A stretch of DNA of 64,000 nucleotides, from NCBI RefSeq assembly GCF_963677155.1, contig NZ_OY781884.1:4708501-4772500 (forward strand), in the 5' to 3' direction. The notes beneath the pieces were generated by a model. That model worked only from the letters and a program-made list of their open reading frames with translations. It was not told where the DNA came from and did no database searches. How positions within the stretch are numbered: the first letter of the stretch is position 1; each line of letters starts with the position of its first letter. This document shows, piece by piece, positions 1 to 64,000 of the stretch. Made by a program: the position numbers and the translations under genes. Source of the DNA: an uncultured Draconibacterium sp. (lineage in GTDB: Bacteria > Bacteroidota > Bacteroidia > Bacteroidales > Prolixibacteraceae).

Positions 1-341
1 CTTTTATCTGCTAACGAATAAGGATTCTTTTCATTTATCAGACCATCCCTTTTTAATTCTAATTCTTCTATTCTCTCCTCCGGGTTTATAGCATTTATCG
101 ATGTAGAATCTGTACTGTATTTAAATGAAGAAGGGGTCACAAAAATTGAATCGTTTGATTTGTTATGTATCGATACTTTAAATTTATAGTTTTGATTATA
201 TAAGCCTTTGTAATCCACTTTTACTTCTTGATTATTACTAACTGTTGTATCATTCTCAATCCGGTATAACATTGGTATACGTTGTGTTGTTGTACAACCT
301 GCAAGTATAAAAAGTATACAGAGGCTAACTTTATATCTCAT
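1..341 (-). CDS. Lipoprotein of unknown function, cut by the window edge
   Basis: The reading frame starts at an ATG whose complement lies at 339-341 and stays open to the left edge, giving about 113 visible residues; the C-terminus is outside the window. The N-terminus is a short hydrophobic stretch ending in a lipobox (ILAGC, Cys16), so the product is probably lipidated and held in the envelope. The rest is polar, rich in Asn, Ser and Lys, with no motif I recognise. It lies 12 bp downstream of the EreA/ChaN-like gene on the same strand, so the two are probably co-transcribed. Function unknown; that the frame is real is fairly certain because of the clean lipoprotein signal. Confidence 0.7.
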   Translation of the reverse strand, partial: MRYKVSLCILFILAGCTTTQRIPMLYRIENDTTVSNNQEVKVDYKGLYNQNYKFKVSIHNKSNDSIFVTPSSFKYSTDSTSINAINPEERIEELELKRDGLINEKNPYSLADK

Positions 342-353
342 ATCAATCTGGTT

Positions 354-1718
354 TTAATATTTTTTTTCTCGTGCCCTAACAATTGGTGAATAGGGAATAT
401 AAAATACCTTGTTATATGCAGCTCGGGTCTCGTTTTCAATTTTCAACTTCCGGGAAGTTGCATTTTCAGTTTTTGAATCCAGATTAATCTTATCCCAATC
501 TTTATTCGTAAAGCCGATAGCCTGATTCTGCTGTTTGTACGCATAATGAAAAATCATTTTTTCAAAATCATTTCTGTCTCCAAAAACAAAGTAATTTTTA
601 TTTTCTTCTATAATCTTATCCCGATATGCCTTCTGCATCCTTTCTACGATTGAACGATACTGTTTCCCCTGACGGAGGCAATTGTTTAAATCCACATCAG
701 CCATTCCGGTTAACGAAAAAGCTAGTCCATCTAACATTATTGAGTACACTTTGTTTTTTGTTGATTCAGAAATTGTATTCAAAAAATATCCTTCGGGGAA
801 GAAATCATCATTAACTGCAAGTTCCGATTGCATGTGGTTAGCACCTCCATTCAATATCGCCTTTTTATCTTTTATATACATTCCAAAGGATTGATCTTCG
901 GTTAGTTTTCTAACAATTGATTTTTGCCTGAAATAGTTAAAATCATAGCGCAATGCATTGCTTGTATCTAATAAATTATTGATGACATTTGTTATATACG
1001 AGATCGTTATAAAAGAATATTTCCCGACAGTATTTTGTTCTTTGGCTAAGGTTAACAGCCTTTGCACTTCGAAGAAAAATTGATTGGATTGAACTTTTCC
1101 TAATTCGAGAATTTTATCAATTTCTGATTGACTTATCTTTTTTAAAGAATAAAAATAGGGTTTGAGGATATTGTCGATTGTTGTTGCATAGTTAAACTCC
1201 AGATCGGTAAATCCAATATCGATTGGCTTTTGGAAGTTTATTTTATTCCATCTCCTCAAATGCTCGAAAGTTATTGAGTCTTCCACCGTTAATACACAAT
1301 CTTTTAATTCAGTATTAAAAAAGTTATAAGCTTCTTTGTTATCGCTAATATGTATGTAATGATTTATAAAAGGAGTTAAAGAGTAAGGTTGTTCAAATAT
1401 CACCAACGGATAGTAGTCATAAGTGTTTAGTGCAAATATTACCTTGTTCGTCAGGCTTCTGATATACCTTGAATAATGAGTTTCGCCAATCAATACAATC
1501 CTGTTTTCTTTTGCTGGAAGTTTTAGCCAGTTTAAATCGTTTAGGTTCGCGAATTCCGTATCAATATCAGTGAGTGCTATTGTTTCAGGATATAATTGAA
1601 TATTTTGAAAGCAATTTTTTCCAGCTTCGTTGTTAGTATAAACTGCTATCGGCTTATTTTCCTGAGCCGAGAGGATTTGAAAAGTAAATGCAATAATAAG
1701 TAGAAATCCTGTTTTCAT
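354..1718 (-). CDS. Secreted EreA/ChaN-like superfamily protein
   Basis: The 454-residue product begins with a Sec signal peptide (cleavage likely after LSAQ, residues 15-19). Two motifs resemble the erythromycin-esterase/ChaN/Tiki-type fold: GETH at residues 78-81 followed by an acidic FEQ at 108-110, and GANH at 292-295. In that superfamily these His/Glu residues form a hydrolase or metal/haem-binding site. The middle is a helical, poorly conserved insert. The actual substrate cannot be read from sequence; macrolide hydrolysis is not implied, since most Bacteroidota members are uncharacterised. It is the first gene of a probable two-gene unit with the downstream lipoprotein. Confidence 0.6.
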   Translation of the reverse strand: MKTGFLLIIAFTFQILSAQENKPIAVYTNNEAGKNCFQNIQLYPETIALTDIDTEFANLNDLNWLKLPAKENRIVLIGETHYSRYIRSLTNKVIFALNTYDYYPLVIFEQPYSLTPFINHYIHISDNKEAYNFFNTELKDCVLTVEDSITFEHLRRWNKINFQKPIDIGFTDLEFNYATTIDNILKPYFYSLKKISQSEIDKILELGKVQSNQFFFEVQRLLTLAKEQNTVGKYSFITISYITNVINNLLDTSNALRYDFNYFRQKSIVRKLTEDQSFGMYIKDKKAILNGGANHMQSELAVNDDFFPEGYFLNTISESTKNKVYSIMLDGLAFSLTGMADVDLNNCLRQGKQYRSIVERMQKAYRDKIIEENKNYFVFGDRNDFEKMIFHYAYKQQNQAIGFTNKDWDKINLDSKTENATSRKLKIENETRAAYNKVFYIPYSPIVRAREKKY

Positions 1719-2304
1719 ATAATGTTTATGTGCTGAATTTTATGTTCAACCATTTGTCAAAGTCGCATGTATAGCCCAATCCTGGTATAATTCTTACTAT
1801 TTGAGGCCAATGGTTTAATGTTTATTATTTTGAGGAATAAATGTAATCATAATTTCAAAAAAAGAGTAGGCAATAAACAGTAAAAGTTACGCCCCAAAGC
1901 TAACACTACAGGCTTAAACCTACGTTTATATGCTGCTTTTGTGTTGGTGGAGTCTTAAACAAACGTTTAAACCGAAAAAACTGGATTTTTAGGGCTTAAA
2001 CAAACCTTTAAACGCCAAATTGTCCATGGCTGGGACATAAACAAACGTTTAAACGGCAACTTTTCCATGCTTGGGACATAAACGGATGTTTAAAGCGCAA
2101 ATAATCGGTGGCCTTGGTTTAAACTTGTGTTTATGCTGAAAAAACGGAATTTATGTTCGATAACATAAGTGTCAGGTCTTTTTTTTCTGCTTGCCATGTC
2201 GTAACTTTGAAATGCTTCGTGCTCCTGAGCTATTGAAAATGACCTAATTGAAAGCTTAAGCACCCGGCAAAAACAGCAATGTTGATGATCAAATCCTGAA
2301 TGTT
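1719..2304. other. 586-bp intergenic region carrying a repeat array
   Basis: No credible coding frame is present. The central half (about 1872-2158) is an array of 41-bp imperfect tandem units, listed separately. The remaining flanks hold the divergent upstream regions of the EreA/ChaN-like gene and the DUF6261 gene. No clear -33/-7 pair was identified for either. Confidence 0.6.
1872..2158. repeat. 41-bp tandem array of hairpin-forming units
   Basis: A short inverted repeat, best form TTAAACaaacGTTTAA, recurs at exactly 41-bp steps. Units begin at 1913, 1954, 1995, 2036, 2077 and 2118, with a more degenerate one at 1872. Units at 1954, 1995 and 2036 are most alike; the outer units diverge but keep the palindromic core (TTAAAC or ATAAAC on the left, GTTTAA or GTTTAT on the right). 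The 22-bp linkers are only partly related; those at 2014-2035 and 2055-2076 are clearly similar (both contain a TCCATG..TGGGA core). Period seen directly; function unknown. Confidence 0.85.
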
Positions 2305-3015
2305 ATGATTGATAAAATTATAATTAACAGCCGCACTACCGAAATTCATGGAACAACACGTACCATTAATACTTCGTTTCAGCAATCGGGATTAACCGAA
2401 GATGTTACGCTTGCCGATATTTTTACCCACTTGGTAAATAAAAACAATGAACTGGGAGTGGCTATCGACCGCTCGAAAGTTGATAGTATGCTGGCCGACA
2501 AAGACGATGTACGCGACGATGCTGTGCGTGCGGTGGGCTACCTGGTACAGGGTTATTTGTATCATCCTCGCCAGGCAGTGCACAAAGCAGCGGCCACGGT
2601 AAAAAAAGTGTTCGACAAATATGGTTTCGCCCTAACTAAGGAGAGTTACGTGGTAGAGTCGTCGCACATTGCATCGATGCTGGGCGATTTGGCTGCGCCC
2701 GATGTAGTAGCTGCCATTGAACAGCTTAATGGGGTGAGCCAAAATATTGCTAAGCTGCAGGCTGCCGAAGACGATTTTGAAAACACACGCGCCCGCTTTG
2801 CTGAAGAAGAGGCCGAAGAATCGACAAAACCCATTGCAACCACTTTAAAGAAAAACGTAGTGGCCATTATAAACGACGACCTGGTGCCGTTTCTGTGCTA
2901 CGGCGAACGTTTTCATGCAGCTACCTACGGCTCTTTTGCCGCTACCGTAGCTCAGCTTATTAACGACAATAATGAACAGGTAAAAAAACGCTTAAAGAAA
3001 AATAGAGACCAATAG
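2305..3015 (+). CDS. DUF6261-like protein
   Basis: The 236-residue soluble protein has no signal peptide or membrane segment. It is predicted largely helical, with an Ala/Glu-rich stretch around residues 150-175 and a Lys-rich C-terminal tail. The pattern YLVQGYLYHP followed by AVHKAAATVKKVFDKYG resembles a Bacteroidota-specific family of about 230 residues known as DUF6261; this is recognition by memory, not a search. Its codon use is more GC-rich than the surrounding DNA, and it stands alone between the 41-bp repeat array and a good terminator, so recent mobility is possible. Function unknown. Confidence 0.65.
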   Translation: MIDKIIINSRTTEIHGTTRTINTSFQQSGLTEDVTLADIFTHLVNKNNELGVAIDRSKVDSMLADKDDVRDDAVRAVGYLVQGYLYHPRQAVHKAAATVKKVFDKYGFALTKESYVVESSHIASMLGDLAAPDVVAAIEQLNGVSQNIAKLQAAEDDFENTRARFAEEEAEESTKPIATTLKKNVVAIINDDLVPFLCYGERFHAATYGSFAATVAQLINDNNEQVKKRLKKNRDQ

Positions 3016-3050
3016 GGATAGTCTTTTGTGAATTGCTTTTGAAAGTTTGT

Positions 3051-3083
3051 GGACAGCTCTCGCTCGGGGGCTGTCCTTTTTTT
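3051..3083 (+). terminator. Rho-independent terminator after the DUF6261-like gene
   Basis: GGACAGC (3051-3057) pairs with GCTGTCC (3070-3076), followed by seven T residues. It lies 36 bp after the stop codon. Confidence 0.85.
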
Positions 3084-3118
3084 ATGGCTTGTAGAAATGT
3101 TTTTAGCACCTAACCTGC

Positions 3119-3313
3119 TTACTTCCGCTTTTTGCGTCTCCAATAAATGTACAGGGCAACGATTACAACCGGCAGCACAATGTAAACAATAATATTTGTC
3201 AGATTCAACTCTAAAGGATCAGGTTTCCCCGTAGGAATGCCACTGGGCGCCTGCGCCATTGTAAATGCTGTAACAAATAGTAATAATGTGAATATGCTTG
3301 CTTTTTTTATCAT
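3119..3313 (-). CDS. Small single-pass membrane protein
   Basis: This 64-residue product has a signal-peptide-like N-terminus (hydrophobic residues 5-20 ending MAQ), a short Pro/Gly-rich periplasmic segment, then a transmembrane helix at about residues 40-57 and a basic C-terminus (RRKKRK) that predicts a cytoplasmic tail. Similar tiny proteins with an ELNLTNIIVYIVLP-type helix occur in many Bacteroidota; some carry misleading automatic names. It lies downstream of enolase on the same strand, but the enolase terminator separates them. Function unknown. Confidence 0.6.
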   Translation of the reverse strand: MIKKASIFTLLLFVTAFTMAQAPSGIPTGKPDPLELNLTNIIVYIVLPVVIVALYIYWRRKKRK

Positions 3314-3416
3314 GGGCTATAAAGTTTATTATTCTTACTACTAAAGCAAGTTGAAGGGGTGGTTTGTTCAACGGTATTCAAATTATTCTGAAATTTCAGA
3401 CCAATATTTTAGGCAT

Positions 3417-3447
3417 AAAAAAACCGTCTTTCAAACGAAAGACGGTT
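3417..3447 (-). terminator. Enolase terminator
   Basis: Read on the minus strand, an 11-bp perfect stem (AACCGTCTTTC with GAAAGACGGTT, loop of 4) is followed by a run of T residues. It sits 25 bp beyond the enolase stop codon. Confidence 0.9.
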
Positions 3448-3471
3448 CTTGTATTTTGCGCAAAAGTATTC

Positions 3472-5107
<1,636 letters not shown>

Positions 5108-5569
5108 TTAAATTTCGTTGTTTTCTTTCAGAATATCATAAACAAGAGCAGTGGCATCGCCAACCATTTTGCGGCAAATAATTTTGTGGTGTTTCCGGTC
5201 TTTAACCTGGGCTTCGGTAGCGTGTTTTATTAGCAGCTGGCGGCAATTTGTGGTACCGTGTATATTTTCAACCAGTTTATTTAATTCGCGAACCTTTTTG
5301 TAGCTGTTTAGTTTGGTGTCCATGTCTTTTGGTTCCTCGTTGCCAAATGCCAGTCCCATTACCATAAAACCGCCGGTTACAGCTCCACAGGTTTCGCGCA
5401 AACGTCCCATTCCTCCTCCAAAAGTGGACGAAATACGCTTGGCCATGGTTTTGTCCAGTTTAAAATGATCGGCAAATGCAAGTAGTACCGATTGCGAGCA
5501 GGCATAACCTTCATCAAATTGTTTTTGAGCTTCTGTAACGAATGATTCTTTGGTATTTTTTGAATTCAT
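5108..5569 (-). CDS. C_GCAxxG_C_C family redox-type protein
   Basis: The 153-residue protein matches the C_GCAxxG_C_C family, named for spaced cysteines: GYACSQSVL near the N-terminus, the central ETCGAVTGGF (the CGAxxG element), then TTNCRQLL and IICRKMV. The glycine-rich FGGGMGRLRE lies just before the central Cys. Family members are small soluble proteins presumed to bind a metal or cofactor, or to carry redox-active thiols; no reaction is established. It lies downstream of the GGGtGRT/NifU-like pair on the same strand but behind a terminator, so it probably has its own promoter. All family cysteines appear present. Confidence 0.85.
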   Translation of the reverse strand: MNSKNTKESFVTEAQKQFDEGYACSQSVLLAFADHFKLDKTMAKRISSTFGGGMGRLRETCGAVTGGFMVMGLAFGNEEPKDMDTKLNSYKKVRELNKLVENIHGTTNCRQLLIKHATEAQVKDRKHHKIICRKMVGDATALVYDILKENNEI

Positions 5570-5584
5570 TATTGACCTATGTTT

Positions 5585-5632
5585 AAAAAGAAAGGCGCAA
5601 AGCTATAGATTTCTCTTAAACTTTGCGCCTTT
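5585..5632 (-). terminator. Terminator of the NifU-like/GGGtGRT operon
   Basis: A perfect 12-bp stem (AAAGGCGCAAAG at 5591-5602 with CTTTGCGCCTTT at 5621-5632) encloses an 18-nt loop. Read on the minus strand it is followed by CTTTTT. It lies just after the GGGtGRT gene stop. Confidence 0.85.
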
Positions 5633-5675
5633 AGCTATATTTTTTCACAACAAATTGTTGCGAATAGATTCTGAA

Positions 5676-6668
5676 TTAAGCTTGCGAAACGGCTACTGCA
5701 ACAGCAACAGAAGCTCCAACCATCGGATTGTTACCCATTCCGATCAATCCCATCATCTCAACGTGAGCTGGAACTGAAGAAGAACCTGCGAACTGAGCAT
5801 CAGAGTGCATACGTCCCATAGTGTCAGTCATACCGTATGAAGCAGGACCTGCAGCCATGTTATCAGGGTGAAGTGTACGACCTGTACCACCACCAGAAGC
5901 AACAGAGAAGTATTTTTTACCTTGCTCCAAACATTCTTTTTTGTACGTTCCTGCAACCGGGTGCTGGAAACGTGTTGGGTTAGTTGAGTTACCGGTAATT
6001 GATACATCAACACCTTCTTTATGAAGAATGGCAACACCTTCGCGTACATCGTCGGCACCATAGCAATTTACATCGCCACGAGTTCCTTCAGAGTATTTCT
6101 TACGGCTAACTTCAGTTACTTCACCAGTTTTGTAATCGAACTGAGTTTGAACGTAAGTAAAACCGTTGATACGTGAGATAATTTTTGCAGCGTCTTTTCC
6201 TAATCCGTTAAGGATTACACGTAAAGGCTCTTTACGAACGCGGTTGGCGAAGTTGGCAATTTTAATTGCACCTTCAGCAGCAGCGAATGATTCGTGACCA
6301 GCCAAAAGAGCGAAACATTTTGTTTCTTCGCGCAACAACATAGCAGCCAGGTTACCATGACCGATACCTACTTTTCTGTCGTCGGCAACCGATCCCGGAA
6401 TACAGAAAGCCTGTAAACCTTCGCCTAAAGTGGCAGCAATTTCAGAAGCTTCAGTCTGGCCTTTTTTAATGGCAATTGCAGCTCCTACAATATAAGCCCA
6501 CATTGCGTTTTCAAAAGCAATAGGTTGCGTGTCTTTAACAACGTTATAAACGTCAACACCTTTGTCGTCGCAAATTTGTTTTGCTTCTTCTACTGAAGAA
6601 ATTCCGTATGAATTTAAAACAGCATCAATCTGTTTAATTCTTCTATCGTAACTTTCAAATAATGGCAT
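5676..6668 (-). CDS. GGGtGRT protein
   Basis: The 330-residue cytosolic protein carries the family-naming motif GGGTGRT at residues 259-265, followed by LHPDN. Further conserved Gly/Ala-rich segments are GIGHGNLAAMLL at 101-112 and GMGNNPMVGASVAVAVAV at the C-terminus. The family is widespread in anaerobic Bacteroidota and Firmicutes and has no assigned reaction. It is encoded 11 bp downstream of a NifU-N-like scaffold gene, a pairing I know to be recurrent, which suggests a role linked to iron-sulfur or metal-cofactor handling. That role is inference. Length and motif are normal. Confidence 0.88.
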   Translation of the reverse strand: MPLFESYDRRIKQIDAVLNSYGISSVEEAKQICDDKGVDVYNVVKDTQPIAFENAMWAYIVGAAIAIKKGQTEASEIAATLGEGLQAFCIPGSVADDRKVGIGHGNLAAMLLREETKCFALLAGHESFAAAEGAIKIANFANRVRKEPLRVILNGLGKDAAKIISRINGFTYVQTQFDYKTGEVTEVSRKKYSEGTRGDVNCYGADDVREGVAILHKEGVDVSITGNSTNPTRFQHPVAGTYKKECLEQGKKYFSVASGGGTGRTLHPDNMAAGPASYGMTDTMGRMHSDAQFAGSSSVPAHVEMMGLIGMGNNPMVGASVAVAVAVSQA

Positions 6669-6679
6669 AATTTTTCCTC

Positions 6680-7372
6680 CTATTCTTTACGTGGGTCAAT
6701 GGTTTTTACTGCATCGGCGAAACGTCCGTAAGTTCCGGTAGCTTCTTTCAATGCTTCGTTAGCATCTTTACCCGATTTAATCATGTCCATCATTCTTCCA
6801 AGCTGAACAAACTCGTAACCGATAATCTCGTTGTCGGCATCTAAACCGATTTTAGAAACATAACCTTCGGCAACTTCAAGGTAACGAGGTCCTTTTGCCG
6901 ATGTTCCGTACAATGTACCGGTAACACCACGTAAACCTTTACCTAAATCTTCAAGGCCGGCACCAATTGGCAGACCACCTTCAGAGAAAGCAGTTTGCGA
7001 ACGACCGTAAACGATCTGAAGGAATAACTCGCGCATTGCAGTGTTAATAGCATCACAAACAAGGTCGGTATTCAATGCTTCAAGGATTGTTTTTCCGGGA
7101 AGAATTTCTGAAGCCATTGCCGCCGAGTGAGTCATACCGGTACAACCGATAGTTTCAATCAACGCTTCTTCAATAATTCCTTCTTTAACATTTAATGTTA
7201 ATTTACATGCACCTTGTTGTGGCGCACACCAACCAATACCGTGGGTTAAACCCGAAATGTCTGTAACTTCTTTGGCTTTAGTCCAGTTTCCTTCCTGAGG
7301 AATTGGAGCCGGGCCATGATTTGCTCCCTTAGCAACGCAAATCATACCTTCAACTTCGTGTGTAAAACTCAT
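6680..7372 (-). CDS. NifU-N-like iron-sulfur cluster scaffold protein
   Basis: The 230-residue product resembles the NifU/IscU N-terminal scaffold fold, usually named iron-sulfur cluster assembly scaffold protein. Cysteines visible in likely ligand positions: GWCAPQQGAC near residues 48-56, IGCTGMTHSAAMASEIL (the NifU-like Cys-Thr-Gly helix) around residue 75, and DLVCDAINTAM around 105. It is first in a two-gene operon with the GGGtGRT protein, with a shared terminator downstream. The full isc/suf machinery is not in the window. Whether it carries a cluster or acts as a specialised carrier for its partner is unknown. Confidence 0.78.
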   Translation of the reverse strand: MSFTHEVEGMICVAKGANHGPAPIPQEGNWTKAKEVTDISGLTHGIGWCAPQQGACKLTLNVKEGIIEEALIETIGCTGMTHSAAMASEILPGKTILEALNTDLVCDAINTAMRELFLQIVYGRSQTAFSEGGLPIGAGLEDLGKGLRGVTGTLYGTSAKGPRYLEVAEGYVSKIGLDADNEIIGYEFVQLGRMMDMIKSGKDANEALKEATGTYGRFADAVKTIDPRKE

Positions 7373-7675
7373 ATTAATATTTATTTTCTGGTTTTTTTGC
7401 TGAAACAGCTAAAAAGGCTCTCTTTTCGAGCTTTCAGGTCTGTTTTTACTGCGGCGTGAAAATATCAAATAATAATTCTACAGTACCTACTAAAAATGCT
7501 TATTGGGAACTACTTTTTGTTTATTAACGTTTAGTTAAAGTATTGAGGATAAAGGACTAAAAGGTCATTAATTACTTATTGAGGGGTGAGTTTCATGTGG
7601 TTAGCAATCTGAATTAGAATGTTATAATTTTCAATTGCCACTGAGTAAAATGAGGAAGAGGGAAAGCCTTTCGGT
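7373..7675. other. 303-bp intergenic region upstream of the NifU-like gene
   Basis: No gene is seen. Minus-strand promoter elements for the NifU-like/GGGtGRT operon are expected near 7390-7500, but I could not assign a clean -33/-7 pair. No stable hairpin or repeat stands out. Confidence 0.4.
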
Positions 7676-8044
7676 TTAATGATATTCTTCGCGATACTTT
7701 AGCCCTCTTGCGTAACGAACAACATCCAGCTCCTGAAAGGTTACTAAGCCTCCTCGCTGGCTTTCATCCAGTATTTTGTTTAGCTTCTCTGTAAATTGAT
7801 CGAGCTTGTCGATGTTATCGATTATTTCAATGGTAACCGGCAAGTCGCTCGACAAGGCAAAGATTTTCATGGTATGAATACTGTGGCTGGCACCAAACGA
7901 CATTACTCCTTTGCAAACGGTGGCTCCGGCCAAGCCCGCATTTCGTGCTTCAAACACAATTTCTTCGAACAATAAGCGTCCATTTATTTTATCCGATTCT
8001 CCGATGTAGATCTTCAGAACTCCAGTTTTTTCTGTTGTTTTCAT
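7676..8044 (-). CDS. DUF190 (PII-like) protein
   Basis: The 122-residue protein matches DUF190: an N-terminal KIYIGESDKINGRLLFEEIV strand-helix element, then GLAGATVCKGVMSFGASHSIH, then PVTIEIIDNIDKLDQF, ending in a VTFQELDVVRYA strand. The fold is related to PII signalling proteins. It follows crcB on the same strand with a 112-bp gap, and crcB-DUF190 pairs are common, so a role in sensing or tuning fluoride export is plausible but unproven. Length is normal. Confidence 0.9.
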   Translation of the reverse strand: MKTTEKTGVLKIYIGESDKINGRLLFEEIVFEARNAGLAGATVCKGVMSFGASHSIHTMKIFALSSDLPVTIEIIDNIDKLDQFTEKLNKILDESQRGGLVTFQELDVVRYARGLKYREEYH

Positions 8045-8156
8045 AGTGTTTATTTTTAGGTTTTTCTTTATAGGGTTTTACCGAAAAACGAGCGATTTAG
8101 TTTCAACTAGAGCTTATTAATAGCTCTGAATAATCCATGAGACAATACTTTATTTT

Positions 8157-8540
8157 TTAATGAATGACAGCCCGTACCAGAATCATTCCGAGGTAAACAG
8201 CCAGTAGTCCAAAAAACAAACTTCCGCCTACATTTAGGAAAAATTGTCCGTAGGTTTGTTCTTTTAGCATCGTGAGGTTATTGTAGGCAAACGATGAGAA
8301 AGTGGTGAATCCGCCACAAAAACCTACTGCTAAAAACATACGCCACTCGGCATTCAGAAAGTTGCCTTTTTGTGCCAGGGCGAACACTACACCAATAACA
8401 AAACTACCGGCTATGTTGGCTACAAATGTTCCCCACGGAAAAGTGGTACTCATCCCTTTCTCCACAAATAGCTGAACCAGGTATCGTAAAACACTTCCGA
8501 TAAAACCTCCTGACCCAACTAGTAATATTGTTCGCAGCAT
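8157..8540 (-). CDS. crcB: CrcB fluoride channel
   Basis: Exports fluoride as a dual-topology dimer in the inner membrane. From the chosen ATG (complement at 8538-8540) the protein is 127 residues, normal for CrcB/Fluc, with four hydrophobic helices. Visible motifs: GSGGFIGSVLRYLVQ near the N-terminus, FPWGTFVANIAGSFVIG (the conserved Asn of the pore), and VGFCGGFTTFSSFAYN (the TM3 break with Phe-box residues). An upstream ATG would add 25 polar residues not seen in the family, so it was rejected. No fluoride riboswitch was recognised upstream. It is followed by the DUF190 gene. Confidence 0.95.
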   Translation of the reverse strand: MLRTILLVGSGGFIGSVLRYLVQLFVEKGMSTTFPWGTFVANIAGSFVIGVVFALAQKGNFLNAEWRMFLAVGFCGGFTTFSSFAYNNLTMLKEQTYGQFFLNVGGSLFFGLLAVYLGMILVRAVIH

Positions 8541-8649
8541 TTTTTTGTTTTTTGATATTAATAGATTGAATTTGTCATACAAATTAAATTCAATTTGTAC
8601 AGCCAAGCCAAACAATCTGTTATTTTTAGACTTTCAAAAATAATAAAAA

Positions 8650-10077
8650 ATGCAGGTACGATATTTTTCTCTACTTTTTCTTCTGATTTTTAGTGGGCAA
8701 ATCCTGGCTCAAAGCAGTTTTGAATCGGCAGTTGAAACATTGCTTCAGCAGAAAGATTACAAAAATGCCTCAGTTGGAATGAATGTGGTCGATCTCAATT
8801 CCGGGAAAACTGTTTTTAGTCTTGATCCCAAGAAATTGTTAGTTCCGGCTTCAACCATGAAGATGATCACTTCGGGAACCGCGTTGGAAATTTTAGGAGC
8901 CGATTACCGCTTTAAAACACAAATATCGTATACAGGTAACATCGGTAAAGATGGCGTTTTAGATGGCGACTTAGTATTGATTGGAGGAGCCGATCCGGCT
9001 TTGGGATCGGAATATTTCCTGGATCATTATTTTGAGTTTCTAAAAAACTGGGCCAAACAGGTAAAAGCAACGGGCATTAAAAAAGTAAAAGGCAATTTAA
9101 TTCTGGATAGTGGAATTTATGATACGGAACGAATTCCTGACAGTTGGGTGTGGGGCGATATTGGAAATTATTACGGTGCCGGCCCAAATGCTTTTACGGT
9201 TTTTGATAATATGTACCGAATAACATTTTCATCGCCTAAAAAGGCAGGAAAGCTAACAACGGTGATTCAAACTTATCCTAAAATTAATGGTTTGCAAATC
9301 GTTAACGAAGTGCTTTCAGCTGATAATAATAGCGACAACGCCTATGTTTTTGGTGGCCCTTTTGACAAAAACAGAGTAATTCGTGGTACCATTCCGCGAA
9401 ACCGTAAAGCTTTCACCATTAAAGCCTCTGTTCCCAATCCTGCCGAAGTTTTGGCTGATGCATTTCTTCAGAATCTTTTAGCGGAAGGTGTTTTTGTTGA
9501 CGGAGAAATACACTTCGAGAAAAATGTGAGCAATAAAACAAAGTTGATCTTTACCCAGAAATCGCCAACATTAGCAGAAATTGCGGAAGTACTGAACCAT
9601 GAAAGTGTGAACCTGTTTGCTGAGCATTTTTTGAAACAGATTGCTGTTGAGAAAAATGGATTGGGAAACCGTAAAGATGCCATTGAACTTGAGAAAGAAT
9701 ACTGGAAGAACAGGGGACTGGACATAGAGGACATTTTTATTGAAGACGGTAGTGGTCTTTCACATTTTAATGCTGTTTCTCCGGTATTTTTTACCCGTTT
9801 TTTAACCCGAATGGCATCAAACGATGCTTTTGTTGAGTCGTTACCTGTGGCTGGTAAGGGTACTTTTAAACGTTTTGATACGGAGAAACTACCCGGAAAA
9901 ACATTGCAGGCAAAAAGTGGCTCGATGACGCGGGTACGTTGTTATTCGGGATATCTCACTACCGATAAAGGTCATAAATTAGTATTCTCATTTATGTTTA
10001 ACCATTTCGGTGGTTCGCACAGTGCATTGATTAAGGAAATTGAGCAGCTTTTTGTAAAATTGAAACAAAACTATTAG
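8650..10077 (+). CDS. dacB: D-alanyl-D-alanine carboxypeptidase/endopeptidase (PBP4, S13)
   Basis: A periplasmic low-molecular-weight penicillin-binding protein that trims D-Ala or cleaves cross-links in peptidoglycan. The 475-residue product starts with a Sec signal (ending ILAQ, about residue 20). It shows the three active-site motifs of family S13: STMK at 68-71 (nucleophile Ser68, Lys71), SVN in HESVNLFAEHFLKQ, and KSG (KTG equivalent) in QAKSGSMTRVRCYSGY. The inserted domain typical of PBP4 lies between the first two motifs. It is divergent from crcB, with a TTATTTTTAG element 20-30 bp upstream that may be the -7 box. Confidence 0.95.
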   Translation: MQVRYFSLLFLLIFSGQILAQSSFESAVETLLQQKDYKNASVGMNVVDLNSGKTVFSLDPKKLLVPASTMKMITSGTALEILGADYRFKTQISYTGNIGKDGVLDGDLVLIGGADPALGSEYFLDHYFEFLKNWAKQVKATGIKKVKGNLILDSGIYDTERIPDSWVWGDIGNYYGAGPNAFTVFDNMYRITFSSPKKAGKLTTVIQTYPKINGLQIVNEVLSADNNSDNAYVFGGPFDKNRVIRGTIPRNRKAFTIKASVPNPAEVLADAFLQNLLAEGVFVDGEIHFEKNVSNKTKLIFTQKSPTLAEIAEVLNHESVNLFAEHFLKQIAVEKNGLGNRKDAIELEKEYWKNRGLDIEDIFIEDGSGLSHFNAVSPVFFTRFLTRMASNDAFVESLPVAGKGTFKRFDTEKLPGKTLQAKSGSMTRVRCYSGYLTTDKGHKLVFSFMFNHFGGSHSALIKEIEQLFVKLKQNY

Positions 10078-10170
10078 CTCCTGAATTCTAATTTCTGTAA
10101 CATAAGAAAAATAAACTTCCCATGCATATTTCTGTATGTAAATAAGCCGGGGAAGAGTGAAAATTAAAAT

Positions 10171-10191
10171 TATGCCAATTTTCTTGGCATA
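10171..10191. repeat. Perfect 8-bp inverted repeat (TATGCCAA/TTGGCATA)
   Basis: TATGCCAA and TTGGCATA flank a 5-nt loop, 55 bp before the CE15-type esterase start. There is no T-run, so it is more likely an operator or a structured leader than a terminator; a factor-independent end for dacB cannot be excluded. Confidence 0.45.
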
Positions 10192-10245
10192 ACACAGACA
10201 AATTCCCAATTTTATAAAATATTGAATCAATCCATATTTTATCTT

Positions 10246-11511
10246 ATGAACAAACTCATTTTGTGCTTGCTTTTTTTCGCTTTTCTGTCGAATGCTTCAG
10301 CCCAGTTTGATGCTAACTACGACGAAAGTAAAGTTCCTGAATTTAAGTTACCCGATCCGCTTAAAATGTTTAACGGAAAAAAGATTAGGAACTCCAAAAA
10401 GTGGGAGAGTAAACGCCGCCCGGAATTGCTTCGTTTTTTTACGGAAAATATGTATGGCGAAGTGCCCGGAAAACTGGAAATTGCATCCGTTGATATTTTG
10501 GAAGAGAGCAATAATGCCCTGAACGGAAAAGCAGTGCGAAAACAGATTGACCTGATATTTAAAAACCACGGAAAAACACTCGATTTTACCATTTTAATTT
10601 ATCTGCCAAAAACAGACGAACGGGTACCCTTGTTTGTGGGGTATGATTTTTATGGAAATCATACAATAACCAATGACGTTGAGGTAATTATTTCTGAGGT
10701 GTGGGCCCCAAATAATCCTTCGTTCGGAATAATAAACAACCAGTTAACCGAACAGTCGAGAGGCGTAAGAACCAACCGATGGTGTGTTGATAAGATAATT
10801 GATGCAGGTTTCGGTTTGGCAGTAATTTATTATGGCGAAGTTGATCCCGATAAAGATGATTCTTCAGATGGTGTTCATCCCTTGTTTTATATCGACGATC
10901 AGCAACAACCTGCCGCCAACGAGTGGGGATCGATTGCTGCCTGGTCGTGGGGTTTAAGCCGGGCATTGGATTATTTTGAGCGCGATGAAACTATAGATGA
11001 ATCGAAAGTAGTTGTGTTTGGCCATTCACGTCTGGGAAAAACTGCCTTGTGGGTTGCTGCAAGCGATGAGCGTTTTGCTGGTGTAATTTCTAATGAGTCA
11101 GGTTGTGGCGGCGCCGCGTTATCGAAACGTCGTTTTGGCGAAACAGTTTGGCGCATCAATAACTCTTTTCCGTACTGGTTCTGTAAAAATTTCAGAAATT
11201 ACAGCAAAAACGAGGAGGCCTTGCCGGTTGATCAGCATGAACTCATCGCCTTGATCGCTCCGCGCCCAGTGTATATTGCAAGTGCCGAAGATGATCAGTG
11301 GTCAGATCCGAAAGGCGAGTTTCTTTCCGCTTTGTACGCCACCCCGGTGTTTGAGCTTTACGGAAAAAAGGGAATTGAACAAACGGAAATGCCGGAAGTT
11401 AATCAGCCTATTCAAAACATAGTCGCTTATCATATTCGGACAGGAGAACATGATGTAACTGAGTTCGACTGGGAGCAGTACATAAAATGGGCTACAAAAT
11501 TTGTTAAATAG
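10246..11511 (+). CDS. Secreted CE15-type glucuronoyl esterase-like hydrolase
   Basis: An alpha/beta hydrolase of 421 residues with a Sec signal peptide (residues 1-20, ending ASAQ), so periplasmic or exported. The nucleophile motif GHSRLGK (Ser261) matches the G-C/H-S-R-x-G-K signature of carbohydrate esterase family 15. The candidate acid is Glu284 (SNESGCGGAALSKRR), and the catalytic His is in the C-terminal HIRTGEHDVTEFDW segment (His396 or His402). CE15 enzymes cleave ester links between lignin alcohols and glucuronoyl residues of xylan. A further ATG 24 bp upstream would only add eight residues before the signal. No polysaccharide-utilisation locus surrounds it. Substrate is inferred from family. 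Confidence 0.82.
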   Translation: MNKLILCLLFFAFLSNASAQFDANYDESKVPEFKLPDPLKMFNGKKIRNSKKWESKRRPELLRFFTENMYGEVPGKLEIASVDILEESNNALNGKAVRKQIDLIFKNHGKTLDFTILIYLPKTDERVPLFVGYDFYGNHTITNDVEVIISEVWAPNNPSFGIINNQLTEQSRGVRTNRWCVDKIIDAGFGLAVIYYGEVDPDKDDSSDGVHPLFYIDDQQQPAANEWGSIAAWSWGLSRALDYFERDETIDESKVVVFGHSRLGKTALWVAASDERFAGVISNESGCGGAALSKRRFGETVWRINNSFPYWFCKNFRNYSKNEEALPVDQHELIALIAPRPVYIASAEDDQWSDPKGEFLSALYATPVFELYGKKGIEQTEMPEVNQPIQNIVAYHIRTGEHDVTEFDWEQYIKWATKFVK

Positions 11512-11582
11512 ATTAGTAAGCAAATCGAAACCGGATTGATTCTGTCCTCCCGAATTTGATGACAATCAGAACACTAAAGAAT

Positions 11583-11621
11583 AAAAAAAGGGCTGCATCA
11601 ATTTGATACAGCCCTTTTTTT
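11583..11621. terminator. Bidirectional terminator
   Basis: A run of seven A, a GC-rich stem (AGGGCTG with CAGCCCT, extended by CATCA/TGATA), and seven T. It serves the convergent CE15-type esterase and alpha-oxoamine synthase genes. Confidence 0.92.
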
Positions 11622-11638
11622 ATATTCGATTTATTGGA

Positions 11639-12901
11639 TTACATATCCACATCAACTTTTGCAATTTCACCAGTACGATATTCGCCGGCAACCAGTTTTT
11701 TACGGGTTTCTTTAAAAGCTTGTAATGTAATTTCAACATCTTCTAAAGTATGCATTGCTGTTGGTATTAAACGTAGCAGAATCTCGCCTTTAGGAATCAC
11801 AGGGTAAACTACCATTGAGCAGAAAATTCCGTAATTCTCCCGAAGGTCGTAAATCATTTGAGTTGCTTCTTCCTCTCCACCTTTCATATAAACCGGAGTA
11901 ACCTGTGTATTGGTTTTTCCAAGATCAAAACCGGCTTCTTTCAATCCGCCTTGCAGCGCGTTAACGACTGTCCAAAGTTGTTCACGCAATTCAGGCATAG
12001 TACGTATCATATCTAAACGTTTCAATGCTCCAATTGTCATTGGCATTGGCAACGATTTCGCAAAAGTTTGCGAACGCATATTGTAACGCAAAATGTAGCA
12101 GATATCAGTTTCGCAGGCAACAAATCCACCAATTCCGGCCATTGCTTTTGCAAATGTTCCGAAATAAATATCAATTCCATCCTGAACGCCAAAATGCTCA
12201 CCCGAACCGGCACCTGTTGGTCCCATTGTTCCAAAACCGTGTGCATCGTCAACAAACAAACGGAAATCGAATTCTTTTTTCAGAGCAACAATCTCATCAA
12301 GTTTTCCAACCTGACCGGTCATACCGAAAACACCTTCAGTAATTAATAAAATACCACCACCTGTTTCTGCAGCGCGTTTTGTTGCAAAACCTAACATTTT
12401 GCGGCATTTCTCCATATCGTTGTGTTGGTACACAAAACTTTTTCCACCTTTTGCTTTATGAAGGAAAACTCCGTCCATAATACATGCGTGCGATTCCGAA
12501 TCGTAAACAATAACATCGTTGCGGCTGGCAAGCACATCAATTGCTGAAACCATTCCCTGGTAACCGTAGTTTAATAAAAATGCATCGGGTTTGCTCACAA
12601 AAGCGGCTAACTCGCGCTCCAGTTGTTCGTGTTTAACTGTTTGTCCCGACATCATTCTGGCTCCCATTGGGTAAGCCATACCATACTGTGCTGCGGCTTC
12701 AGCATCAGCTTTTCTAACCTCCGGGTGGTTGGCCAATCCCAGGTAGTTATTCAAACTCCATGTCAATACTTCTTTACCACGGAAATTCATTCTGGCTGCA
12801 ATTTCACCTTCCAGTTTTGGAAACGCAAAATACCCGTGAATTTGGTCCATCCACTTGCCAATATCACCTTTATTATTTCTGAATTTATCAAATATATCCA
12901 C
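11639..12901 (-). CDS. Alpha-oxoamine synthase (serine palmitoyltransferase/cysteate acyltransferase type)
   Basis: A PLP enzyme of fold type I, 420 residues, condensing an amino acid with an acyl-CoA or acyl-ACP. Seen: SLNNYLGLANHP, a substrate/PLP histidine in DSESHACIMDG (His138), the PLP aspartate motif VDDAHGFGTMG (218-226), and the Schiff-base lysine in GTFAKAMAGIGGF (Lys252). The 420-residue form with the GYFAFPKLEG N-terminus is typical of Bacteroidota and is often misnamed glycine C-acetyltransferase. Sphingolipid (serine) or sulfonolipid (cysteate) synthesis is the likely role; sequence alone does not choose between them. No biotin or threonine-degradation genes are adjacent. Monocistronic. 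Confidence 0.85.
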   Translation of the reverse strand: MDIFDKFRNNKGDIGKWMDQIHGYFAFPKLEGEIAARMNFRGKEVLTWSLNNYLGLANHPEVRKADAEAAAQYGMAYPMGARMMSGQTVKHEQLERELAAFVSKPDAFLLNYGYQGMVSAIDVLASRNDVIVYDSESHACIMDGVFLHKAKGGKSFVYQHNDMEKCRKMLGFATKRAAETGGGILLITEGVFGMTGQVGKLDEIVALKKEFDFRLFVDDAHGFGTMGPTGAGSGEHFGVQDGIDIYFGTFAKAMAGIGGFVACETDICYILRYNMRSQTFAKSLPMPMTIGALKRLDMIRTMPELREQLWTVVNALQGGLKEAGFDLGKTNTQVTPVYMKGGEEEATQMIYDLRENYGIFCSMVVYPVIPKGEILLRLIPTAMHTLEDVEITLQAFKETRKKLVAGEYRTGEIAKVDVDM

Positions 12902-13143
12902 GATGATCTGTTTTTAAGTTTAAATTATAAGGATGCAAATGTAATCTTTTTTAAAATCTCAGCAAATGTGTTAAATAATACTAACACATCAACTTATCGT
13001 TGCAAATTAGCCCTATTTTCACACACCGTAATTCGAGGCATTATGGCTATGCATTTGTTAATGAGTGAAATAACATATTTGGTAAAAGCTGTAAATTCCT
13101 TAAAATTTGAGGGTTAATTCGTTTCAATTAATTAAAAAAAGTA

Positions 13144-13151
13144 TATTTTTG
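13144..13151 (+). promoter_or_regulatory. -7 box (TATTTTTG) immediately before bamD
   Basis: TATTTTTG fits the Bacteroidota -7 consensus TAnnTTTG. The chosen start ATG begins only 5 bp later; TTTC at 13122-13125 is a weak -33 candidate. If used, the transcript would start at or within a few bases of the start codon. Confidence 0.5.
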
Positions 13152-13155
13152 CGCC

Positions 13156-13983
13156 ATGTTTATGAAAATGAGATTTTTGGGGATCGGACTACTAGTAATT
13201 TTATTGATCACAGCTTCGTGCGGAGACTACAACAAAATTGTAAAAAGTACCGATTACGAGTTTAAATACAAAAAAGCTGTAGAGTATTACGAAGACGGCG
13301 AATATGTACGTTCAGCAACACTTTTCAGAGAATTGGTGAACATTTATCGCGGAACCTCACGAGCTGACAAAATTTATTATTACTATGCAAAAAGTATGAT
13401 CGGTCAGAAAGACTATTTGATGGCGGGGCATTATTTTAAGTCATTGGTGAAAGAGTTTCCAACAAGCGAATATGTTGAGGAGGCACAATTTATGATTGGC
13501 TACTGCTCTTATTTATTGTCGCCAAAGCCAAGGCTCGATCAGCAGGTAACTCAACAGGCTATTGATGCACTACAATTATACATTAACTTGTATCCGTATA
13601 GCGATCGCGTTGACGAAGCTAACCGCTTAATTGACGAATTGAAAGATAAATTGGTATATAAATCGTATTTAAGTGCTAAATTGTACTACGATTTTGAACA
13701 ATACAAAGCAGCGGTAATTGCATTAGGTAATTGTCTTGATAAATATCCTGAAAGTAAATATCGCGAGGAATTGAAATTTATGTTGTTAAAATCGAAGTAT
13801 TTGCTGGCTGAAAAAAGTGTCGTTGAAAAACAAAAGGAACGATATACAAATGCGCTCGACGAATATTTTTCATTTATCGATGAATATCCCGAGAGTGAAC
13901 ACAAAAAAGAGGTAGATAAATTTTACGAAAAAGCCTCTGAGATATTGAATTATAAAGAAGAAAATGATTTAAACATTAATTAG
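13156..13983 (+). CDS. bamD: BamD outer-membrane assembly lipoprotein
   Basis: An essential lipoprotein of the BAM complex that folds beta-barrel proteins into the outer membrane. The 275-residue product has a lipobox (ITASC, Cys22) and then tetratricopeptide-like helical pairs: KKAVEYYEDGEYVRSATLFRE, YYYYAKSMIGQKDYLMAGHYF, QFMIGYCSYLLSPKPRLDQQ (a highly typical BamD/YfiO segment) and ALQLYINLYPYSDRVDEAN. Alternative ATGs lie 6 and 12 bp inside the chosen start (at 13162 and 13168) and would leave the signal intact. It leads the conserved cluster bamD-omega-like-coaBC-DUF4835, with a 3-bp gap to the next gene. Confidence 0.95.
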   Translation: MFMKMRFLGIGLLVILLITASCGDYNKIVKSTDYEFKYKKAVEYYEDGEYVRSATLFRELVNIYRGTSRADKIYYYYAKSMIGQKDYLMAGHYFKSLVKEFPTSEYVEEAQFMIGYCSYLLSPKPRLDQQVTQQAIDALQLYINLYPYSDRVDEANRLIDELKDKLVYKSYLSAKLYYDFEQYKAAVIALGNCLDKYPESKYREELKFMLLKSKYLLAEKSVVEKQKERYTNALDEYFSFIDEYPESEHKKEVDKFYEKASEILNYKEENDLNIN

Positions 13984-13986
13984 AAT

Positions 13987-14322
13987 ATGGATTACAAGAA
14001 AACAAAAGCAGCTCCGTCAACTATTTCACGCGATCTTGAAGTTTTGACTTTGGAAACCGGAAATATTTACGAAACCGTAATGATTCTTGCTAAAAGAGCA
14101 AATCAGATTTCGTCGGAATTAAAAGAAGAGCTTAACCAGAAATTACAGGAATTTGCTTCGTATACCGACAATTTGGAGGAAATCTTTGAAAACAGGGAAC
14201 AAATTGAGATTTCTAAATTTTACGAGCGTTTGCCAAAGCCAACTCTTATTGCGTTTGAAGAATTAAAAGAAGGTGAAATTTATCACCGTAACCCAACGCG
14301 CGAGAACAAAAAACGTATCTAA
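13987..14322 (+). CDS. rpoZ: RNA polymerase Rpb6/omega-like subunit
   Basis: The 111-residue protein belongs to the Rpb6/omega family of small RNA polymerase subunits that help hold the beta-prime subunit. The signature helix is TGNIYETVMILAKRANQISSELKEELNQKL (residues about 26-55), with the C-terminal EELKEGEIYHRNPTRE resembling other Bacteroidota members. Its place directly after bamD and before coaBC matches the order common in the phylum (and omega-coaBC adjacency elsewhere). It is very likely translated from the bamD transcript. Confidence 0.88.
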   Translation: MDYKKTKAAPSTISRDLEVLTLETGNIYETVMILAKRANQISSELKEELNQKLQEFASYTDNLEEIFENREQIEISKFYERLPKPTLIAFEELKEGEIYHRNPTRENKKRI

Positions 14323-14339
14323 TTTTTTGGTGCCCTAAT

Positions 14340-15542
14340 ATGAGGCTCAAAGGAAAAAATATTATACTAGGAATAACAGGAAGTATTGCAGCTTATAAGG
14401 CAGCAATGCTTCTTCGGCTTTTTATAAAGGAGGGTGCCGAAGTGCAAGTGGTAATAACACCTGCCGGAAAAGAATTTATTACACCCGTTACTTTATCAGC
14501 ATTGTCGGATAAACCTGTTATTAGCGAGTTTTTTGGAGCAAACGATGGTACGTGGAATAGCCATGTTGACCTTGGATTGTGGGCCGATGTAATGGTTATT
14601 GCGCCAGCAACCGCATCAACCATGGGAAAAATGGCCAACGGTATTGCCGATAATATGTTGATAACAACATATCTGTCGGCTAAATGTCCGGTAATGGTGG
14701 CACCTGCCATGGATCTCGATATGTTTGCACATCCTTCAACACAACGAAATATTTCTATTCTGAGAGAGTACGGAAATATTATTGTTGAACCCGGCGAAGG
14801 AGAATTAGCCAGCGGTTTAACTGGCAAAGGAAGGATGGAAGAACCTGAAAAAATTCTCGAAGCAGTTATTCAACAGTTCGGAGTAAAAAAAAAACTTCTG
14901 AATAAATCTTTCCTGGTAACTGCTGGTCCTACTTTCGAAAAAATTGATCCTGTTCGTTTTATTGGTAACTATTCTTCAGGAAAAATGGGGTATGCCATTG
15001 CCGAAGAACTGGCCGAACAAGGTGCTGAAGTAACTTTAGTATCGGGTCCTGTTTCAGTTACTACTCAGAAAACTGGTGTAACCGTGGTTCATGTTGAATC
15101 GGCAGAAGAGATGTATAATGCATCGGTTGAGTATTTTAGAACTGTAGATGGCGCAATAATGTGCGCAGCAGTTGCCGATTTTACTCCAGCAAAAAAGCAG
15201 GAGGAAAAAACAAAACGCGGAAAAGAAAACTGGCATATCGAGCTGCAACCAACAAAAGATATTGCTGCCGAATTAGGTAAATTGAAGACCAACAAGCAGC
15301 TTTTGGTAGGTTTTGCTCTGGAAACCAACAACGAACGGGCAAATGCGGAAGGTAAGCTTCTGAAAAAAAATCTTGATTTTATTGTGCTGAATTCGTTGAA
15401 GGACAAGGGAGCCGGATTTGGTGTTGATACCAATAAAATAACGATCATCGAAAAGGGCAATAAACAAACCGATTTTGAGTTAAAAGATAAAGCTGAGGTA
15501 GCAAAAGATATCGTAGCAAAAATTATAGAATTGAATAATTAG
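14340..15542 (+). CDS. coaBC: Bifunctional CoaBC (phosphopantothenoylcysteine synthase/decarboxylase)
   Basis: Two consecutive steps of coenzyme A synthesis: CTP-dependent ligation of cysteine to 4-phosphopantothenate, then FMN-dependent decarboxylation to 4-phosphopantetheine. The 400-residue chain has an N-terminal flavoprotein CoaC domain (GITGSIAAYKAAMLLR at residues 11-26; the active-site His in SHVDLGLWADVMVIAPATA; PAMDLDMF) and a C-terminal CoaB domain (LVTAGPTFEKIDPVRFIGNYSSGKMG; CAAVADFTP; the lysine-containing KLKK). Full length, with no break. It lies 17 bp after the omega-like gene and 3 bp before the next gene, clearly in one operon. Confidence 0.97.
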   Translation: MRLKGKNIILGITGSIAAYKAAMLLRLFIKEGAEVQVVITPAGKEFITPVTLSALSDKPVISEFFGANDGTWNSHVDLGLWADVMVIAPATASTMGKMANGIADNMLITTYLSAKCPVMVAPAMDLDMFAHPSTQRNISILREYGNIIVEPGEGELASGLTGKGRMEEPEKILEAVIQQFGVKKKLLNKSFLVTAGPTFEKIDPVRFIGNYSSGKMGYAIAEELAEQGAEVTLVSGPVSVTTQKTGVTVVHVESAEEMYNASVEYFRTVDGAIMCAAVADFTPAKKQEEKTKRGKENWHIELQPTKDIAAELGKLKTNKQLLVGFALETNNERANAEGKLLKKNLDFIVLNSLKDKGAGFGVDTNKITIIEKGNKQTDFELKDKAEVAKDIVAKIIELNN

Positions 15543-15545
15543 CAT

Positions 15546-16457
15546 ATGATAAAGCAAATCGTAATAGCGCTTTTCTTTCTGTTTATTTTCATCGGAGAAG
15601 GTGTAGCCCAGGAACTTCGTTGTAACGTAACCGTTTCGGCACGAGGAATTCAGGGGGCAAACCAAAACCTGTTTCGCACCATGCAGTCGGATCTGTATGA
15701 TTTTATGAATAACCGAAAATGGACCGATAATGTGTACAGTTACGATGAAAAAATCAGATGCAATATTTTAATCCGCCTTGATGAGCAAATTTCTGCCGAC
15801 GAGTTTAAAGGATCAATCAATGTGCAGTTAACGCGTCCGATATTTAATTCAAGTTACACCTCAACCGTTCTTAATATTAAAGACAATGATTTTCATTGTA
15901 AGTATGTCGAGTTTCAGCCGCTGGAGTTTAACGAAACGTCGAACCGAGATAACCTGACGAACATTATGGCATTTTATGCCTACGTTATTCTGGGTTTTGA
16001 TTACGATACTTTTTCAGAAGAAGGAGGAACAGAATATTTTCAGAAAGCTCAGTCCATCGTAAATAATTCGCAGAATGCACGCGAACGCGGGTGGAAAGCT
16101 TTTGAGAGTGAAAGAAATCGCTACTGGTTGATTGAGAATATATTAAACAAATCCTACTCATCGTTTCGCACATGCATGTACAATTATCATCGTAATGGCC
16201 TCGACTTAATGGCGGATAAGGTAGAAGAAGGTCGTGCAAATATTGCAGATGCACTACGCGATATTCAGAAAGTATTTCGCCGTCGTCCGTCTACGTATAT
16301 TCTTCAGATGTTTTTTGATGCCAAAGCCGATGAATTGGTTAACATTTTTTCAAAATCATTTCCGGATGAACGAAATCGGGTAATGACTATTTTAACTGAG
16401 GTTGATCCTTCAAATGGCAGAAAGTACGAGAAGATTGCCGAAAACGAAGGCTTTTAG
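15546..16457 (+). CDS. DUF4835 (PorD-like) protein
   Basis: The 303-residue product has a Sec signal peptide (ending GVAQ, about residue 21), then a beta-rich N-terminal half (RCNVTVSARGIQGANQNLF, FKGSINVQLTRPIFNSSYTS) and a helical C-terminal half (RDIQKVFRRRPSTYILQMFFDAKADELVNIF). This matches DUF4835, a periplasmic family almost always found after coaBC and before recN in Bacteroidota. Current naming links it to the type IX secretion system as PorD; I recall that name but the window holds no other T9SS genes. Full length. Confidence 0.85.
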   Translation: MIKQIVIALFFLFIFIGEGVAQELRCNVTVSARGIQGANQNLFRTMQSDLYDFMNNRKWTDNVYSYDEKIRCNILIRLDEQISADEFKGSINVQLTRPIFNSSYTSTVLNIKDNDFHCKYVEFQPLEFNETSNRDNLTNIMAFYAYVILGFDYDTFSEEGGTEYFQKAQSIVNNSQNARERGWKAFESERNRYWLIENILNKSYSSFRTCMYNYHRNGLDLMADKVEEGRANIADALRDIQKVFRRRPSTYILQMFFDAKADELVNIFSKSFPDERNRVMTILTEVDPSNGRKYEKIAENEGF

Positions 16458-16551
16458 CAAAAGATATCCCCATTTTTTCCATAAAGTAATTCTGTGTTCT
16501 CATTTTGGTTATTTTAGCCAAAGAATTTATTAATGAAGATCTTTAGTCATT

Positions 16552-18207
16552 ATGCTATCCAGATTATCCATTTCGAATTATGCACTCATAAATAAATTGC
16601 AGGTTAATTTTCATGCCAATTTAAATACCATGACGGGTGAAACCGGAGCTGGGAAGTCGATTATACTGGGGGCTTTAAGCCTAATACTGGGAAATCGGGC
16701 TGATCTATCGGTGCTAAAAGAAAAGGATAAAAAGTGTATTGTTGAAGGGCAGTTTGAGGTAAGTAATTACCCGCTTAAACGCTTTTTTGAAACCAACGAC
16801 CTTGATTACGATTCTTCAACAATTTTACGTCGCGAAATCACGCCATCAGGAAAATCCAGAGCTTTTATAAACGATACTCCGGTTAATCTGAAAGTAATGC
16901 GCGAACTGGGTTTGCAATTAATTGATATTCACTCGCAACACCAAAATCTGGAGTTAAGTAACCAAAAATTTCAATTGAATCTGGTTGACTCGGTTGCAGG
17001 AGCCGGCGAGGCCTTGAAAAAATACAAAGCTCAGTTTTTAGCCTACAAAAGCATCAAGAAAGAACTTGATCAATTGCAGGAAAATGCGGAACAGGCACAG
17101 GCCGATCTGGATTATTACCAGTTTCAGTTTACGCAATTGGAAGAAGCAAGATTGGAAGAAAACGAACAGGAAGATCTGGAATCAGAACTGGAGCAGTTAA
17201 ACCATGCCGAAGAAATTAAAACAGCACTTAACGAAACGGTGGCTTTACTGGATAACGAAAACTTCTCGGTGTTACAGGGCGTAAAAGATGGTCATCGTAC
17301 GCTGAATAAAGTTACCGATTACCTGAAAGATGCCGAAAGTCTTGCCGAGCGTTTGGAAAGTGCTGCAATCGAGTTGAGCGATATTCACCAGGAACTTGAA
17401 ATATTGGTAGAACAAGTGGAATTTAATCCGGCCCGGATTGAAGAGGTGAACGATCGGTTGAATTTACTGTATTCACTACAACAAAAACATCATGTGGCAA
17501 CGGTAGCCGAATTAATTGTTTTGCGCAACGAGTTCGATCAGAAGATTAATAAGGCGGTAGGTTACGACGAGGAGATCGAATTCCTGAAAAATAAGCTGGA
17601 AGAGCAGAAGGCAGAAGTGGAAAAGCTTGCTCAAAGTTTAAGTAAAACGCGGCAAAAGGCTTTTAAAAAGATTGAAAGTTCGGTTGTTAGCGACTTAAAC
17701 CAGATGGGAATGACGAAGGCCAAATTGCAGGTTGTGCATAATTACCTAGAAGATTTTCAGCCGGATGGTAAAGACGGAATTGCATTCCTGTTTAGCGCCA
17801 ATCCCGATTCAGAACCAGATGAAATTTCAAAAATTGCATCGGGCGGAGAAATGTCGAGGTTGATGCTGGCCATTAAAAATTTACTTCGCAACTCAAAAGC
17901 ATTGCCCACAATTGTTTTTGATGAAATTGATACCGGTGTGTCGGGCGAGATTGCTCTAAAAATGGGTACCATTATTAAATCATTCTCGGCAAATACACAA
18001 ATTATAAATATTACGCACCTTCCACAAATTGCTGCAAAAGGCGATACCCACTTCAGGGTGTACAAATTCGAAGAAAAGGGGAAAACTTTTACTTCGATTA
18101 AAGCACTTGATGCCGCCGAACGGGTAGAAGAGCTGGCAAAAATGGTAGGAGGCGAAAATCTTACGGAAACAACAATTAAAGCAGCAGAAGAACTGTTGCG
18201 AATTTGA
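16552..18207 (+). CDS. recN: DNA repair protein RecN
   Basis: An SMC-like ATPase in double-strand-break repair. The 551-residue chain shows an N-terminal Walker A (TGETGAGKSIILGALSLILG), the RREITPSGKSRAFIND segment typical of RecN, long coiled coils (about residues 150-220 and 300-375), the ABC signature SGGEMSRLMLAIK, and Walker B with the following glutamate (TIVFDEIDTGVSGE), then the His switch (ITHLPQIAA). It follows the DUF4835 gene after 94 bp, in the order usual for the phylum. Confidence 0.97.
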   Translation: MLSRLSISNYALINKLQVNFHANLNTMTGETGAGKSIILGALSLILGNRADLSVLKEKDKKCIVEGQFEVSNYPLKRFFETNDLDYDSSTILRREITPSGKSRAFINDTPVNLKVMRELGLQLIDIHSQHQNLELSNQKFQLNLVDSVAGAGEALKKYKAQFLAYKSIKKELDQLQENAEQAQADLDYYQFQFTQLEEARLEENEQEDLESELEQLNHAEEIKTALNETVALLDNENFSVLQGVKDGHRTLNKVTDYLKDAESLAERLESAAIELSDIHQELEILVEQVEFNPARIEEVNDRLNLLYSLQQKHHVATVAELIVLRNEFDQKINKAVGYDEEIEFLKNKLEEQKAEVEKLAQSLSKTRQKAFKKIESSVVSDLNQMGMTKAKLQVVHNYLEDFQPDGKDGIAFLFSANPDSEPDEISKIASGGEMSRLMLAIKNLLRNSKALPTIVFDEIDTGVSGEIALKMGTIIKSFSANTQIINITHLPQIAAKGDTHFRVYKFEEKGKTFTSIKALDAAERVEELAKMVGGENLTETTIKAAEELLRI

Positions 18208-18218
18208 CAAATTCACTC

Positions 18219-19055
18219 ATGGCAGAAATAGGAAAATTTAATACCCTGGAAATTCTCCGGGAAACAGACAATGGTGTATACCTCGACGGAGGTGAACACG
18301 GCGAAATTTTAATGCCGCGAAAGTATGTCGAGGACGAAATGAAGGAGCAGGGAATTGCCGAGGTTTTTGTTTATACCGACTCGGAAGACCGCTTGGTGGC
18401 CACTACTGAAAAACCTTTGGCTACTGTGGGCGAGTTTGCACGTTTAAACGTAAAAGCCACAGCTAAATTTGGTGCATTTCTCGACTGGGGCCTGGCAAAA
18501 GATCTGTTGGTTCCGTTTAGCGAGCAGCGCAGTAAAATGCAGGAAGGAGGCAGCTATTGGGTATACGTTTATCTCGATCTGTTGACCAACCGGGTTGTGG
18601 CTTCGGCTAAGTTGCACAAGTTTTTGGACAATACACCGCCGGAATATACCAACGGGCAGGAAGTTAGCCTGATTATTTTGGAAGAAACAGATTTGGGTTA
18701 TAAAGCCATCGTAAACCTGGAGCATACCGGAATACTTTATAAAAATCAGGTTTTTAGAAAACTCGAAATTGGTAGCCAAACAAAAGGTTACATTGCTAAA
18801 GTACGAAGTGATGAAAAGATCGATTTGATACTGGAAGAGCCGGGATATGAAAAGGTTGATACCATTTCGGAAAAGATTTTGGCAGAACTGGAAGCCAGTG
18901 GTGGTTTTATGGCTGTATCGGATAAGTCGTCGCCGGAAATGATTAAAGCCATGTTTGGTATTAGTAAGAAAAACTTTAAGAAAGCAATAGGCGGATTATA
19001 TAAAAAACGACTGATTACTTTTGCTTCGGACGGTATTAAAATGTTAAAAAGATAA
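18219..19055 (+). CDS. CvfB/YitL-like S1-domain RNA-binding protein
   Basis: The 278-residue protein matches the CvfB family: several S1-like OB-fold modules (KFGAFLDWGLAKDLLVPFSEQ, about residues 77-97; ALVNLEH-type repeat around 165-175; KGYIAKVRSDEKIDLILEE, about 188-206) followed by a C-terminal winged helix (MIKAMFGISKKNFKKAIGGLYKKRLI) that often draws a false GntR annotation. In Gram-positives CvfB affects virulence and RNA processing; the role in Bacteroidota is unknown. The ATG at 18219 was preferred to an upstream TTG overlapping recN, because MAEIGKFNTLEIL is the usual N-terminus. Probably in the recN operon. Confidence 0.87.
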   Translation: MAEIGKFNTLEILRETDNGVYLDGGEHGEILMPRKYVEDEMKEQGIAEVFVYTDSEDRLVATTEKPLATVGEFARLNVKATAKFGAFLDWGLAKDLLVPFSEQRSKMQEGGSYWVYVYLDLLTNRVVASAKLHKFLDNTPPEYTNGQEVSLIILEETDLGYKAIVNLEHTGILYKNQVFRKLEIGSQTKGYIAKVRSDEKIDLILEEPGYEKVDTISEKILAELEASGGFMAVSDKSSPEMIKAMFGISKKNFKKAIGGLYKKRLITFASDGIKMLKR

Positions 19056-19155
19056 AATTCTTTTATAAAGCATAAGTTTGAATTTGGAGCATTACAACTA
19101 AAAGCTCTAAATTTAAAACAGCAATATTTTCATGTTATGATTTTTGATAAAATAT

Positions 19156-19188
19156 GGAGGGGAACAGAGTTTTCCCTCTTTTCTTTTA
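19156..19188 (+). terminator. Terminator after the CvfB-like gene
   Basis: A stem of GGAGGGGAA with TTTTCCCTC (one or two G-T pairs, short loop) is followed by TTTTCTTTT, about 100 bp after the stop codon. Confidence 0.65.
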
Positions 19189-19209
19189 ACCCATTTTGAA
19201 ACTTGAGAC

Positions 19210-20400
19210 TTACTGATCTCTAAATTGCCTATCCAGAAGTTTTATATCGGCTTGGCGGGTACCCAGTAGCTTGATGTATTGCATGCAGTTTTCAGCATGG
19301 AGTTCATTTTTTTGATCTAGAATGTGATACGATTTCACCACCCAAGCTAAGGCTGCCTCCGGATCGCCTTCCATTTCACATGCCAAACCAAGGTTGAACA
19401 TACATTTTGCTACAATGTTCTGGTTTTTGTTGTTAAGCTGTTTGCGCCATAATTTTGCTGCATCCAGCCATTTCGCGTTTTGAACAAGTTCATCGGCTTG
19501 CTGTAGCTCCACGTGCCGCGATGAGTAATACATTCGTTGTACCTGTATCCAATGAGGGACTATTGTTAGCGCAAGATTCTGTGCTGATATTTCTGCTGAA
19601 TTGTAAATAGCATCAGTTCGCGGAGGTAAACCTTCTGTTGCTTTATTAAGGCTTGATGAGTACTCCATCCACTTAACGGTGTCGGTTTTTGAATAAGCCA
19701 AAACGTATTCCATGTCATGTAAATCGTAAAAGCTCCATTGAGACCAGTTGATAACTAATTCGCTGCCTAATCCAAGTTCCCGATAGAAATAGCTACCATC
19801 ACTTGCTCCAAAAAAATCGAGCGAAAGCAACAGGTCAGCACCGGTGTTATTCCGAATTGTTTGAAGTTGTTTGGGCGTGTATAATCCAAATTGCGGATGT
19901 ATGATCAGAGAATCGCTTTTGGGATGAACTGACGTTGTATTGGTCTGCAGGAAATAGCTTGAATTTAGCACATTGATTTGTTCGGCCGACATTGTAACAC
20001 GAGTTGCTGAATCTTCGCGAAAAAAGGGTGTGTAATCGATTGTGTCAACAACTCTGGTGGTAGTATAATTGCGTTCGTTTAACGTTATTAAAGTATCGAA
20101 AAATGCTTGTTTATTAAGCTCCGAAATAAAGTTCTTGAAATAGACATGCGAAGCAACGCTATCCGAGTTTTCTTCTTCTGTTTTTTGCTTGCCAAATTCT
20201 TCGTATTGTTTGAAGTACTTGTTTGGCGAACAATTAACGTTATTGTACTGAACTGCAATATTTCTGAATTTAGGGGGAATAGTTATTGCTGATGGCTCAA
20301 CAATTTCAATGTTAATGGTTTTTACATTGTACAGCGTATTACAACTTGCGAAAACAATCAGTACTAAAAATGCTGACAAAAAAACAGGGCAGTTTTTCAT
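19210..20400 (-). CDS. DUF6340-like lipoprotein, paralog 3 of 3
   Basis: The 396-residue product has a lipobox (FASC) and an N-terminal domain with a beta strand written NIAVQYNNV, an FFGASDGSYFYRE-type loop, a WSFYDLHDMEYVLAYSKTDTVKW segment, then two tetratricopeptide-like helical pairs near the C-terminus (DAAKLWRKQLNNKNQNIVAKCMFNL and GDPEAALAWVVKSYHI). The same layout is found in the next two genes, and I recognise it as the DUF6340 type of Bacteroidota. Likely periplasm-facing envelope protein; function unknown. It is last in a four-gene reverse-strand operon, with a 4-bp gap to the preceding gene. Confidence 0.75.
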   Translation of the reverse strand: MKNCPVFLSAFLVLIVFASCNTLYNVKTINIEIVEPSAITIPPKFRNIAVQYNNVNCSPNKYFKQYEEFGKQKTEEENSDSVASHVYFKNFISELNKQAFFDTLITLNERNYTTTRVVDTIDYTPFFREDSATRVTMSAEQINVLNSSYFLQTNTTSVHPKSDSLIIHPQFGLYTPKQLQTIRNNTGADLLLSLDFFGASDGSYFYRELGLGSELVINWSQWSFYDLHDMEYVLAYSKTDTVKWMEYSSSLNKATEGLPPRTDAIYNSAEISAQNLALTIVPHWIQVQRMYYSSRHVELQQADELVQNAKWLDAAKLWRKQLNNKNQNIVAKCMFNLGLACEMEGDPEAALAWVVKSYHILDQKNELHAENCMQYIKLLGTRQADIKLLDRQFRDQ

Positions 20401-20404
20401 TTGC

Positions 20405-21424
20405 TTATTGGTTTAAGCGCAAGATATCTTTTTTTCGTTTTGCAAGTAACTGTTGGTATTCAAAAATCATTTTTAGTTCTTCTTTGCTATTGTATGCTGT
20501 TGCTATTTGCAGTGCTGCATTTAACCACTTTTCGGCCGTATTAAAATCGTCTTTCATTTCGTACCCCAGTGCCAGGTTGTATCGTGCGTTGATGGCCATT
20601 TTCCCATTGCTGTCGTCGGCGTAACGTTTCCAAAGCATAATGGCATTGTCCCAATCTCCTTTTTGTACGTACTCGTCGGCCATTGCAAAATCAGGAAGCG
20701 GCGGAACTGAATACATCCTGTTTACATTTTCCCACGAAGCAAAAAAGCGTTTTGAGTAGTTTTCGCCAGCCATTTGCGAGGCGATCTTCAGCGCAGTGAT
20801 ACGTGGTGGCAATTTGGTTTTCCGGTTGTAATTTCCATTTGCATCGTAGCCGTTCCAGAAAATGGTATCGATCATTGTTTTTCGCTCAATAAGTCGCTGC
20901 TCAACAGGACTGTAAACCGCCCAAACTGCTGCGGTAATTACTTCGTTCGATTTTGTTGGCATTTCGGCAGTTGATGAATATTTGGAGTAAAAGCTGGAAT
21001 AGGTTTCCAGTGAAATTACCAGGTCGGTATTGGTTTTGTCGGCCAGTTGCTGAACCATTTCCATATTCAATGCCGGAAGTTTATCGCCCGTATGTGGTTC
21101 GAAAAGTTCCGGGAATATTCGAATTTCTTTAAACGATTTTTTTTCTTTTAAATTCTTCGCCAGTTCGCTCATACTTAAATTCACCAAAATACTATCGAGG
21201 TTTTTGGGATCGTTTTTGGCTTTTTTTAGTCGGAAATCATCTTTGTAAAAGTGTATCAGTGTATCGCCGCTGTATTTAAAATTCCGGTAAACAATGGCGA
21301 CATTTTCTGCATTGGCCGGGTAAGCAATTTCTCCGGGAGTATAAATTTCTATAGGATAATCTTTATAAACGGTACACGAAATCGTGCTCAATAAAAGTAT
21401 GGCCCATAAGATTAATCGGTTCAT
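20405..21424 (-). CDS. DUF6340-like lipoprotein, paralog 2 of 3
   Basis: The 339-residue lipoprotein (lipobox STISC) shares the organisation of its two neighbours: NVAIVYRNF strand, DLVISLETYSSFYSKY central block, WAVYSPVEQRLIERKTMIDTIFWNGY, and C-terminal helical repeats (GDWDNAIMLWKRYADD, MAINARYNLALGYEMKDDFNTAEKWLNAAL). Its ATG overlaps the stop of paralog 1 by 4 bp, so translation is probably coupled. Identity between the three is modest by eye, so the duplication is old. Function unknown. Confidence 0.75.
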   Translation of the reverse strand: MNRLILWAILLLSTISCTVYKDYPIEIYTPGEIAYPANAENVAIVYRNFKYSGDTLIHFYKDDFRLKKAKNDPKNLDSILVNLSMSELAKNLKEKKSFKEIRIFPELFEPHTGDKLPALNMEMVQQLADKTNTDLVISLETYSSFYSKYSSTAEMPTKSNEVITAAVWAVYSPVEQRLIERKTMIDTIFWNGYDANGNYNRKTKLPPRITALKIASQMAGENYSKRFFASWENVNRMYSVPPLPDFAMADEYVQKGDWDNAIMLWKRYADDSNGKMAINARYNLALGYEMKDDFNTAEKWLNAALQIATAYNSKEELKMIFEYQQLLAKRKKDILRLNQ

Positions 21425-22473
21425 TTCGGGTTGTTTTTCGGTTGTTTTTTCTTGTCTTTAAGCAATTCGAGGTACTGATAGGTAATGGGATGATAGGATG
21501 TTTTGTACGACTGAAGAGCGTACTGAATTGCACCGTCGATATCTCCCTGTATTTCGCAGGCGGTAGCGAGATTAAATAATGCTTTGCTTTTTTCGCTTTT
21601 CGATTCCGATTCATTGGCAATTTTCTGCCATGCTTCTGTTGCTGTTGTCCAATCTCCGTTATCGGTAAGTGTGGCAGTTTGTTTTAAAGCAGCACTTCCT
21701 TTATCAAAAATTATCCGGTATTCACTTTGCCAGCGGGGGCTTATTGTTTCCGAGAAATCGAGTGCCACTGCAATTCCTGTTTCTGTAAGCGCCTGTTTTA
21801 CGGGCGTAAAATCTACGAACAAATTTCTTATGCTAAGTGCATAGTCTTCCCAAAGCAGGGTGTCCTGAAATACTTCACGTGCCAGAATTTTTTCCTGCAG
21901 AGGATCGTAAATGCGAAACAGGGCATCGTAAACAATAACCATTTTTGCACCAATAGCCGTTCTGAAAATTCCCTCATTCGGATCGAAAACTGATTCTTTA
22001 GAAAGTTCGGTTACAACTCGTGTTTTAAACAGATCCATTGACAGAACAGCATCGGTTTGGTAAAGGTCGCAAAGTTCCTTTACCTCCTTCCAGCTCATAG
22101 AATTGGAAAAGAATGCATTTTGGGGGGCTTTCAGAAAACGGTTTTCTGGAATTACGTAGTCAAACCTGCCAGATTCGAAAAGCAATTCGCCCAAAGCTTT
22201 TAACGAAGTATCTACCGCAGTGAGATCGTATATGGTAGTATCGAGGTTAAAATCTTTCTGGTAAAATATCTTTTGAAGCGAATCAGTGGGCAGATCATTG
22301 TAGTTGTTGTCAACAGTGCGGTTAACCAAAAGCAGGCTCTGAATATCCTGCGGAATTTCGTTTTTTGGCTTTTGCGGAAATTCAACCATAATACGCTTAG
22401 TAGAGCTACAAGCATACGACAGTAGGACAATGCTAACGAGTAGAATGTAATTTGTTTGTTTAAATATGTTCAT
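21421..22473 (-). CDS. DUF6340-like lipoprotein, paralog 1 of 3
   Basis: The 350-residue lipoprotein (lipobox SYAC) contains SLLLVNRTV in the position of the first strand, DAVLSMDLFKTRV in place of the central block, YDALFRIYDPLQEKILAREVFQDTLLWEDY, and C-terminal helical pairs (GDWTTATEAWQKIANES, SKALFNLATACEIQGDIDGAIQYALQSYK). The helical pair has the same place in all three paralogs. First of the three, 18 bp after the VWA-like membrane protein gene, and overlapping paralog 2 by 4 bp. Unknown role in the envelope; possibly one complex with its paralogs. Confidence 0.75.
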   Translation of the reverse strand: MNIFKQTNYILLVSIVLLSYACSSTKRIMVEFPQKPKNEIPQDIQSLLLVNRTVDNNYNDLPTDSLQKIFYQKDFNLDTTIYDLTAVDTSLKALGELLFESGRFDYVIPENRFLKAPQNAFFSNSMSWKEVKELCDLYQTDAVLSMDLFKTRVVTELSKESVFDPNEGIFRTAIGAKMVIVYDALFRIYDPLQEKILAREVFQDTLLWEDYALSIRNLFVDFTPVKQALTETGIAVALDFSETISPRWQSEYRIIFDKGSAALKQTATLTDNGDWTTATEAWQKIANESESKSEKSKALFNLATACEIQGDIDGAIQYALQSYKTSYHPITYQYLELLKDKKKQPKNNPK

Positions 22474-22491
22474 CGAAAAATGAATGTTGTT

Positions 22492-24579
22492 TTAATAAAT
22501 TCCCCAGTATTTTCTCAAAAACCATTCCGTACTTAACAGCAACAATAAAACAACAAATAGCCAACGAAGGTTTATCAGCTGATTTACCATTTCCTGAAAG
22601 TAAGTTGTTGCTTTTAGTTTATTGGTTTGTTGTAATTCTTCAACCAAATCGTTGGCTTGTGATGGCTGGTAGAATTTACCGCCAGTTAAGTTCGCCAATT
22701 GGTAAAGCAGGGTGTGGTTGGCTTGTGTAACAATATTCTCAACATTAACCGGAACCACCGTAAAACTTCCTGTTTCGGTAAAGGTTTCGTTGCCAATTGT
22801 TACTTCTGCTGTAAACGAATAATCGCCCAGAGGCAGGTGCCCTGCATTGAGGTAGTAGTTTTTATCCTGTACATCAAATGTCAGGTTGTATTCCTCGTGG
22901 TTTTCGTTTTGCAATTTAATATTTACTTCTTCCGAACTTATCCGTTCAAAAGCGTCGTTATAAACTTCGGCTGTTAAAATCACATCATCTACTTCGGTGT
23001 AAACGGGGTTGAATTCAATAATAAAATTGTCTTCATTTTCGCGCAAGGCTAGGTATTGCACCAGTTGATTTATCAGCTCGTTAAAATGGGTGTGTTCCTG
23101 GTTCTGGTAATAATCGAACAGTCGCCAGCGCCAAATTCCTTCTCCGAAAATATAACCACGTTTCTGACCTTCCAGTTTCCCGGTTGCGATTAGTGGTTTT
23201 CCTGTTGTTATGCCTTTAAGTTTTTGAAACAAAAGTGGCGAGAATTCCGGATTCAACTCGTAATTGGCAAACGGAACCTGCACCGGAGGAAATTGTGGAA
23301 TCATTTCGATCAACTCTTCCGAGAGATTAAATGTGGCGTAATTTGAATTGAAAATTGGCTGCGCTTCTTCTCCGCTTCCAGCCAGTGTTTCAATGCTTAC
23401 TCCCTGGCTTAAAATATTGAGTTGCGGCAAAAATGTTTGGCTGCCAACAATAAAAAGAATGGGCAAACGATTGTTGTTTGCTTTTTCAATAATTTCTGCC
23501 ATCGATTTTCCGGTACTTGGCAGTTGGTTTAAAATAAGCAGGTTGTAATCACTCAGATCGGCAGGATACGGTTCGTCGGTAAATACCGAAACCTCGTATG
23601 TTTTTTGTTGGTCGAGCGTATTTTTTATGGCGCCAATGTCGGGGTGCGATCCGTTGGAAATGATCAGTATTTTTTGTTTGTTCTCCAGCACATTGATCAC
23701 AAAACCGGCGCTGTTGTTTTTGGTATTTCGTTCGTTGTCCGCTGCCTGAATTTGCATTGTATAGTGTTTCAGTCCGGCAGAACCGGCTTCCAGAACAAAT
23801 TCTTTTGTATCGAAAAAGTTATCGTTCGAAGGGGTGATCATCACACTTTGCAGCTCTTCATCATCCTGAAGAAGAGAAAGTTTAAGCGGCGTGTTTTTTA
23901 GTTTCGAAAACATCAGGTCTACCTCAACCGGGAATTTATTTCCCGAAAATGCAGTTCGGTTAACACGGATGTTTTGAACACGAGCATCAGCGATTACTGT
24001 AGTGTCGCCAAGTCCGATGGTATAAATCGGGAAATCTACCTGATCGAGCATATTCAGCGGATTTTTCCCCTGATTGTAAATACCGTCTCCGGCAACAATT
24101 AGCGCCCCAATATTCTGGTTAAAATGATTGTTTGTTATTGTGGCTATTAAATTGCTGTAATTCGATCCTTTTTCTGTGAAATTTAAGTTGTTACCGGTTT
24201 GCGTTTCCTCGCCAAAAGTGTAGCTCACCAGTTCAAAATCTGCCCCTAATTTCTGTTCAATATCTGTTTTTTCATTATTTATTGCTTGTGCTAGTTGCAA
24301 CGAATCGGCATGAGAAACCACCGACCCTGAATTGTCCCAGGCAGTGATGATTACTGGATTTTGGGTAATCTTTTTCAGGTTGCGGATAAAAGGTGATAAA
24401 AGCAAAAAGGCAATGAGAAAAAAAGCCAGAAACCTTAGTGTTATTAACAGGTTTCGTTGAAGTTTTGATAGTTCTTTTAGCGTTTTGTTTTTATAATAAA
24501 GAAGTGCTACAACACCCGCAGATACAATGGTGATGGAGAGCAACAATATGAACCAGTATTTTATGCCAAATGAGATCAA
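22492..24579 (-). CDS. Membrane VWA/CARDB-type protein
   Basis: The 695-residue protein has two N-terminal membrane helices (about residues 6-28 and 45-65), a large extracytoplasmic region and a C-terminal helix (about 668-688). The segment after the second helix, ending VIITAWDNSGSV, resembles the first strand and metal-site DxSxS of a von Willebrand A domain; LIVAGDGIYNQGKNPL and FPIYTIGLGDTT follow as in VWA-like chains. Beta-rich Ig-like regions (LPLGDYSFTAEVTIGNETFTE) come later. It resembles BatA-related or glutamine-amidotransferase-like membrane proteins of Bacteroidota. It heads the operon with three DUF6340 lipoproteins, suggesting an envelope complex. Exact function unknown. Confidence 0.65.
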   Translation of the reverse strand: MISFGIKYWFILLLSITIVSAGVVALLYYKNKTLKELSKLQRNLLITLRFLAFFLIAFLLLSPFIRNLKKITQNPVIITAWDNSGSVVSHADSLQLAQAINNEKTDIEQKLGADFELVSYTFGEETQTGNNLNFTEKGSNYSNLIATITNNHFNQNIGALIVAGDGIYNQGKNPLNMLDQVDFPIYTIGLGDTTVIADARVQNIRVNRTAFSGNKFPVEVDLMFSKLKNTPLKLSLLQDDEELQSVMITPSNDNFFDTKEFVLEAGSAGLKHYTMQIQAADNERNTKNNSAGFVINVLENKQKILIISNGSHPDIGAIKNTLDQQKTYEVSVFTDEPYPADLSDYNLLILNQLPSTGKSMAEIIEKANNNRLPILFIVGSQTFLPQLNILSQGVSIETLAGSGEEAQPIFNSNYATFNLSEELIEMIPQFPPVQVPFANYELNPEFSPLLFQKLKGITTGKPLIATGKLEGQKRGYIFGEGIWRWRLFDYYQNQEHTHFNELINQLVQYLALRENEDNFIIEFNPVYTEVDDVILTAEVYNDAFERISSEEVNIKLQNENHEEYNLTFDVQDKNYYLNAGHLPLGDYSFTAEVTIGNETFTETGSFTVVPVNVENIVTQANHTLLYQLANLTGGKFYQPSQANDLVEELQQTNKLKATTYFQEMVNQLINLRWLFVVLLLLLSTEWFLRKYWGIY

Positions 24580-24760
24580 AATGTTTGTTTTTTACGAAGT
24601 GGTAAATATACACATCTCCTTTTTTTATATCACTTTTTATAGTTTTTATTGCTGTGTATTTGTCAACTCTTTAAAAGTGTATACAAAACATAAAACCAAA
24701 ATTATTCCCCGATGTTTTCTAACTCAAAAATAAAAATCGTGTTTATGAGGATTTTCGTAT

Positions 24761-25483
24761 TTAAATCCAGCCCCGAAGTTTGTAGTAGGAGAGTGCGACC
24801 ATTTCTCGGGCAATCAGAATTTCATATTTTAAATGGTTCCACATTTGGTAGCGCATATTCATATTGTTACCAATATCAGGAATCATAATCGAGTTTCCGC
24901 CCAGTTCATCGTCGGTAAATGAAAAATCGGCTTCGGCAGCATTTTCAAAAGCGGGCAAGGCGTTTACTTTTTCAAAGCCAACTTTTTTGAAAGCCAAAAC
25001 GGCACGGCGCATGTGTTCCGGGGAAGTAACCAATAAAATAGGATCCTGCATTTTTATTATTTCCTGGCATTTCAGTGCCTGCGAGCGTGTGTTTGTTCCT
25101 TCGGCTTCAAAGGCAACGCGTTCGGCAGAAATACCTCTCAGTTCCAATTCCGATTTCATTAATTGAGGCGTACTTAAACTGTCGTTTAACAAACCGGGCA
25201 TGGCTACAATAACTTTTGATTTAGGAAACGACTTTGCCGCTTTTTCGGTATACCAGCTGCGCATCAGGTTGCTTTGGCTAGGCATTCCACCGCCGCCCAG
25301 TAAAATAATAGTTTTAGGTTCCCATTTTAATTCTGATTTGCTTGTACCCAGCCAGTGGTATCCCTTGTATGGTTGTTCGGTGAACGAAAATACGAGGCAA
25401 ACAACAAAGAAAATTCCAATCAATACAAAGAATCTTCGTAGTAATCTCAAAAAAAGGATATTTTTGAATTTTGTTTTAAACAT
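24761..25483 (-). CDS. YdcF/SanA/ElyC-type DUF218 protein
   Basis: The 240-residue product has one N-terminal membrane helix (about residues 10-32) and a DUF218 domain: TIILLGGGGMPSQSNLMRSWYTEKAA, then KVIVAMPG, EAEGTNTRSQALKCQEII and ILLVTSPEHMRRAVLAFKKVGF. In enterobacteria DUF218 proteins (ElyC, SanA, YdcF) affect envelope integrity or bind nucleotides; biochemical activity is unclear. The acidic ligand often present in GxxExxxM motifs is not obvious. Divergent from the kinase-RapZ fusion with only 49 bp between the start codons. Confidence 0.85.
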   Translation of the reverse strand: MFKTKFKNILFLRLLRRFFVLIGIFFVVCLVFSFTEQPYKGYHWLGTSKSELKWEPKTIILLGGGGMPSQSNLMRSWYTEKAAKSFPKSKVIVAMPGLLNDSLSTPQLMKSELELRGISAERVAFEAEGTNTRSQALKCQEIIKMQDPILLVTSPEHMRRAVLAFKKVGFEKVNALPAFENAAEADFSFTDDELGGNSIMIPDIGNNMNMRYQMWNHLKYEILIAREMVALSYYKLRGWI

Positions 25484-25532
25484 AGCTAACGTTTAAGACC
25501 ATAAATGTAGGTTTAATTTAAAAATTCGATCA

Positions 25533-26966
25533 TTGAATACTTCAGAAAAAAACGAAATCGTCGAGCTCTTTGAGAGTCATTTTAACGAAAAAGTTGAACG
25601 TTTTGAATTGTTACCACCATCGGGATCATACCGCCAGTATTGCCGTTTGGGCAACGAACACCGAACCATAATTGGTGCGGTCAATAACGATGTAAAAGAG
25701 AATACGACTTTTCTTTCGTTCAGCAATCATTTTTATAATAAAGGAGTAAACGTACCAAAAGTGTATGCTGTTAGCTCTGATTTAAAAAAGTATTTGCTGG
25801 AAGATTTGGGAAACACCACACTTTTTGAATTTCTTACCAAAACACGTGAGGAGGAAGGATTTTCGGAAAATATAGTTTCTGTGTATAAAAAGGTGCTTCA
25901 GGCGCTACCCAAAATCCAGATTATTGCCGGAAAAGAGATTGATTATTCGGTATGTTATCCGCGCGAAGCTTTTGATAAGCAATCGATGATGTGGGATTTG
26001 AACTATTTCAAATACTATTTTCTGAAGTTGGCAAAAATACATTTTGAAGAACAGGCATTGGAAGATGATTTTCAGCTGTTTAGTAATTATTTGTTGAGTG
26101 CAAGTTCAAATTATTTTCTATACCGCGATTTCCAGTCGCGTAACGTCATGTTAAAAGACGATGATGTGTATTTTATCGACTACCAGGGAGGACGCTTAGG
26201 GGCACTGCAATACGATTTGGCATCCTTGCTTTACGATGGAAAAGCCGATATCCCGGAAAGTGTACGTGCTCAGCTTTACGACTTTTATATTTCGGAACTG
26301 AAGAAATACATGAAGGTTGATGAAGAGAAGTTCTCAGCCTATTTTAAAGGTTTTGTGCTTATTCGGATTATGCAGGCGATGGGAGCATACGGATTCCGTG
26401 GCTTCTACGAGAAAAAGGAACATTTCCTGAAAAGTATTCCTTACGCCCTGAAAAACCTGGAAGTATTACTTGCCGATTTGAATCTACCGGTTGAACTGCC
26501 TGAGCTGATCCGCGTATTAAAGCAGCTTGCACATTCTGAAGTTTTAAAGGAATTGGGGCAGGAAAAATCAAACCTCACGGTGCGAATTACCAGTTTTTCT
26601 TATAAAAAAGGTTATCCTGAAGATCCGTCGGGAAATGGTGGCGGTCATGTTTTCGATTGTCGTGCCATAAATAATCCGGGACGCTACGAAGAGTATAAAC
26701 AGCTAAGTGGTAAAGACATGTCGGTACAGGAATTTCTGGAACAGAAATCAGAGATCAGACTTTTTATTGATGCTGTAAAAGTTCTTGTCGATCAGTCGGT
26801 GAAAGTTTACCTTGAGAGGGGGTTTACACATCTTTCGCTTGGTTTTGGTTGTACCGGCGGACAGCACCGGTCGGTATATTCGGCCGAAAAAATTGGAGAG
26901 TATTTGCAAAACAATTATCCTGTGAATGTTGTTGTAGTACATCGTGAACAGGATAATTGGAGATGA
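25533..26966 (+). CDS. Fusion of APH-type small-molecule kinase and RapZ C-terminal domain
   Basis: The 477-residue protein joins two domains. Residues about 15-310 form an aminoglycoside-phosphotransferase-like kinase (KYLLEDLGNTTLFEFL hinge; catalytic YRDFQSRNVML; metal-binding VYFIDYQGG), the fold of AmgK-type amino-sugar kinases. Residues about 345-477 are RapZ-C: SYKKGYPEDPSGNGGGHVFD, NNPGRYEEYKQLSGKD, and GFGCTGGQHRSVY (437-449). In Escherichia coli RapZ the C-terminal domain senses glucosamine-6-phosphate; here the RapZ kinase-like N-domain is replaced by an APH kinase. Role in amino-sugar or peptidoglycan recycling is inference. The start is a TTG; the next in-frame Met is far inside the kinase domain. 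No MurU-like gene adjoins it. Confidence 0.85.
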   Translation: MNTSEKNEIVELFESHFNEKVERFELLPPSGSYRQYCRLGNEHRTIIGAVNNDVKENTTFLSFSNHFYNKGVNVPKVYAVSSDLKKYLLEDLGNTTLFEFLTKTREEEGFSENIVSVYKKVLQALPKIQIIAGKEIDYSVCYPREAFDKQSMMWDLNYFKYYFLKLAKIHFEEQALEDDFQLFSNYLLSASSNYFLYRDFQSRNVMLKDDDVYFIDYQGGRLGALQYDLASLLYDGKADIPESVRAQLYDFYISELKKYMKVDEEKFSAYFKGFVLIRIMQAMGAYGFRGFYEKKEHFLKSIPYALKNLEVLLADLNLPVELPELIRVLKQLAHSEVLKELGQEKSNLTVRITSFSYKKGYPEDPSGNGGGHVFDCRAINNPGRYEEYKQLSGKDMSVQEFLEQKSEIRLFIDAVKVLVDQSVKVYLERGFTHLSLGFGCTGGQHRSVYSAEKIGEYLQNNYPVNVVVVHREQDNWR

Positions 26967-27091
26967 GTAAAAAAGCATGTAAAAAAAAGGATTTTCAGGA
27001 TAAAGAAGATCCAAGATACAGTTGCAAAAAATGTGGCGCCAAAGTAAAAAAGGAAGATAAGGTTTGTAAACCGAAGAAGATTCTTTATTAG
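26963..27091 (+). CDS. Very small Cys/Lys-rich protein, translationally coupled to the kinase-RapZ gene
   Basis: A 42-residue frame starts at an ATG that overlaps the upstream stop by 4 bp (ATGA). The product begins MSKKACKKKDFQ and carries YSCKKCGAKVKKEDKVCK: one CxxC knuckle plus two lone cysteines, as in half of a zinc ribbon, with about a third lysine. The coupling and cysteine pattern suggest a real gene rather than chance. Possible metal-binding or nucleic-acid-binding accessory protein; function unknown. Confidence 0.6.
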   Translation: MSKKACKKKDFQDKEDPRYSCKKCGAKVKKEDKVCKPKKILY

Positions 27092-27237
27092 GTTGATCGA
27101 AGTAGTATAATTATCTTATAAATAAAGAACAGAAATTGTTACCGGAACCGGAATAACGGTAAAAAACACCAGCGTTGTTTTTGGTAATTAGGTTTTCTGT
27201 ATTTACTTTCGCAAAAAATTTCAAAACAGACTTATTC

Positions 27238-27948
27238 ATGGGAAGAGCATTTGAATACCGGAGGGCAGCGAAGGAGAAACGCTGGGATAAAATGTCGAGA
27301 GTTTTTCCAAAACTTTCGAAGAAAATAACCATTGCAGCAAAAGAAGGTGGCCCTGAACCGGATTTAAATCCTGCGCTGCGTACGGCAATTATGAATGCCA
27401 AAGCGCAAAATATGCCTAAGGCGAATATTGATGCTGCCATAAAACGTGCAGCGGGAAAAGATGCCACAGCATATATTGAAACAACCTACGAAGGAAAAGG
27501 TCCGCACGGGGTATTGGTTTTTGTTGAGGCAGCTACCGATAATACAACGCGTACAGTGGCTAACGTAAAAAGCTACTTTAATAAAGCGGGTGGTGGTCAG
27601 GTTCCTAATGGTTCGCTGGAATTTATGTTTTCAAGAAAAGCTGTTTTCGAGTTTGATATGCCGGAAGGAATGGAACTGGAAGATATTGAACTGGAGCTGA
27701 TTGATGCCGGGTTGGATGAAATTGAGGAGAACGAAGGAACGTATTACGCTTATGGCGAATACACCAGTTTTAGCGACATGGCGCATAAATTTGAACAGCT
27801 GGAAATTAACGTTAAAAAAGCTGACCTTCAACGTATCCCAACCACTCCGGTAGAATTTACCGAAGAACAAATGGAAGAAATTGAGAAGATGTTGGATAAA
27901 ATGGAAGAGGACGAAGACGTTCAGGCTGTTTACACCAATATTGCATAA
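27238..27948 (+). CDS. YebC/PmpR-family protein
   Basis: The 236-residue protein matches YebC/PmpR/TACO1: [19 protein letters not shown] at the N-terminus (the usual start, so an upstream in-frame start 63 bp earlier was rejected), [66 protein letters not shown], and the acidic C-terminal domain. Members were called transcriptional regulators; some promote translation of proline-rich stretches on the ribosome. Monocistronic with a possible TTTG/TACTTTCG promoter at 27180-27211 and a large terminator hairpin after it. Confidence 0.95.
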
Positions 27949-27950
27949 TA

Positions 27951-28020
27951 AACTGCAAGTATCATTTCAGGCGTTGGTACAGAAATACCAATAGTGTTTG
28001 AAATGATACTTACAGTTTTT
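27951..28020 (+). terminator. Long composite hairpin and T-run after yebC
   Basis: The outer stem pairs AACTGcAAGTATCATTTCA (27951-27969) with TGAAATGATACTTaCAGTT (27999-28017), one mismatch. Inside it lies a second hairpin (TTGGTA at 27974-27979 with TACCAA at 27986-27991). Five T follow. Unusually long for a simple terminator. Confidence 0.75.
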
Positions 28021-28112
28021 AAACCCCATTTAACCCTCAAAATTCCCACGATCATCTAATAAATTGCATGCATTTCTTTTATATCCGCTAATTTCGGGGA
28101 AAACAAAGATTT

Positions 28113-29342
28113 ATGCTACTTGTTCAGGATTACATCGACCATTTTAAAGAAATGTGGGAGCGGAGCCCCGATACTTTTCCGCAATTTCATAACACTTATT
28201 CAGCAGAAGAAAAGTTCGCTCACGAACGCAATTTTGATGGTTTTCAAAAGAAGTTGAAAGACCTGCAGAATGTTCGTAAAGTACAACAGGTGCAACGTGA
28301 TCCTGCGAAGTCATTTTTTCCTATGTTCCGGTCGTTTCTGGAAACTGTTTTTGATTTTAATCCGGGGCATCTTGAAATTATACTTTCAGAAGAATTCAAA
28401 GATGTTTCGAAAGATTTTTTCTATCGTGCACGTGCATTCGCTCCTGAATTAGAACCTGAAGATATTTATCAGGGAATGCGAAATGTGTGGATAATGAATG
28501 GCCTGCAACTAATGGCTGAAAAGCCGGTGAAGATTACTCCATCGGTATTTGCTTATTCCATGATCTATCCGTACAGCGATAATTTATTGGACGATCCTGA
28601 GCTTAGCAAAGATGAGAAACAAGCTTTTTCAGCTCGTTTCGATCGTCGATTGCGTGGCTTGCCTGAGGAAGCCTTAAATCATACCGAAAAGCAGTTGTTC
28701 CGTTTAATTACCATGTTTGAGGATGAATTTCCTCGTGGCGAATTTCCAAAGGTGTATGAAAGTTTGTATGCCATTCAGCAGGGGCAAACCAATAGCTTGA
28801 AAATGATTGCGCAGAACGGCCTGTCTGATGATGAGATTTGTTCTATTTGTTTCGAGAAAGGTGGTGCATCAGTTTTAGCGGATGGTTACCTGGTGGCCGG
28901 AGAAATGACCAGAGAGCAGGAACAAGCGCTTTTTGGTTATGGCGTTTATTTGCAGCTGCTCGACGATATTCAGGACGTAAAAGAGGATTCATTAGCTTCT
29001 ACCAAAACCATTTTTTCTTGTTTATCAGAAAAGGATCTGGGACGGTTTGTAAATAAAACCATTCATTTTGGGCGCGAGGCACTGGAAGAAATGCGTTGTT
29101 TTAATGGCGTTAAAAGCGATGATTTTTTGGGTTTGATGAATCGGAGCATTGAGATGATGACTGTTGAATCGGTGGGTTTAAATCACACGTGGTATAGTAA
29201 AGGTTATTTAGAAGAAATTGAAAAAGTATCGCCCTTGCATTTCGATTATTTACGCAAGAAACGCACCCAGAGCAAGTCGCAACGCTTTGCATTATTTCAA
29301 AAATATTTTGAAATGCCAAAAGCAAAGCAAAAAGTGGCATAA
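28113..29342 (+). CDS. Class I isoprenoid biosynthesis-type enzyme
   Basis: The 409-residue, all-helical soluble protein carries two Asp-rich motifs spaced as in class I terpene synthases/prenyltransferases: SDNLLDDPE (Asp156-Asp161) and LQLLDDIQDVKEDS (Asp284, Asp285, Asp288), the second being a convincing DDxxD on a helix. These bind Mg and the diphosphate of a prenyl substrate. It does not look like ordinary FPP/GGPP synthase (no canonical chain-length region or GQ..D motif seen). No other isoprenoid genes adjoin it, so product and partner are unknown. TAATTTCG about 18 bp upstream may be its -7 box. Confidence 0.65.
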   Translation: MLLVQDYIDHFKEMWERSPDTFPQFHNTYSAEEKFAHERNFDGFQKKLKDLQNVRKVQQVQRDPAKSFFPMFRSFLETVFDFNPGHLEIILSEEFKDVSKDFFYRARAFAPELEPEDIYQGMRNVWIMNGLQLMAEKPVKITPSVFAYSMIYPYSDNLLDDPELSKDEKQAFSARFDRRLRGLPEEALNHTEKQLFRLITMFEDEFPRGEFPKVYESLYAIQQGQTNSLKMIAQNGLSDDEICSICFEKGGASVLADGYLVAGEMTREQEQALFGYGVYLQLLDDIQDVKEDSLASTKTIFSCLSEKDLGRFVNKTIHFGREALEEMRCFNGVKSDDFLGLMNRSIEMMTVESVGLNHTWYSKGYLEEIEKVSPLHFDYLRKKRTQSKSQRFALFQKYFEMPKAKQKVA

Positions 29343-29370
29343 AATCTGACATCAGGCTTTCTGAATTTTT

Positions 29371-29403
29371 ATTTAGTTTGTACATTTAGCCTTCAAACTA
29401 AAT
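29371..29403. promoter_or_regulatory. Perfect 10-bp inverted repeat overlapping a likely promoter
   Basis: ATTTAGTTTG (29371-29380) and CAAACTAAAT (29394-29403) flank 13 bp that contain TACATTTA, a near match to the -7 box. It ends 9 bp before the oxidoreductase start. The geometry suits an operator for a dimeric repressor. Confidence 0.5.
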
Positions 29404-29412
29404 CGAAAAATC

Positions 29413-30417
29413 ATGAGTAAAATATACAATTGGGCAGTATTAGGATGTGGTAATATTGCCAATAAGTTTGTTAACGATTTGAAATTGTTGCCAAATGCCA
29501 AACTGTATGCGGCAGCATCGCGCGATTTAGGCCGGGCACAGGGCTTTGCCAACGAATTGGGATTTGAAAAAGCCTATGGCAATTACAACGATATGGTTGA
29601 GGATCCAAACGTTGATGTAGTTTATATCGCAACACCGCATTCCCATCATTTTGAACATACCATGTTGTGCCTTAAGCATAAAAAGGCAGTGCTTTGTGAG
29701 AAGGCATTTGCCATGAATCAGCACGAAGTGGCACAAATGATAAAATGTGCAAAAGACAACAATACTTTTCTGATGGAAGCTTTCTGGACCATGTTTCAAC
29801 CCAGTTTCCAAAAAGCGCTTGAGATTATTAATTCCGGAGAATTGGGTAAATTGAAAATGGTTCGGTCGGATTTTGCCTTTAATGCCGAGTTTAATGTAGA
29901 CAAACGCCTCTATAACGTAAAATTGGGTGGCGGCTCACTTTTGGATATTGGTATTTACCCGGTATTTGCAGCGTTGGCATCTTTGGGTGTCCCTGATCTC
30001 ATTAAGTCTTCTGCCGATTTTAGTTCCACCGGAAGTGAGGAAAGTATTCAAATGATTTTCAAGTACAAAGGAGGAGAGATGGCCAGTCTGTCCTCAAGCT
30101 TTGCGGTACATTCGCCGGTTCAAACCGAATTTTGCTGCGAAAATGGATATATCGTTTTGCATCCGCGCTGGTTTACGCCAACCGATTTGACCGTTTGTAA
30201 AGGTGACGAAGAGCGACAGTTAATTCCAAACGAGACGAAAGAAGGGGCAGGGTACCAGTACGAAGCGAAACACGTTATGGAGTGTTTGGATGCAGGGTTG
30301 ATCGAAAGTCCGAAAATGACCTGGAAAATGAGCGAATATTTAATCCAAACGCTTGACCGTATTCGTATAGATGCAGGAATTTTCTTCCCGGAGCATGATA
30401 AGAAATTATTTTTCTGA
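29413..30417 (+). CDS. Gfo/Idh/MocA-family oxidoreductase (cytosolic)
   Basis: The 334-residue protein has an N-terminal Rossmann fold (AVLGCGNIANKFVNDL, residues 9-24), the strand VDVVYIATPHSHH, the EKxx motif CEKAFAMNQ with its catalytic Lys, and a C-terminal substrate domain (GGGSLLDIGIYPVFAAL). It resembles dihydrodiol dehydrogenase/NAD(P)-dependent sugar dehydrogenases. No signal peptide, unlike the two homologs at 56-61 kb. Substrate unknown. Preceded by a palindromic operator-like site. Confidence 0.9.
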   Translation: MSKIYNWAVLGCGNIANKFVNDLKLLPNAKLYAAASRDLGRAQGFANELGFEKAYGNYNDMVEDPNVDVVYIATPHSHHFEHTMLCLKHKKAVLCEKAFAMNQHEVAQMIKCAKDNNTFLMEAFWTMFQPSFQKALEIINSGELGKLKMVRSDFAFNAEFNVDKRLYNVKLGGGSLLDIGIYPVFAALASLGVPDLIKSSADFSSTGSEESIQMIFKYKGGEMASLSSSFAVHSPVQTEFCCENGYIVLHPRWFTPTDLTVCKGDEERQLIPNETKEGAGYQYEAKHVMECLDAGLIESPKMTWKMSEYLIQTLDRIRIDAGIFFPEHDKKLFF

Positions 30418-30574
30418 AGTCTGTAGATTTGGAATTTGATAACTTTTATATTCTACATATTTTTTAATTGATGACTTAATTTTGCACCGATTGGAATATT
30501 GTGTTTAATGAATTTTACACCATTCTTTGTAAATTGCAAACTGCTCTTTGCAATTGAAAATCAGGAGGATTTAT

Positions 30575-30604
30575 ATGTTAATTTTTGGTAAACAATCATA
30601 TTAA
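30575..30604 (+). other. Possible nine-codon leader ORF with strong Shine-Dalgarno
   Basis: AGGAGG at 30563-30568 is followed six bases later by an ATG opening a nine-residue frame, MLIFGKQSY, ending in TAA, 56 bp before rex. Strong Shine-Dalgarno sites are rare in this phylum, so the arrangement is odd. It overlaps the possible Rex site. It may be chance. Confidence 0.25.
30576..30594. promoter_or_regulatory. Possible Rex-type operator upstream of rex
   Basis: TGTTAA-N7-TAAACA is an imperfect dyad resembling the TTGTTAA/TTAACAA half-sites of Rex operators. It lies 67 bp before the rex start and could give autoregulation. One half-site position mismatches. Confidence 0.3.
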
Positions 30605-30660
30605 TATAATAAAGAAAAAATTCTCTAATTTGAGTTGTTATTATATTTGAAGTGAACTAA

Positions 30661-31326
30661 ATGACAAAAGCTACAAAAGTGATTGCAGTAAGAAAAAAGA
30701 GAAAACAAGTTCCGGAACCAACATTAAGAAGGTTACCGGGTTATTTATTTTTTCTTGAAAAAGTTCGTGAGAAAGGGGTGATGAATATTTCAGCACCTTC
30801 GATTGGTAAGGAACTAAAGTGCGATCCTACACAAGTAGTAAAAGATTTGGCATTTACCGGAGTTAAAGGAAAACCCAGGGTAGGGTATAATACTTACGAA
30901 TTGTGTCATGCACTGGAAAACTTTTTAGGATTCAATCATGTAAACGAAGCGTTTTTGGTTGGAGCCGGTAATTTAGGTTCTGCTTTAATGGCTTATCAGG
31001 AACACCAAACGCTGGGGTTGAAAGTAATAGCAGCATTTGATGTAGATGAAAAGAAAATTGGACAACACATTGGAAATACTCCGGTTTTGGAGTATAACAA
31101 GTTGTTCCATTTGTCGAACCGCTTGGATGTTGAGATTGCCATTTTAACCACGCCAAATAATGTGGCCCAGGAAGTAGCTGAAGATTTGGTGAACTGTGGT
31201 GTAAACGCGATCTGGAATTTTACCCATGAAATATTGGATCTGCCGGATCACATTATTATTCAGAATACATCGATGAGTTCTTTTGCTGCTGTTTTGTTGC
31301 AGCGGTTGAACGATTCAAAGAAATAA
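30661..31326 (+). CDS. rex: Redox-sensing transcriptional repressor Rex
   Basis: The 221-residue protein has an N-terminal winged helix (PEPTLRRLPGYLFFLEKV, then ISAPSIGKELKCDPTQVVKDLAFTG) and a Rossmann NADH-binding domain (FLVGAGNLGSALMAY, residues about 100-114; FDVDEKKIGQ). Rex represses fermentation and respiration genes and releases DNA when the NADH/NAD ratio rises. Length is normal. No target operon is visible next to it; a possible Rex-like dyad upstream would suggest autoregulation. Confidence 0.95.
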   Translation: MTKATKVIAVRKKRKQVPEPTLRRLPGYLFFLEKVREKGVMNISAPSIGKELKCDPTQVVKDLAFTGVKGKPRVGYNTYELCHALENFLGFNHVNEAFLVGAGNLGSALMAYQEHQTLGLKVIAAFDVDEKKIGQHIGNTPVLEYNKLFHLSNRLDVEIAILTTPNNVAQEVAEDLVNCGVNAIWNFTHEILDLPDHIIIQNTSMSSFAAVLLQRLNDSKK

Positions 31327-31343
31327 CTCAAAAAAACAAAAAC

Positions 31344-31544
31344 ATGAAAAAGTTTAATTTATTCTTTAGATGTGCATCTGATAAAATAAAGAAAAAATTC
31401 TTTAAAAGTGAGAAAAGTGACATTAATCATGCGTGTGCTGAGCTGCAAAATATGGAGGATGAAAGTAAATTGACAGTTGAAGAAAAGGAGCGCGAAGAAT
31501 ATGCTCAGAATTATAATATAACAACTCGCTGGCAAACCATCTAA
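31344..31544 (+). CDS. Small charged hypothetical protein downstream of rex
   Basis: The 66-residue frame begins 17 bp after rex. The N-terminus is basic (MKKFNLFFRCASDKIKKKFF) and the rest rich in Glu/Lys/Asn with no membrane segment. Position and A-rich translation-initiation region (AAAAAAACAAAAACATG) make it a plausible rex-cotranscribed gene. No family recognised. Confidence 0.4.
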   Translation: MKKFNLFFRCASDKIKKKFFKSEKSDINHACAELQNMEDESKLTVEEKEREEYAQNYNITTRWQTI

Positions 31545-31686
31545 TTGCTCTTTTCTTAACGCTTTAAATAGAATCAATATTCATTGATTAATCATTGCGG
31601 GAGTCTAAAATTACCCGGATTATACACTTGCGTATTATCTCAAACGCGCATCGCTATTAAGACCTGTGCCGTATTAGTTTAATTGT

Positions 31687-31694
31687 TACATTTG
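31687..31694 (+). promoter_or_regulatory. -7 box TACATTTG before the sugar isomerase-like gene
   Basis: A perfect TAnnTTTG match 28 bp upstream of the start codon; the -33 element is weak. It gives an expected leader of about 20-25 nt. Confidence 0.55.
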
Positions 31695-31722
31695 TTTTTC
31701 TGAAACAACTAAATTTAATACG

Positions 31723-32559
31723 ATGAACAAATCAGCGCTTTCTTTTCTATTATTATTGTTATTTACCTTTTCCCTAACTGCGCAGGAGGTAAGACGTCCT
31801 GAACCTCAACCGGCACCGGAAACCAATGAATCGTTTAAGCTTGGAATGGCCGGTTATACTTTTGTGCATTTCGATTTGCAAACCACATTGGAAACCATGA
31901 AACGGTGCGATGTGCATTACCTTTGCATAAAGGATTTTCATTTACCTGTTAACAGCACCTCGAAAGAAATTGAGGCATTTTATGAAAAATGCGCAGAATA
32001 CGGTGTTACCGGTTATGCGGTAGGACCACTTTATATGAAAAGTAAAGAGGATATCGATAAGTATTTTGATTATGCGATACGAGTGGGAGTTAACACGATT
32101 GTTGGTGTGCCCGATTATGAACTGCTTCCATACGTAAATGAGAAAGTAAAGGAAACAGGTTTATATTTTGCGATTCATTTGCATGGACCGGATATCGATG
32201 TGTATCCGGATGCTGAAGACGTGTGGGAACATACAAAAGATCTTGATTCGCGAATTGGCATGTGTCTCGATATTGGTCACGATACCAGAAATGGAAAAGA
32301 TCCGGTGGCCGATTTAAAAAAATACCACAGCAGGGTTTTCGATATTCATTTGAAAGATGTTACCGGTCGAACTAAACAAGGTTATTCCGTTGAAGTTGGG
32401 AGAGGTATAATTGATTTTCCTGCTTTTGTAAATATGCTTCGCGAAGTGAATTATACCGGAGCTGTAAGTTTGGAGCATGAGCGAAATATGGATGATCCGT
32501 TTATGGGAATTGCTGAATCAATAGGCTATTTCAGAGCAATGATTGTCGCAACAAGATAG
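31723..32559 (+). CDS. Secreted sugar phosphate isomerase/epimerase-like TIM barrel
   Basis: The 278-residue product has a Sec signal (residues 1-20, ending LTAQ) and a xylose-isomerase-like (AP endonuclease 2 type) barrel: KLGMAGYTFVHFDL, CIKDFHLP, FAIHLHGPD, RIGMCLDIGHDTRNG, VFDIHLKDVT and GAVSLEHERN. The recurring His, Asp and Glu residues at strand ends form the expected divalent metal site. Such exported members are common in Bacteroidota carbohydrate clusters and often act with Gfo/Idh/MocA oxidoreductases. Substrate unknown. Confidence 0.87.
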   Translation: MNKSALSFLLLLLFTFSLTAQEVRRPEPQPAPETNESFKLGMAGYTFVHFDLQTTLETMKRCDVHYLCIKDFHLPVNSTSKEIEAFYEKCAEYGVTGYAVGPLYMKSKEDIDKYFDYAIRVGVNTIVGVPDYELLPYVNEKVKETGLYFAIHLHGPDIDVYPDAEDVWEHTKDLDSRIGMCLDIGHDTRNGKDPVADLKKYHSRVFDIHLKDVTGRTKQGYSVEVGRGIIDFPAFVNMLREVNYTGAVSLEHERNMDDPFMGIAESIGYFRAMIVATR

Positions 32560-32574
32560 ATTTTAACAGGATAT

Positions 32575-32613
32575 AAAAAAAGAGTTCTCTATGGTTGGGG
32601 AACTCTTTTTTTT
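32575..32613. terminator. Terminator after the sugar isomerase-like gene
   Basis: A run of A, then AGAGTTC (32581-32587) pairing with GAACTCT (32600-32606), then eight T. The A-run makes it potentially bidirectional. Confidence 0.88.
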
Positions 32614-32692
32614 GTGTTTATCCCGAATCATGGTCAACATAAATAAATCAGTATTCTCTTTTGAATTGCGACTTTTATCGAAGCTAATTTTA

Positions 32693-32700
32693 TATTTTTG
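32693..32700 (+). promoter_or_regulatory. -7 box TATTTTTG just before the TonB-like gene
   Basis: TATTTTTG ends six bases before the ATG at 32707, the same geometry as at bamD. No clear -33 element at standard spacing. If active, the mRNA would begin at or very near the start codon. Confidence 0.45.
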
Positions 32701-32706
32701 CTGCAA

Positions 32707-33444
32707 ATGAAGATCGGAGAGTTATACAGGAGAAATGTTTATGGAGTAATTGGTACGCTGGTATTCCACATTCTGTTATTCTCTGCGTTTTTGCTGGCCG
32801 ATGTAGATATAAAAGGCAACGTAAAAGAAGAAGCTATTTTAGTTGAATTCCCTGAAGAAATGCTCGAACCTGAGATTACGGAGCCCGAAACACAAGAAGA
32901 AAATACGGATCAGCCAAATAGAGAACAAAATACTAATACCCGAACAAACATTGCTTCAAATCGATCGGCAACAGAAAATACCACTACTTCAACCGACGAG
33001 TTTTTCGACGATGACTATTTGAAAGAGGTAGAGGCAGCCAAACAACTTGTTTCAAATGTCAACAAAAATTTGGCTAAAGAAACAGTTGATTTGAGTGATA
33101 TAAAAATGCCTGTTGAAACCACTGAAGGCATGGATCGTGACTCGATTAAGAATGTAATTTATGCAGGTGAAAGTAATATTGTTTACTACTTGGAAAATCG
33201 TTATCATATCAGTTTGCCCGTACCTGTTTATCTAAGTCAGGGCGGAGGGACAGTTATTGTCGATATTGTTGTTAATCGCCAGGGGAGAGTGGTTGATGCC
33301 GAACCTCGCGACGATAATTCTATTCGCGATAAGCAATTATTTGCCTATGCAAAAGAAGCTGCTAGCCGTACCGTTTTTAACAGCGATAACTCAGCACCGG
33401 CCCGCCAAAAAGGAACAATTCAATATACTTTCGTAGCACAGTAA
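32707..33444 (+). CDS. TonB-like energy-transducer-type protein
   Basis: The 245-residue protein has one N-terminal membrane helix (VYGVIGTLVFHILLFSAFLL, about residues 11-30), an acidic Glu/Pro/Asn/Thr-rich linker (residues about 45-105), and a C-terminal TonB-like alpha/beta fold (GGGTVIVDIVVNRQGRVVDAE, then KQLFAYAKEAASRTVFN and GTIQYTFV). TonB transmits proton-motive force to outer-membrane receptors; no ExbB/ExbD genes adjoin it, so its receptor is unknown. The ATG at 32707 was chosen over an upstream TTG. The linker is acidic rather than the usual Lys/Pro-rich form. Confidence 0.8.
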   Translation: MKIGELYRRNVYGVIGTLVFHILLFSAFLLADVDIKGNVKEEAILVEFPEEMLEPEITEPETQEENTDQPNREQNTNTRTNIASNRSATENTTTSTDEFFDDDYLKEVEAAKQLVSNVNKNLAKETVDLSDIKMPVETTEGMDRDSIKNVIYAGESNIVYYLENRYHISLPVPVYLSQGGGTVIVDIVVNRQGRVVDAEPRDDNSIRDKQLFAYAKEAASRTVFNSDNSAPARQKGTIQYTFVAQ

Positions 33445-33493
33445 ATAAAATGTTAATTTGTAGAAAGGTTTAACACCATTTAACAAATTTTTC

Positions 33494-33613
33494 TTGCCGA
33501 ATTTGCGATATGCCTTTATCTTTGCGGTACGTTTATTTTCATAAGTTTAGGTTTAGTTAGGTTAGTTAGTTTAATGAGAAAAGGATGGGTTGTTGAACCT
33601 GTCCTTTTTGTTT
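33494..33613 (+). ncRNA. Candidate small transcript (promoter plus terminator, no gene)
   Basis: A perfect -7 box TATCTTTG (33517-33524), with TTG at 33494-33496 near -33, is followed by a TTAG-rich stretch (33546-33572). Then comes a 13-bp hairpin (33579-33591 with 33596-33608, two G-U pairs, loop GTTG) and TTTTTGTTTT. Predicted RNA about 85 nt. A 14-codon frame (MRKGWVVEPVLFVL) runs through the hairpin, so a leader peptide is an alternative. It could also be a terminator for the upstream gene. Confidence 0.45.
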
Positions 33614-33767
33614 TATAGGCCGTTTGCACATTAAATCCCAAAGTTTACTTCTTGTTTTAATTTAATTTTTATCTTTATGAAATCTTGTAACGGCTTGTTA
33701 ATAAGCCAAATTGCACGTTTGCTAACAATGCGGTTACAAAGTTGTGTATAGAATAATTTTAAATAGA

Positions 33768-33795
33768 GGGTTACCTTTTGACCAATAATCGAATA
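33768..33795 (+). promoter_or_regulatory. ECF-type promoter before the sigma gene
   Basis: GGGTTACC (33768-33775), 15 bp, GAATA (33791-33795). The block AGAGGGTTACCTTTT is identical to that before the peptide array at 38875-38889, with the same spacing to GAATA. It suggests the sigma factor activates its own gene. Confidence 0.65.
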
Positions 33796-33807
33796 ATATA
33801 TTAGAAG

Positions 33808-34395
33808 ATGATAAATTACACGGATGCGCAAATCCTGAAAGGAATCTTAAGGCACGATAATTTAATTTTGCAGTACATATACAAACAGTACTACTATAAA
33901 GTAAATTATTTCATTAAGAAAAACCAAGGAAGTGAGGACGATGCCAGTGATATTTTTCAGGAAGCTATTATCGTAATTTACAGAAAATTAAAGGAAAACG
34001 ATTTAATTTTCGAAAAGAGTTCTTTTCAAGGTTATTTATTCTCAGTATGTCGATTTTTGTGGTTAAAGCAACTGGAGAAACGACGGATTGAGAAAGAAAA
34101 GCTAAACGATTCATTACCGTTCCAGGAAGACCTTTATGACGACAACTTGGTAGAATTGGTAGATAAAAACCAAAAATATGGATTGTATCAAAAGCATTTC
34201 AAAACTTTGAGTACAGATTGTCAGAAGCTATTGCAGATGTTTTTTGAAAAAGTCCCGCTTAAAGAAATTGCAAAAATTATGGGATACAAATCTGAAAAAT
34301 ACGCTAAAACAAGAAAGTATAAATGTAAAGAACTGTTGATAAAGCGCATTAAGCAAGATACAGAATTTAAAAAGATACTTGAAGATGACACCTAA
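33808..34395 (+). CDS. ECF-type sigma-70 family RNA polymerase sigma factor
   Basis: The 195-residue protein has sigma region 2 (YIYKQYYYKVNYFIKKNQGSEDDASDIFQEAIIVIYRKL, with the DIFQEA helix that contacts the core enzyme, and FQGYLFSVCRFLWLKQL) and region 4 (LSTDCQKLLQMFFEKVPLKEIAKIMGYKSEKYAKTRKYKCKELL, a helix-turn-helix that reads the -35). Regions 1 and 3 are absent, as in ECF factors. Its stop lies inside the start of the next gene (11-bp overlap), so sigma and the putative anti-sigma are probably translationally coupled. A GGGTTACC-N15-GAATA promoter precedes it. Confidence 0.92.
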   Translation: MINYTDAQILKGILRHDNLILQYIYKQYYYKVNYFIKKNQGSEDDASDIFQEAIIVIYRKLKENDLIFEKSSFQGYLFSVCRFLWLKQLEKRRIEKEKLNDSLPFQEDLYDDNLVELVDKNQKYGLYQKHFKTLSTDCQKLLQMFFEKVPLKEIAKIMGYKSEKYAKTRKYKCKELLIKRIKQDTEFKKILEDDT

Positions 34396-35887
34396 AGCAG
34401 AATTATTTGGACGCATTGAAGATTACTGTTTAGATCTTTTAAACAAACACGAGAGAGAAGAATTTGAAAAAGAATTAGAGTTAAACCAGGAGTTAAGAGA
34501 AGAAGTTGAACTTCACAAAAATATCCAGTCTGCCGTTTTGGAAATGGATGTTCTTGATCTTAAAGGGAAACTCGAAGAAATTCAAACAAACAGTGCACGA
34601 AATGGCAAGTTAAGCGGATCTTTCGAGCTGTTAGACGACTTCAACGAATTTGAAGAAGCCACATCAGAGTTAACACCCGAAGAACTTATTGAAAGTTTCG
34701 AATCGCTCCCCAAAGTTCATGTATATCAGCATGAACGTACCAGCAACGAAAACATACACCATTATTACAAGGAACAAAATGGTTCAGAGCAAGTCGTTAT
34801 GGAAGATGACCTGAACGGTTTTGATATGGAAGGTCTGGAAGGACTTGAAGAGGCTGTTTTGGAAACAGACATTTTGAACTTGCGCGAAACATTGCAGCAG
34901 GTTGCAAAATCGGTTGAACCACAATATTCAGTTGAAGATATTGACGCATATCTTGACGGAGAAATGGGCGCCGATATCTTGGCAGAATTTGAAGGTGAGT
35001 TGAACCAAAATGAACTATTACAATCAGAAGTTAATCTGCACAAAGAGCTTGAAATGGCTGTTGCGGAGAACGATGTAATGGGGTTGAGAAGTGAGTTAAG
35101 AAATATCATGGAGTCTGAAACATCGTGGAATGTTAGTGAGCAAGCCATTGAAGACTTTATTGATGGAGTACTGGAGGAAAGCTTGTTAGAAGAATTCAGT
35201 GCCGAATTGAAAGAAAATACAGATCTGATGGCAGAAGTGGCACTTCGCGAAAATATAAATTCTGCTGTATCTGAAACGGATATAATGGGTTTACGTCAGA
35301 AACTGAAAGACGCAAGAGACGAATCCGAGAAGAAAGAGGTAAAATCGATAATAATGCCACGTATCGAAATTGGGACCACGAAATTCTGGCGTAGTAGTGT
35401 AGCCGTTATTTTAGTCGTGGTTGGTTTATTTGGCGTAATGCGAATGAATACCAATACGCTTGACAATTCATACGATAAATACTTTGAGTCGACAACATGG
35501 GCATCTGAACGTTCGGTTGACAGTAATGTGGGTATATTACAACAAGCTCAAATGTATTTTCAACAGAATGAGTTTCAGAAAACTATCGATTTGTTGAATA
35601 ATGCAACGGTTAAATCTGATGAGCAATTTGTTCCGCAGTTTTATAAAGGATTGAGTTATCAGAATTTAAATAAATACCCGAAAGCAGTTACCGAGTACAC
35701 TAAAGTTATTGATCACGGAAATAATATGTTTATCGAGGAAGCCGAGTGGTATAAAGCACTTTGTTATCTGAAAATGAATAAAAGGGCAGAGGCGAAGAAA
35801 GAATTGCTTGCAGTTATTGATCGTAAAGGTCATTACGAAAAAGATGCTAAGGCAATTTTAAGAAAGCTCAGGTACTCTTTCAAATAA
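34385..35887 (+). CDS. Membrane repeat protein with TPR tail, candidate anti-sigma factor
   Basis: The 500-residue protein overlaps the sigma gene. Its N-terminal cytoplasmic part repeats a module resembling the helical zinc-finger-type anti-sigma domain without its Cys/His ligands: an opening like IEDYCLDLLNKHEREEFE or IDAYLDGEMGADILAEFE, then a recurrent AVxExDxxxLxxxL element at residues 50-63, 157-170, 225-238 and 294-307. A single membrane helix follows (about 336-352), then a periplasmic TPR-like domain (residues about 383-495: AQMYFQQNEFQKTIDLL, YKGLSYQNLNKYPKAVTEYTKVI). It is highly acidic. Anti-sigma role is inferred from layout and overlap. It ends before a terminator shared with the convergent CHAT gene. 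Confidence 0.72.
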   Translation: MTPKAELFGRIEDYCLDLLNKHEREEFEKELELNQELREEVELHKNIQSAVLEMDVLDLKGKLEEIQTNSARNGKLSGSFELLDDFNEFEEATSELTPEELIESFESLPKVHVYQHERTSNENIHHYYKEQNGSEQVVMEDDLNGFDMEGLEGLEEAVLETDILNLRETLQQVAKSVEPQYSVEDIDAYLDGEMGADILAEFEGELNQNELLQSEVNLHKELEMAVAENDVMGLRSELRNIMESETSWNVSEQAIEDFIDGVLEESLLEEFSAELKENTDLMAEVALRENINSAVSETDIMGLRQKLKDARDESEKKEVKSIIMPRIEIGTTKFWRSSVAVILVVVGLFGVMRMNTNTLDNSYDKYFESTTWASERSVDSNVGILQQAQMYFQQNEFQKTIDLLNNATVKSDEQFVPQFYKGLSYQNLNKYPKAVTEYTKVIDHGNNMFIEEAEWYKALCYLKMNKRAEAKKELLAVIDRKGHYEKDAKAILRKLRYSFK

Positions 35888-35933
35888 TCGAAGAATCGTC
35901 AATAGATTAATTCGAAAACATATACACATTCAA

Positions 35934-38819
35934 TTAAGCCTGTCGGTTACGACGGGCTTTTTTTATGCGAATTCCCTGATCGATTGAAAACGCAATAATC
36001 AGAAGAATAAGAATTGCAAAAAAGTAAAGATCGTAACTGGTATAAACCGGAGAATTATCGCCAATACATTTGAAGCTCATCCAATAATGCGGGTGTGCAA
36101 GTCTTGAATTCGATTCTTCAAGGTATTTTAGTTTTGCAAGCCGAAGTGCTTCATCTTTTGTTTTCCCTGCTTTCAGGTACTTATAAAAAGAGGTCATTAT
36201 TTTTGTGCCGGCCGCATCTTCAACTTCCCAAAGCGACATTACAACCGATGGACATCCGGCATATAAGAATCCTCTGGCCAAACTCATTAGTCCTTCTCCC
36301 TTTTGAAGTTTGCCCACACCAGTGTTACATGCACTAAGTACAGTCATACTGGCATTTAAATCGAGATTGTAAATATCTGCTGTATTTAACCATCCATCAT
36401 TATTTAATGTTGTTGAGTCAAGCGATTGACTAAAAGCCAAGCGTGAGTAGGCCGGTAGTGAGTCGTTTATGTATGCGTGCATTGCCAGATGGAGAATGTC
36501 AAAATTACCACTTGCTTTCCTGAAATTTTGCTCAGTTGCTTCTTTACTTCTGAAAATTGTTGTGTTAACTGATTTTGCAATTTCGTCAACTTCTTTTTGC
36601 ACGCCCGGTAAAGGTGCAAGTTTATAGCTTGCGCCTGTCATTTTAAATTCCTCAGAATTGTATTCTGGAGCAAATGCCAGAGTATGGTTTCGCAGTTTGG
36701 GTTTTGAAGCTTTGTTCTTCAGAAAAATGTTTACAGAATTGGCATAATTAATATTTACATTCTTTATCAGGTAATTTAGTTTGTTGAACCGGATGGCCTG
36801 AGTTGTGTCAGGCAGCGTTTTTAATAATCCGTCGAATGAAATATAATTCAGCTTGCCATCTGGTATTATTGTCAGGTGTTTTTCGTTCAGATTTTGCTCG
36901 AAAGGAGCAAGCAATAGGTTGTAAAGTTTGTGTGATGAAACACAGTATTGTTTTGTATCTTCGTTGTGTGTAAACATATAATCGGTTGAAGCCATAAACC
37001 GAAAGGTTTCTTCTAATGCCTGGGTTTCAGTATTACTTAGTGTCTTTTTTTGAAATTCAATATTGTTGCTGGTAATAAAAAAGGTATACAGCGAAGTTAG
37101 GGTGTCACTGTCATTTTCAATTCTTTCTTTTGTTGGTTCAGCTAAAAAATATTCAACAATTGCTTCCTTGCTTTCAAGCCTATCTTGTATGTCATTTAAG
37201 CTGAGGGTAGAATTGGAGTATTTTAACTGATAGTAGTCGGGGTAACTTTCTTCCATATAACGATCCAGTTCATCTCTTTGTCGCGATGCGTTAAAAATCT
37301 TATCATTATATTCTTCCAACAACGAACTATCAGGTTCATTGTAGCTTAATTCCTCGTATTGTAATTCGGAATAGTTGGCGATGGTATTGTTTAATTTACG
37401 TTCCAGATCTAATAGGCTATCAGGGATCAAACTATTTTCCTGCGCCAGTTCATTGGCAATTTTATCAAATAACGCACTGCTTTTTAATTGCTCCGAATTG
37501 TTAAAGGCAATATCCATGAATTCCTGATCACCCGAGTAATTATAGGCAAGATAGGCTGTTTTAATAATTTTACTTATGGTTTGGTATTGCAGGTTCGACA
37601 GCTGAATCTTACTTTCATCGTTCGAAATCTCTTTTCGCGCCTGTTGGATGAGATTACTGGTATTGTTATAGCAGTTTAATGCATAGTCGAGGTTTTCTCT
37701 GAAATCAATGCCTCTATTTTCATTATCAAGGAGGGCAATTTCAAGATACACATCACCAATTGCTTTAATTATTACAATACAATCAAGCAATGAACGTACT
37801 TTTTGATAATTAATTTCTAATCTTTCTGGATTATTTTGATCAATTTTCAAAGCTGTTAATCCTTTTTTATAGGAATTAATTGCATTCAAAAGGTTCTGTT
37901 TTTTTTCTGTTTTAAACCGACTGATTCCCTGAGTATTTATTGTACGATCTCTGTAGATATTTCCTTCTGTTTGATAATAATTAAAAACTTCAATACCTAT
38001 TTTTTTATTAAGATCCTGGAGAATTTGATAAGCTTCAGACAGCTCTTTTATTGCCTTTTCGAATTGGTTGATCTGAGAAAGAAAATCAGCATAGCTCATA
38101 TAGGCATACGCTAAATCCAAACTTGTGCCGTAATATTTCATAGATAACTTAATTGCATGCTGATAATGGTAATCAGCTTTTTTATTATCATTTAAGTTAT
38201 AGTGACTTCCTCCCAGTATATTATCAAAATAAATTTGATTAATTGTATCAGCAGAATCGTAACATTTTTCGGCAACATCAATAACGGCCTGGTAGTTTTC
38301 TGTTATAAACTCAACCTCCGCAATAGCGTAATAGGCGTCTATAATTTTATACTCGTCTGCAGGTATTTGTGTTTTATAAGCTGTAAGTGCTTGATTGAAA
38401 TATTTTGAGGCATTGTTGTAATCCAATTTGGCTCGATATACATTTCCAATATTAATATACAGATTGCCCAAAAGTCTATAGTTTGTGGGAGTACGTAAAA
38501 AAATATTCTTTTCAGACAGCATGTAATTCTCCAACGCTTTTTCATTTTCTCCTAGATTCTTATAGCTAATCCCGATAGAATAATATGCTGAAGCAAGATA
38601 ATAATTTTCTTCTCCATAAATTTTTTTTCTGTATTCTAAATAGCGTTTAAATGCGTCTAATGCTTCAGTATGTCTTCCTTTATAGCTTAATGAAGCTCCT
38701 TGTTGTCTTATATTGTTGGATATCAGTATTAATGAGTCCTTTTTTTCTTCTGATCCAAGCAAGCTCTGCGCTAGGAATAATGTATAAAAAGTGAAACATA
38801 AACTTTTGAAAATTGTCAT
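35934..38819 (-). CDS. Secreted or membrane-anchored TPR-CHAT caspase-like protease
   Basis: The 961-residue protein has a Sec signal (residues 1-22), then tetratricopeptide repeats (about 40-470; EALDAFKRYLEYRKKIYG, ASAYYSIGISYKNLGENEKALENY) and a C-terminal CHAT domain (about 645-922), with the caspase-type dyad His781 (ILHLAMHAY) and Cys831 (VLSACNTGVG). Typical segments LAPLPGVQKEVDEI, GEGLMSLARGFLYAGCPSVVMSLW and HPHYWMSF are present. A last membrane helix (about 930-946) with a basic tail would leave the protease on the periplasmic side. It converges on the sigma/anti-sigma pair and diverges from the peptide array, which offers both as possible partners. Housekeeping-type promoter elements lie upstream. 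Substrate unknown. Confidence 0.9.
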   Translation of the reverse strand: MTIFKSLCFTFYTLFLAQSLLGSEEKKDSLILISNNIRQQGASLSYKGRHTEALDAFKRYLEYRKKIYGEENYYLASAYYSIGISYKNLGENEKALENYMLSEKNIFLRTPTNYRLLGNLYINIGNVYRAKLDYNNASKYFNQALTAYKTQIPADEYKIIDAYYAIAEVEFITENYQAVIDVAEKCYDSADTINQIYFDNILGGSHYNLNDNKKADYHYQHAIKLSMKYYGTSLDLAYAYMSYADFLSQINQFEKAIKELSEAYQILQDLNKKIGIEVFNYYQTEGNIYRDRTINTQGISRFKTEKKQNLLNAINSYKKGLTALKIDQNNPERLEINYQKVRSLLDCIVIIKAIGDVYLEIALLDNENRGIDFRENLDYALNCYNNTSNLIQQARKEISNDESKIQLSNLQYQTISKIIKTAYLAYNYSGDQEFMDIAFNNSEQLKSSALFDKIANELAQENSLIPDSLLDLERKLNNTIANYSELQYEELSYNEPDSSLLEEYNDKIFNASRQRDELDRYMEESYPDYYQLKYSNSTLSLNDIQDRLESKEAIVEYFLAEPTKERIENDSDTLTSLYTFFITSNNIEFQKKTLSNTETQALEETFRFMASTDYMFTHNEDTKQYCVSSHKLYNLLLAPFEQNLNEKHLTIIPDGKLNYISFDGLLKTLPDTTQAIRFNKLNYLIKNVNINYANSVNIFLKNKASKPKLRNHTLAFAPEYNSEEFKMTGASYKLAPLPGVQKEVDEIAKSVNTTIFRSKEATEQNFRKASGNFDILHLAMHAYINDSLPAYSRLAFSQSLDSTTLNNDGWLNTADIYNLDLNASMTVLSACNTGVGKLQKGEGLMSLARGFLYAGCPSVVMSLWEVEDAAGTKIMTSFYKYLKAGKTKDEALRLAKLKYLEESNSRLAHPHYWMSFKCIGDNSPVYTSYDLYFFAILILLIIAFSIDQGIRIKKARRNRQA
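35936..35964 (+). terminator. Terminator of the sigma/anti-sigma operon, inside the CHAT gene end
   Basis: AAGCCTGTCG (35936-35945) pairs with CGACGGGCTT (35950-35959), loop GTTA, followed by T residues. It overlaps the last codons of the convergent CHAT gene. Confidence 0.85.
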
Positions 38820-38840
38820 CTGATGTTACGATTTATACCT

Positions 38841-38872
38841 CCAAAATAGAGCTTTTTTTAATTTTTTTCAAA
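38841..38872 (-). promoter_or_regulatory. Housekeeping-type promoter of the CHAT gene
   Basis: On the minus strand, TTTG (complement 38869-38872), 20 bp, then TATTTTGG (complement 38841-38848), a near match to -33/-7 elements. It lies 22 bp before the start codon and only 5 bp from the divergent ECF-type promoter. Confidence 0.5.
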
Positions 38873-38877
38873 AAAGA

Positions 38878-38905
38878 GGGTTACCTTTTTCTACTTATCA
38901 GAATA
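38878..38905 (+). promoter_or_regulatory. ECF-type promoter of the peptide array
   Basis: GGGTTACC (38878-38885), 15 bp, GAATA (38901-38905). It is the same element, with the same spacing, as before the sigma gene; the 15-nt block AGAGGGTTACCTTTT is identical. The first peptide ATG is 48 bp further on. Confidence 0.65.
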
Positions 38906-38953
38906 TATTAGTGAATGTGTGTTTAAAAGTTTAACGAATTAATTTATTATACG

Positions 38954-39100
38954 ATGAAAAGAGTACAGTTTGAATCAACAGAAAATACTTTCGAAGTTAA
39001 TGGGTTTGAAGTAATCAATGAAAATGCAATGAGCGAAGTTCGTGGTGGTGGAACTCCAAGATCAAGAGACAAAGATATTTTTGATTTTGAAGCTGAGTAA
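38954..39100 (+). CDS. Small VRGGG peptide, copy 1
   Basis: A 48-residue acidic peptide starting MKRVQFESTENTFEV. It ends with EVRGGGTPRSRDKDIFDFE plus two residues. The part up to MSEVRGGG looks like a double-glycine leader as in Bacteroidota natural-product precursors, with a 16-17-residue tail after GG. No cysteine, signal peptide or membrane segment. First gene after the ECF-type promoter. No maturation enzyme of the radical-SAM or C39-transporter type is in the window. The tail (net negative) is almost identical in copy 2. Function unknown; possible precursor or protease substrate. Confidence 0.7.
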   Translation: MKRVQFESTENTFEVNGFEVINENAMSEVRGGGTPRSRDKDIFDFEAE

Positions 39101-39133
39101 AATTTAGAGTATTTAAATTTTTAAGACTATGGC

Positions 39134-39271
39134 ATGAAAGTTATCGCTGATTTTCATACAGAGGATGAACGAAATTTTGAGGTGTTGTCTGAGTACGCAA
39201 TGAATGATGTTCGTGGTGGTGGAACACCGAGATCAAGAGACAAAGATATTTTTGATTTTGAAGCAGAATGA
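39134..39271 (+). CDS. Small VRGGG peptide, copy 2
   Basis: A 45-residue paralog of copy 1, beginning MKVIADFHTEDERNFEV and ending in the same VRGGGTPRSRDKDIFDFE block plus AE. Over the last 60 bases (39209-39268) the DNA differs from copy 1 at only about four sites, whereas the N-terminal halves are only distantly similar (shared NxFEV and AMxxVR positions). That contrast shows the C-terminal block is under selection or gene conversion. It lies 33 bp after copy 1, probably on the same transcript. Confidence 0.7.
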   Translation: MKVIADFHTEDERNFEVLSEYAMNDVRGGGTPRSRDKDIFDFEAE

Positions 39272-39287
39272 GTAAAACAATAGCTCA

Positions 39288-39456
39288 ATGAAAGTTATAA
39301 CTATATAATCAAAACACAACAATTTAGAAAAACCTCGGTTTTGATGTTCTTTCTCTAGAAGAACTAAATGAAGTGCGTGGTGGGGGAACACCAAAATCAA
39401 GAGATAAAGATATTTTCGATTTTGAAGAAGAAGAGCCTATATACAGAACCAATTGA
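39288..39456 (+). pseudogene. Small VRGGG peptide, copy 3, disrupted
   Basis: The frame encoding LNEVRGGGTPKSRDKDIFDF, followed by an acidic extension and IYRTN, runs 39328-39456 but has no in-frame ATG, GTG or TTG before the motif. An ATG at 39288 opens MKVITI, matching copy 2's MKVIA, then meets a TAA; the body then continues one base out of frame, with KNLGFDVLSLEELNEV restoring the pattern. At least two lesions separate start and core. Either a dead copy or one read from an unusual start. Confidence 0.6.
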
Positions 39457-39469
39457 GTTGTTAGTACAG

Positions 39470-39502
39470 GGGTTAAAACAAGGACGGTTTTAACCCTTTT
39501 TT
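39470..39502 (+). terminator. Terminator of the peptide array
   Basis: GGGTTAAAAC (39470-39479) pairs perfectly with GTTTTAACCC (39487-39496), followed by six T. It closes the array 14 bp after the last stop. Confidence 0.92.
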
Positions 39503-39508
39503 ATGTCC

Positions 39509-40645
39509 TTATTTTCCCTTGCCCTCAAATAACCGATAATTATTATACTTACATTTTAGCGGTCCATTAAATAAATCAATTCGTTGCGACGGTTTTAATC
39601 CGACAAATTTTAAGCTCTCGAACGCTGAGCTAAGTATCCATGCACTATTCCCTGCGTATTGATGTTTTAAACGCTCTCCAATCATCGAATAAAGACCATC
39701 TAGGTCATTTTCTCTTAACCTTTCACCATAAGGTGGGTTTGTTAATATTGTTGCATTGTTTAAATTGATATTCAAATCTTTGAAGTCAGTGCATGCAAAC
39801 TGTATTTTGTTAAACACCAGAGCACGTCGTGCATTGGTTTGCGCATTTAGCAAATTACTTCCTGATATATCCGATGCATAAATTTTATGCCTGAATTCTC
39901 TTCTTTCAACCGGTTCCGTAACTTTTTCCCAAAGCAACGGATCAAAATCGTTCCAAAGTTGAAAGGCAAATTCTTTTCTGAATTTGGCAGCAGGAATGTT
40001 TTGTGCTATCATAGCCGCTTCAATAGGTAAAGTGCCTGAGCCGCACATAGGATCCATAAAATCCGAATTTCCGAGCCAACCTGAAATATAAATCATTCCG
40101 GCAGCAAGCACTTCGTTTAGAGGTGCCTCACCTTGTTTTACCCGATAACCTCTTTTATGTAATGATTCTCCTGAACTGTCAATCGACAATGTACAGTTAT
40201 CCTGGAATATATGAACGTTTATAATAATATCAGGATTATCTGTGTCAACACTGGGACGTTTTCCGAAATTCTCGCGAAAATAATCGGCAATGGCATCTTT
40301 TACTTTTAGCGAGGCAAACATCGAGTTTCTGAAATCACGGGAGTTAACCACAACGCTATTAATCACAAAATTCTGATCAACAGTAAAATAGTTTTGCCAC
40401 TTTATTTTTTTGCATTTTAAATAAAACTGATCGACATTTTTAAAATTAAAATGTTCAATTTCTTTTAGAATACGTAATGCTGCCCGAAGATGATAATTTG
40501 ATCTGTAGATTAACTCAAGACCACCGTCATAAAATACGGCACGTTTTCCGCGTCGTACGTTTTTGCCGCCAATGCGCTTCACTTCTTTAGCCAAAACATC
40601 TTCCAACCCGGAAAAGGTTTTTGCAATTAATTTATACTCTTTCAA
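39509..40645 (-). CDS. THUMP-domain class I RNA methyltransferase (RlmL/RlmKL-type)
   Basis: The 378-residue enzyme resembles the N-terminal (RlmL) half of RlmKL, which methylates a guanine N2 in 23S rRNA. It starts with the ferredoxin-like/THUMP region (KTFSGLEDVLAKEVKRIGG; SLKVKDAIADYFRENFGKRP; LSIDSSGESLHKRGYR), then the methyltransferase domain: MDPMCGSGTLPIEAAMIA (SAM-binding loop), YASDISGSNLLNAQTNAR, and catalytic TNPPYGERL. No RlmK domain is fused. Follows cysE on the same strand after 19 bp. Confidence 0.92.
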   Translation of the reverse strand: MKEYKLIAKTFSGLEDVLAKEVKRIGGKNVRRGKRAVFYDGGLELIYRSNYHLRAALRILKEIEHFNFKNVDQFYLKCKKIKWQNYFTVDQNFVINSVVVNSRDFRNSMFASLKVKDAIADYFRENFGKRPSVDTDNPDIIINVHIFQDNCTLSIDSSGESLHKRGYRVKQGEAPLNEVLAAGMIYISGWLGNSDFMDPMCGSGTLPIEAAMIAQNIPAAKFRKEFAFQLWNDFDPLLWEKVTEPVERREFRHKIYASDISGSNLLNAQTNARRALVFNKIQFACTDFKDLNINLNNATILTNPPYGERLRENDLDGLYSMIGERLKHQYAGNSAWILSSAFESLKFVGLKPSQRIDLFNGPLKCKYNNYRLFEGKGK

Positions 40646-40664
40646 TGATTTGATTTTTTGTTTT

Positions 40665-41591
40665 TTAAATACCTGCTCCGTCCATAAAAGGAATATCTCG
40701 CGGGCGTTTTTGCACTACACGAGAATTGGCAGGAAGATCGTTGGTTACCCACACATTGCCCCCGATAACAGAATTTTCGCCAACAGTTACGCGGCCCAAA
40801 ATGGTTGCGCCAGCATATATAACTACGTTGTTTTCTAAAATGGGGTGACGAGGAATCCCTTTAATCGGGTTGCCATCATCGTCGAGTGGAAAACTTTTTG
40901 CGCCTAAGGTAACTCCCTGGTATATTTTTACATTATCGCCAATAATACATGTTGATCCTATAACTACTCCCGTACCATGGTCAATCGTAAAACTCTCACC
41001 AATTTGAGCGCGTGGATGGATATCTATTCCGGTTTCGCTGTGTGCCATCTCTGTAATAAAACGGGGGATAAGCGGAACGTCAAGTTGCTGAAGTTTGTGT
41101 GCAATCCGGTAATTTGTCATGGCCCGGATTCCAGGATAGCTAAAAATAACCTCGCCAAAGTTCTTTGCAGCCGGATCATTCAAAAAAGTAGCCTCAACAT
41201 CAGCAACTAATCTGCGCCTTATTTCCGGCAAAAATTCGATAAATGCGACTGCTTTTTCCTGTGCATCTGTGCGATGCTTTTCAACTCTTTGTTCCGACTC
41301 GTCGGTACACTCAAAACACAGTCCTGCCAAAATCTCTCGGGTAAGCATTTCAAGCAACTCATCAACATAAACTCCCATATAATGTGGAGTTATGGTGGTT
41401 TTCAAAGTAGTTGTTCCGAAATAGCCAGGGAATAGAATCTCGCGTACCAGATTAATAATTCGTTTCAATTGTTTATTTGATGGCAGAGGATCTCCCATCA
41501 TATGTTTATGACAAACTAATTTATACGATTCAGGGTTGCTCAGCTTGGTTACTGTTTCTAAAATTTTTTGGTCTATGGCATTATTTGTCAT
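40665..41591 (-). CDS. cysE: Serine O-acetyltransferase
   Basis: Makes O-acetylserine from serine and acetyl-CoA, the first step of cysteine synthesis. The 308-residue chain has the helical N-terminal domain and a left-handed beta-helix with hexapeptide repeats: GIDIHPRAQIGESFTIDHGTGVVIGSTCIIGDNVKIYQGVTLGAKSFP, with the catalytic His in IDHGTGVVIG and a second in IPRHPILENNVVI. It is longer than the enterobacterial enzyme by its N-terminus, as is usual in Bacteroidota. No cysteine synthase adjoins it. Probably co-transcribed with the downstream methyltransferase. Confidence 0.92.
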   Translation of the reverse strand: MTNNAIDQKILETVTKLSNPESYKLVCHKHMMGDPLPSNKQLKRIINLVREILFPGYFGTTTLKTTITPHYMGVYVDELLEMLTREILAGLCFECTDESEQRVEKHRTDAQEKAVAFIEFLPEIRRRLVADVEATFLNDPAAKNFGEVIFSYPGIRAMTNYRIAHKLQQLDVPLIPRFITEMAHSETGIDIHPRAQIGESFTIDHGTGVVIGSTCIIGDNVKIYQGVTLGAKSFPLDDDGNPIKGIPRHPILENNVVIYAGATILGRVTVGENSVIGGNVWVTNDLPANSRVVQKRPRDIPFMDGAGI

Positions 41592-41796
41592 ATCGTTGAA
41601 TTATATTACAAAACTAATTACAATCATTTAAGAATTGTAACATATAACGTATAAAAGAAGGTTCTTGTTGAAGGTTTTAATCTAAACTTGAGATGTCTTT
41701 AGTTGCAGTGTTTCTCCGTTCTTCGAAATTACCTTTTATTATATGGTAAAGGAAGTGGCAAATTTTCGGTTGATTCTGCTCTCGTTATGGCTTATC

Positions 41797-42402
41797 TTAG
41801 TCTTTTGCTTCAAAATTTTTTAGATCTTTTCTCCACTCGATGTAGCCCAATAAAGCCATAACGGTGTAAACGACAAATAAAATAACTGTTGCCCACAGTC
41901 CTTTATAGATATATAGCCCTGCTGAAAATCCGTCGATAAATATCCAAAGCAGCCAGTGTTCAATGTATTTTCTTGCAAGCATCCAGGTGGCAACAATGCT
42001 AAGTGCTGTTGTAACTGAATCCATATGCGGAACATCGGAATTGGTATAATTGCTTAAAATAAAAAGAAGTAGAGCATAAAGAGCAATTGAAACGACTGCC
42101 AGCTTAAGCCATAGTATTTTTCTTGTGCTTCTAACGCCAACCTTCTTCTCGTTTTGTTTTTTACCGCTTAGCCAAAAATACCAACCATAAATACTAATTA
42201 TTACATAATAAACCTGAAGTCCCATGTCGGCATATAACCGGGCATTAAAAAATACAACAACGTAAAGTGCTGAGGTTAATAATCCGGTAGGCCAAGTTAA
42301 AATGTGTTGTTTAATAGAAAAGAAAATGTAGGCTAAACCAAGAATGGCTCCCAGTATTTCAATATAATTACCTAAGAGCCATTCCAAAACTATATCAGTC
42401 AT
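41797..42402 (-). CDS. pnuC: Nicotinamide riboside transporter PnuC
   Basis: The 201-residue, multi-helix membrane protein matches PnuC: GAILGLAYIFFSIKQHILTWPTGLLTSALYVVVFF, LQVYYVIISIYGWYFWLSG (the GWYxW helix), and WLLWIFIDGFSAGLYIYKGLWATVILFVVYTVMALLGYIEWRK. It facilitates uptake of nicotinamide riboside (or, in some members, thiamine). The window shows no TPP riboswitch before it. It starts 5 bp after the CtpA-type protease gene, so both are likely one transcript. Confidence 0.93.
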   Translation of the reverse strand: MTDIVLEWLLGNYIEILGAILGLAYIFFSIKQHILTWPTGLLTSALYVVVFFNARLYADMGLQVYYVIISIYGWYFWLSGKKQNEKKVGVRSTRKILWLKLAVVSIALYALLLFILSNYTNSDVPHMDSVTTALSIVATWMLARKYIEHWLLWIFIDGFSAGLYIYKGLWATVILFVVYTVMALLGYIEWRKDLKNFEAKD

Positions 42403-42407
42403 AAAAT

Positions 42408-44042
42408 TTAATCAACTGTATCAACTGTAACTAAAAGCGCTGCATATTTGTCTTGATTATCAAAAACCTCAAGAGCTTTTAATATAGCATCGTCATCTTC
42501 GTTCAAAATTTTGTACATATCGTTTTTGGAGTATACATCGCGCGCAATTAAAGCTTTGAGTTCGCGCTTGAGGTCATCTTTAAGATAAGATAAACTTTCT
42601 TCGTCTCTCTCAATTCCTTCTTCGATACCTTTAGCAACTACCTGCTCAATATTCTCATCCGAGATTTCGAATTTTGCATTGAATTCTTCAAATTTTGGAT
42701 ATTGCTTCACAATGTCTTCACGATGAAGATCAACATAATCTAAAACAAAATTATAGGTAACACGCTTTCTTCTTAATTTATTGAAATAAGCATAATGCGA
42801 AGATGTGTCCAACGGAACAAAAATATCAGGCATTATACCACCGCCCCCATAAACATTGCGACCGCTAACCAGTGTTTTGTGTTTTAATTCATCATCAAAA
42901 TGAATACTGTCGGCACTAAACATCTCTCCATTACTAATTCGGTTGGCATAATCTTTACGATATTCGCTAATGCCATCTTCATAAGGCTTTTGTATGCATC
43001 TGCCACTTGGCGTGTAATAGTGAGCCGTTGTTAAGCGAATCATCGACCCGTCATTCAGGAAGAATGGTTTTTGTACCAATCCTTTTCCAAACGAGCGACG
43101 ACCAATTATAATACCACGATCCCAATCCTGAATAGCTCCCGAAACAATTTCACTTGCTGACGCTGACCCCTCGTTAACTAGAACAACAACTTTACCTTCT
43201 TCAAAAGAACCCTTTGCTGTAGCTTTATAGTCTCTTTTCGGATCGTTTGTTCCGTCGGTGTAAACAATCAATTGATCATCGGTTAAAAACTGGTCGGCTA
43301 ACTCAATGGCCGATTTCAGGTAGCCTCCACCGTTATTTCGCAAATCCAGAACAAGGTTTTGTACTCCTTCTTTTTTTAGCTCCGACATGGCCGATAAAAA
43401 TTCATCGGTAGTTGTTGCCGAGAATTTATTCAATTTTATATAACCGGTCGACTCATCCAGCATGTAAGAAGCATCCAGACTAAAAATTGGAATTTTATCT
43501 CTTTCAATTGTAAAATCAAGTGGCCTGGTTTCGCCTTTTCTGGCGATTGTTAAATCAACTTTAGTGCCTTTTTCCCCTCGTAATAAATCAAAAACATCTG
43601 AGTTTTTTAATCCTATTCCGGCAATGTTTTCGCCGTCAACCTCAATAATCCGGTCGCCTGCGCGCAGACCAACTTTCTCTGAAGGACCTTCGGCAATTAC
43701 TGTCGTCACCATCAAGGTGTCCTTATAAATGTTAAATGAAATACCAACCCCCTCGAAGTTTCCTTTAAGCGGCTCGTTCATTTTATCCACTTCTTCTTTC
43801 GAAATATAGGTTGAATGCGGATCAAGCTCTTCAAGCAAATGTACAATGGCTTTTTCTGTTAAGTCGCTAATATCTGATGAGTCGACATAATAACCATCAA
43901 CCAAGCGCAGTAAACGAGCAAATTTTACCTGGTTTTCCTGCACTTCGTTTTGTGCCTGCGTAGTGACAGGTCCTATCAGGAAGAAAGCTAAAAATATCCC
44001 TAATCCAATTGTTTTAATATGTTGAATTTTTGTTACAGCCAT
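42408..44042 (-). CDS. S41 carboxyl-terminal processing protease (CtpA-type)
   Basis: A periplasmic serine protease, 544 residues. It has a signal peptide (hydrophobic residues about 12-28, ending TTQAQ), a PDZ domain (FEGVGISFNIYKDTLMVTTVIAEGPSEKVGLRAGDRIIEVDGENI), and the S41 core: LVLDLRNNGGGYL, NEGSASASEIVSGAIQDW with catalytic Ser, and RRSFGKGLVQ with catalytic Lys. The C-terminal region is long and charged, as in many Bacteroidota members. Trims proteins at unstructured C-termini. Lies between guaA and pnuC on the same strand. Confidence 0.93.
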   Translation of the reverse strand: MAVTKIQHIKTIGLGIFLAFFLIGPVTTQAQNEVQENQVKFARLLRLVDGYYVDSSDISDLTEKAIVHLLEELDPHSTYISKEEVDKMNEPLKGNFEGVGISFNIYKDTLMVTTVIAEGPSEKVGLRAGDRIIEVDGENIAGIGLKNSDVFDLLRGEKGTKVDLTIARKGETRPLDFTIERDKIPIFSLDASYMLDESTGYIKLNKFSATTTDEFLSAMSELKKEGVQNLVLDLRNNGGGYLKSAIELADQFLTDDQLIVYTDGTNDPKRDYKATAKGSFEEGKVVVLVNEGSASASEIVSGAIQDWDRGIIIGRRSFGKGLVQKPFFLNDGSMIRLTTAHYYTPSGRCIQKPYEDGISEYRKDYANRISNGEMFSADSIHFDDELKHKTLVSGRNVYGGGGIMPDIFVPLDTSSHYAYFNKLRRKRVTYNFVLDYVDLHREDIVKQYPKFEEFNAKFEISDENIEQVVAKGIEEGIERDEESLSYLKDDLKRELKALIARDVYSKNDMYKILNEDDDAILKALEVFDNQDKYAALLVTVDTVD

Positions 44043-44119
44043 AATTCTAGTTTTTTATTTATAACGAAACGATTAAGCAATAAGTCTGCCAAAATCAATT
44101 TCGTTACACTCTGCAACAA

Positions 44120-45649
44120 CTATTCCCACTCAATTGTTGCAGGTGGTTTCGAACTAATATCGTAAACTACGCGGTTAATTCCACGAACTTTGTTAATGAT
44201 TTCGTTCGACATTTTTGCCATAAAATCGTAGGGAAGATGTACCCAGTCGGCAGTCATTCCATCGGTTGATGTAACGGCGCGCAAAGCAACGGTATTTTCA
44301 TAAGTACGCTCATCGCCCATAACACCTACAGATTGAACAGGCAGCAACATTACACCGGCCTGCCAAACTTCGTCGTACAGCCCCCAGCTTTTTAATCCAT
44401 TAATAAAAATGGCATCGGCTTCCTGTAGCATATGAACCTTTTCTTGAGTAACATCGCCAAGAATACGAATTCCCAATCCCGGTCCAGGGAAGGGATGACG
44501 ACCCAGCAGTTCTTTTTTTATGTTTAAAGCAGCACCAACACGACGCACTTCATCTTTAAATAGAAGGTTGAGCGGCTCAACCACTTTTAACTTCATTTTT
44601 TCAGGAAGACCGCCAACATTGTGGTGCGATTTTATAGTTGCAGAAGGCCCGTTTACCGATACCGATTCAATTACATCGGGATAAATTGTTCCTTGCGCCA
44701 ACCATTTTACATCTTGTATTTTGTGCGCTTCTTCATCAAAAACTTCGATAAAGTTGCGACCTATAATTTTTCGTTTTTGTTCGGGATCTGTAACTCCGGC
44801 CAAATCGTCCCAGAATTTTTTACGGGCATCAACGCCAATTACATTCAGCCCCATGTTTTCGTACGAATGTAAAACATCTTCAAATTCGTTTTTACGAAGC
44901 AATCCATTGTCAACAAAAATGCAGGTAAGATTTTTTCCAATGGCTTTATTTAATAGTACACCGGCAACCGACGAGTCAACACCGCCCGAAAGACCAAGAA
45001 CTACTTTATCGTTGCCCAACTGATCTTTTAATTCCTGAACCGTTGTTTCAACAAATGAGTCTGGTGTCCAATTTTGTTCGCATCCGCAAATTGTTGTCAC
45101 AAAATTCTGTAACAATTGCTTTCCTTCAGTGGTGTGATAGACTTCGGGGTGAAATTGTATTGCCCATGTATTTTCTTCATCAATTTTATAAGCTGCATAG
45201 TTTACATCTTCAGTTGATGCAATTACCTTATAATTTTTCGGAAGTTTTACAATGGTATCGCCGTGCGACATCCAAACCTGCGAGTGTAGACTAATATTCT
45301 CAAACAGTACGCTATCGTGGTCGATAAATCCCAGATTTGCTCTTCCGTATTCGCGCGTATTCGAAGGAGCCACTTCGCCACCATAAAAATGTGCCAAATA
45401 CTGCGCTCCGTAACAAACACCCAATACCGGTAATTTACCTTTAATTTTTGATAAATCGGGACGAGGTGCTTCTTCATCGCGAACCGAATATGGACTACCC
45501 GAAAGGATCACACCTTTTACGCTCTCGTCAATTTCCGGAAAGTGGTTAAAAGGATGAATTTCGCAATAAACATTTAGTTCGCGGACCTTGCGTCCAATCA
45601 ATTGAGTGTATTGAGAACCAAAATCAAGGATTAAAATCTTTTCCTGCAT
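44120..45649 (-). CDS. guaA: GMP synthase (glutamine-hydrolysing)
   Basis: Converts XMP to GMP using glutamine and ATP. The 509-residue chain has the class I glutamine amidotransferase domain (Cys79 in [12 protein letters not shown]; His/Glu in [11 protein letters not shown]), the ATP-pyrophosphatase PP-loop [13 protein letters not shown], and the C-terminal dimerisation domain ending [18 protein letters not shown]. All catalytic residues are present. Followed by the CtpA-type and pnuC genes after 77 bp. Confidence 0.98.
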
Positions 45650-45863
45650 GAAAAACTTCTTTAGTTAATGAAAGCACAAAAGTACTAATAACGCTTCAAA
45701 ATCTTTTCAAATGTGAACGAAATTAAGGCTCGTGTTAATATTCGGTCGATGTTCGGATGGTGTTTGCCCAAAATATGTAAAATTAATTTCGAAACTATGC
45801 GTTAAGATTTAAGTGTTCTTTTAGAATTACTAAATTTGAGCGAATTTTTAAATCCACTTTTTA

Positions 45864-48287
45864 ATGAGAAGTCTTTTGTTGCTATGCATGGCATTTTTAC
45901 TGTTGTTACCAACGGAACAGGTTCTTGGGCAAAATTTTGCTCAAAACGAGGTTGTTATTTTCCATGGCAAAAAGTTTGTTATGCACCAGGTGCGCACTGG
46001 CGAAACCGTTTATTCGCTAAGCAATAAGTTTGGTGTAGCACAATCGGAACTTGAGGAAAACAATCCGGGAATTGAGAAGGGACTAACGATCGGACAGGTG
46101 CTAAAAATTCCTTATACTGAAGGCCTTGAACTGCAGAGTCTTTCAGAAGACCAGAAAGGAGATCCTTCAGGATTTAAAAAATATAAAATCGAGTCGCGAA
46201 AAGAAACCGCTTATTCTATTGCCAAAAAGTTTGGAATTAGTGTGGAGGATCTTTATGCCTACAATCCAACTGTTCGGAAATTTAAAAAGCGAACAGTTCT
46301 GAATATTCCATACTGGGAAAAAGAGGCAGCGTCAGAAACTGAAGATTTAGCTGAAAAAACAGGAGCGGGTGTACAAACAATATTACATCAGGTGGTTTCG
46401 GGAGAAACGTTGTATTCGCTTGCCCGGAAATACGGAATAAGTGAGCAGGAAATTCTTGCTTTAAATCCTGATGCAAGTCAGTTAAAAACAGGAATGACCT
46501 TATTAATAAAAATCAGTGCATCGGAGGGCGATGTAAATAAGCCCCAACCCATGGAATATGTTGGTAACCGAAATTACATTGAACATATTATTGAATCGGG
46601 AGAAACCATGTGGGGAATAACGCGCAAATACAATGTTTCGGAAGAAGAACTTAAAGAGATAAACCCGATTTTAAATACCGGATTTCCGGCCGGAGCAGTA
46701 ATTAAAATTCCGGTGGCAGAAGCCAACGAGCCAATGGCAAAACCGGTAAATGCAGAAGCTTTTGAGCAGCATTTGGTGAAAAGGGGCGAAACGTTATATG
46801 GCTTGTCGAAACAATACAATGTTAGTATTCCCGACATTATTAAGTATAACCCGATACTCGATCAACGAAATCTGGCATATGGCGAAACCATTTTAATTCC
46901 TAAAAAGCCGGAGGAAGTTTTTGCCAAAACCGAAAGTGACAATATTATATTTGCAGATATCGACTCGGCTAAAATGATGGAAGAATTTTATGCGGTAGAA
47001 ATGCCGGTTGAAATTCCTGAATCGTGTGTGCCTGATTTATCAGGATCGTTCTCTCAGAAAACCTACAATGTAGCCTTGTTTTTGCCTTTTTATTACGAAG
47101 CAAATGATAACCTGAACCACGAGGATCTGGCGATTGATTCAACTGCGCTTTTTACAAGTGAAGAAACCGAAATGGTACAAGATACGACTATTGAGCTGGA
47201 GGAGCGAAAAGAATTGTTTAAGCAATTTTATGGAGGAAGTGAAAACTTTGTACAGTTTTATGAGGGGGTACTTTTAGCCATCGATTCTTTGCAGAATATT
47301 GGTTTTGATGTTCAGCTAAATGTTTTTGATACGCAGCGAAACAAAGATTCGATACGCCAGTACTTTATGGCTAACGATTTTTTCATGACTGATTTGATTA
47401 TAGGACCGATTTTCCCGAATGTACAACAGGAGATTGCAGCATACGCAGCGAAGAACCGAATCCCGATTATTTCGCCACTGGCTTCGCAATCGTCTATTAC
47501 CCGATCAAATCCCGATTACTTTCAGGTAAATCCTTCGCGCGATTATTTGATTCGCCAAACGGCAGAAATGGTGGCCGAGGAGCATTTCAACAGTAACTTT
47601 ATAATTGTAAAAACATCGAATTATTCAGGAACTCCAGAAGGAGAACTGGTAGAACTGTTACGCGAGAAATTCTTTAACTCAGGTATGTTGAGCAGCAACG
47701 AGGGGGTTAACTTTACAATTTACGATTTTGAAAATGAAGGTGCTTTTGGCTTGCGGAGAATAATGTCGAAAAACAAGGAAAATGTGGTTTACATTCCATC
47801 TGAAAACGAAGGCGAATTAAGTGTGGCCATTTCCAATTTAAACAACTTGTCTGACGAGTATTCGATTACGCTGATTGGTTCAAACCGTTACCCTAATTAT
47901 TCAAGTATTCAGTTGGAGCAGTTTCATAATCTGAAGCTCAAATACATTACACCTTACTACACCGACTATACAAATACGCAAACTATTAATTTTGTTGAGC
48001 AATACAAGAATAATTTTGGAACTGAACCTGATAATTTTGGTTTTCAGGGTTACGATGTAACGATGTATTTTTTAACGGCATTAATAACTTACGGTAACGA
48101 TTTTGCAGGTTGCCTGCCCTATATGCATACATTCCAAATGCAGGGAAATTATCATTTCGGGCAACTTACGCAGTTTGGAGGTTATATGAATGAAGGGGTT
48201 TCTGTAATTTCGTATACCCGCGATTATGAGGTGAAACGTAAACGTGTGAAGGGACAGCCACGTTTGATAATGGCTTCGGACAATTAG
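45864..48287 (+). CDS. Five-LysM protein with periplasmic-binding-protein-like domain
   Basis: The 807-residue exported protein has a signal peptide (1-22, ending VLGQ). Five LysM domains follow at about residues 40-84, 106-150, 174-217, 240-284 and 302-347 (each with a SGETxxxIxxKYxVS-type start and an I..G..L.IP end). The C-terminal half (about 400-790) resembles type I ABC solute-binding folds (NVALFLPFYYE, LIIGPIFPNVQQEIAAYAAKNRIPIISPLASQ, FGFQGYDVTMYFLTAL). LysM domains bind peptidoglycan, and the binding-protein-like fold recalls LpoA-type cell-wall regulators. A role in cell-wall synthesis control is inference. Divergent from guaA. Confidence 0.88.
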   Translation: MRSLLLLCMAFLLLLPTEQVLGQNFAQNEVVIFHGKKFVMHQVRTGETVYSLSNKFGVAQSELEENNPGIEKGLTIGQVLKIPYTEGLELQSLSEDQKGDPSGFKKYKIESRKETAYSIAKKFGISVEDLYAYNPTVRKFKKRTVLNIPYWEKEAASETEDLAEKTGAGVQTILHQVVSGETLYSLARKYGISEQEILALNPDASQLKTGMTLLIKISASEGDVNKPQPMEYVGNRNYIEHIIESGETMWGITRKYNVSEEELKEINPILNTGFPAGAVIKIPVAEANEPMAKPVNAEAFEQHLVKRGETLYGLSKQYNVSIPDIIKYNPILDQRNLAYGETILIPKKPEEVFAKTESDNIIFADIDSAKMMEEFYAVEMPVEIPESCVPDLSGSFSQKTYNVALFLPFYYEANDNLNHEDLAIDSTALFTSEETEMVQDTTIELEERKELFKQFYGGSENFVQFYEGVLLAIDSLQNIGFDVQLNVFDTQRNKDSIRQYFMANDFFMTDLIIGPIFPNVQQEIAAYAAKNRIPIISPLASQSSITRSNPDYFQVNPSRDYLIRQTAEMVAEEHFNSNFIIVKTSNYSGTPEGELVELLREKFFNSGMLSSNEGVNFTIYDFENEGAFGLRRIMSKNKENVVYIPSENEGELSVAISNLNNLSDEYSITLIGSNRYPNYSSIQLEQFHNLKLKYITPYYTDYTNTQTINFVEQYKNNFGTEPDNFGFQGYDVTMYFLTALITYGNDFAGCLPYMHTFQMQGNYHFGQLTQFGGYMNEGVSVISYTRDYEVKRKRVKGQPRLIMASDN

Positions 48288-48359
48288 AAGTTGCTGGCAT
48301 TTCTCATAAACCGACATCTAAAAATATTTTATCTTAACCGATCAATAAATTAAACTGAA

Positions 48360-48893
48360 ATGGAAGATTTAACTGTTGGAACAAGGGTTGAACATCCTCG
48401 GTACGGAGAAGGTATTATAAGCAAAGACAACCTTACTGCGTACGAAATTTTTTTTGAACGAGGCGGAAAAATGGAAATTACAAAACGAAATACCGATCTT
48501 ACAGTTTTGGAAGCCAATGAAACTGCGCCAAAATCACAATTATCAATCGGAGAAATAGAAAAGGTGTTAAGCTATGTGCTTGATAAACATGCTGCGCTGA
48601 ATAAGGTAGTTCCCTTAGGCGAAAAGTGGGAAGGTGGAAGAATGTTGTTACAGCCTGCCGATACAGAGCTAAAACCAAAAGAGATTCCTATTGAAACATT
48701 TTTTCATAAAATTGTAATGTTGCGCGACAGGTTGCGTGTTCTGGAGCAAAACATCAACAGTAGCAAATCGTTAACCGACGAAGAGAAAGTGAATATCCAA
48801 CAATATATAACACGTGCTTATGGTTCGTTAACCACTTTTAATGTGCTGTTTGCCGAAAAGGAACATTATTTTGTTGGCGCAAAAAGTAAATAA
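48360..48893 (+). CDS. Conserved hypothetical protein with CarD/UvrD-like SH3 start
   Basis: The 177-residue soluble protein opens with GTRVEHPRYGEGIISKDNLTAYEIFFE, a small SH3-like barrel resembling the C-terminal module of UvrD/PcrA and CarD. A helical C-terminal part follows (IETFFHKIVMLRDRLRVLEQNINSS, ending LTTFNVLFAEKEHYFVG). It looks like a conserved Bacteroidota protein without assigned function. Lies 72 bp after the LysM gene and 2 bp before the esterase gene. Confidence 0.7.
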   Translation: MEDLTVGTRVEHPRYGEGIISKDNLTAYEIFFERGGKMEITKRNTDLTVLEANETAPKSQLSIGEIEKVLSYVLDKHAALNKVVPLGEKWEGGRMLLQPADTELKPKEIPIETFFHKIVMLRDRLRVLEQNINSSKSLTDEEKVNIQQYITRAYGSLTTFNVLFAEKEHYFVGAKSK

Positions 48894-48895
48894 TT

Positions 48896-49799
48896 ATGAA
48901 GAAAATAAACCTAAGCCTGCTACTCTCACTACTAACCGTAATTGCTATCGCACAAGATAAAATAGTAAAAGTTTGGCCAAACGGCGCTCCTAACGACAAT
49001 GGGATGATAGAGCCCGAAGAGAAATACGACGGAGCGCGCGTTCGAAAAGTATCGGAAGCGGAAATGTATGTTTTTTCGCCTGAAGCCGAAATTAATACTG
49101 GTGCAGCCGTGGTAATTTGTCCGGGCGGCGGTTATTGGGTAGAAGCAATGGATCATGAAGGATATGACGTGGCGCGTTTTCTACAGAGAAAAGGAATAAC
49201 CGGTATTGTATTAAAATACCGATTGCCATACGGAAACCATGAAGTTCCGTCGAGCGATGCACGGCAAGCTATTCGAATTGTGCGTGCCAATGCCGAAGAG
49301 TGGGGTGTTAATCCCGAAAAAATCGGAATCGCAGGTTCTTCTGCCGGTGGACACCTGGCTTCAACCGCCGGAACGGTTTTCGATTATGGCAATAAAGAAA
49401 GTGCTGACAAAATTGAACAGCAAAGTTGCCGGCCCGATTTTATGTTGTTGTTATATCCGGTAATAACGATGGACGAAGAATTCACTCATTTGGGATCTCG
49501 TGGAAACCTAATCGGAAAAGGCCACGATAAAGAGTTGATCCGAAAATATTCGAACGAGTTAAATGTGAGTGCTGAAACGCCACCAACATTTCTCATTTTG
49601 GCCGACGACGATAAAAGTGTGGTGCCAAAAAATTCGATCAGTTTTTATTCTAAATTGAAAGAATTTGACATACCGGCAGAAATGCATATTTTCCAAAAAA
49701 GGTGGTCACGGTTTTGGCATTCGTAAAAACGGAATTCCGGCTGATAACTGGCCTAATTTATTTATCGACTGGCTAAAAGAGAGAGAAGTAATTGAATAA
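48896..49799 (+). pseudogene. BD-FAE-type esterase/acetylxylan esterase-like hydrolase with a 3-prime frameshift
   Basis: An exported alpha/beta hydrolase: signal peptide (1-20, ending AIAQ), oxyanion loop CPGGGYWVEA, nucleophile GIAGSSAGGHLA, acid in LADDDKSVVP. The frame then reaches a run of six A (49695-49700), after which it reads RWSRFWHS and stops at 49726. Dropping one A restores KGGHGFGIRKNG and the natural end WLKEREVIE at 49799, including the catalytic His. So the uninterrupted product lacks its His. The cause may be mutation, an assembly homopolymer error, or slippage at the A-run. Family acts on acetylated or feruloylated sugars. Confidence 0.82.
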
Positions 49800-49896
49800 T
49801 GATTGAAGATTAACGATTTTATATTTCATGTGAACGTTACAACGGAGCACGATAGAAATTCTAAATTCGTTAATCGACATTCTCAAATCAAATTAA

Positions 49897-50433
49897 ATGG
49901 ATACCCATCCTTTAAAAGTATTAAAATATTGTCCGAAGTGTGGTTCTGCGGAGTTTAAGAAATCTGGCGAACGTTCATTAAAATGTGCTGCCTGTGGTTT
50001 TCATTTCTATATAAACTCCGCGGCTGCAGTAGCCGCTTTGGTTACTAATGATGAAGGAAAATTAATGCTTGTAACACGTGGCGTTGAACCTAATTATGGT
50101 AAACTCGATTTGCCGGGAGGGTTTGTCGATCCGCTGGAATCAGCAGAAGAAGCTGTAATGCGCGAACTTAACGAGGAGTTGGGATTGAAAGTAAAAAACT
50201 TAAAATACCTGGGCTCAGCGCCAAACGAGTATGTGTTTTCAGCATACACTGTATTTACATTGGATATGGCCTTTCAGGTCACTGCAGAATCTTTAGAACA
50301 ACTGAAACCAATGGACGACATTCTTGCTTACAAATTCTATTCAGAAGATGAGTTGGATTATAGAGATGTGCCGGCACCCTCGATTAAGAAATTTGTGAAA
50401 GACTATTTTAAAAGCATAAAGCATAAACAATGA
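49897..50433 (+). CDS. Zinc-ribbon Nudix hydrolase
   Basis: The 178-residue protein has an N-terminal zinc ribbon (CxxC at residues 12-15 and 30-33) and a Nudix domain with the box GGFVDPLESAEEAVMRELNEEL (Gx5Ex7REUxEExGU, about residues 75-97). Family members hydrolyse nucleoside diphosphates linked to another moiety; the ribbon layout recalls NADH pyrophosphatase NudC, but the chain is shorter and lacks the NudC SQPWPFP motif, so the substrate is open. Overlaps the next gene by 4 bp (ATGA). Confidence 0.9.
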   Translation: MDTHPLKVLKYCPKCGSAEFKKSGERSLKCAACGFHFYINSAAAVAALVTNDEGKLMLVTRGVEPNYGKLDLPGGFVDPLESAEEAVMRELNEELGLKVKNLKYLGSAPNEYVFSAYTVFTLDMAFQVTAESLEQLKPMDDILAYKFYSEDELDYRDVPAPSIKKFVKDYFKSIKHKQ

Positions 50434-52211
50434 AGACAGAAATAATTCAACGACTAACGGCTTTGCGTGCCGAAATTAAAAAGCTTGGTGTTGATGCCTG
50501 GTACATTTCTGGTACCGATCCGCATTCAAGCGAATACCTACCCAAGCGATGGGAAACACGCGAATATATTGCAGGTTTTACAGGTTCATATGGACTGGTT
50601 GCGGTAACGCTTGATAAAGCTGCATTATGGACCGATTCGCGGTATTTTTTACAGGCTACCGAAGAGCTGGAAGGCACCGGAATTGAAATGCAGAAGTTAC
50701 GTGTTCCAGATGCTGTTTCGCCCGATACCTGGCTGAGCCAGAATTTGCCAGCAGGAAGTAAAGTGGGGCTCGATGCACAATCGTTGACTGTTGAAGCTTT
50801 CAGAAGTTTGCAGAAAGGCTTTCTAAAAAAGGATATCAAACTGGTGGAAACACCCGATTTATTTGAAGCCATTTGGGAAGACCGCCCTGCTGTTCCAAAC
50901 GATAAAGTTTTTGAGTTGGACGTAAAATATGCCGGAGCAGCACGACCGGAAAAACAACAAAGAATTACTGCTGAATTGGCAACATTTGGTGCCGATATTC
51001 ATGTGGTGTCAATGTTAGACGAGTTAGCGTGGTTATATAATTTGCGCGGATCGGATGTGCCGTACAATCCGGTTTTTACCGCTTTTGCCCTTATTGGCGA
51101 GAATAAAAGTGTACTTTTTGTCGACGCTGGAAAAATTGATTCAGAGTTAAAATTGAGACTAGAAGCCGATGGAGTAGAGTTAAAAGACTATAGCTCGTTT
51201 TACAACTACCTGGCTGAAATTAATGGGAAGACGATTTTTATCGATCCGTCATCTTTAAATTTTGCAGCTTACAGCGCGCTTGCAGGAAAAAACGAACTAG
51301 TTGAAGGAACTTCGTTGCTGGCCATTCAAAAAGCCATAAAAAATGAAACGGAGCTGAAAGGTTTTAAAAGTGCCATGAAGAAAGATGGAGTGGCACTTCT
51401 GGAATGTTTGTATTGGCTTAAAGAGACAATTGGGAAAGAAACAATAACAGATTTTGAGTTTGGAGAAAAACTGGCCGAATTTCGTGCAAAGCAAGCTGGT
51501 TTTAAAGGCGAAAGTTTTCCTCCCATTGTAGGCTACAAAAACCGCGGAGCAATTGTACACCTTCATGTTGGAGCCGATGATGCTTTGCCATTGGAAGCTG
51601 ATGGTGTAGTGCTTTTTGATTCCGGAGGTCAGTACATCGACGGAACTACAGATATTACCCGAACCGTTGCTTTGGGAGCCGTTTCTGATCAGTTTAAAAC
51701 TGATTTTACACTTACGCTGAAAGGAATGATTGGTTTAACTCAAGCGAAATTTCCATACGGCGTAAAAGGTTGTCACCTTGATATATTGGCAAGACAGGCA
51801 TTGTGGGAAAATGGAATGAATTACGGGCACGGTACCAGTCATGGTGTTGGCCATTTTCTGAATGTACACGAAGGACCAATGGCAATCCGGTTGGAATATA
51901 ACGAAAACCTGATTCTACCCGGGCAGGTTCTATCGAACGAACCTGCTTTTTACCGTGAAGGACAATACGGACTTCGTACCGAGAATATGATGGTTTGTGT
52001 AGAATGCGAAACCACAGAATTCGGACGTTTCCTTGGTTTCGATACACTTACTCTTTGCCCGATTGACACATCGTTAGTAAAAGTTGATTTGCTAACCGAT
52101 AAGGAGCGCAAATGGATAAACGATTACCACCAGTGGGTAAACAACGAGTTAAAGCCACTGCTTGAGTTAAAATATCACAAATTTCTGGATGAATTAACAG
52201 CCGAAATTTAA
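50430..52211 (+). CDS. Xaa-Pro aminopeptidase (M24B)
   Basis: The 593-residue protein is the long form of aminopeptidase P: two N-terminal creatinase-like domains (DAWYISGTDPHSSEYLPKRWETREYIAGFTGSYG is typical) and a C-terminal pita-bread domain whose metal ligands are visible: DSGGQYIDGTTDITRT (two Asp), GTSHGVGHFLNVHEGP (His), LSNEPAFY (Glu) and RTENMM (Glu). Removes N-terminal residues before proline, using two divalent metals. No signal peptide. Translationally coupled to the Nudix gene. Followed by a long hairpin. Confidence 0.95.
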   Translation: MKTEIIQRLTALRAEIKKLGVDAWYISGTDPHSSEYLPKRWETREYIAGFTGSYGLVAVTLDKAALWTDSRYFLQATEELEGTGIEMQKLRVPDAVSPDTWLSQNLPAGSKVGLDAQSLTVEAFRSLQKGFLKKDIKLVETPDLFEAIWEDRPAVPNDKVFELDVKYAGAARPEKQQRITAELATFGADIHVVSMLDELAWLYNLRGSDVPYNPVFTAFALIGENKSVLFVDAGKIDSELKLRLEADGVELKDYSSFYNYLAEINGKTIFIDPSSLNFAAYSALAGKNELVEGTSLLAIQKAIKNETELKGFKSAMKKDGVALLECLYWLKETIGKETITDFEFGEKLAEFRAKQAGFKGESFPPIVGYKNRGAIVHLHVGADDALPLEADGVVLFDSGGQYIDGTTDITRTVALGAVSDQFKTDFTLTLKGMIGLTQAKFPYGVKGCHLDILARQALWENGMNYGHGTSHGVGHFLNVHEGPMAIRLEYNENLILPGQVLSNEPAFYREGQYGLRTENMMVCVECETTEFGRFLGFDTLTLCPIDTSLVKVDLLTDKERKWINDYHQWVNNELKPLLELKYHKFLDELTAEI

Positions 52212-52222
52212 TTTGCTGCAGA

Positions 52223-52260
52223 TAGGGAAAAACTGAAGGTACTGCCTTCAGTTTTCCCTA
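52223..52260 (+). terminator. Long hairpin after the aminopeptidase P gene
   Basis: GGGAAAAACTGAAGG (52225-52239) pairs with CCTTCAGTTTTCCC (52245-52258) with one bulged A. There is no T-run after it, so termination is inferred from position and stability only. Confidence 0.55.
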
Positions 52261-52263
52261 CTT

Positions 52264-52560
52264 GTAACCTATATTTTCCCACCGTTTTTCTCCACGAATT
52301 TTTTACAAAGAAGAAGATCTAATCCTGTTCCGCTTTTATTCGATGTTCCAACGCGTTGCGTTATACTTGCCAGTTTTCGAGCATCGTATCCGATAACCCC
52401 AAAAGAGTATTGAACGGATTTCTTAAATCGTGAGCAATAATAGAAACGAATTTGTCTGTGGAAGCATTGGCTCCTTTTTAATTCTTTGGTGCGTTGAGCA
52501 ACTTGCATCTTCCAACGATGCATTTAGTTTCAGTAGTTCTCTATTTGGTTTGTGGATTTT
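52264..52560 (-). pseudogene. Decayed histidine kinase fragment
   Basis: Pieces of a sensor kinase appear in different minus-strand frames: NRELLKLNASLE, then [10 protein letters not shown], then the H-box [19 protein letters not shown] with DTMLENW, and directly afterwards the ATP-lid end NKSGTGLDLLLCKKFVEKNGG. The N and G1 boxes are missing, so an internal deletion removed most of the catalytic domain, and at least two frameshifts break the rest. It begins within a few bases of the end of the symporter gene on the same strand. Confidence 0.8.
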
Positions 52561-53881
52561 AGTTTTTTGAATTACGTCCAATAAACAGGAAAAGGCTGTT
52601 TACAAAATAACTAAGTATGATTATCCCATTTCCTATATTCTGATAATCAAATAAGGTTAACAGTTTGCCTGCCAAAGCCGTTATTCCTCCAAAAACAATG
52701 GCCCAAATTACGTTTTTGTTGTTCACCTTAATACCAAGTAACCCACAAAGTACCGGAACAACAAAGGCACCGGAGAAAAAGCTAAGCGCTAACAATAAAG
52801 CCTGAATTACCGAAGTAATATACAAAGCAATCAGCAAGCTTAAAATTCCGATAACCACAACCAACCAGCGGGTAAGGGGCAAGGCTTGTTTCTTTTCAAG
52901 GTTACCACTAAATAGTTCGCTTAAAATCATACTTGAAGTGAGTAAAGTGGTATCAGCCGAAGACATTACAGCTGAAAGCAAAGCGGCGATAAACAAACCA
53001 TAAGCCCAGTTGGGAAGCAGGTGGCCGGCAAATGCCATAATTCCTTCGTTTTCTTTACCGGAGTACACTCCTAAATAGGTTAGGGCAAACGAGACCGGGA
53101 TCAATATTGATGCAACGATAATTATACTTCTGCGCGCTGTTTTTTCACTTTCGGCACAAAACAGGCGGGAGTATATATCTGGGCCAACAATAAAGGTTAC
53201 CGAATAAGTCATTATAAGAACGATCAGATCGACAACTGAAAATTTTGAATTGAATAGGGCTGAAAATTTTAAAGGCTCAACCTGCAGATGTTCCGGCGAT
53301 TGTATGGCAAAAAACAACAATGCCACCAACCCGCCAATAATTAAAACGGCCTGAAATGTATCAGTTTTCAGAATACTTAACTGGCCGCCCAACAAGGTGT
53401 AGGCAATAAAAACCAGCCCGGATAAAATTGCAGCATTCTGGTACGAAATAAAGCCAAGTCCTTGCAGGATTTGGGCTGCTGCAATAACTTGTGCTGCTAC
53501 TATTCCTAACCAGGCCAAAGGAATAATAACGGTTGAAAATCGTTCGGCTTTTCGTCCAAAGAACTTCCCTAAAAGTTCGGGAAGTGTGTAATTTCCGTAT
53601 CGACTTACATATTTTGAAATTGGAGCAAGAATAAACAACCCGATTGCCGCGGAAAACAAAAACCATAAAGCTGCCCAACCTCTGCTTTGGCTTAATTCAA
53701 TAGTTCCCATTAGTGCGGAACCGCCAAGAATGGTTGCCAGTAAACTTCCTGATACAGGCAGTAACCCGGCTTTCTTTCCGGCAACATAATAATCTGATGA
53801 ATTTTTGATTCGAAAGGCTGAATAAACGCCAATTCCAACAATAAAAACAAAATAAATAAGTATGGTTATTTCCGTTTGCAT
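52559..53881 (-). CDS. Sodium:solute symporter (SSS family)
   Basis: The 440-residue protein has about 12-13 membrane helices and matches the SSS family: KNSSDYYVAGKKAGLLPVSGSLLATILGGSALMG near the N-terminus, ADTTLLTSSMILSELF (sodium-site Ser/Thr in helix 8) and an LSILKTDTFQAVLI segment. Imports a solute with Na+; solute unknown. It is shorter than proline/glucose members but plausible as complete. A histidine-kinase relic follows directly on the same strand. Divergent from the S9 peptidase. Confidence 0.9.
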   Translation of the reverse strand: MQTEITILIYFVFIVGIGVYSAFRIKNSSDYYVAGKKAGLLPVSGSLLATILGGSALMGTIELSQSRGWAALWFLFSAAIGLFILAPISKYVSRYGNYTLPELLGKFFGRKAERFSTVIIPLAWLGIVAAQVIAAAQILQGLGFISYQNAAILSGLVFIAYTLLGGQLSILKTDTFQAVLIIGGLVALLFFAIQSPEHLQVEPLKFSALFNSKFSVVDLIVLIMTYSVTFIVGPDIYSRLFCAESEKTARRSIIIVASILIPVSFALTYLGVYSGKENEGIMAFAGHLLPNWAYGLFIAALLSAVMSSADTTLLTSSMILSELFSGNLEKKQALPLTRWLVVVIGILSLLIALYITSVIQALLLALSFFSGAFVVPVLCGLLGIKVNNKNVIWAIVFGGITALAGKLLTLFDYQNIGNGIIILSYFVNSLFLFIGRNSKN

Positions 53882-53952
53882 ATGATAGTGGCAAATATCG
53901 TAAATTAGGTAACAATTTGCTAAATTCGGAGCACATTATAAAAAACTGTACT

Positions 53953-56061
53953 ATGAAAAATCTTGTTTTGTTGCCTGCCATATTTTTATTTCTTTTGGCG
54001 GCTTGTACGAAAAATGAAAAAAATATGCCACCCGTAGCAAAGAAAGTCTCAAAAGAGTTAACAGCGCATGGTGATACGCGCGTTGACAATTATTACTGGA
54101 TGAACGAGCGCGAAAATCCTGAGGTGATCGCACATCTCGAAGCTGAGAATGCATACAAAGATGCTGTGATGAAACACACTGAACCGCTTCAGGAGAAATT
54201 GTTTGAGGAAATAAAATCGAAAATCAAGCCGGAAAACGAGTCGGTACCCTACAAGAAGAATGGTTACTATTATTACTACAAACAATTACCCGGTAAAGAA
54301 TACGATGTAAACTGCCGAAAGAAGGGGAGTCTCGATGCCGAAGAAGAAGTGATACTCGATGAAAACGTACTGGCTGACGGTCAGGATTTTTTTATGCTTG
54401 GCGGATTATCAGTAAGCCCGGATAACAAACTAATTGCTTACGGCGTTGATACCGTTAGCCGTAGAAAATACACTATTCATTTTAAGAACCTGGAAACCGG
54501 CGAAATCCTGGAAGATGCCATTCCTTTAACCACCGGAAGTGCTGTTTGGGCGAACGACAATAAAACGGTTTATTATACTTTGAAAGACGATGTTACGCTA
54601 CGTTCCGAAAAAATTATGAAGCATGTAATCGGCACACCGGTTGAAGATGATGTAGAAGTATTTTATGAAGACGATGAAACATTCTCGGTGTTTATCACTA
54701 AAACAAAATCTCAAAAATATCTGCTCATAGGAAGTGAAAGTACACTAACTTCTGAATATCAATTTCTTGATGCCAATAATCCTGAGGGTGAATTTAAGAT
54801 CATTCAGCCTCGTGTAAGAGGTTTGGAGTATTCGGTGGATCATTTTGGTAACGACTTTTATATTCGCACCAACCTTGATGCTTTGAACTTCCGTTTAATG
54901 AAAACTCCGGTAACAGCTACTAAAAAAGAAAACTGGACGGAAGTGATTCCATATCGCAACGATGTTTTCTTTGATAATTTTGAAATTTTAAAAGATTACC
55001 TGGTTGTTAACGAACGTATTGAAGGAATAAACCAGCTTCGTGTAATTCCGTGGGAAGGGAAGGAGTATTATATCGATTTTGATGAAGAAGTGTACACGGT
55101 TAGCCCGAATGTAAACCTCGATTTTGATACCGATGTTTTCCGTTTCAGCTACACTTCCATGACCACTCCGAATTCGATTTACGATTATAACCTGAAAACA
55201 AAAGAACGCAAATTGCTGAAGCAGCAGGAAGTGCTTGGTGGTTTTAACAAGGATGATTACGAAACCAAACGTATTTATGCAACAGCTGGCGACGGAACAA
55301 AAATTCCTATGTCAATTGTTTACAAAAAGGGGTTGGTGAAAAATGGAGATAATCCTACTTTGCTGTACGGTTATGGTTCATACGGATATACTTACAATCC
55401 AAGCTTTTCGTTGGCTCGTTTGCCTTTGCTCGATCGTGGTTTTGTGTATGCAATTGCTCATATTCGCGGAAGCCAGATTAATGGCCGCCAATGGTACGAA
55501 GATGGAAAACTGTTGAAAAAGATGAACACTTTTACCGACTTTAACGATTGTGCGCAATTTTTGATCGACGACGGATACACCAACTCCGGTAAATTATTTG
55601 CCATGGGCGGAAGTGCTGGTGGACTTTTAATGGGAGCCTGTATAAACCTGCGTCCTGATTTGTATAAAGGTGTTATTGCTGCCGTTCCATTTGTTGACGT
55701 TGTAACTACCATGCTCGACGAAACAATTCCGCTTACCACAAGCGAATTCGACGAATGGGGAAATCCAAAAATCGAAAAGTATTATTACTATATGCTTTCT
55801 TATTCGCCATACGATAATGTGGAAGCAAAAGATTATCCGGCATTATTGGTAACAACCGGACTGCACGATTCGCAGGTGCAATATTGGGAACCCGCCAAAT
55901 GGGTAGCCAAATTGCGGGAATTAAAAACCGACGATAATCCGCTGTTATTTCATATAAACATGGAGTACGGCCATGGGGGAGCTTCCGGTCGCTATGAATG
56001 GATAAAAGAAACAGCATTGGAATATGCGTTTATTTTCGACCAGATAGGTATTACAGAATAA
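53953..56061 (+). CDS. S9 family oligopeptidase B-like lipoprotein
   Basis: The 702-residue product from the ATG at 53953 has a lipobox (LLAAC), so the enzyme is probably in the periplasm, unlike classic cytosolic oligopeptidase B. The N-terminal seven-blade propeller (YYWMNERENPEVIAHLEAEN; RKKGSLDAEEEVILDEN) precedes the alpha/beta hydrolase domain, with nucleophile GGSAGGLLMG, Asp in LHDSQVQYWEPAKWVAKLR and His in YGHGGASGRYE. Cleaves short peptides, in this subfamily often after Lys/Arg. An upstream in-frame start 36 bp earlier would place polar residues before the signal and was rejected. Confidence 0.93.
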   Translation: MKNLVLLPAIFLFLLAACTKNEKNMPPVAKKVSKELTAHGDTRVDNYYWMNERENPEVIAHLEAENAYKDAVMKHTEPLQEKLFEEIKSKIKPENESVPYKKNGYYYYYKQLPGKEYDVNCRKKGSLDAEEEVILDENVLADGQDFFMLGGLSVSPDNKLIAYGVDTVSRRKYTIHFKNLETGEILEDAIPLTTGSAVWANDNKTVYYTLKDDVTLRSEKIMKHVIGTPVEDDVEVFYEDDETFSVFITKTKSQKYLLIGSESTLTSEYQFLDANNPEGEFKIIQPRVRGLEYSVDHFGNDFYIRTNLDALNFRLMKTPVTATKKENWTEVIPYRNDVFFDNFEILKDYLVVNERIEGINQLRVIPWEGKEYYIDFDEEVYTVSPNVNLDFDTDVFRFSYTSMTTPNSIYDYNLKTKERKLLKQQEVLGGFNKDDYETKRIYATAGDGTKIPMSIVYKKGLVKNGDNPTLLYGYGSYGYTYNPSFSLARLPLLDRGFVYAIAHIRGSQINGRQWYEDGKLLKKMNTFTDFNDCAQFLIDDGYTNSGKLFAMGGSAGGLLMGACINLRPDLYKGVIAAVPFVDVVTTMLDETIPLTTSEFDEWGNPKIEKYYYYMLSYSPYDNVEAKDYPALLVTTGLHDSQVQYWEPAKWVAKLRELKTDDNPLLFHINMEYGHGGASGRYEWIKETALEYAFIFDQIGITE

Positions 56062-56067
56062 TCGATT

Positions 56068-56096
56068 TAAAGGCTGCTTTTAAGTAGCCTTTTTTG
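56068..56096 (+). terminator. Terminator after the S9 peptidase
   Basis: AAAGGCTGCTT pairs with AAGTAGCCTTT (one G-T pair, two-base loop) and runs into T residues. Confidence 0.88.
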
Positions 56097-56370
56097 TTAT
56101 CAGAGTGGTACAATAAAAATTTTCTTGTATTTATATGAAGAAATTGGCAAGTTTCAAATTATGATTATATTTGTTTGTCGTGTTCGTACACGGTAATTTT
56201 AAACCAACATAAAATCTAATAAATGCATCAATCGGGCATCATGGTCATAACACTTTTGTTTGTTCAGGTTAGTAGCAGTGCAATTTATTGGTTAAAAATG
56301 ATTTGAATACTGACGTATTATAATTGTATACGATATTTAATTAATAATAAAACATATAGAACCATTACTT

Positions 56371-57714
56371 ATGACTAACAGAAGAGATTTCTTAAAAAAA
56401 GTGTCGGCAGGTGCAGCCGGTGTTGCAGTTGGAGGATCTGCCATGGGCATGTCGGCAAAAAGTTACAGCAAAATTTTAGGGGCAAACGATAAATTGAATG
56501 TGGCCATTATGGGTTTGGGCCGCCGTTTGGGGGCTTATTACGAACCAATTGCCCAAAAAGAAAACAATGTTGAGTTAAAATATTTGTGCGATGTTATGGA
56601 GCGTCAGCGCAAACGTGCTGCCGGAAATTTTTCAAAGTATATTGATTACCAACCAAAACTGGAGAACGATTTCCGAAAAATCCTGGATGACAAGGAAGTC
56701 GATTGTATTATAAATGCCACACCCGACCACTGGCATACTCCGGGATCGGTAATGGCTATGCAGGCCGGAAAACATGTTTATGTGGAGAAACCTTGCAGCC
56801 ACAACATGGCCGAAAATGAGATGATTGTAAAAGCTGCCGATAAATACAATAAGGTAGTTCAAATGGGGAATCAGCAACGTTCGTCTGAGCATACAATTGA
56901 GATCATCAAAGAAATTCATAACGGAATTATTGGAGTGCCATATAGGGCAGTAGCTTTTTATATTAACGCTAGAGGCGAGGTGCCCGTACAGAAAAAAGCG
57001 GCTGTTCCCACTGGTCTGGATTGGGAAATCTGGCAGGGACCGGCAATTCACCGCGATTACACCGAAGAAACATGGGACTATAACTGGCACTGGTATGGCT
57101 GGAATTACGGAACCGGAGAAACCGGAAATAATGCAACACACGAGCTCGATGTCGCGCGATGGGCCTTACAGGTGGGTTTACCAAACAATGTACATGTTGA
57201 AGCCGGTAAACGTCATTTCTTTGATGATGGCTGGGAAATGTACGACACCATGGATGCAACTTTTCTTTTCGAAGGAGACAAAGTAATTAAATGGGATGGT
57301 CGTAGTCGCTCCGGTCAGGATACCTATGGTTTAGGAGGCCGGGGAACAATAATTTTCGGTAGCGAAGGAACTGTTTTTGTCGACCGGGGAAAATATATTT
57401 TGTACGATCGAAGAGGGAAAATAATAAAAGACAGCGTAACGAATTCGCAGGAAGCTGGTACCGCACTTGGTGGCGGTGGCGACACATCAACCGCACACGT
57501 TAAAAACTGGTTTAACGGAATTCGTGGAGTGGGTAAACTGAATTCGCACATAATGGAGGGCGCAATTAGTCAGACAATGGTACATTACTCAAATGTTGCC
57601 TATCGTATCGGGCACGGTTTTGATATTTGCGATAAAACCGGGATTATGTACGACCGCGATGCCATGGAATTATGGGGAAGAGAGTACGATTCGAATTGGG
57701 AACCAAAACTTTAG
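56371..57714 (+). CDS. Tat-exported Gfo/Idh/MocA oxidoreductase
   Basis: The 447-residue protein starts with a twin-arginine signal (NRRDFLKKVSAGAAGVAVGG), then a Rossmann fold (VAIMGLGRRLGAYYEP), DCIINATPDHWHTPGSVMA and the EKPCSHNMAE motif. A long C-terminal domain typical of Bacteroidota secreted members follows (GNNATHELDVARWALQVG). Tat export fits folding with its NAD(P) cofactor before transport. Substrate is likely a sugar or sugar derivative. No close upstream gene; 275 bp of leader precede it, in which no clear promoter was recognised. Confidence 0.92.
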   Translation: MTNRRDFLKKVSAGAAGVAVGGSAMGMSAKSYSKILGANDKLNVAIMGLGRRLGAYYEPIAQKENNVELKYLCDVMERQRKRAAGNFSKYIDYQPKLENDFRKILDDKEVDCIINATPDHWHTPGSVMAMQAGKHVYVEKPCSHNMAENEMIVKAADKYNKVVQMGNQQRSSEHTIEIIKEIHNGIIGVPYRAVAFYINARGEVPVQKKAAVPTGLDWEIWQGPAIHRDYTEETWDYNWHWYGWNYGTGETGNNATHELDVARWALQVGLPNNVHVEAGKRHFFDDGWEMYDTMDATFLFEGDKVIKWDGRSRSGQDTYGLGGRGTIIFGSEGTVFVDRGKYILYDRRGKIIKDSVTNSQEAGTALGGGGDTSTAHVKNWFNGIRGVGKLNSHIMEGAISQTMVHYSNVAYRIGHGFDICDKTGIMYDRDAMELWGREYDSNWEPKL

Positions 57715-57730
57715 AAAACTACAATAACAG

Positions 57731-57760
57731 AAAAGGTGGGATTTTCCTGCCTTTTTTTGT
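57731..57760 (+). terminator. Terminator after the first Tat oxidoreductase
   Basis: AAAGGTGGGA pairs with TCCTGCCTTT (two G-T pairs), followed by seven T in total. Confidence 0.75.
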
Positions 57761-57884
57761 GTTCGTTCTTTTTAAAAGAAGGAGTATAAATTATGCTATG
57801 CCTCTGTATTTGTAGGCGAGAAGGCCTGTAAATACCGCTTACTTTTTTAATTTAGTGCTCTACTGAAATCATAAAACTAAGAGA

Positions 57885-58817
57885 ATGACGGAACCTACTA
57901 TATTTAGTGATACTTTTCTGGCCTTTGGCAGTCATTGCGACGTAGTGCTGCCAAACCTTGAGGCGACTACCGCAAAAAAAATATTTCAACAGATAAAAGC
58001 CGAGATTGAGCAGCTAGAAAGTACAATCAGCCGCTTTAGTTTATTATCTGATATTCACGAACTCAATCAAACCGAAAAAGGTGTTTGGATGGAAGTTCCC
58101 GGCGAGTTGTGGGAAATTCTGACGATTGCAAACGATTTTAACCAAATGAGCCAGGGAGCTTTTGATGTAACGATGTTCCCGGTTCAATCGCTTTGGGTTG
58201 AAAAGGAAAATGTTGAAGAAAAGGAACTGGAAGAGGCACGACAGAAATGTGGTTTTGATAAATTAGAACTCGACCTTGATCACAAACGACTTCGGTTTAA
58301 AGAAGATGGGGTAGAATTGGATTTTGGTGCCATCGAGAAAGGTTTTGCTCTTGATTTGCTAAAACCTCTGTTACTCGATTTGGGTGTAAAAGATGCCATT
58401 ATCAGTTTCGAGGAAGATGTTGTTTTGGCGCTCGGAAATCATCCGGCCGGAACAGCATGGCCTTTAGGAATCCGAAATCAGCAGCAGCCCAACGATTTTG
58501 CACATGTTTTTGAGGTCTCGGGGCAAAGTGTTTATACAACCGGAACCGTTTATATTCGTGATGATGGCGAAGGAATGAAAACGCGCAAAATCATCAGTCC
58601 AGCTACGGGGCTTCCTGTTGAAGGAAAACGAACTGTTTCGGTAAAAGCCGACTCTGCAACTATTGGGGCTTTTATTGCCAATATCTGGCTCATATTACCA
58701 GAGAATGATAAGGCGATCATTTCCAATCAACTTAGTAATGTTGAAATACTGGAAGTGGAATACACCGGTGATGATGTAAAAACAAAGGCAACGATTATCG
58801 AAAGGGAGGATGAGTGA
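57885..58817 (+). CDS. apbE: ApbE-type FAD:protein FMN transferase
   Basis: Attaches FMN covalently to Ser/Thr of redox proteins such as Rnf/Nqr subunits. The 310-residue chain shows the ApbE core: DTFLAFGSHCDV, a SxxSRFSLLSDIHELNQ segment, LDFGAIEKGFALDLLKP (FAD/catalytic region), SVYTTGTVYIRDD, and the Mg-binding SPATGLPVEGKRTVSVKADSATIGAFIAN. No signal peptide or lipobox is seen, unlike most periplasmic ApbE, so this may act in the cytosol. No flavinylation target adjoins it. Overlaps the next gene by one base. Confidence 0.87.
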   Translation: MTEPTIFSDTFLAFGSHCDVVLPNLEATTAKKIFQQIKAEIEQLESTISRFSLLSDIHELNQTEKGVWMEVPGELWEILTIANDFNQMSQGAFDVTMFPVQSLWVEKENVEEKELEEARQKCGFDKLELDLDHKRLRFKEDGVELDFGAIEKGFALDLLKPLLLDLGVKDAIISFEEDVVLALGNHPAGTAWPLGIRNQQQPNDFAHVFEVSGQSVYTTGTVYIRDDGEGMKTRKIISPATGLPVEGKRTVSVKADSATIGAFIANIWLILPENDKAIISNQLSNVEILEVEYTGDDVKTKATIIEREDE

Positions 58818-59740
58818 TGACGAGATCTTTCAGAATAGCGTTATTCTTTGCTTTGTTCTCCAATAGTTTGGCTTGGGGGCAGCTCACCATGAAAAAGCAA
58901 GATGACGGAATAAAAATTGTTGATGGTTCATCAAACGTTTTGTTTTATCAAATGCACCCACTGAATAAGGATGGTGCTTATGAGCGTTGCAACTATATTC
59001 ATCCGCTGTGGGGAATAAACGGCAAGGTACTCACCGAAGATTTTCCTGCCGATCATTTGCATCATCGCGGCATTTTTTGGGCCTGGCATCAGGTTTGGAT
59101 TGGCGATGAACGTATTGGCGATCCGTGGGAGTTAACAGATTTTGATCAGGAAATTACGGAGATCGAATTTATGAAAGATCCGGATAAAACGGTGTGGCTA
59201 AAAAGTGAGGTACTTTGGTCTTCCGACAAATGGAAGAAGAATGGCAAACCAAAACCGTATATACAGGAGAATGTGGCTATTCATGTACACAAAAGCACTC
59301 CCAAATACCGGAGAATAGATTTTGAAATCAGACTGATAGCGTTGGAAGAGAATTTGCGCATTGGTGGCTCAGAAGATGAAAAAGGTTATGGTGGTTTTTC
59401 TGTTCGAATGATTTTACCCGACGATGTTCAGTTTTCTGGTAAAAATGGTCGCATTAAACCATTGGAAACGGCAGTTGAGTCGCAGGGATTTGTCAATATT
59501 TCCGGCTCGCTGGGAAAAGGAAATGCAAAGGCAGGTATTGTTCTTGTCGATAATAAAGAAAATCCAGGTTATCCGCAAGATCTGATCTTGCGCGAAAAAA
59601 ACAGCATGCAAAATATAGCCTGGCCGGGAGCTGAACCGGTTGCTTTGTCAACCACAGAACCATTGGTTTTAAAATATTCGCTTATTGTTTATTCGGGCAA
59701 AATGAATGCAAAAAGAATTTCAAAATTGATTGACGAATAG
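58817..59740 (+). CDS. Secreted DUF6807 (PmoA-like) protein
   Basis: The 307-residue product from the ATG at 58817 has a Sec signal (to about residue 22, ending AWGQ). It shows the DUF6807 pattern: FYQMHPLNKDGAYERCNYIHPLWGINGKVLTEDFPADHLHHRGIFW and later KGYGGFSVRM. Sometimes named PmoA family, with no evidence of methane oxidation. The three clustered His (DHLHHRG) suggest a metal or sugar site. Common beside secreted Gfo/Idh/MocA oxidoreductases in carbohydrate loci, as here. Function unknown. Confidence 0.82.
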   Translation: MTRSFRIALFFALFSNSLAWGQLTMKKQDDGIKIVDGSSNVLFYQMHPLNKDGAYERCNYIHPLWGINGKVLTEDFPADHLHHRGIFWAWHQVWIGDERIGDPWELTDFDQEITEIEFMKDPDKTVWLKSEVLWSSDKWKKNGKPKPYIQENVAIHVHKSTPKYRRIDFEIRLIALEENLRIGGSEDEKGYGGFSVRMILPDDVQFSGKNGRIKPLETAVESQGFVNISGSLGKGNAKAGIVLVDNKENPGYPQDLILREKNSMQNIAWPGAEPVALSTTEPLVLKYSLIVYSGKMNAKRISKLIDE

Positions 59741-59779
59741 ACATAACAACACTAAAACACAAAAAAGTTTATACAAGTA

Positions 59780-61090
59780 ATGGCAGCTAGAAGAGAATTT
59801 ATAAAACAATCGGCTATAGCCACTGCAGCAGTTGGTTTCGCTCCCGGGCTTTTAAACGCTTGTGCATCGCCTGCCGAGCAGGTTAATGTGACGCTTATAG
59901 GATGTCGTTCAATGGGATTTAGCAACCTGAAAAGCTTCTTACGTAAAGAGAACAATGTCACTTGTGTAGCGCTTTGCGATGTTGATAGTAATGTGCTGGA
60001 GAAAAGAGCTGCCGAAGTTGAAAAGATGACGGGTAAACGACCACTTACCTACGCCGATTTCAGAGATGTACTGGATAATAAAGACGTAGAAGCGGTAATT
60101 ATCGGAACACCCGACCACTGGCATGCCATAATGATGATGATGGCTCTGGATGCCGGAAAACACGTTTATGTTGAAAAACCAATGGGGCACAGCATTGAAG
60201 AATGTAATGCGATGGTGGCTGCACAAACCAAGCATCCAGAATTGTATTGTCAGGTGGGTATGTGGCAACGTAGCTCAAAACATTGGTTTGAGGCTTCCGA
60301 AATTGTGAAATCAGGATTGTTGGGCGATGTTCATTTGGTAAAAGCATGGATTTACAAAGGTTACGATACACCATATCCGGTAATGAAAGATTCTGCTGCG
60401 CCGGATTATGTCGATTACGACATGTGGTTAGGTCCCGCCCCAAAACGCCCGTTTAACATGAATCGTTTTCATTATAATTTCCGCTGGTGGTGGGATTATG
60501 CGGGCGGTGCAATGACTGATTGGGGTGTTCACCTGCTCGATTTTGCATTATACGCGATGGATGCCCAAATGCCTGAGTCCATTTCTCCGGGTGGCGGTAT
60601 TTTTTACCACAAACCGGGAGCCATTGAAACACCCGATATTCAGCAGGCCATTTATCAGTATCCCAAACATACTATGATTTGGGAATGTGGATTAAACCCG
60701 GGAATTGGCCCGTATCAAAAGGCACACGGAGTTGCTTTTGTTGGACAAAAAGGAACTTTGGTGGTTACACGAAGTGGCTACGAAATTCTACCAGATCATA
60801 GCAATGAATTAAAAGGACCTTTCTTTGAAGCCAAAGCCCAAAAAGAATATGGCGATGGATTGGATGAGCACGTACAGAATCTCTTATCGTGTATACGAAA
60901 AGGCGGCACATTAAATGCACCTGTTGAAGTAGGTGCGAAAACAGCTATTGTTTCCGAGATGGGAAATATGGCTTATCGAGTGGGGCAGCGCATTCATTGG
61001 AACAGTGCGTCGCAAAAGTTTAACGAGGCTGCAGCCAACGATTTGATGACGTTGAATTACAGTAAAAACTGGCAATTGCCAAAGGTTTAG
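59780..61090 (+). CDS. Second exported Gfo/Idh/MocA oxidoreductase
   Basis: The 436-residue protein begins ARREFIKQSAIATAAVGFAPGLLNACAS: a twin-arginine motif ending in a possible lipobox (LNAC). The Rossmann fold (VTLIGCRSMGFSNLKSF) has an altered nucleotide loop: CRSMG in place of the usual GxGxxG. DHWHAIMMMMALDAGKHVYVEKPMGHS and the C-terminal FRWWWDYAGGAMTDWGVHLLDFAL follow. Related to but clearly distinct from the one at 56.4 kb. Lies 39 bp after the DUF6807 gene. Confidence 0.9.
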   Translation: MAARREFIKQSAIATAAVGFAPGLLNACASPAEQVNVTLIGCRSMGFSNLKSFLRKENNVTCVALCDVDSNVLEKRAAEVEKMTGKRPLTYADFRDVLDNKDVEAVIIGTPDHWHAIMMMMALDAGKHVYVEKPMGHSIEECNAMVAAQTKHPELYCQVGMWQRSSKHWFEASEIVKSGLLGDVHLVKAWIYKGYDTPYPVMKDSAAPDYVDYDMWLGPAPKRPFNMNRFHYNFRWWWDYAGGAMTDWGVHLLDFALYAMDAQMPESISPGGGIFYHKPGAIETPDIQQAIYQYPKHTMIWECGLNPGIGPYQKAHGVAFVGQKGTLVVTRSGYEILPDHSNELKGPFFEAKAQKEYGDGLDEHVQNLLSCIRKGGTLNAPVEVGAKTAIVSEMGNMAYRVGQRIHWNSASQKFNEAAANDLMTLNYSKNWQLPKV

Positions 61091-61114
61091 CAAATCATAA
61101 AAATATAGTTATTG

Positions 61115-61148
61115 AAAACGAGAGGTTAATTATAGCTTCTCGTTTTTT
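61115..61148 (+). terminator. Terminator after the second Tat oxidoreductase
   Basis: AAAACGAGA pairs with TCTCGTTTT, followed by additional T residues. Confidence 0.85.
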
Positions 61149-61190
61149 GTTAACAGCCAGCTGCTTTGGAAATATTCTTATTTTAGGGAA

Positions 61191-62324
61191 ATGAAGAAGA
61201 TCGTAATCGCACCCGACAAGTTTAAAGGATCGTTAACCGGAATTGAGTTTTGTGATGCTGTTGAACGTGGCATTAAAAAGCATATCGAAAATGTTACTAT
61301 TGTTAAATTACCGCTTGCCGATGGTGGCGACGGAACTGTTGATGCCCTAAAATTTTATACAGGAGGCAAACTTATTTCTACAGAAGTTCACGATCCTTTG
61401 TTACGTCTTATTCAAGCCAATTATTTGTATGCCGAAAAAGAAAAGCTGGCTTTTATAGAAATGGCAGAAGCATCAGGAATTCGCTTATTAAAAAACGAAG
61501 AGCTGGATCCGCTGGAAACCTCAACATTCGGAACAGGCGAGTTGATATTGGATGCCATAAAACGAGGTGCCAAATACATTCTTTTAGGAATTGGCGGAAG
61601 TTCAACTAATGATGCCGGAATGGGAATGGCAAGAGCTTTGGGATATCGCTTCTATGATGCTGAAAACAATTTGTTAGATGGGAGAGGGAAAGATTTAATT
61701 CGCCTGGGAACTATTGATGTTTCGATGGTAAATAAAGAAATCAGGAATATTAAATTTGAAGTGGCCTGCGATGTGGATAACCCTTTATTTGGCCCAAATG
61801 GTGCTGCATACATTTACGCACCGCAAAAAGGTGCATCACAGCGGGTAGTAGAACAGTTAGATGCCGGCCTGATAAATTTTAACGAAAAGGTAGAGACACA
61901 ATTTGGGAAAAACCTGCAAAATATTGCCGGTGCTGGTGCTGCCGGAGGGCTAGGAGCTGGCTGTGTTTTGTTTCTGAATGCGCAACTAAAATCCGGTACA
62001 CAACTGATAAAATCGATTGCTGATTTTGATGAACAGGTAAAAGATGCCGACTGGATTGTTACCGGCGAAGGAAAATTTGATGAGCAAACTTTTTCGGGAA
62101 AAGTAATTCAAGGTGTGCTTGATTCAAGAACCAGTCAGCAGCTGGCTGTTTTTTGCGGTTTAAGTGAGTTAAACGAACAACAAATTAAAGCACATAAAAT
62201 CGACTTTTTAGCCGAAATGATGCAACAGGCTAGCAGTGTAGAGGATTCAATTAAAAATGCAGAAAAATACCTGGAAGAAGCTGCCGAACAGTTTGCAGCG
62301 AGCATTAAATCAGTGAAACTCTGA
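61191..62324 (+). CDS. Glycerate kinase
   Basis: Phosphorylates glycerate to 2- or 3-phosphoglycerate, feeding glycolysis. The 377-residue protein matches the GarK/GlxK family: IAPDKFKGSLTGIEFCDAVERG at the N-terminus, LPLADGGDGTVDAL, LGIGGSSTNDAGMGMARALGYRF, VACDVDNPLFGPNGAAYIYAPQKGA and GAGAAGGLGAGCVLFLNA, and DWIVTGEGKFDEQT. Full length. It follows the secreted oxidoreductase cluster but behind a terminator. Confidence 0.96.
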   Translation: MKKIVIAPDKFKGSLTGIEFCDAVERGIKKHIENVTIVKLPLADGGDGTVDALKFYTGGKLISTEVHDPLLRLIQANYLYAEKEKLAFIEMAEASGIRLLKNEELDPLETSTFGTGELILDAIKRGAKYILLGIGGSSTNDAGMGMARALGYRFYDAENNLLDGRGKDLIRLGTIDVSMVNKEIRNIKFEVACDVDNPLFGPNGAAYIYAPQKGASQRVVEQLDAGLINFNEKVETQFGKNLQNIAGAGAAGGLGAGCVLFLNAQLKSGTQLIKSIADFDEQVKDADWIVTGEGKFDEQTFSGKVIQGVLDSRTSQQLAVFCGLSELNEQQIKAHKIDFLAEMMQQASSVEDSIKNAEKYLEEAAEQFAASIKSVKL

Positions 62325-62426
62325 TTTCAGAAACGATAGTGCACTGAAATGATGAAACCGAGCTGACTCCTGAGGCGTATTCATCCAGGGAAATGATTCC
62401 ACGATAACAAAAAACTCAGGCAAATC

Positions 62427-62801
62427 CTAGTCTTGAGAATTACATAAAGAATTTTCAGATTTCCATAGTGTCGATATTTCAGTTAGCTCATCGAATACAT
62501 CATTGGTTAAGCCCAGGCTGTCTCCTGTACAGTTTCTTATAATTGAAACGTAGTTTGTACTCGAATTACAATTGCCATAATAAAACACCGTTTCTTTATG
62601 ATAAGTGGCCATATTATAAAAAGAGTATTGGTCATCTTCTACATTATCAATCTTTTCTTTTAGCCAGGCTAGTTCCTCAATTGGATTTGATACATTGCAA
62701 ATATTGTTTGTGGGATTATTGTTTTCATCTTCATCGCATGAAAATAAAGTGGTTAAAACGGCAATTGCAGCTAGTCCTAGTAATTTAAAATTCTTTTTCA
62801 T
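62427..62801 (-). CDS. Small lipoprotein of unknown function
   Basis: The 124-residue product has a lipobox (LFSC), an acidic spacer DEDENNNP, then a compact domain with four cysteines (NICNV, YGNCN, IRNCTG, SLCNSQ), which could form two disulfides in the periplasm or at the cell surface. The acidic residues directly after the lipidated Cys resemble surface-export signals known in Bacteroidota lipoproteins. No family recognised. Isolated gene. Confidence 0.65.
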   Translation of the reverse strand: MKKNFKLLGLAAIAVLTTLFSCDEDENNNPTNNICNVSNPIEELAWLKEKIDNVEDDQYSFYNMATYHKETVFYYGNCNSSTNYVSIIRNCTGDSLGLTNDVFDELTEISTLWKSENSLCNSQD

Positions 62802-63247
62802 TTGTTTTTTTTATGAATTAATAGTTGATAGATGCAATTTGTTTGGTTTTGGTTGCTTACAGTAAAGGTGATTGCTGTTATTTATTGAATTTTATGGTCA
62901 GTAACTCTACTTTTTTTCTTTTTATTTTAATTCAATGTTCAGGTAGTCAGGTGAATAATGGGTTTTAACTTTGTTTTTATTGATAGGATTTTAAAGCTGT
63001 AAAACAGAAAGTCAGGGATGTTACTTTCAAGTAAGGCCTTTTATTTTATAAGTAAAAGCAAGAAAAATGTCATTTAATATGGCCTTCAAGTTTTTCAGAT
63101 AATACTTTTTAATTTATCATAATTTGCAGCCACTGGTTTAAACATTGTTGATTCAATGGTCTCGAACGAATGGGGGAGATACTAGTCGTTTAATTTTCAG
63201 ATTTTGGAATATGGGGAGTTTTATCTTTTTAGTGTTCGGAGCGGTTA
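62802..63247. other. Long intergenic stretch upstream of the small lipoprotein
   Basis: About 450 bp, very AT-rich, with no credible open frame, repeat or terminator that I can support. The minus-strand lipoprotein promoter should lie near 62810-62880 but was not resolved. Confidence 0.4.
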
Positions 63248-63291
63248 GTACATAAAACATTTGGCATTTGGGTGCCAAATGTTTTATGTAC
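63248..63291. terminator. Perfect 19-bp inverted repeat after the IMP dehydrogenase gene
   Basis: GTACATAAAACATTTGGCA (63248-63266) is exactly complementary to 63273-63291 across a six-base loop (TTTGGG). It lies 6 bp beyond the stop of the minus-strand IMP dehydrogenase gene. No T-run follows on either strand, so it may be a terminator by stability or another kind of palindromic site. Confidence 0.55.
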
Positions 63292-63297
63292 AGGTAT

Positions 63298-64000
63298 TTA
63301 TTTGTCAACTTCTTTTACAATTACATCATGAGCTCCACCTTCAATTATACTTGTTGACGAAACTAAAGTGATTTTTGCATTTGATTGTAATTCCTGCAGT
63401 GTTGAAACCCCACAACTGCACATTGTTGATTTTATTTTTCCTAATGTTTGATCCAGGTTGTCTTTTAGTTTACCAGCATATGAAACATAGCTATCAACAC
63501 CTTCCTCAAATTTCAGGTTGCTATTTCCGCCCATGTCATATCTCTGCCAGTTTCTTGCTCTGTTGGAACCTTCGCCCCAGTATTCTTTTACATAGTTTCC
63601 TCCTACCATTAATTTTCTGGTAGGACTTTCATCAAAACGAGCAAAATACCTTCCCATCATTAAAAAGTCGGCTCCCATTGCTAATGCAAGTGTCATGTGG
63701 TAATCTTGTACAATACCGCCGTCAGAACATATCGGAATATATTCACCTGTTTTTTCAAAATATTCATTTCTTGCCTCAGCGACTTCAATTATCGCAGTAG
63801 CCTGGCCTCGCCCGATTCCTTTCTGTTCTCGTGTAATACAAATAGAACCTCCTCCTACACCAACTTTTATAAAATCAGCGCCTGCTTCTGCAAGGTATAA
63901 GAATCCATCTTTATCAACTACGTTTCCGGCTCCGATTAATACATCATTGCCGTATTTTTCTTTTGTGTATTTTATAGTTTCTTTTTGCCATTCCGAAAAT
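63298..64000 (-). CDS. IMP dehydrogenase/GMP reductase-family protein (C-terminal part)
   Basis: The frame is open to the right edge, so the N-terminus is missing; about 233 residues are visible. Seen: [20 protein letters not shown], the catalytic Cys loop [33 protein letters not shown] and [19 protein letters not shown], all of the IMPDH/GMPR barrel. The C-terminal part with a Tyr-rich flap ([23 protein letters not shown]) followed by [20 protein letters not shown] resembles the second, atypical IMPDH of Bacteroidota. Either oxidation of IMP to XMP or reduction of GMP is possible; IMPDH is preferred because of the flap. Confidence 0.85.

Follow-up and report, generated by a model that had tools for sequence, protein, structure and literature searches.

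A Draconibacterium locus that may encode an undescribed signalling circuit resembling a CRISPR-linked one, without CRISPR beside it

Anti-sigma factors of the RseA/RsiW type are removed by proteolysis in which a site-1 protease acts first and intramembrane cleavage follows. Double-glycine leaders of the C39 type, such as those of ComC-type pheromones, share the consensus L-12, E-8, L/M-7, V-4, GG and precede a short mature core. A third described system is the type III-E CASP module (Csx29, Csx30 and CASP-sigma), in which, according to the available portion of the source, a TPR-CHAT protease is encoded with an ECF sigma factor and its inhibitor, and the sigma sites lie inside the module's own locus (PMC10028731). 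The inhibitor of the sigma factor is Csx30, which is cut by the TPR-CHAT protease Csx29; in the same portion, alanine scanning of Csx30 is described as revealing no essential cleavage residue (PMC10028731).

In the window (the whole stretch of DNA that was analysed, 64,000 nucleotides) we studied a locus that may be an undescribed signalling circuit resembling this CRISPR-linked one, with no CRISPR beside it. A search of positions 29000-45000 found no CRISPR-like repeat array, and reading through the listed ORFs by eye turned up no cas gene; judged in this way, the array and the Cas7-11/gRAMP gene that characterise a type III-E CASP/Craspase locus were not seen here, as the original prediction had stated. 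Nor did a full-text literature search, within the portions of the papers that it returned, find a description of the protease, sigma, anti-sigma and peptide gene set; the papers found on TPR-CHAT proteins and sigma factors all concerned type III CRISPR, judged by their titles. The locus was found in named Draconibacterium genomes, and related gene sets recur widely in related bacteria.

The first gene (33808..34395, + strand) encodes an ECF-type sigma factor of 195 aa, for which the matches to TIGR02937 (E 7e-14) and PF04542 (E 2e-5) both exceed the model cut-offs. By the gene calls it overlaps by 11 nt the gene of a predicted membrane anti-sigma of 500 aa (34385..35887, + strand), and the claim of an ECF sigma gene overlapping a membrane repeat protein stands with its coordinates. 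The N-terminus of the anti-sigma has a weak match to the anti-sigma model NF052375 (E 9e-6, far below cut-off), the C-terminus matches TPR in a profile search, and hydropathy places a TM at about residues 334-352. Together with three ASD-like repeats recognised by eye, this suggests a topology of cytosolic repeats, one TM, a periplasmic linker and a TPR part. The linker would contain a conserved R-S, Arg376-Ser377 (codons at 35510..35515, + strand), which the alignment marks as a candidate cleavage site.

Convergent to these two genes lies a gene for a TPR-CHAT protease of 961 aa (35934..38819, - strand; PF12770 E 3e-58, TPR_12 E 8e-22), with an N-terminal signal-like segment, TPR, a CHAT domain at residues 629-921 and a C-terminal TM. 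His781 (codon 36477-36479, - strand) and the catalytic Cys831 (codon 36327..36329, - strand) do not vary across the 95 aligned rows, of which 17 are second loci from genomes already represented, and in 78/78 rows once these are dropped. An N-terminal hydrophobic segment and a C-terminal TM occur in 70 of 75 homologs. The convergent, apparently exported TPR-CHAT protein with an intact His-Cys dyad, as described earlier, stands. A sequence search against solved structures gave ten matches, every one to the TPR part. Structure models built with eight sequences supplied for each were too poor to use, both for the TPR-CHAT protein (mean pLDDT 58, CHAT domain mostly below 40) and for the anti-sigma (mean pLDDT 44).

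Taking these features together, we consider it moderately likely that the CHAT protein, with a specificity for Arg or Lys, cleaves the anti-sigma and perhaps also the peptides described below and thereby frees the sigma factor, as a CRISPR-free form of regulated proteolysis and the counterpart at the membrane of Csx29/Csx30/CASP-sigma. The ECF sigma factor would be held by the cytosolic repeats of the membrane anti-sigma, and the protease would sit on the periplasmic side, anchored through its C-terminal TM. Once activated via its TPR domain, CHAT would cut the anti-sigma after the linker Arg (R376/S377), further proteolysis would free sigma, and sigma would then drive transcription of its own operon or, in certain genera, of a unit joining peptide and anti-sigma, and of the peptide genes as well. 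Peptides with a similar basic-then-small signature (V-R/K-G-G) would be handled by the same protease, and their core would most likely feed back on the TPR as a genome-specific ligand or compete as a substrate. Like the RseA/RsiW type, this arrangement would have a single-pass anti-sigma with a periplasmic part and an ECF sigma factor that may be autoregulated; the proposed first protease, however, is a TPR-domain CHAT protein and not of the DegS or PrsW type. In contrast to the CASP module, the protease here carries apparent export signals, the anti-sigma has a predicted TM, and peptides would be the partner instead of RNA. If the reading is correct, the type III-E protease/anti-sigma/sigma logic would have a CRISPR-independent setting and hence a testable origin, a caspase-like protease would join the known releasers of anti-sigma factors, and Bacteroidota would gain a candidate peptide signalling circuit of a type for which the literature search found none. 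The residues singled out for mutation are anti-sigma R376, the R/K before GG and Cys831.

Among 140 family genomes, 103 contain both CHAT and sigma, three CHAT alone, eight sigma alone and 26 neither. In 89 of the 103 the two genes are on one contig with a start-to-start distance of at most 5,438 bp (for G019 and G028, whose CHAT is split, the distance was taken from the part that shares its contig with sigma). At least two of the 11 discordant genomes are explained by contig ends that cut the partner gene (L168, L175), three further discordant contigs end near the gene found (L170, L171, L174), and in four genomes CHAT is wholly absent and the anti-sigma truncated. Independent occurrence had been named in advance as the outcome that would speak against the proposal; with 103 genomes holding both genes and 11 discordant, CHAT and sigma were not seen to occur independently. 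At order level, sigma and anti-sigma homologs adjoin CHAT in 15 of the 20 loci fetched, and at phylum level a CHAT ORF was present in 13 of 20 anti-sigma loci fetched. At family level a large part of the gene neighbourhood keeps its order, as would be expected if the genes were linked by history only and the linker Arg and the peptide R/K were functionally unrelated; we regard this as very unlikely, given that the link between CHAT and sigma is kept in L090-L093, where no flanking gene of the window is matched, and again at phylum level.

CHAT proteases also act in gasdermin defence, a role that would fit CHAT as the executioner in a caspase-like module for cell death or defence. Their action in type III-E CRISPR, as set out in the available portion of PMC10028731, points the same way. 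Such a module is nonetheless highly improbable here: the three proteins matched no PADLOC family at E 0.01, CHAT is present in most family genomes with a common gene order, and the protein has export signals.

Conservation of the linker agrees with the proposed cleavage of the anti-sigma. In the alignment, R of the R-S pair is present in 48/49 rows and S in 44/49 (some genomes are present twice), and the R column reaches at least 90% in a deep anti-sigma alignment of 15 rows. The Arg lies 19-26 aa past the TM in 38/38 full-length family sequences, which come from 46 loci and include three read by eye (L074, L084, L086). Whereas alanine scanning of Csx30 is described as finding no cleavage residue to be essential (PMC10028731), the Arg is near-invariant here. 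Anti-sigmas adjoining CHAT at phylum level have a clear linker Arg in 10/13 cases (by eye); of the others, L220 is without it, L223 has Lys there and in L226 the Arg is displaced.

Some anti-sigmas keep the Arg without an adjoining CHAT, a point in favour of linkage by history only. This is the case in six of the seven phylum-level loci with no CHAT in the stretch fetched; five of these six genomes have CHAT elsewhere, and in the sixth, G584, it lies just outside the stretch. The G033 anti-sigma also keeps R-S, and no CHAT was found in that genome, which is 86% complete. Against purely historical linkage stands genus g8, in which CHAT and the periplasmic part of the anti-sigma are absent together: its four genomes gave no PF12770 match, and the anti-sigma found is of the ASD type and has the cytosolic part only. 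We read g8 as a probable natural loss. Cleavage of the anti-sigma by CHAT, as suggested in the original prediction, draws support from the linker Arg, the predicted topology, this joint loss and the published Csx30 precedent, with the cut itself a putative step. Loss of the linker Arg was considered as a marker of CHAT loss and rejected: G458 (L216) lacks both, but its genus-mate G576 (L220) has CHAT without the Arg.

Divergent from the CHAT gene are the peptide genes. Gene 1 (38954..39100, + strand) encodes 48 aa with a leader ending in VRGG and the core GTPRSRDKDIFDFEAE; gene 2 (39134..39271, + strand) encodes 45 aa with an identical core and a different leader. A third gene (39340..39456, + strand), a member of repeat family D1, is a remnant that by sequence reading is out of frame with its only nearby ATG, and the tandem array originally described is thus two intact genes plus a frameshifted copy; relatives L003-L014, the 12 closest of those listed, have the corresponding third-class copy in intact form. 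The peptide had been taken as a member of the set, which does not hold as an obligatory feature, for a divergent GG peptide is present in 48/64 CHAT loci and none in 16/64. This count excludes L059 and L089 and does not score as divergent the GG-type ORFs on the CHAT strand of L090 and L091; one of the patterns used for listing peptides misses some copies, among them copy 1 in both L052 and L053.

Of 76 CHAT-linked ORFs, 74 have R or K directly before GG; the exceptions are a probably spurious ORF and a second peptide of L116. As a control, 20 loci were fetched around chosen C39 matches, where the same pattern gave 34 matches; eight of these were ribosomal uS12 with R, and with uS12 set aside R/K preceded GG in 0/26, of which about 18 look precursor-like by eye. 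A narrower filter left 25 matches, 14 of them precursor-like, and a looser pattern gave 9 R among 40 matches. The suggestion that CHAT cuts the peptides draws support from this R/K, with cleavage again a predicted step.

These peptides could instead be ordinary double-glycine peptides, bacteriocin-like or signals, that leave the cell through a C39 transporter, which also trims them, with CHAT acting only on the anti-sigma. The alignment and listings show that the leaders fit the C39 consensus, a weak Bacteriocin_IIc match (E 0.033) lies below cut-off, and C39 peptidases are present in 125/140 family genomes, which rules out C39 absence as an argument for leader trimming by CHAT. The near-fixed R/K, seen in none of the 26 control matches in C39 loci once uS12 is set aside, argues against this explanation, as does the position of the genome's only C39 peptidase at 3.67 Mb, about 1 Mb from the locus at 4.74 Mb; unlike typical C39 leader peptides, which they resemble in leader and short core, these are linked to CHAT and have no C39 peptidase near. 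We consider the C39 explanation unlikely.

The cores, mostly 10-20 aa long, are nearly identical inside one genome and the leaders are not. Within genomes, the core scores 0.967 and the leader 0.482 (37 pairs from 15 genomes, 23 with identical cores), and between genomes 0.764 and 0.663 (271 comparisons, six identical). This homogeneity is left unexplained by another reading, an envelope-stress or secretion-sensing module in which TPR-CHAT would sense an exported cargo of which the peptide is one local variant. In its favour, a T9SS-tail protein with SdrD_B-like domains lies between CHAT and sigma in three order-level loci (L105, L117, L120), and a small lipoprotein-like ORF adjoins CHAT in L213 and L214, from the same class and another order; we regard cargo sensing as possible but somewhat doubtful.

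Returning to CHAT as the protease of anti-sigma and peptides, a bolder version can be offered only tentatively, as a rather unlikely extension: Gram-negative Bacteroidota would have a peptide-pheromone circuit with a sigma factor as its signalling route. CHAT would be both maturase and receptor, cutting the propeptide after R/K; its variable TPR would bind the genome-specific core, after which CHAT would cut the anti-sigma at its linker Arg and so close a positive feedback loop. The CRISPR set Csx29/Csx30/CASP-sigma would have arisen from this phylum-wide triad as a cytosolic derivative. In favour of the main reading, the TPR shows the lowest conservation of the CHAT protein segments measured (0.652, with 0.855 for the CHAT domain, in 13 Draconibacterium-type sequences; rlmL was left unscored in this gene-by-gene identity comparison, with 0 rows). 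Coevolution of peptide core and TPR was also considered: the partial correlations look strong against the CHAT domain but not specific against sigma, and because the control values there (rlmL 0.34, serAT 0.29) are near those of the TPR (0.31, 0.30, 0.49), we make no claim of specific coevolution.

The sigma and peptide genes are each preceded by the element GGGTTACCTTTT-N11-GAATA, at 33768..33795 and 38878..38905 (both + strand). Across the 5.27-Mb genome the 15-mer AGAGGGTTACCTTTT occurs exactly twice, each time at the locus, 5' of these genes. If up to two mismatches are allowed, 21 matches are found and the reversed control gives 20; therefore only the exact form stands out. The pattern GGGTTACC-N13-19-GAATA has three genome matches, two at the locus (control 1), and GGGTTACCTTTT-N9-13-GAATA has matches in 78/140 family genomes against 0/140 for the reversed control. 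The element recurs 5' of peptide genes in many related loci and, in a large number of loci but not in every one, 5' of the sigma ortholog; none was recognisable at the sigma gene in L072, L076, L080, L083, L088, L104, L108, L110 and L113. Of the earlier claim that one element serves both transcription units, the shared 15-mer stands, and its assignment to this sigma factor is by position; we infer a candidate autoregulated promoter. In other genomes the element also precedes unrelated genes. To look for a wider regulon, forty stretches were fetched around promoter-like sites that were chosen from among the matches listed and taken to lie outside the locus; a conserved small protein is among the genes they contain, and one stretch (L130) proved to be another peptide-anti-sigma unit.

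The gene set lies in a genome assembled as a single contig of 5.27 Mb, in which the window occupies 4.71-4.77 Mb, and every claim made about it below has sequence as its evidence base. An ECF sigma gene (33808-34395, + strand) is overlapped by 11 nt by an anti-sigma-like membrane gene (34385-35887, +); a TPR-CHAT protease gene (35934-38819, -) is convergent to this pair, and a run of short peptide genes (38954-39271, +) is divergent from it. The host belongs to Draconibacterium (Bacteroidota, Marinilabiliales, Prolixibacteraceae), and the closest named-genome matches of the CHAT gene were found in Draconibacterium (68-81% identity) and Maribellus (53-54%). In this genome the CHAT protein was the sole match to PF12770, and no second homolog of the anti-sigma was found at E 0.001. 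Two peptide genes are intact and the third (39340-39456) is a frameshifted remnant, of a class that the 12 closest listed relatives have in intact form.

Among 140 family genomes, CHAT homologs (E 1e-10) were present in 106 and sigma homologs (E 1e-20) in 111; both occurred together in 103, CHAT alone in three and sigma alone in eight, and 26 genomes had neither gene (Fisher p 4e-18, with no correction for kinship). The two genes shared a contig in 89 of the 103 genomes, in all 89 no more than 5,438 bp apart, and were on separate contigs in the other 14. At order level, CHAT (E 1e-40) was detected in 104/247 genomes, and sigma and anti-sigma homologs lay near it in 15 of 20 loci fetched from the higher-scoring matches. 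At phylum level, a profile of the anti-sigma C-terminus (E 1e-12) matched 54/247 genomes, with a CHAT-domain ORF in 13 of 20 fetched loci. The triad of sigma, anti-sigma and CHAT thus spans the phylum, and the peptides are confined to part of its range: they were present in 48 of 64 examined CHAT loci, and of the 16 that lacked them, 12 were loci at order level and the other four belonged to genus g9. All counts given here span related genomes and are inflated by kinship.

In the CHAT alignment, His781, Cys831, Val866 and Asp868, the last two within an LWxVxD stretch, were invariant in 95/95 rows, and in 78/78 once second loci of the same genome had been removed. Of 75 homologs, 70 combine a hydrophobic segment at the N-terminus with a TM segment at the C-terminus; the C-terminal TM is also present in each of the other five, at least some of which resemble short gene calls. 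The TPR was the least conserved of the measured segments, and any coevolution signal between it and the peptides was inseparable from species kinship.

In the anti-sigma, the juxtamembrane periplasmic linker is variable apart from a conspicuous Arg (here Arg376, before Ser377), a candidate cleavage site. This Arg, mostly followed by Ser, stands 19-26 residues past the TM in all 38 full-length family anti-sigmas, which came from 46 loci, eight having yielded none full-length; three of the Args were assigned by eye, the pattern having taken an earlier one. It is kept in most order-level anti-sigmas. At phylum level it could be clearly made out by eye in 10 of the 13 anti-sigmas adjoining CHAT (L220 has no Arg, L223 a Lys and L226 a displaced Arg) and in 6 of 7 with no CHAT in the fetched stretch. 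In genus g8, a PF12770 search gave a CHAT match in none of four genomes (one of them 77% complete), and the gene after sigma consists of the ASD-type part alone (two 154-aa ORFs and two frame translations). This pattern fits the notion that the periplasmic part exists to serve CHAT.

The peptides carry a double-glycine leader, and the residue preceding GG was R or K in 74/76 ORFs, although the search patterns left that position free. As a control, the same stricter pattern was applied to 20 loci with C39 peptidases from this family and gave 34 matches. Eight of these were ribosomal protein uS12, which has R; the other 26, of which about 18 looked like precursors by eye, all had a residue other than R or K. 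Paralogs within a genome shared a core identity of 0.967 (23/37 pairs identical) but a leader identity of only 0.482; between genomes, best-leader partners had 0.663 for leaders and 0.764 for cores, with identical cores in 6/271. Cores alike within a genome, with leaders that are not, are what would be expected of a short ligand fitting a genome-specific partner, and gene conversion could account for part of this homogeneity. The core is doubled in tandem in precursors adjoining CHAT in three relatives' loci, L082 (9383), L112 (9861-10112) and L116 (5298-5549).

The sigma and peptide genes share a promoter element (33768..33795 and 38878..38905, both +), by position only a putative site of the locus sigma. 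Its 15-mer has two exact matches genome-wide, one per promoter and both within the locus; with up to two mismatches there were 21, against 20 for the reversed control. The form GGGTTACCTTTT-N9-13-GAATA was found in 78/140 family genomes (reversed control, 0/140), and in many orthologous loci the element precedes the sigma and peptide genes alike. Weaker forms were seen by eye upstream of peptide genes in order-level L104, L108, L110 and L113, and upstream of sigma genes in L114 and L120. No recognisable element was found at the sigma gene in those first four or in L072, L076, L080, L083 and L088; in L072, L076 and L080 (genera g2 and g15), an element-bearing peptide gene is followed by the anti-sigma gene.

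The most likely mechanism is that CHAT would cut the anti-sigma after the linker Arg, releasing sigma, which would then induce the peptide genes; the peptide would most likely be a ligand or second substrate of CHAT. This proposed logic is shared with type III-E CRISPR, in which, according to PMC10028731, the TPR-CHAT protease Csx29 cleaves Csx30, which inhibits CASP-sigma, and the sites of CASP-sigma are located within its own locus. The likeness we propose is mechanistic; membership in type III-E was rejected because no CRISPR array was found near the locus and because the locus differs in having export signals, a membrane anti-sigma and peptides.

In some relatives, similar promoter sites lie upstream of other genes. 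Outside the locus, in eight genomes of one genus (L125, L126, L129, L132, L134, L135, L137 and L144), the element precedes a conserved protein of 73-77 aa, mostly ending in KSLFHESQ or KTLFHESQ, whose gene is a possible further sigma target. In three relatives (L155, L156 and L157) it precedes a conserved protein of ~120 aa with an HYYGMPNG motif.

CHAT also has other neighbours. In order-level L105, L107, L109, L114, L115, L117, L119 and L120, a ~400-aa exported-looking protein adjoins it in the place held elsewhere by the peptides; the three scanned matched a T9SS tail and SdrD_B/CarboxypepD_reg domains. In L210, L213, L214 and L215 (same class, another order), the neighbour is a lipoprotein-like ORF of 187-219 aa, and the first three had no Pfam match at E 0.01. 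In three genomes (L068, L078 and L079), a unit of peptide and anti-sigma is tandemly doubled, and the two copies agree in both their peptide and their anti-sigma match.
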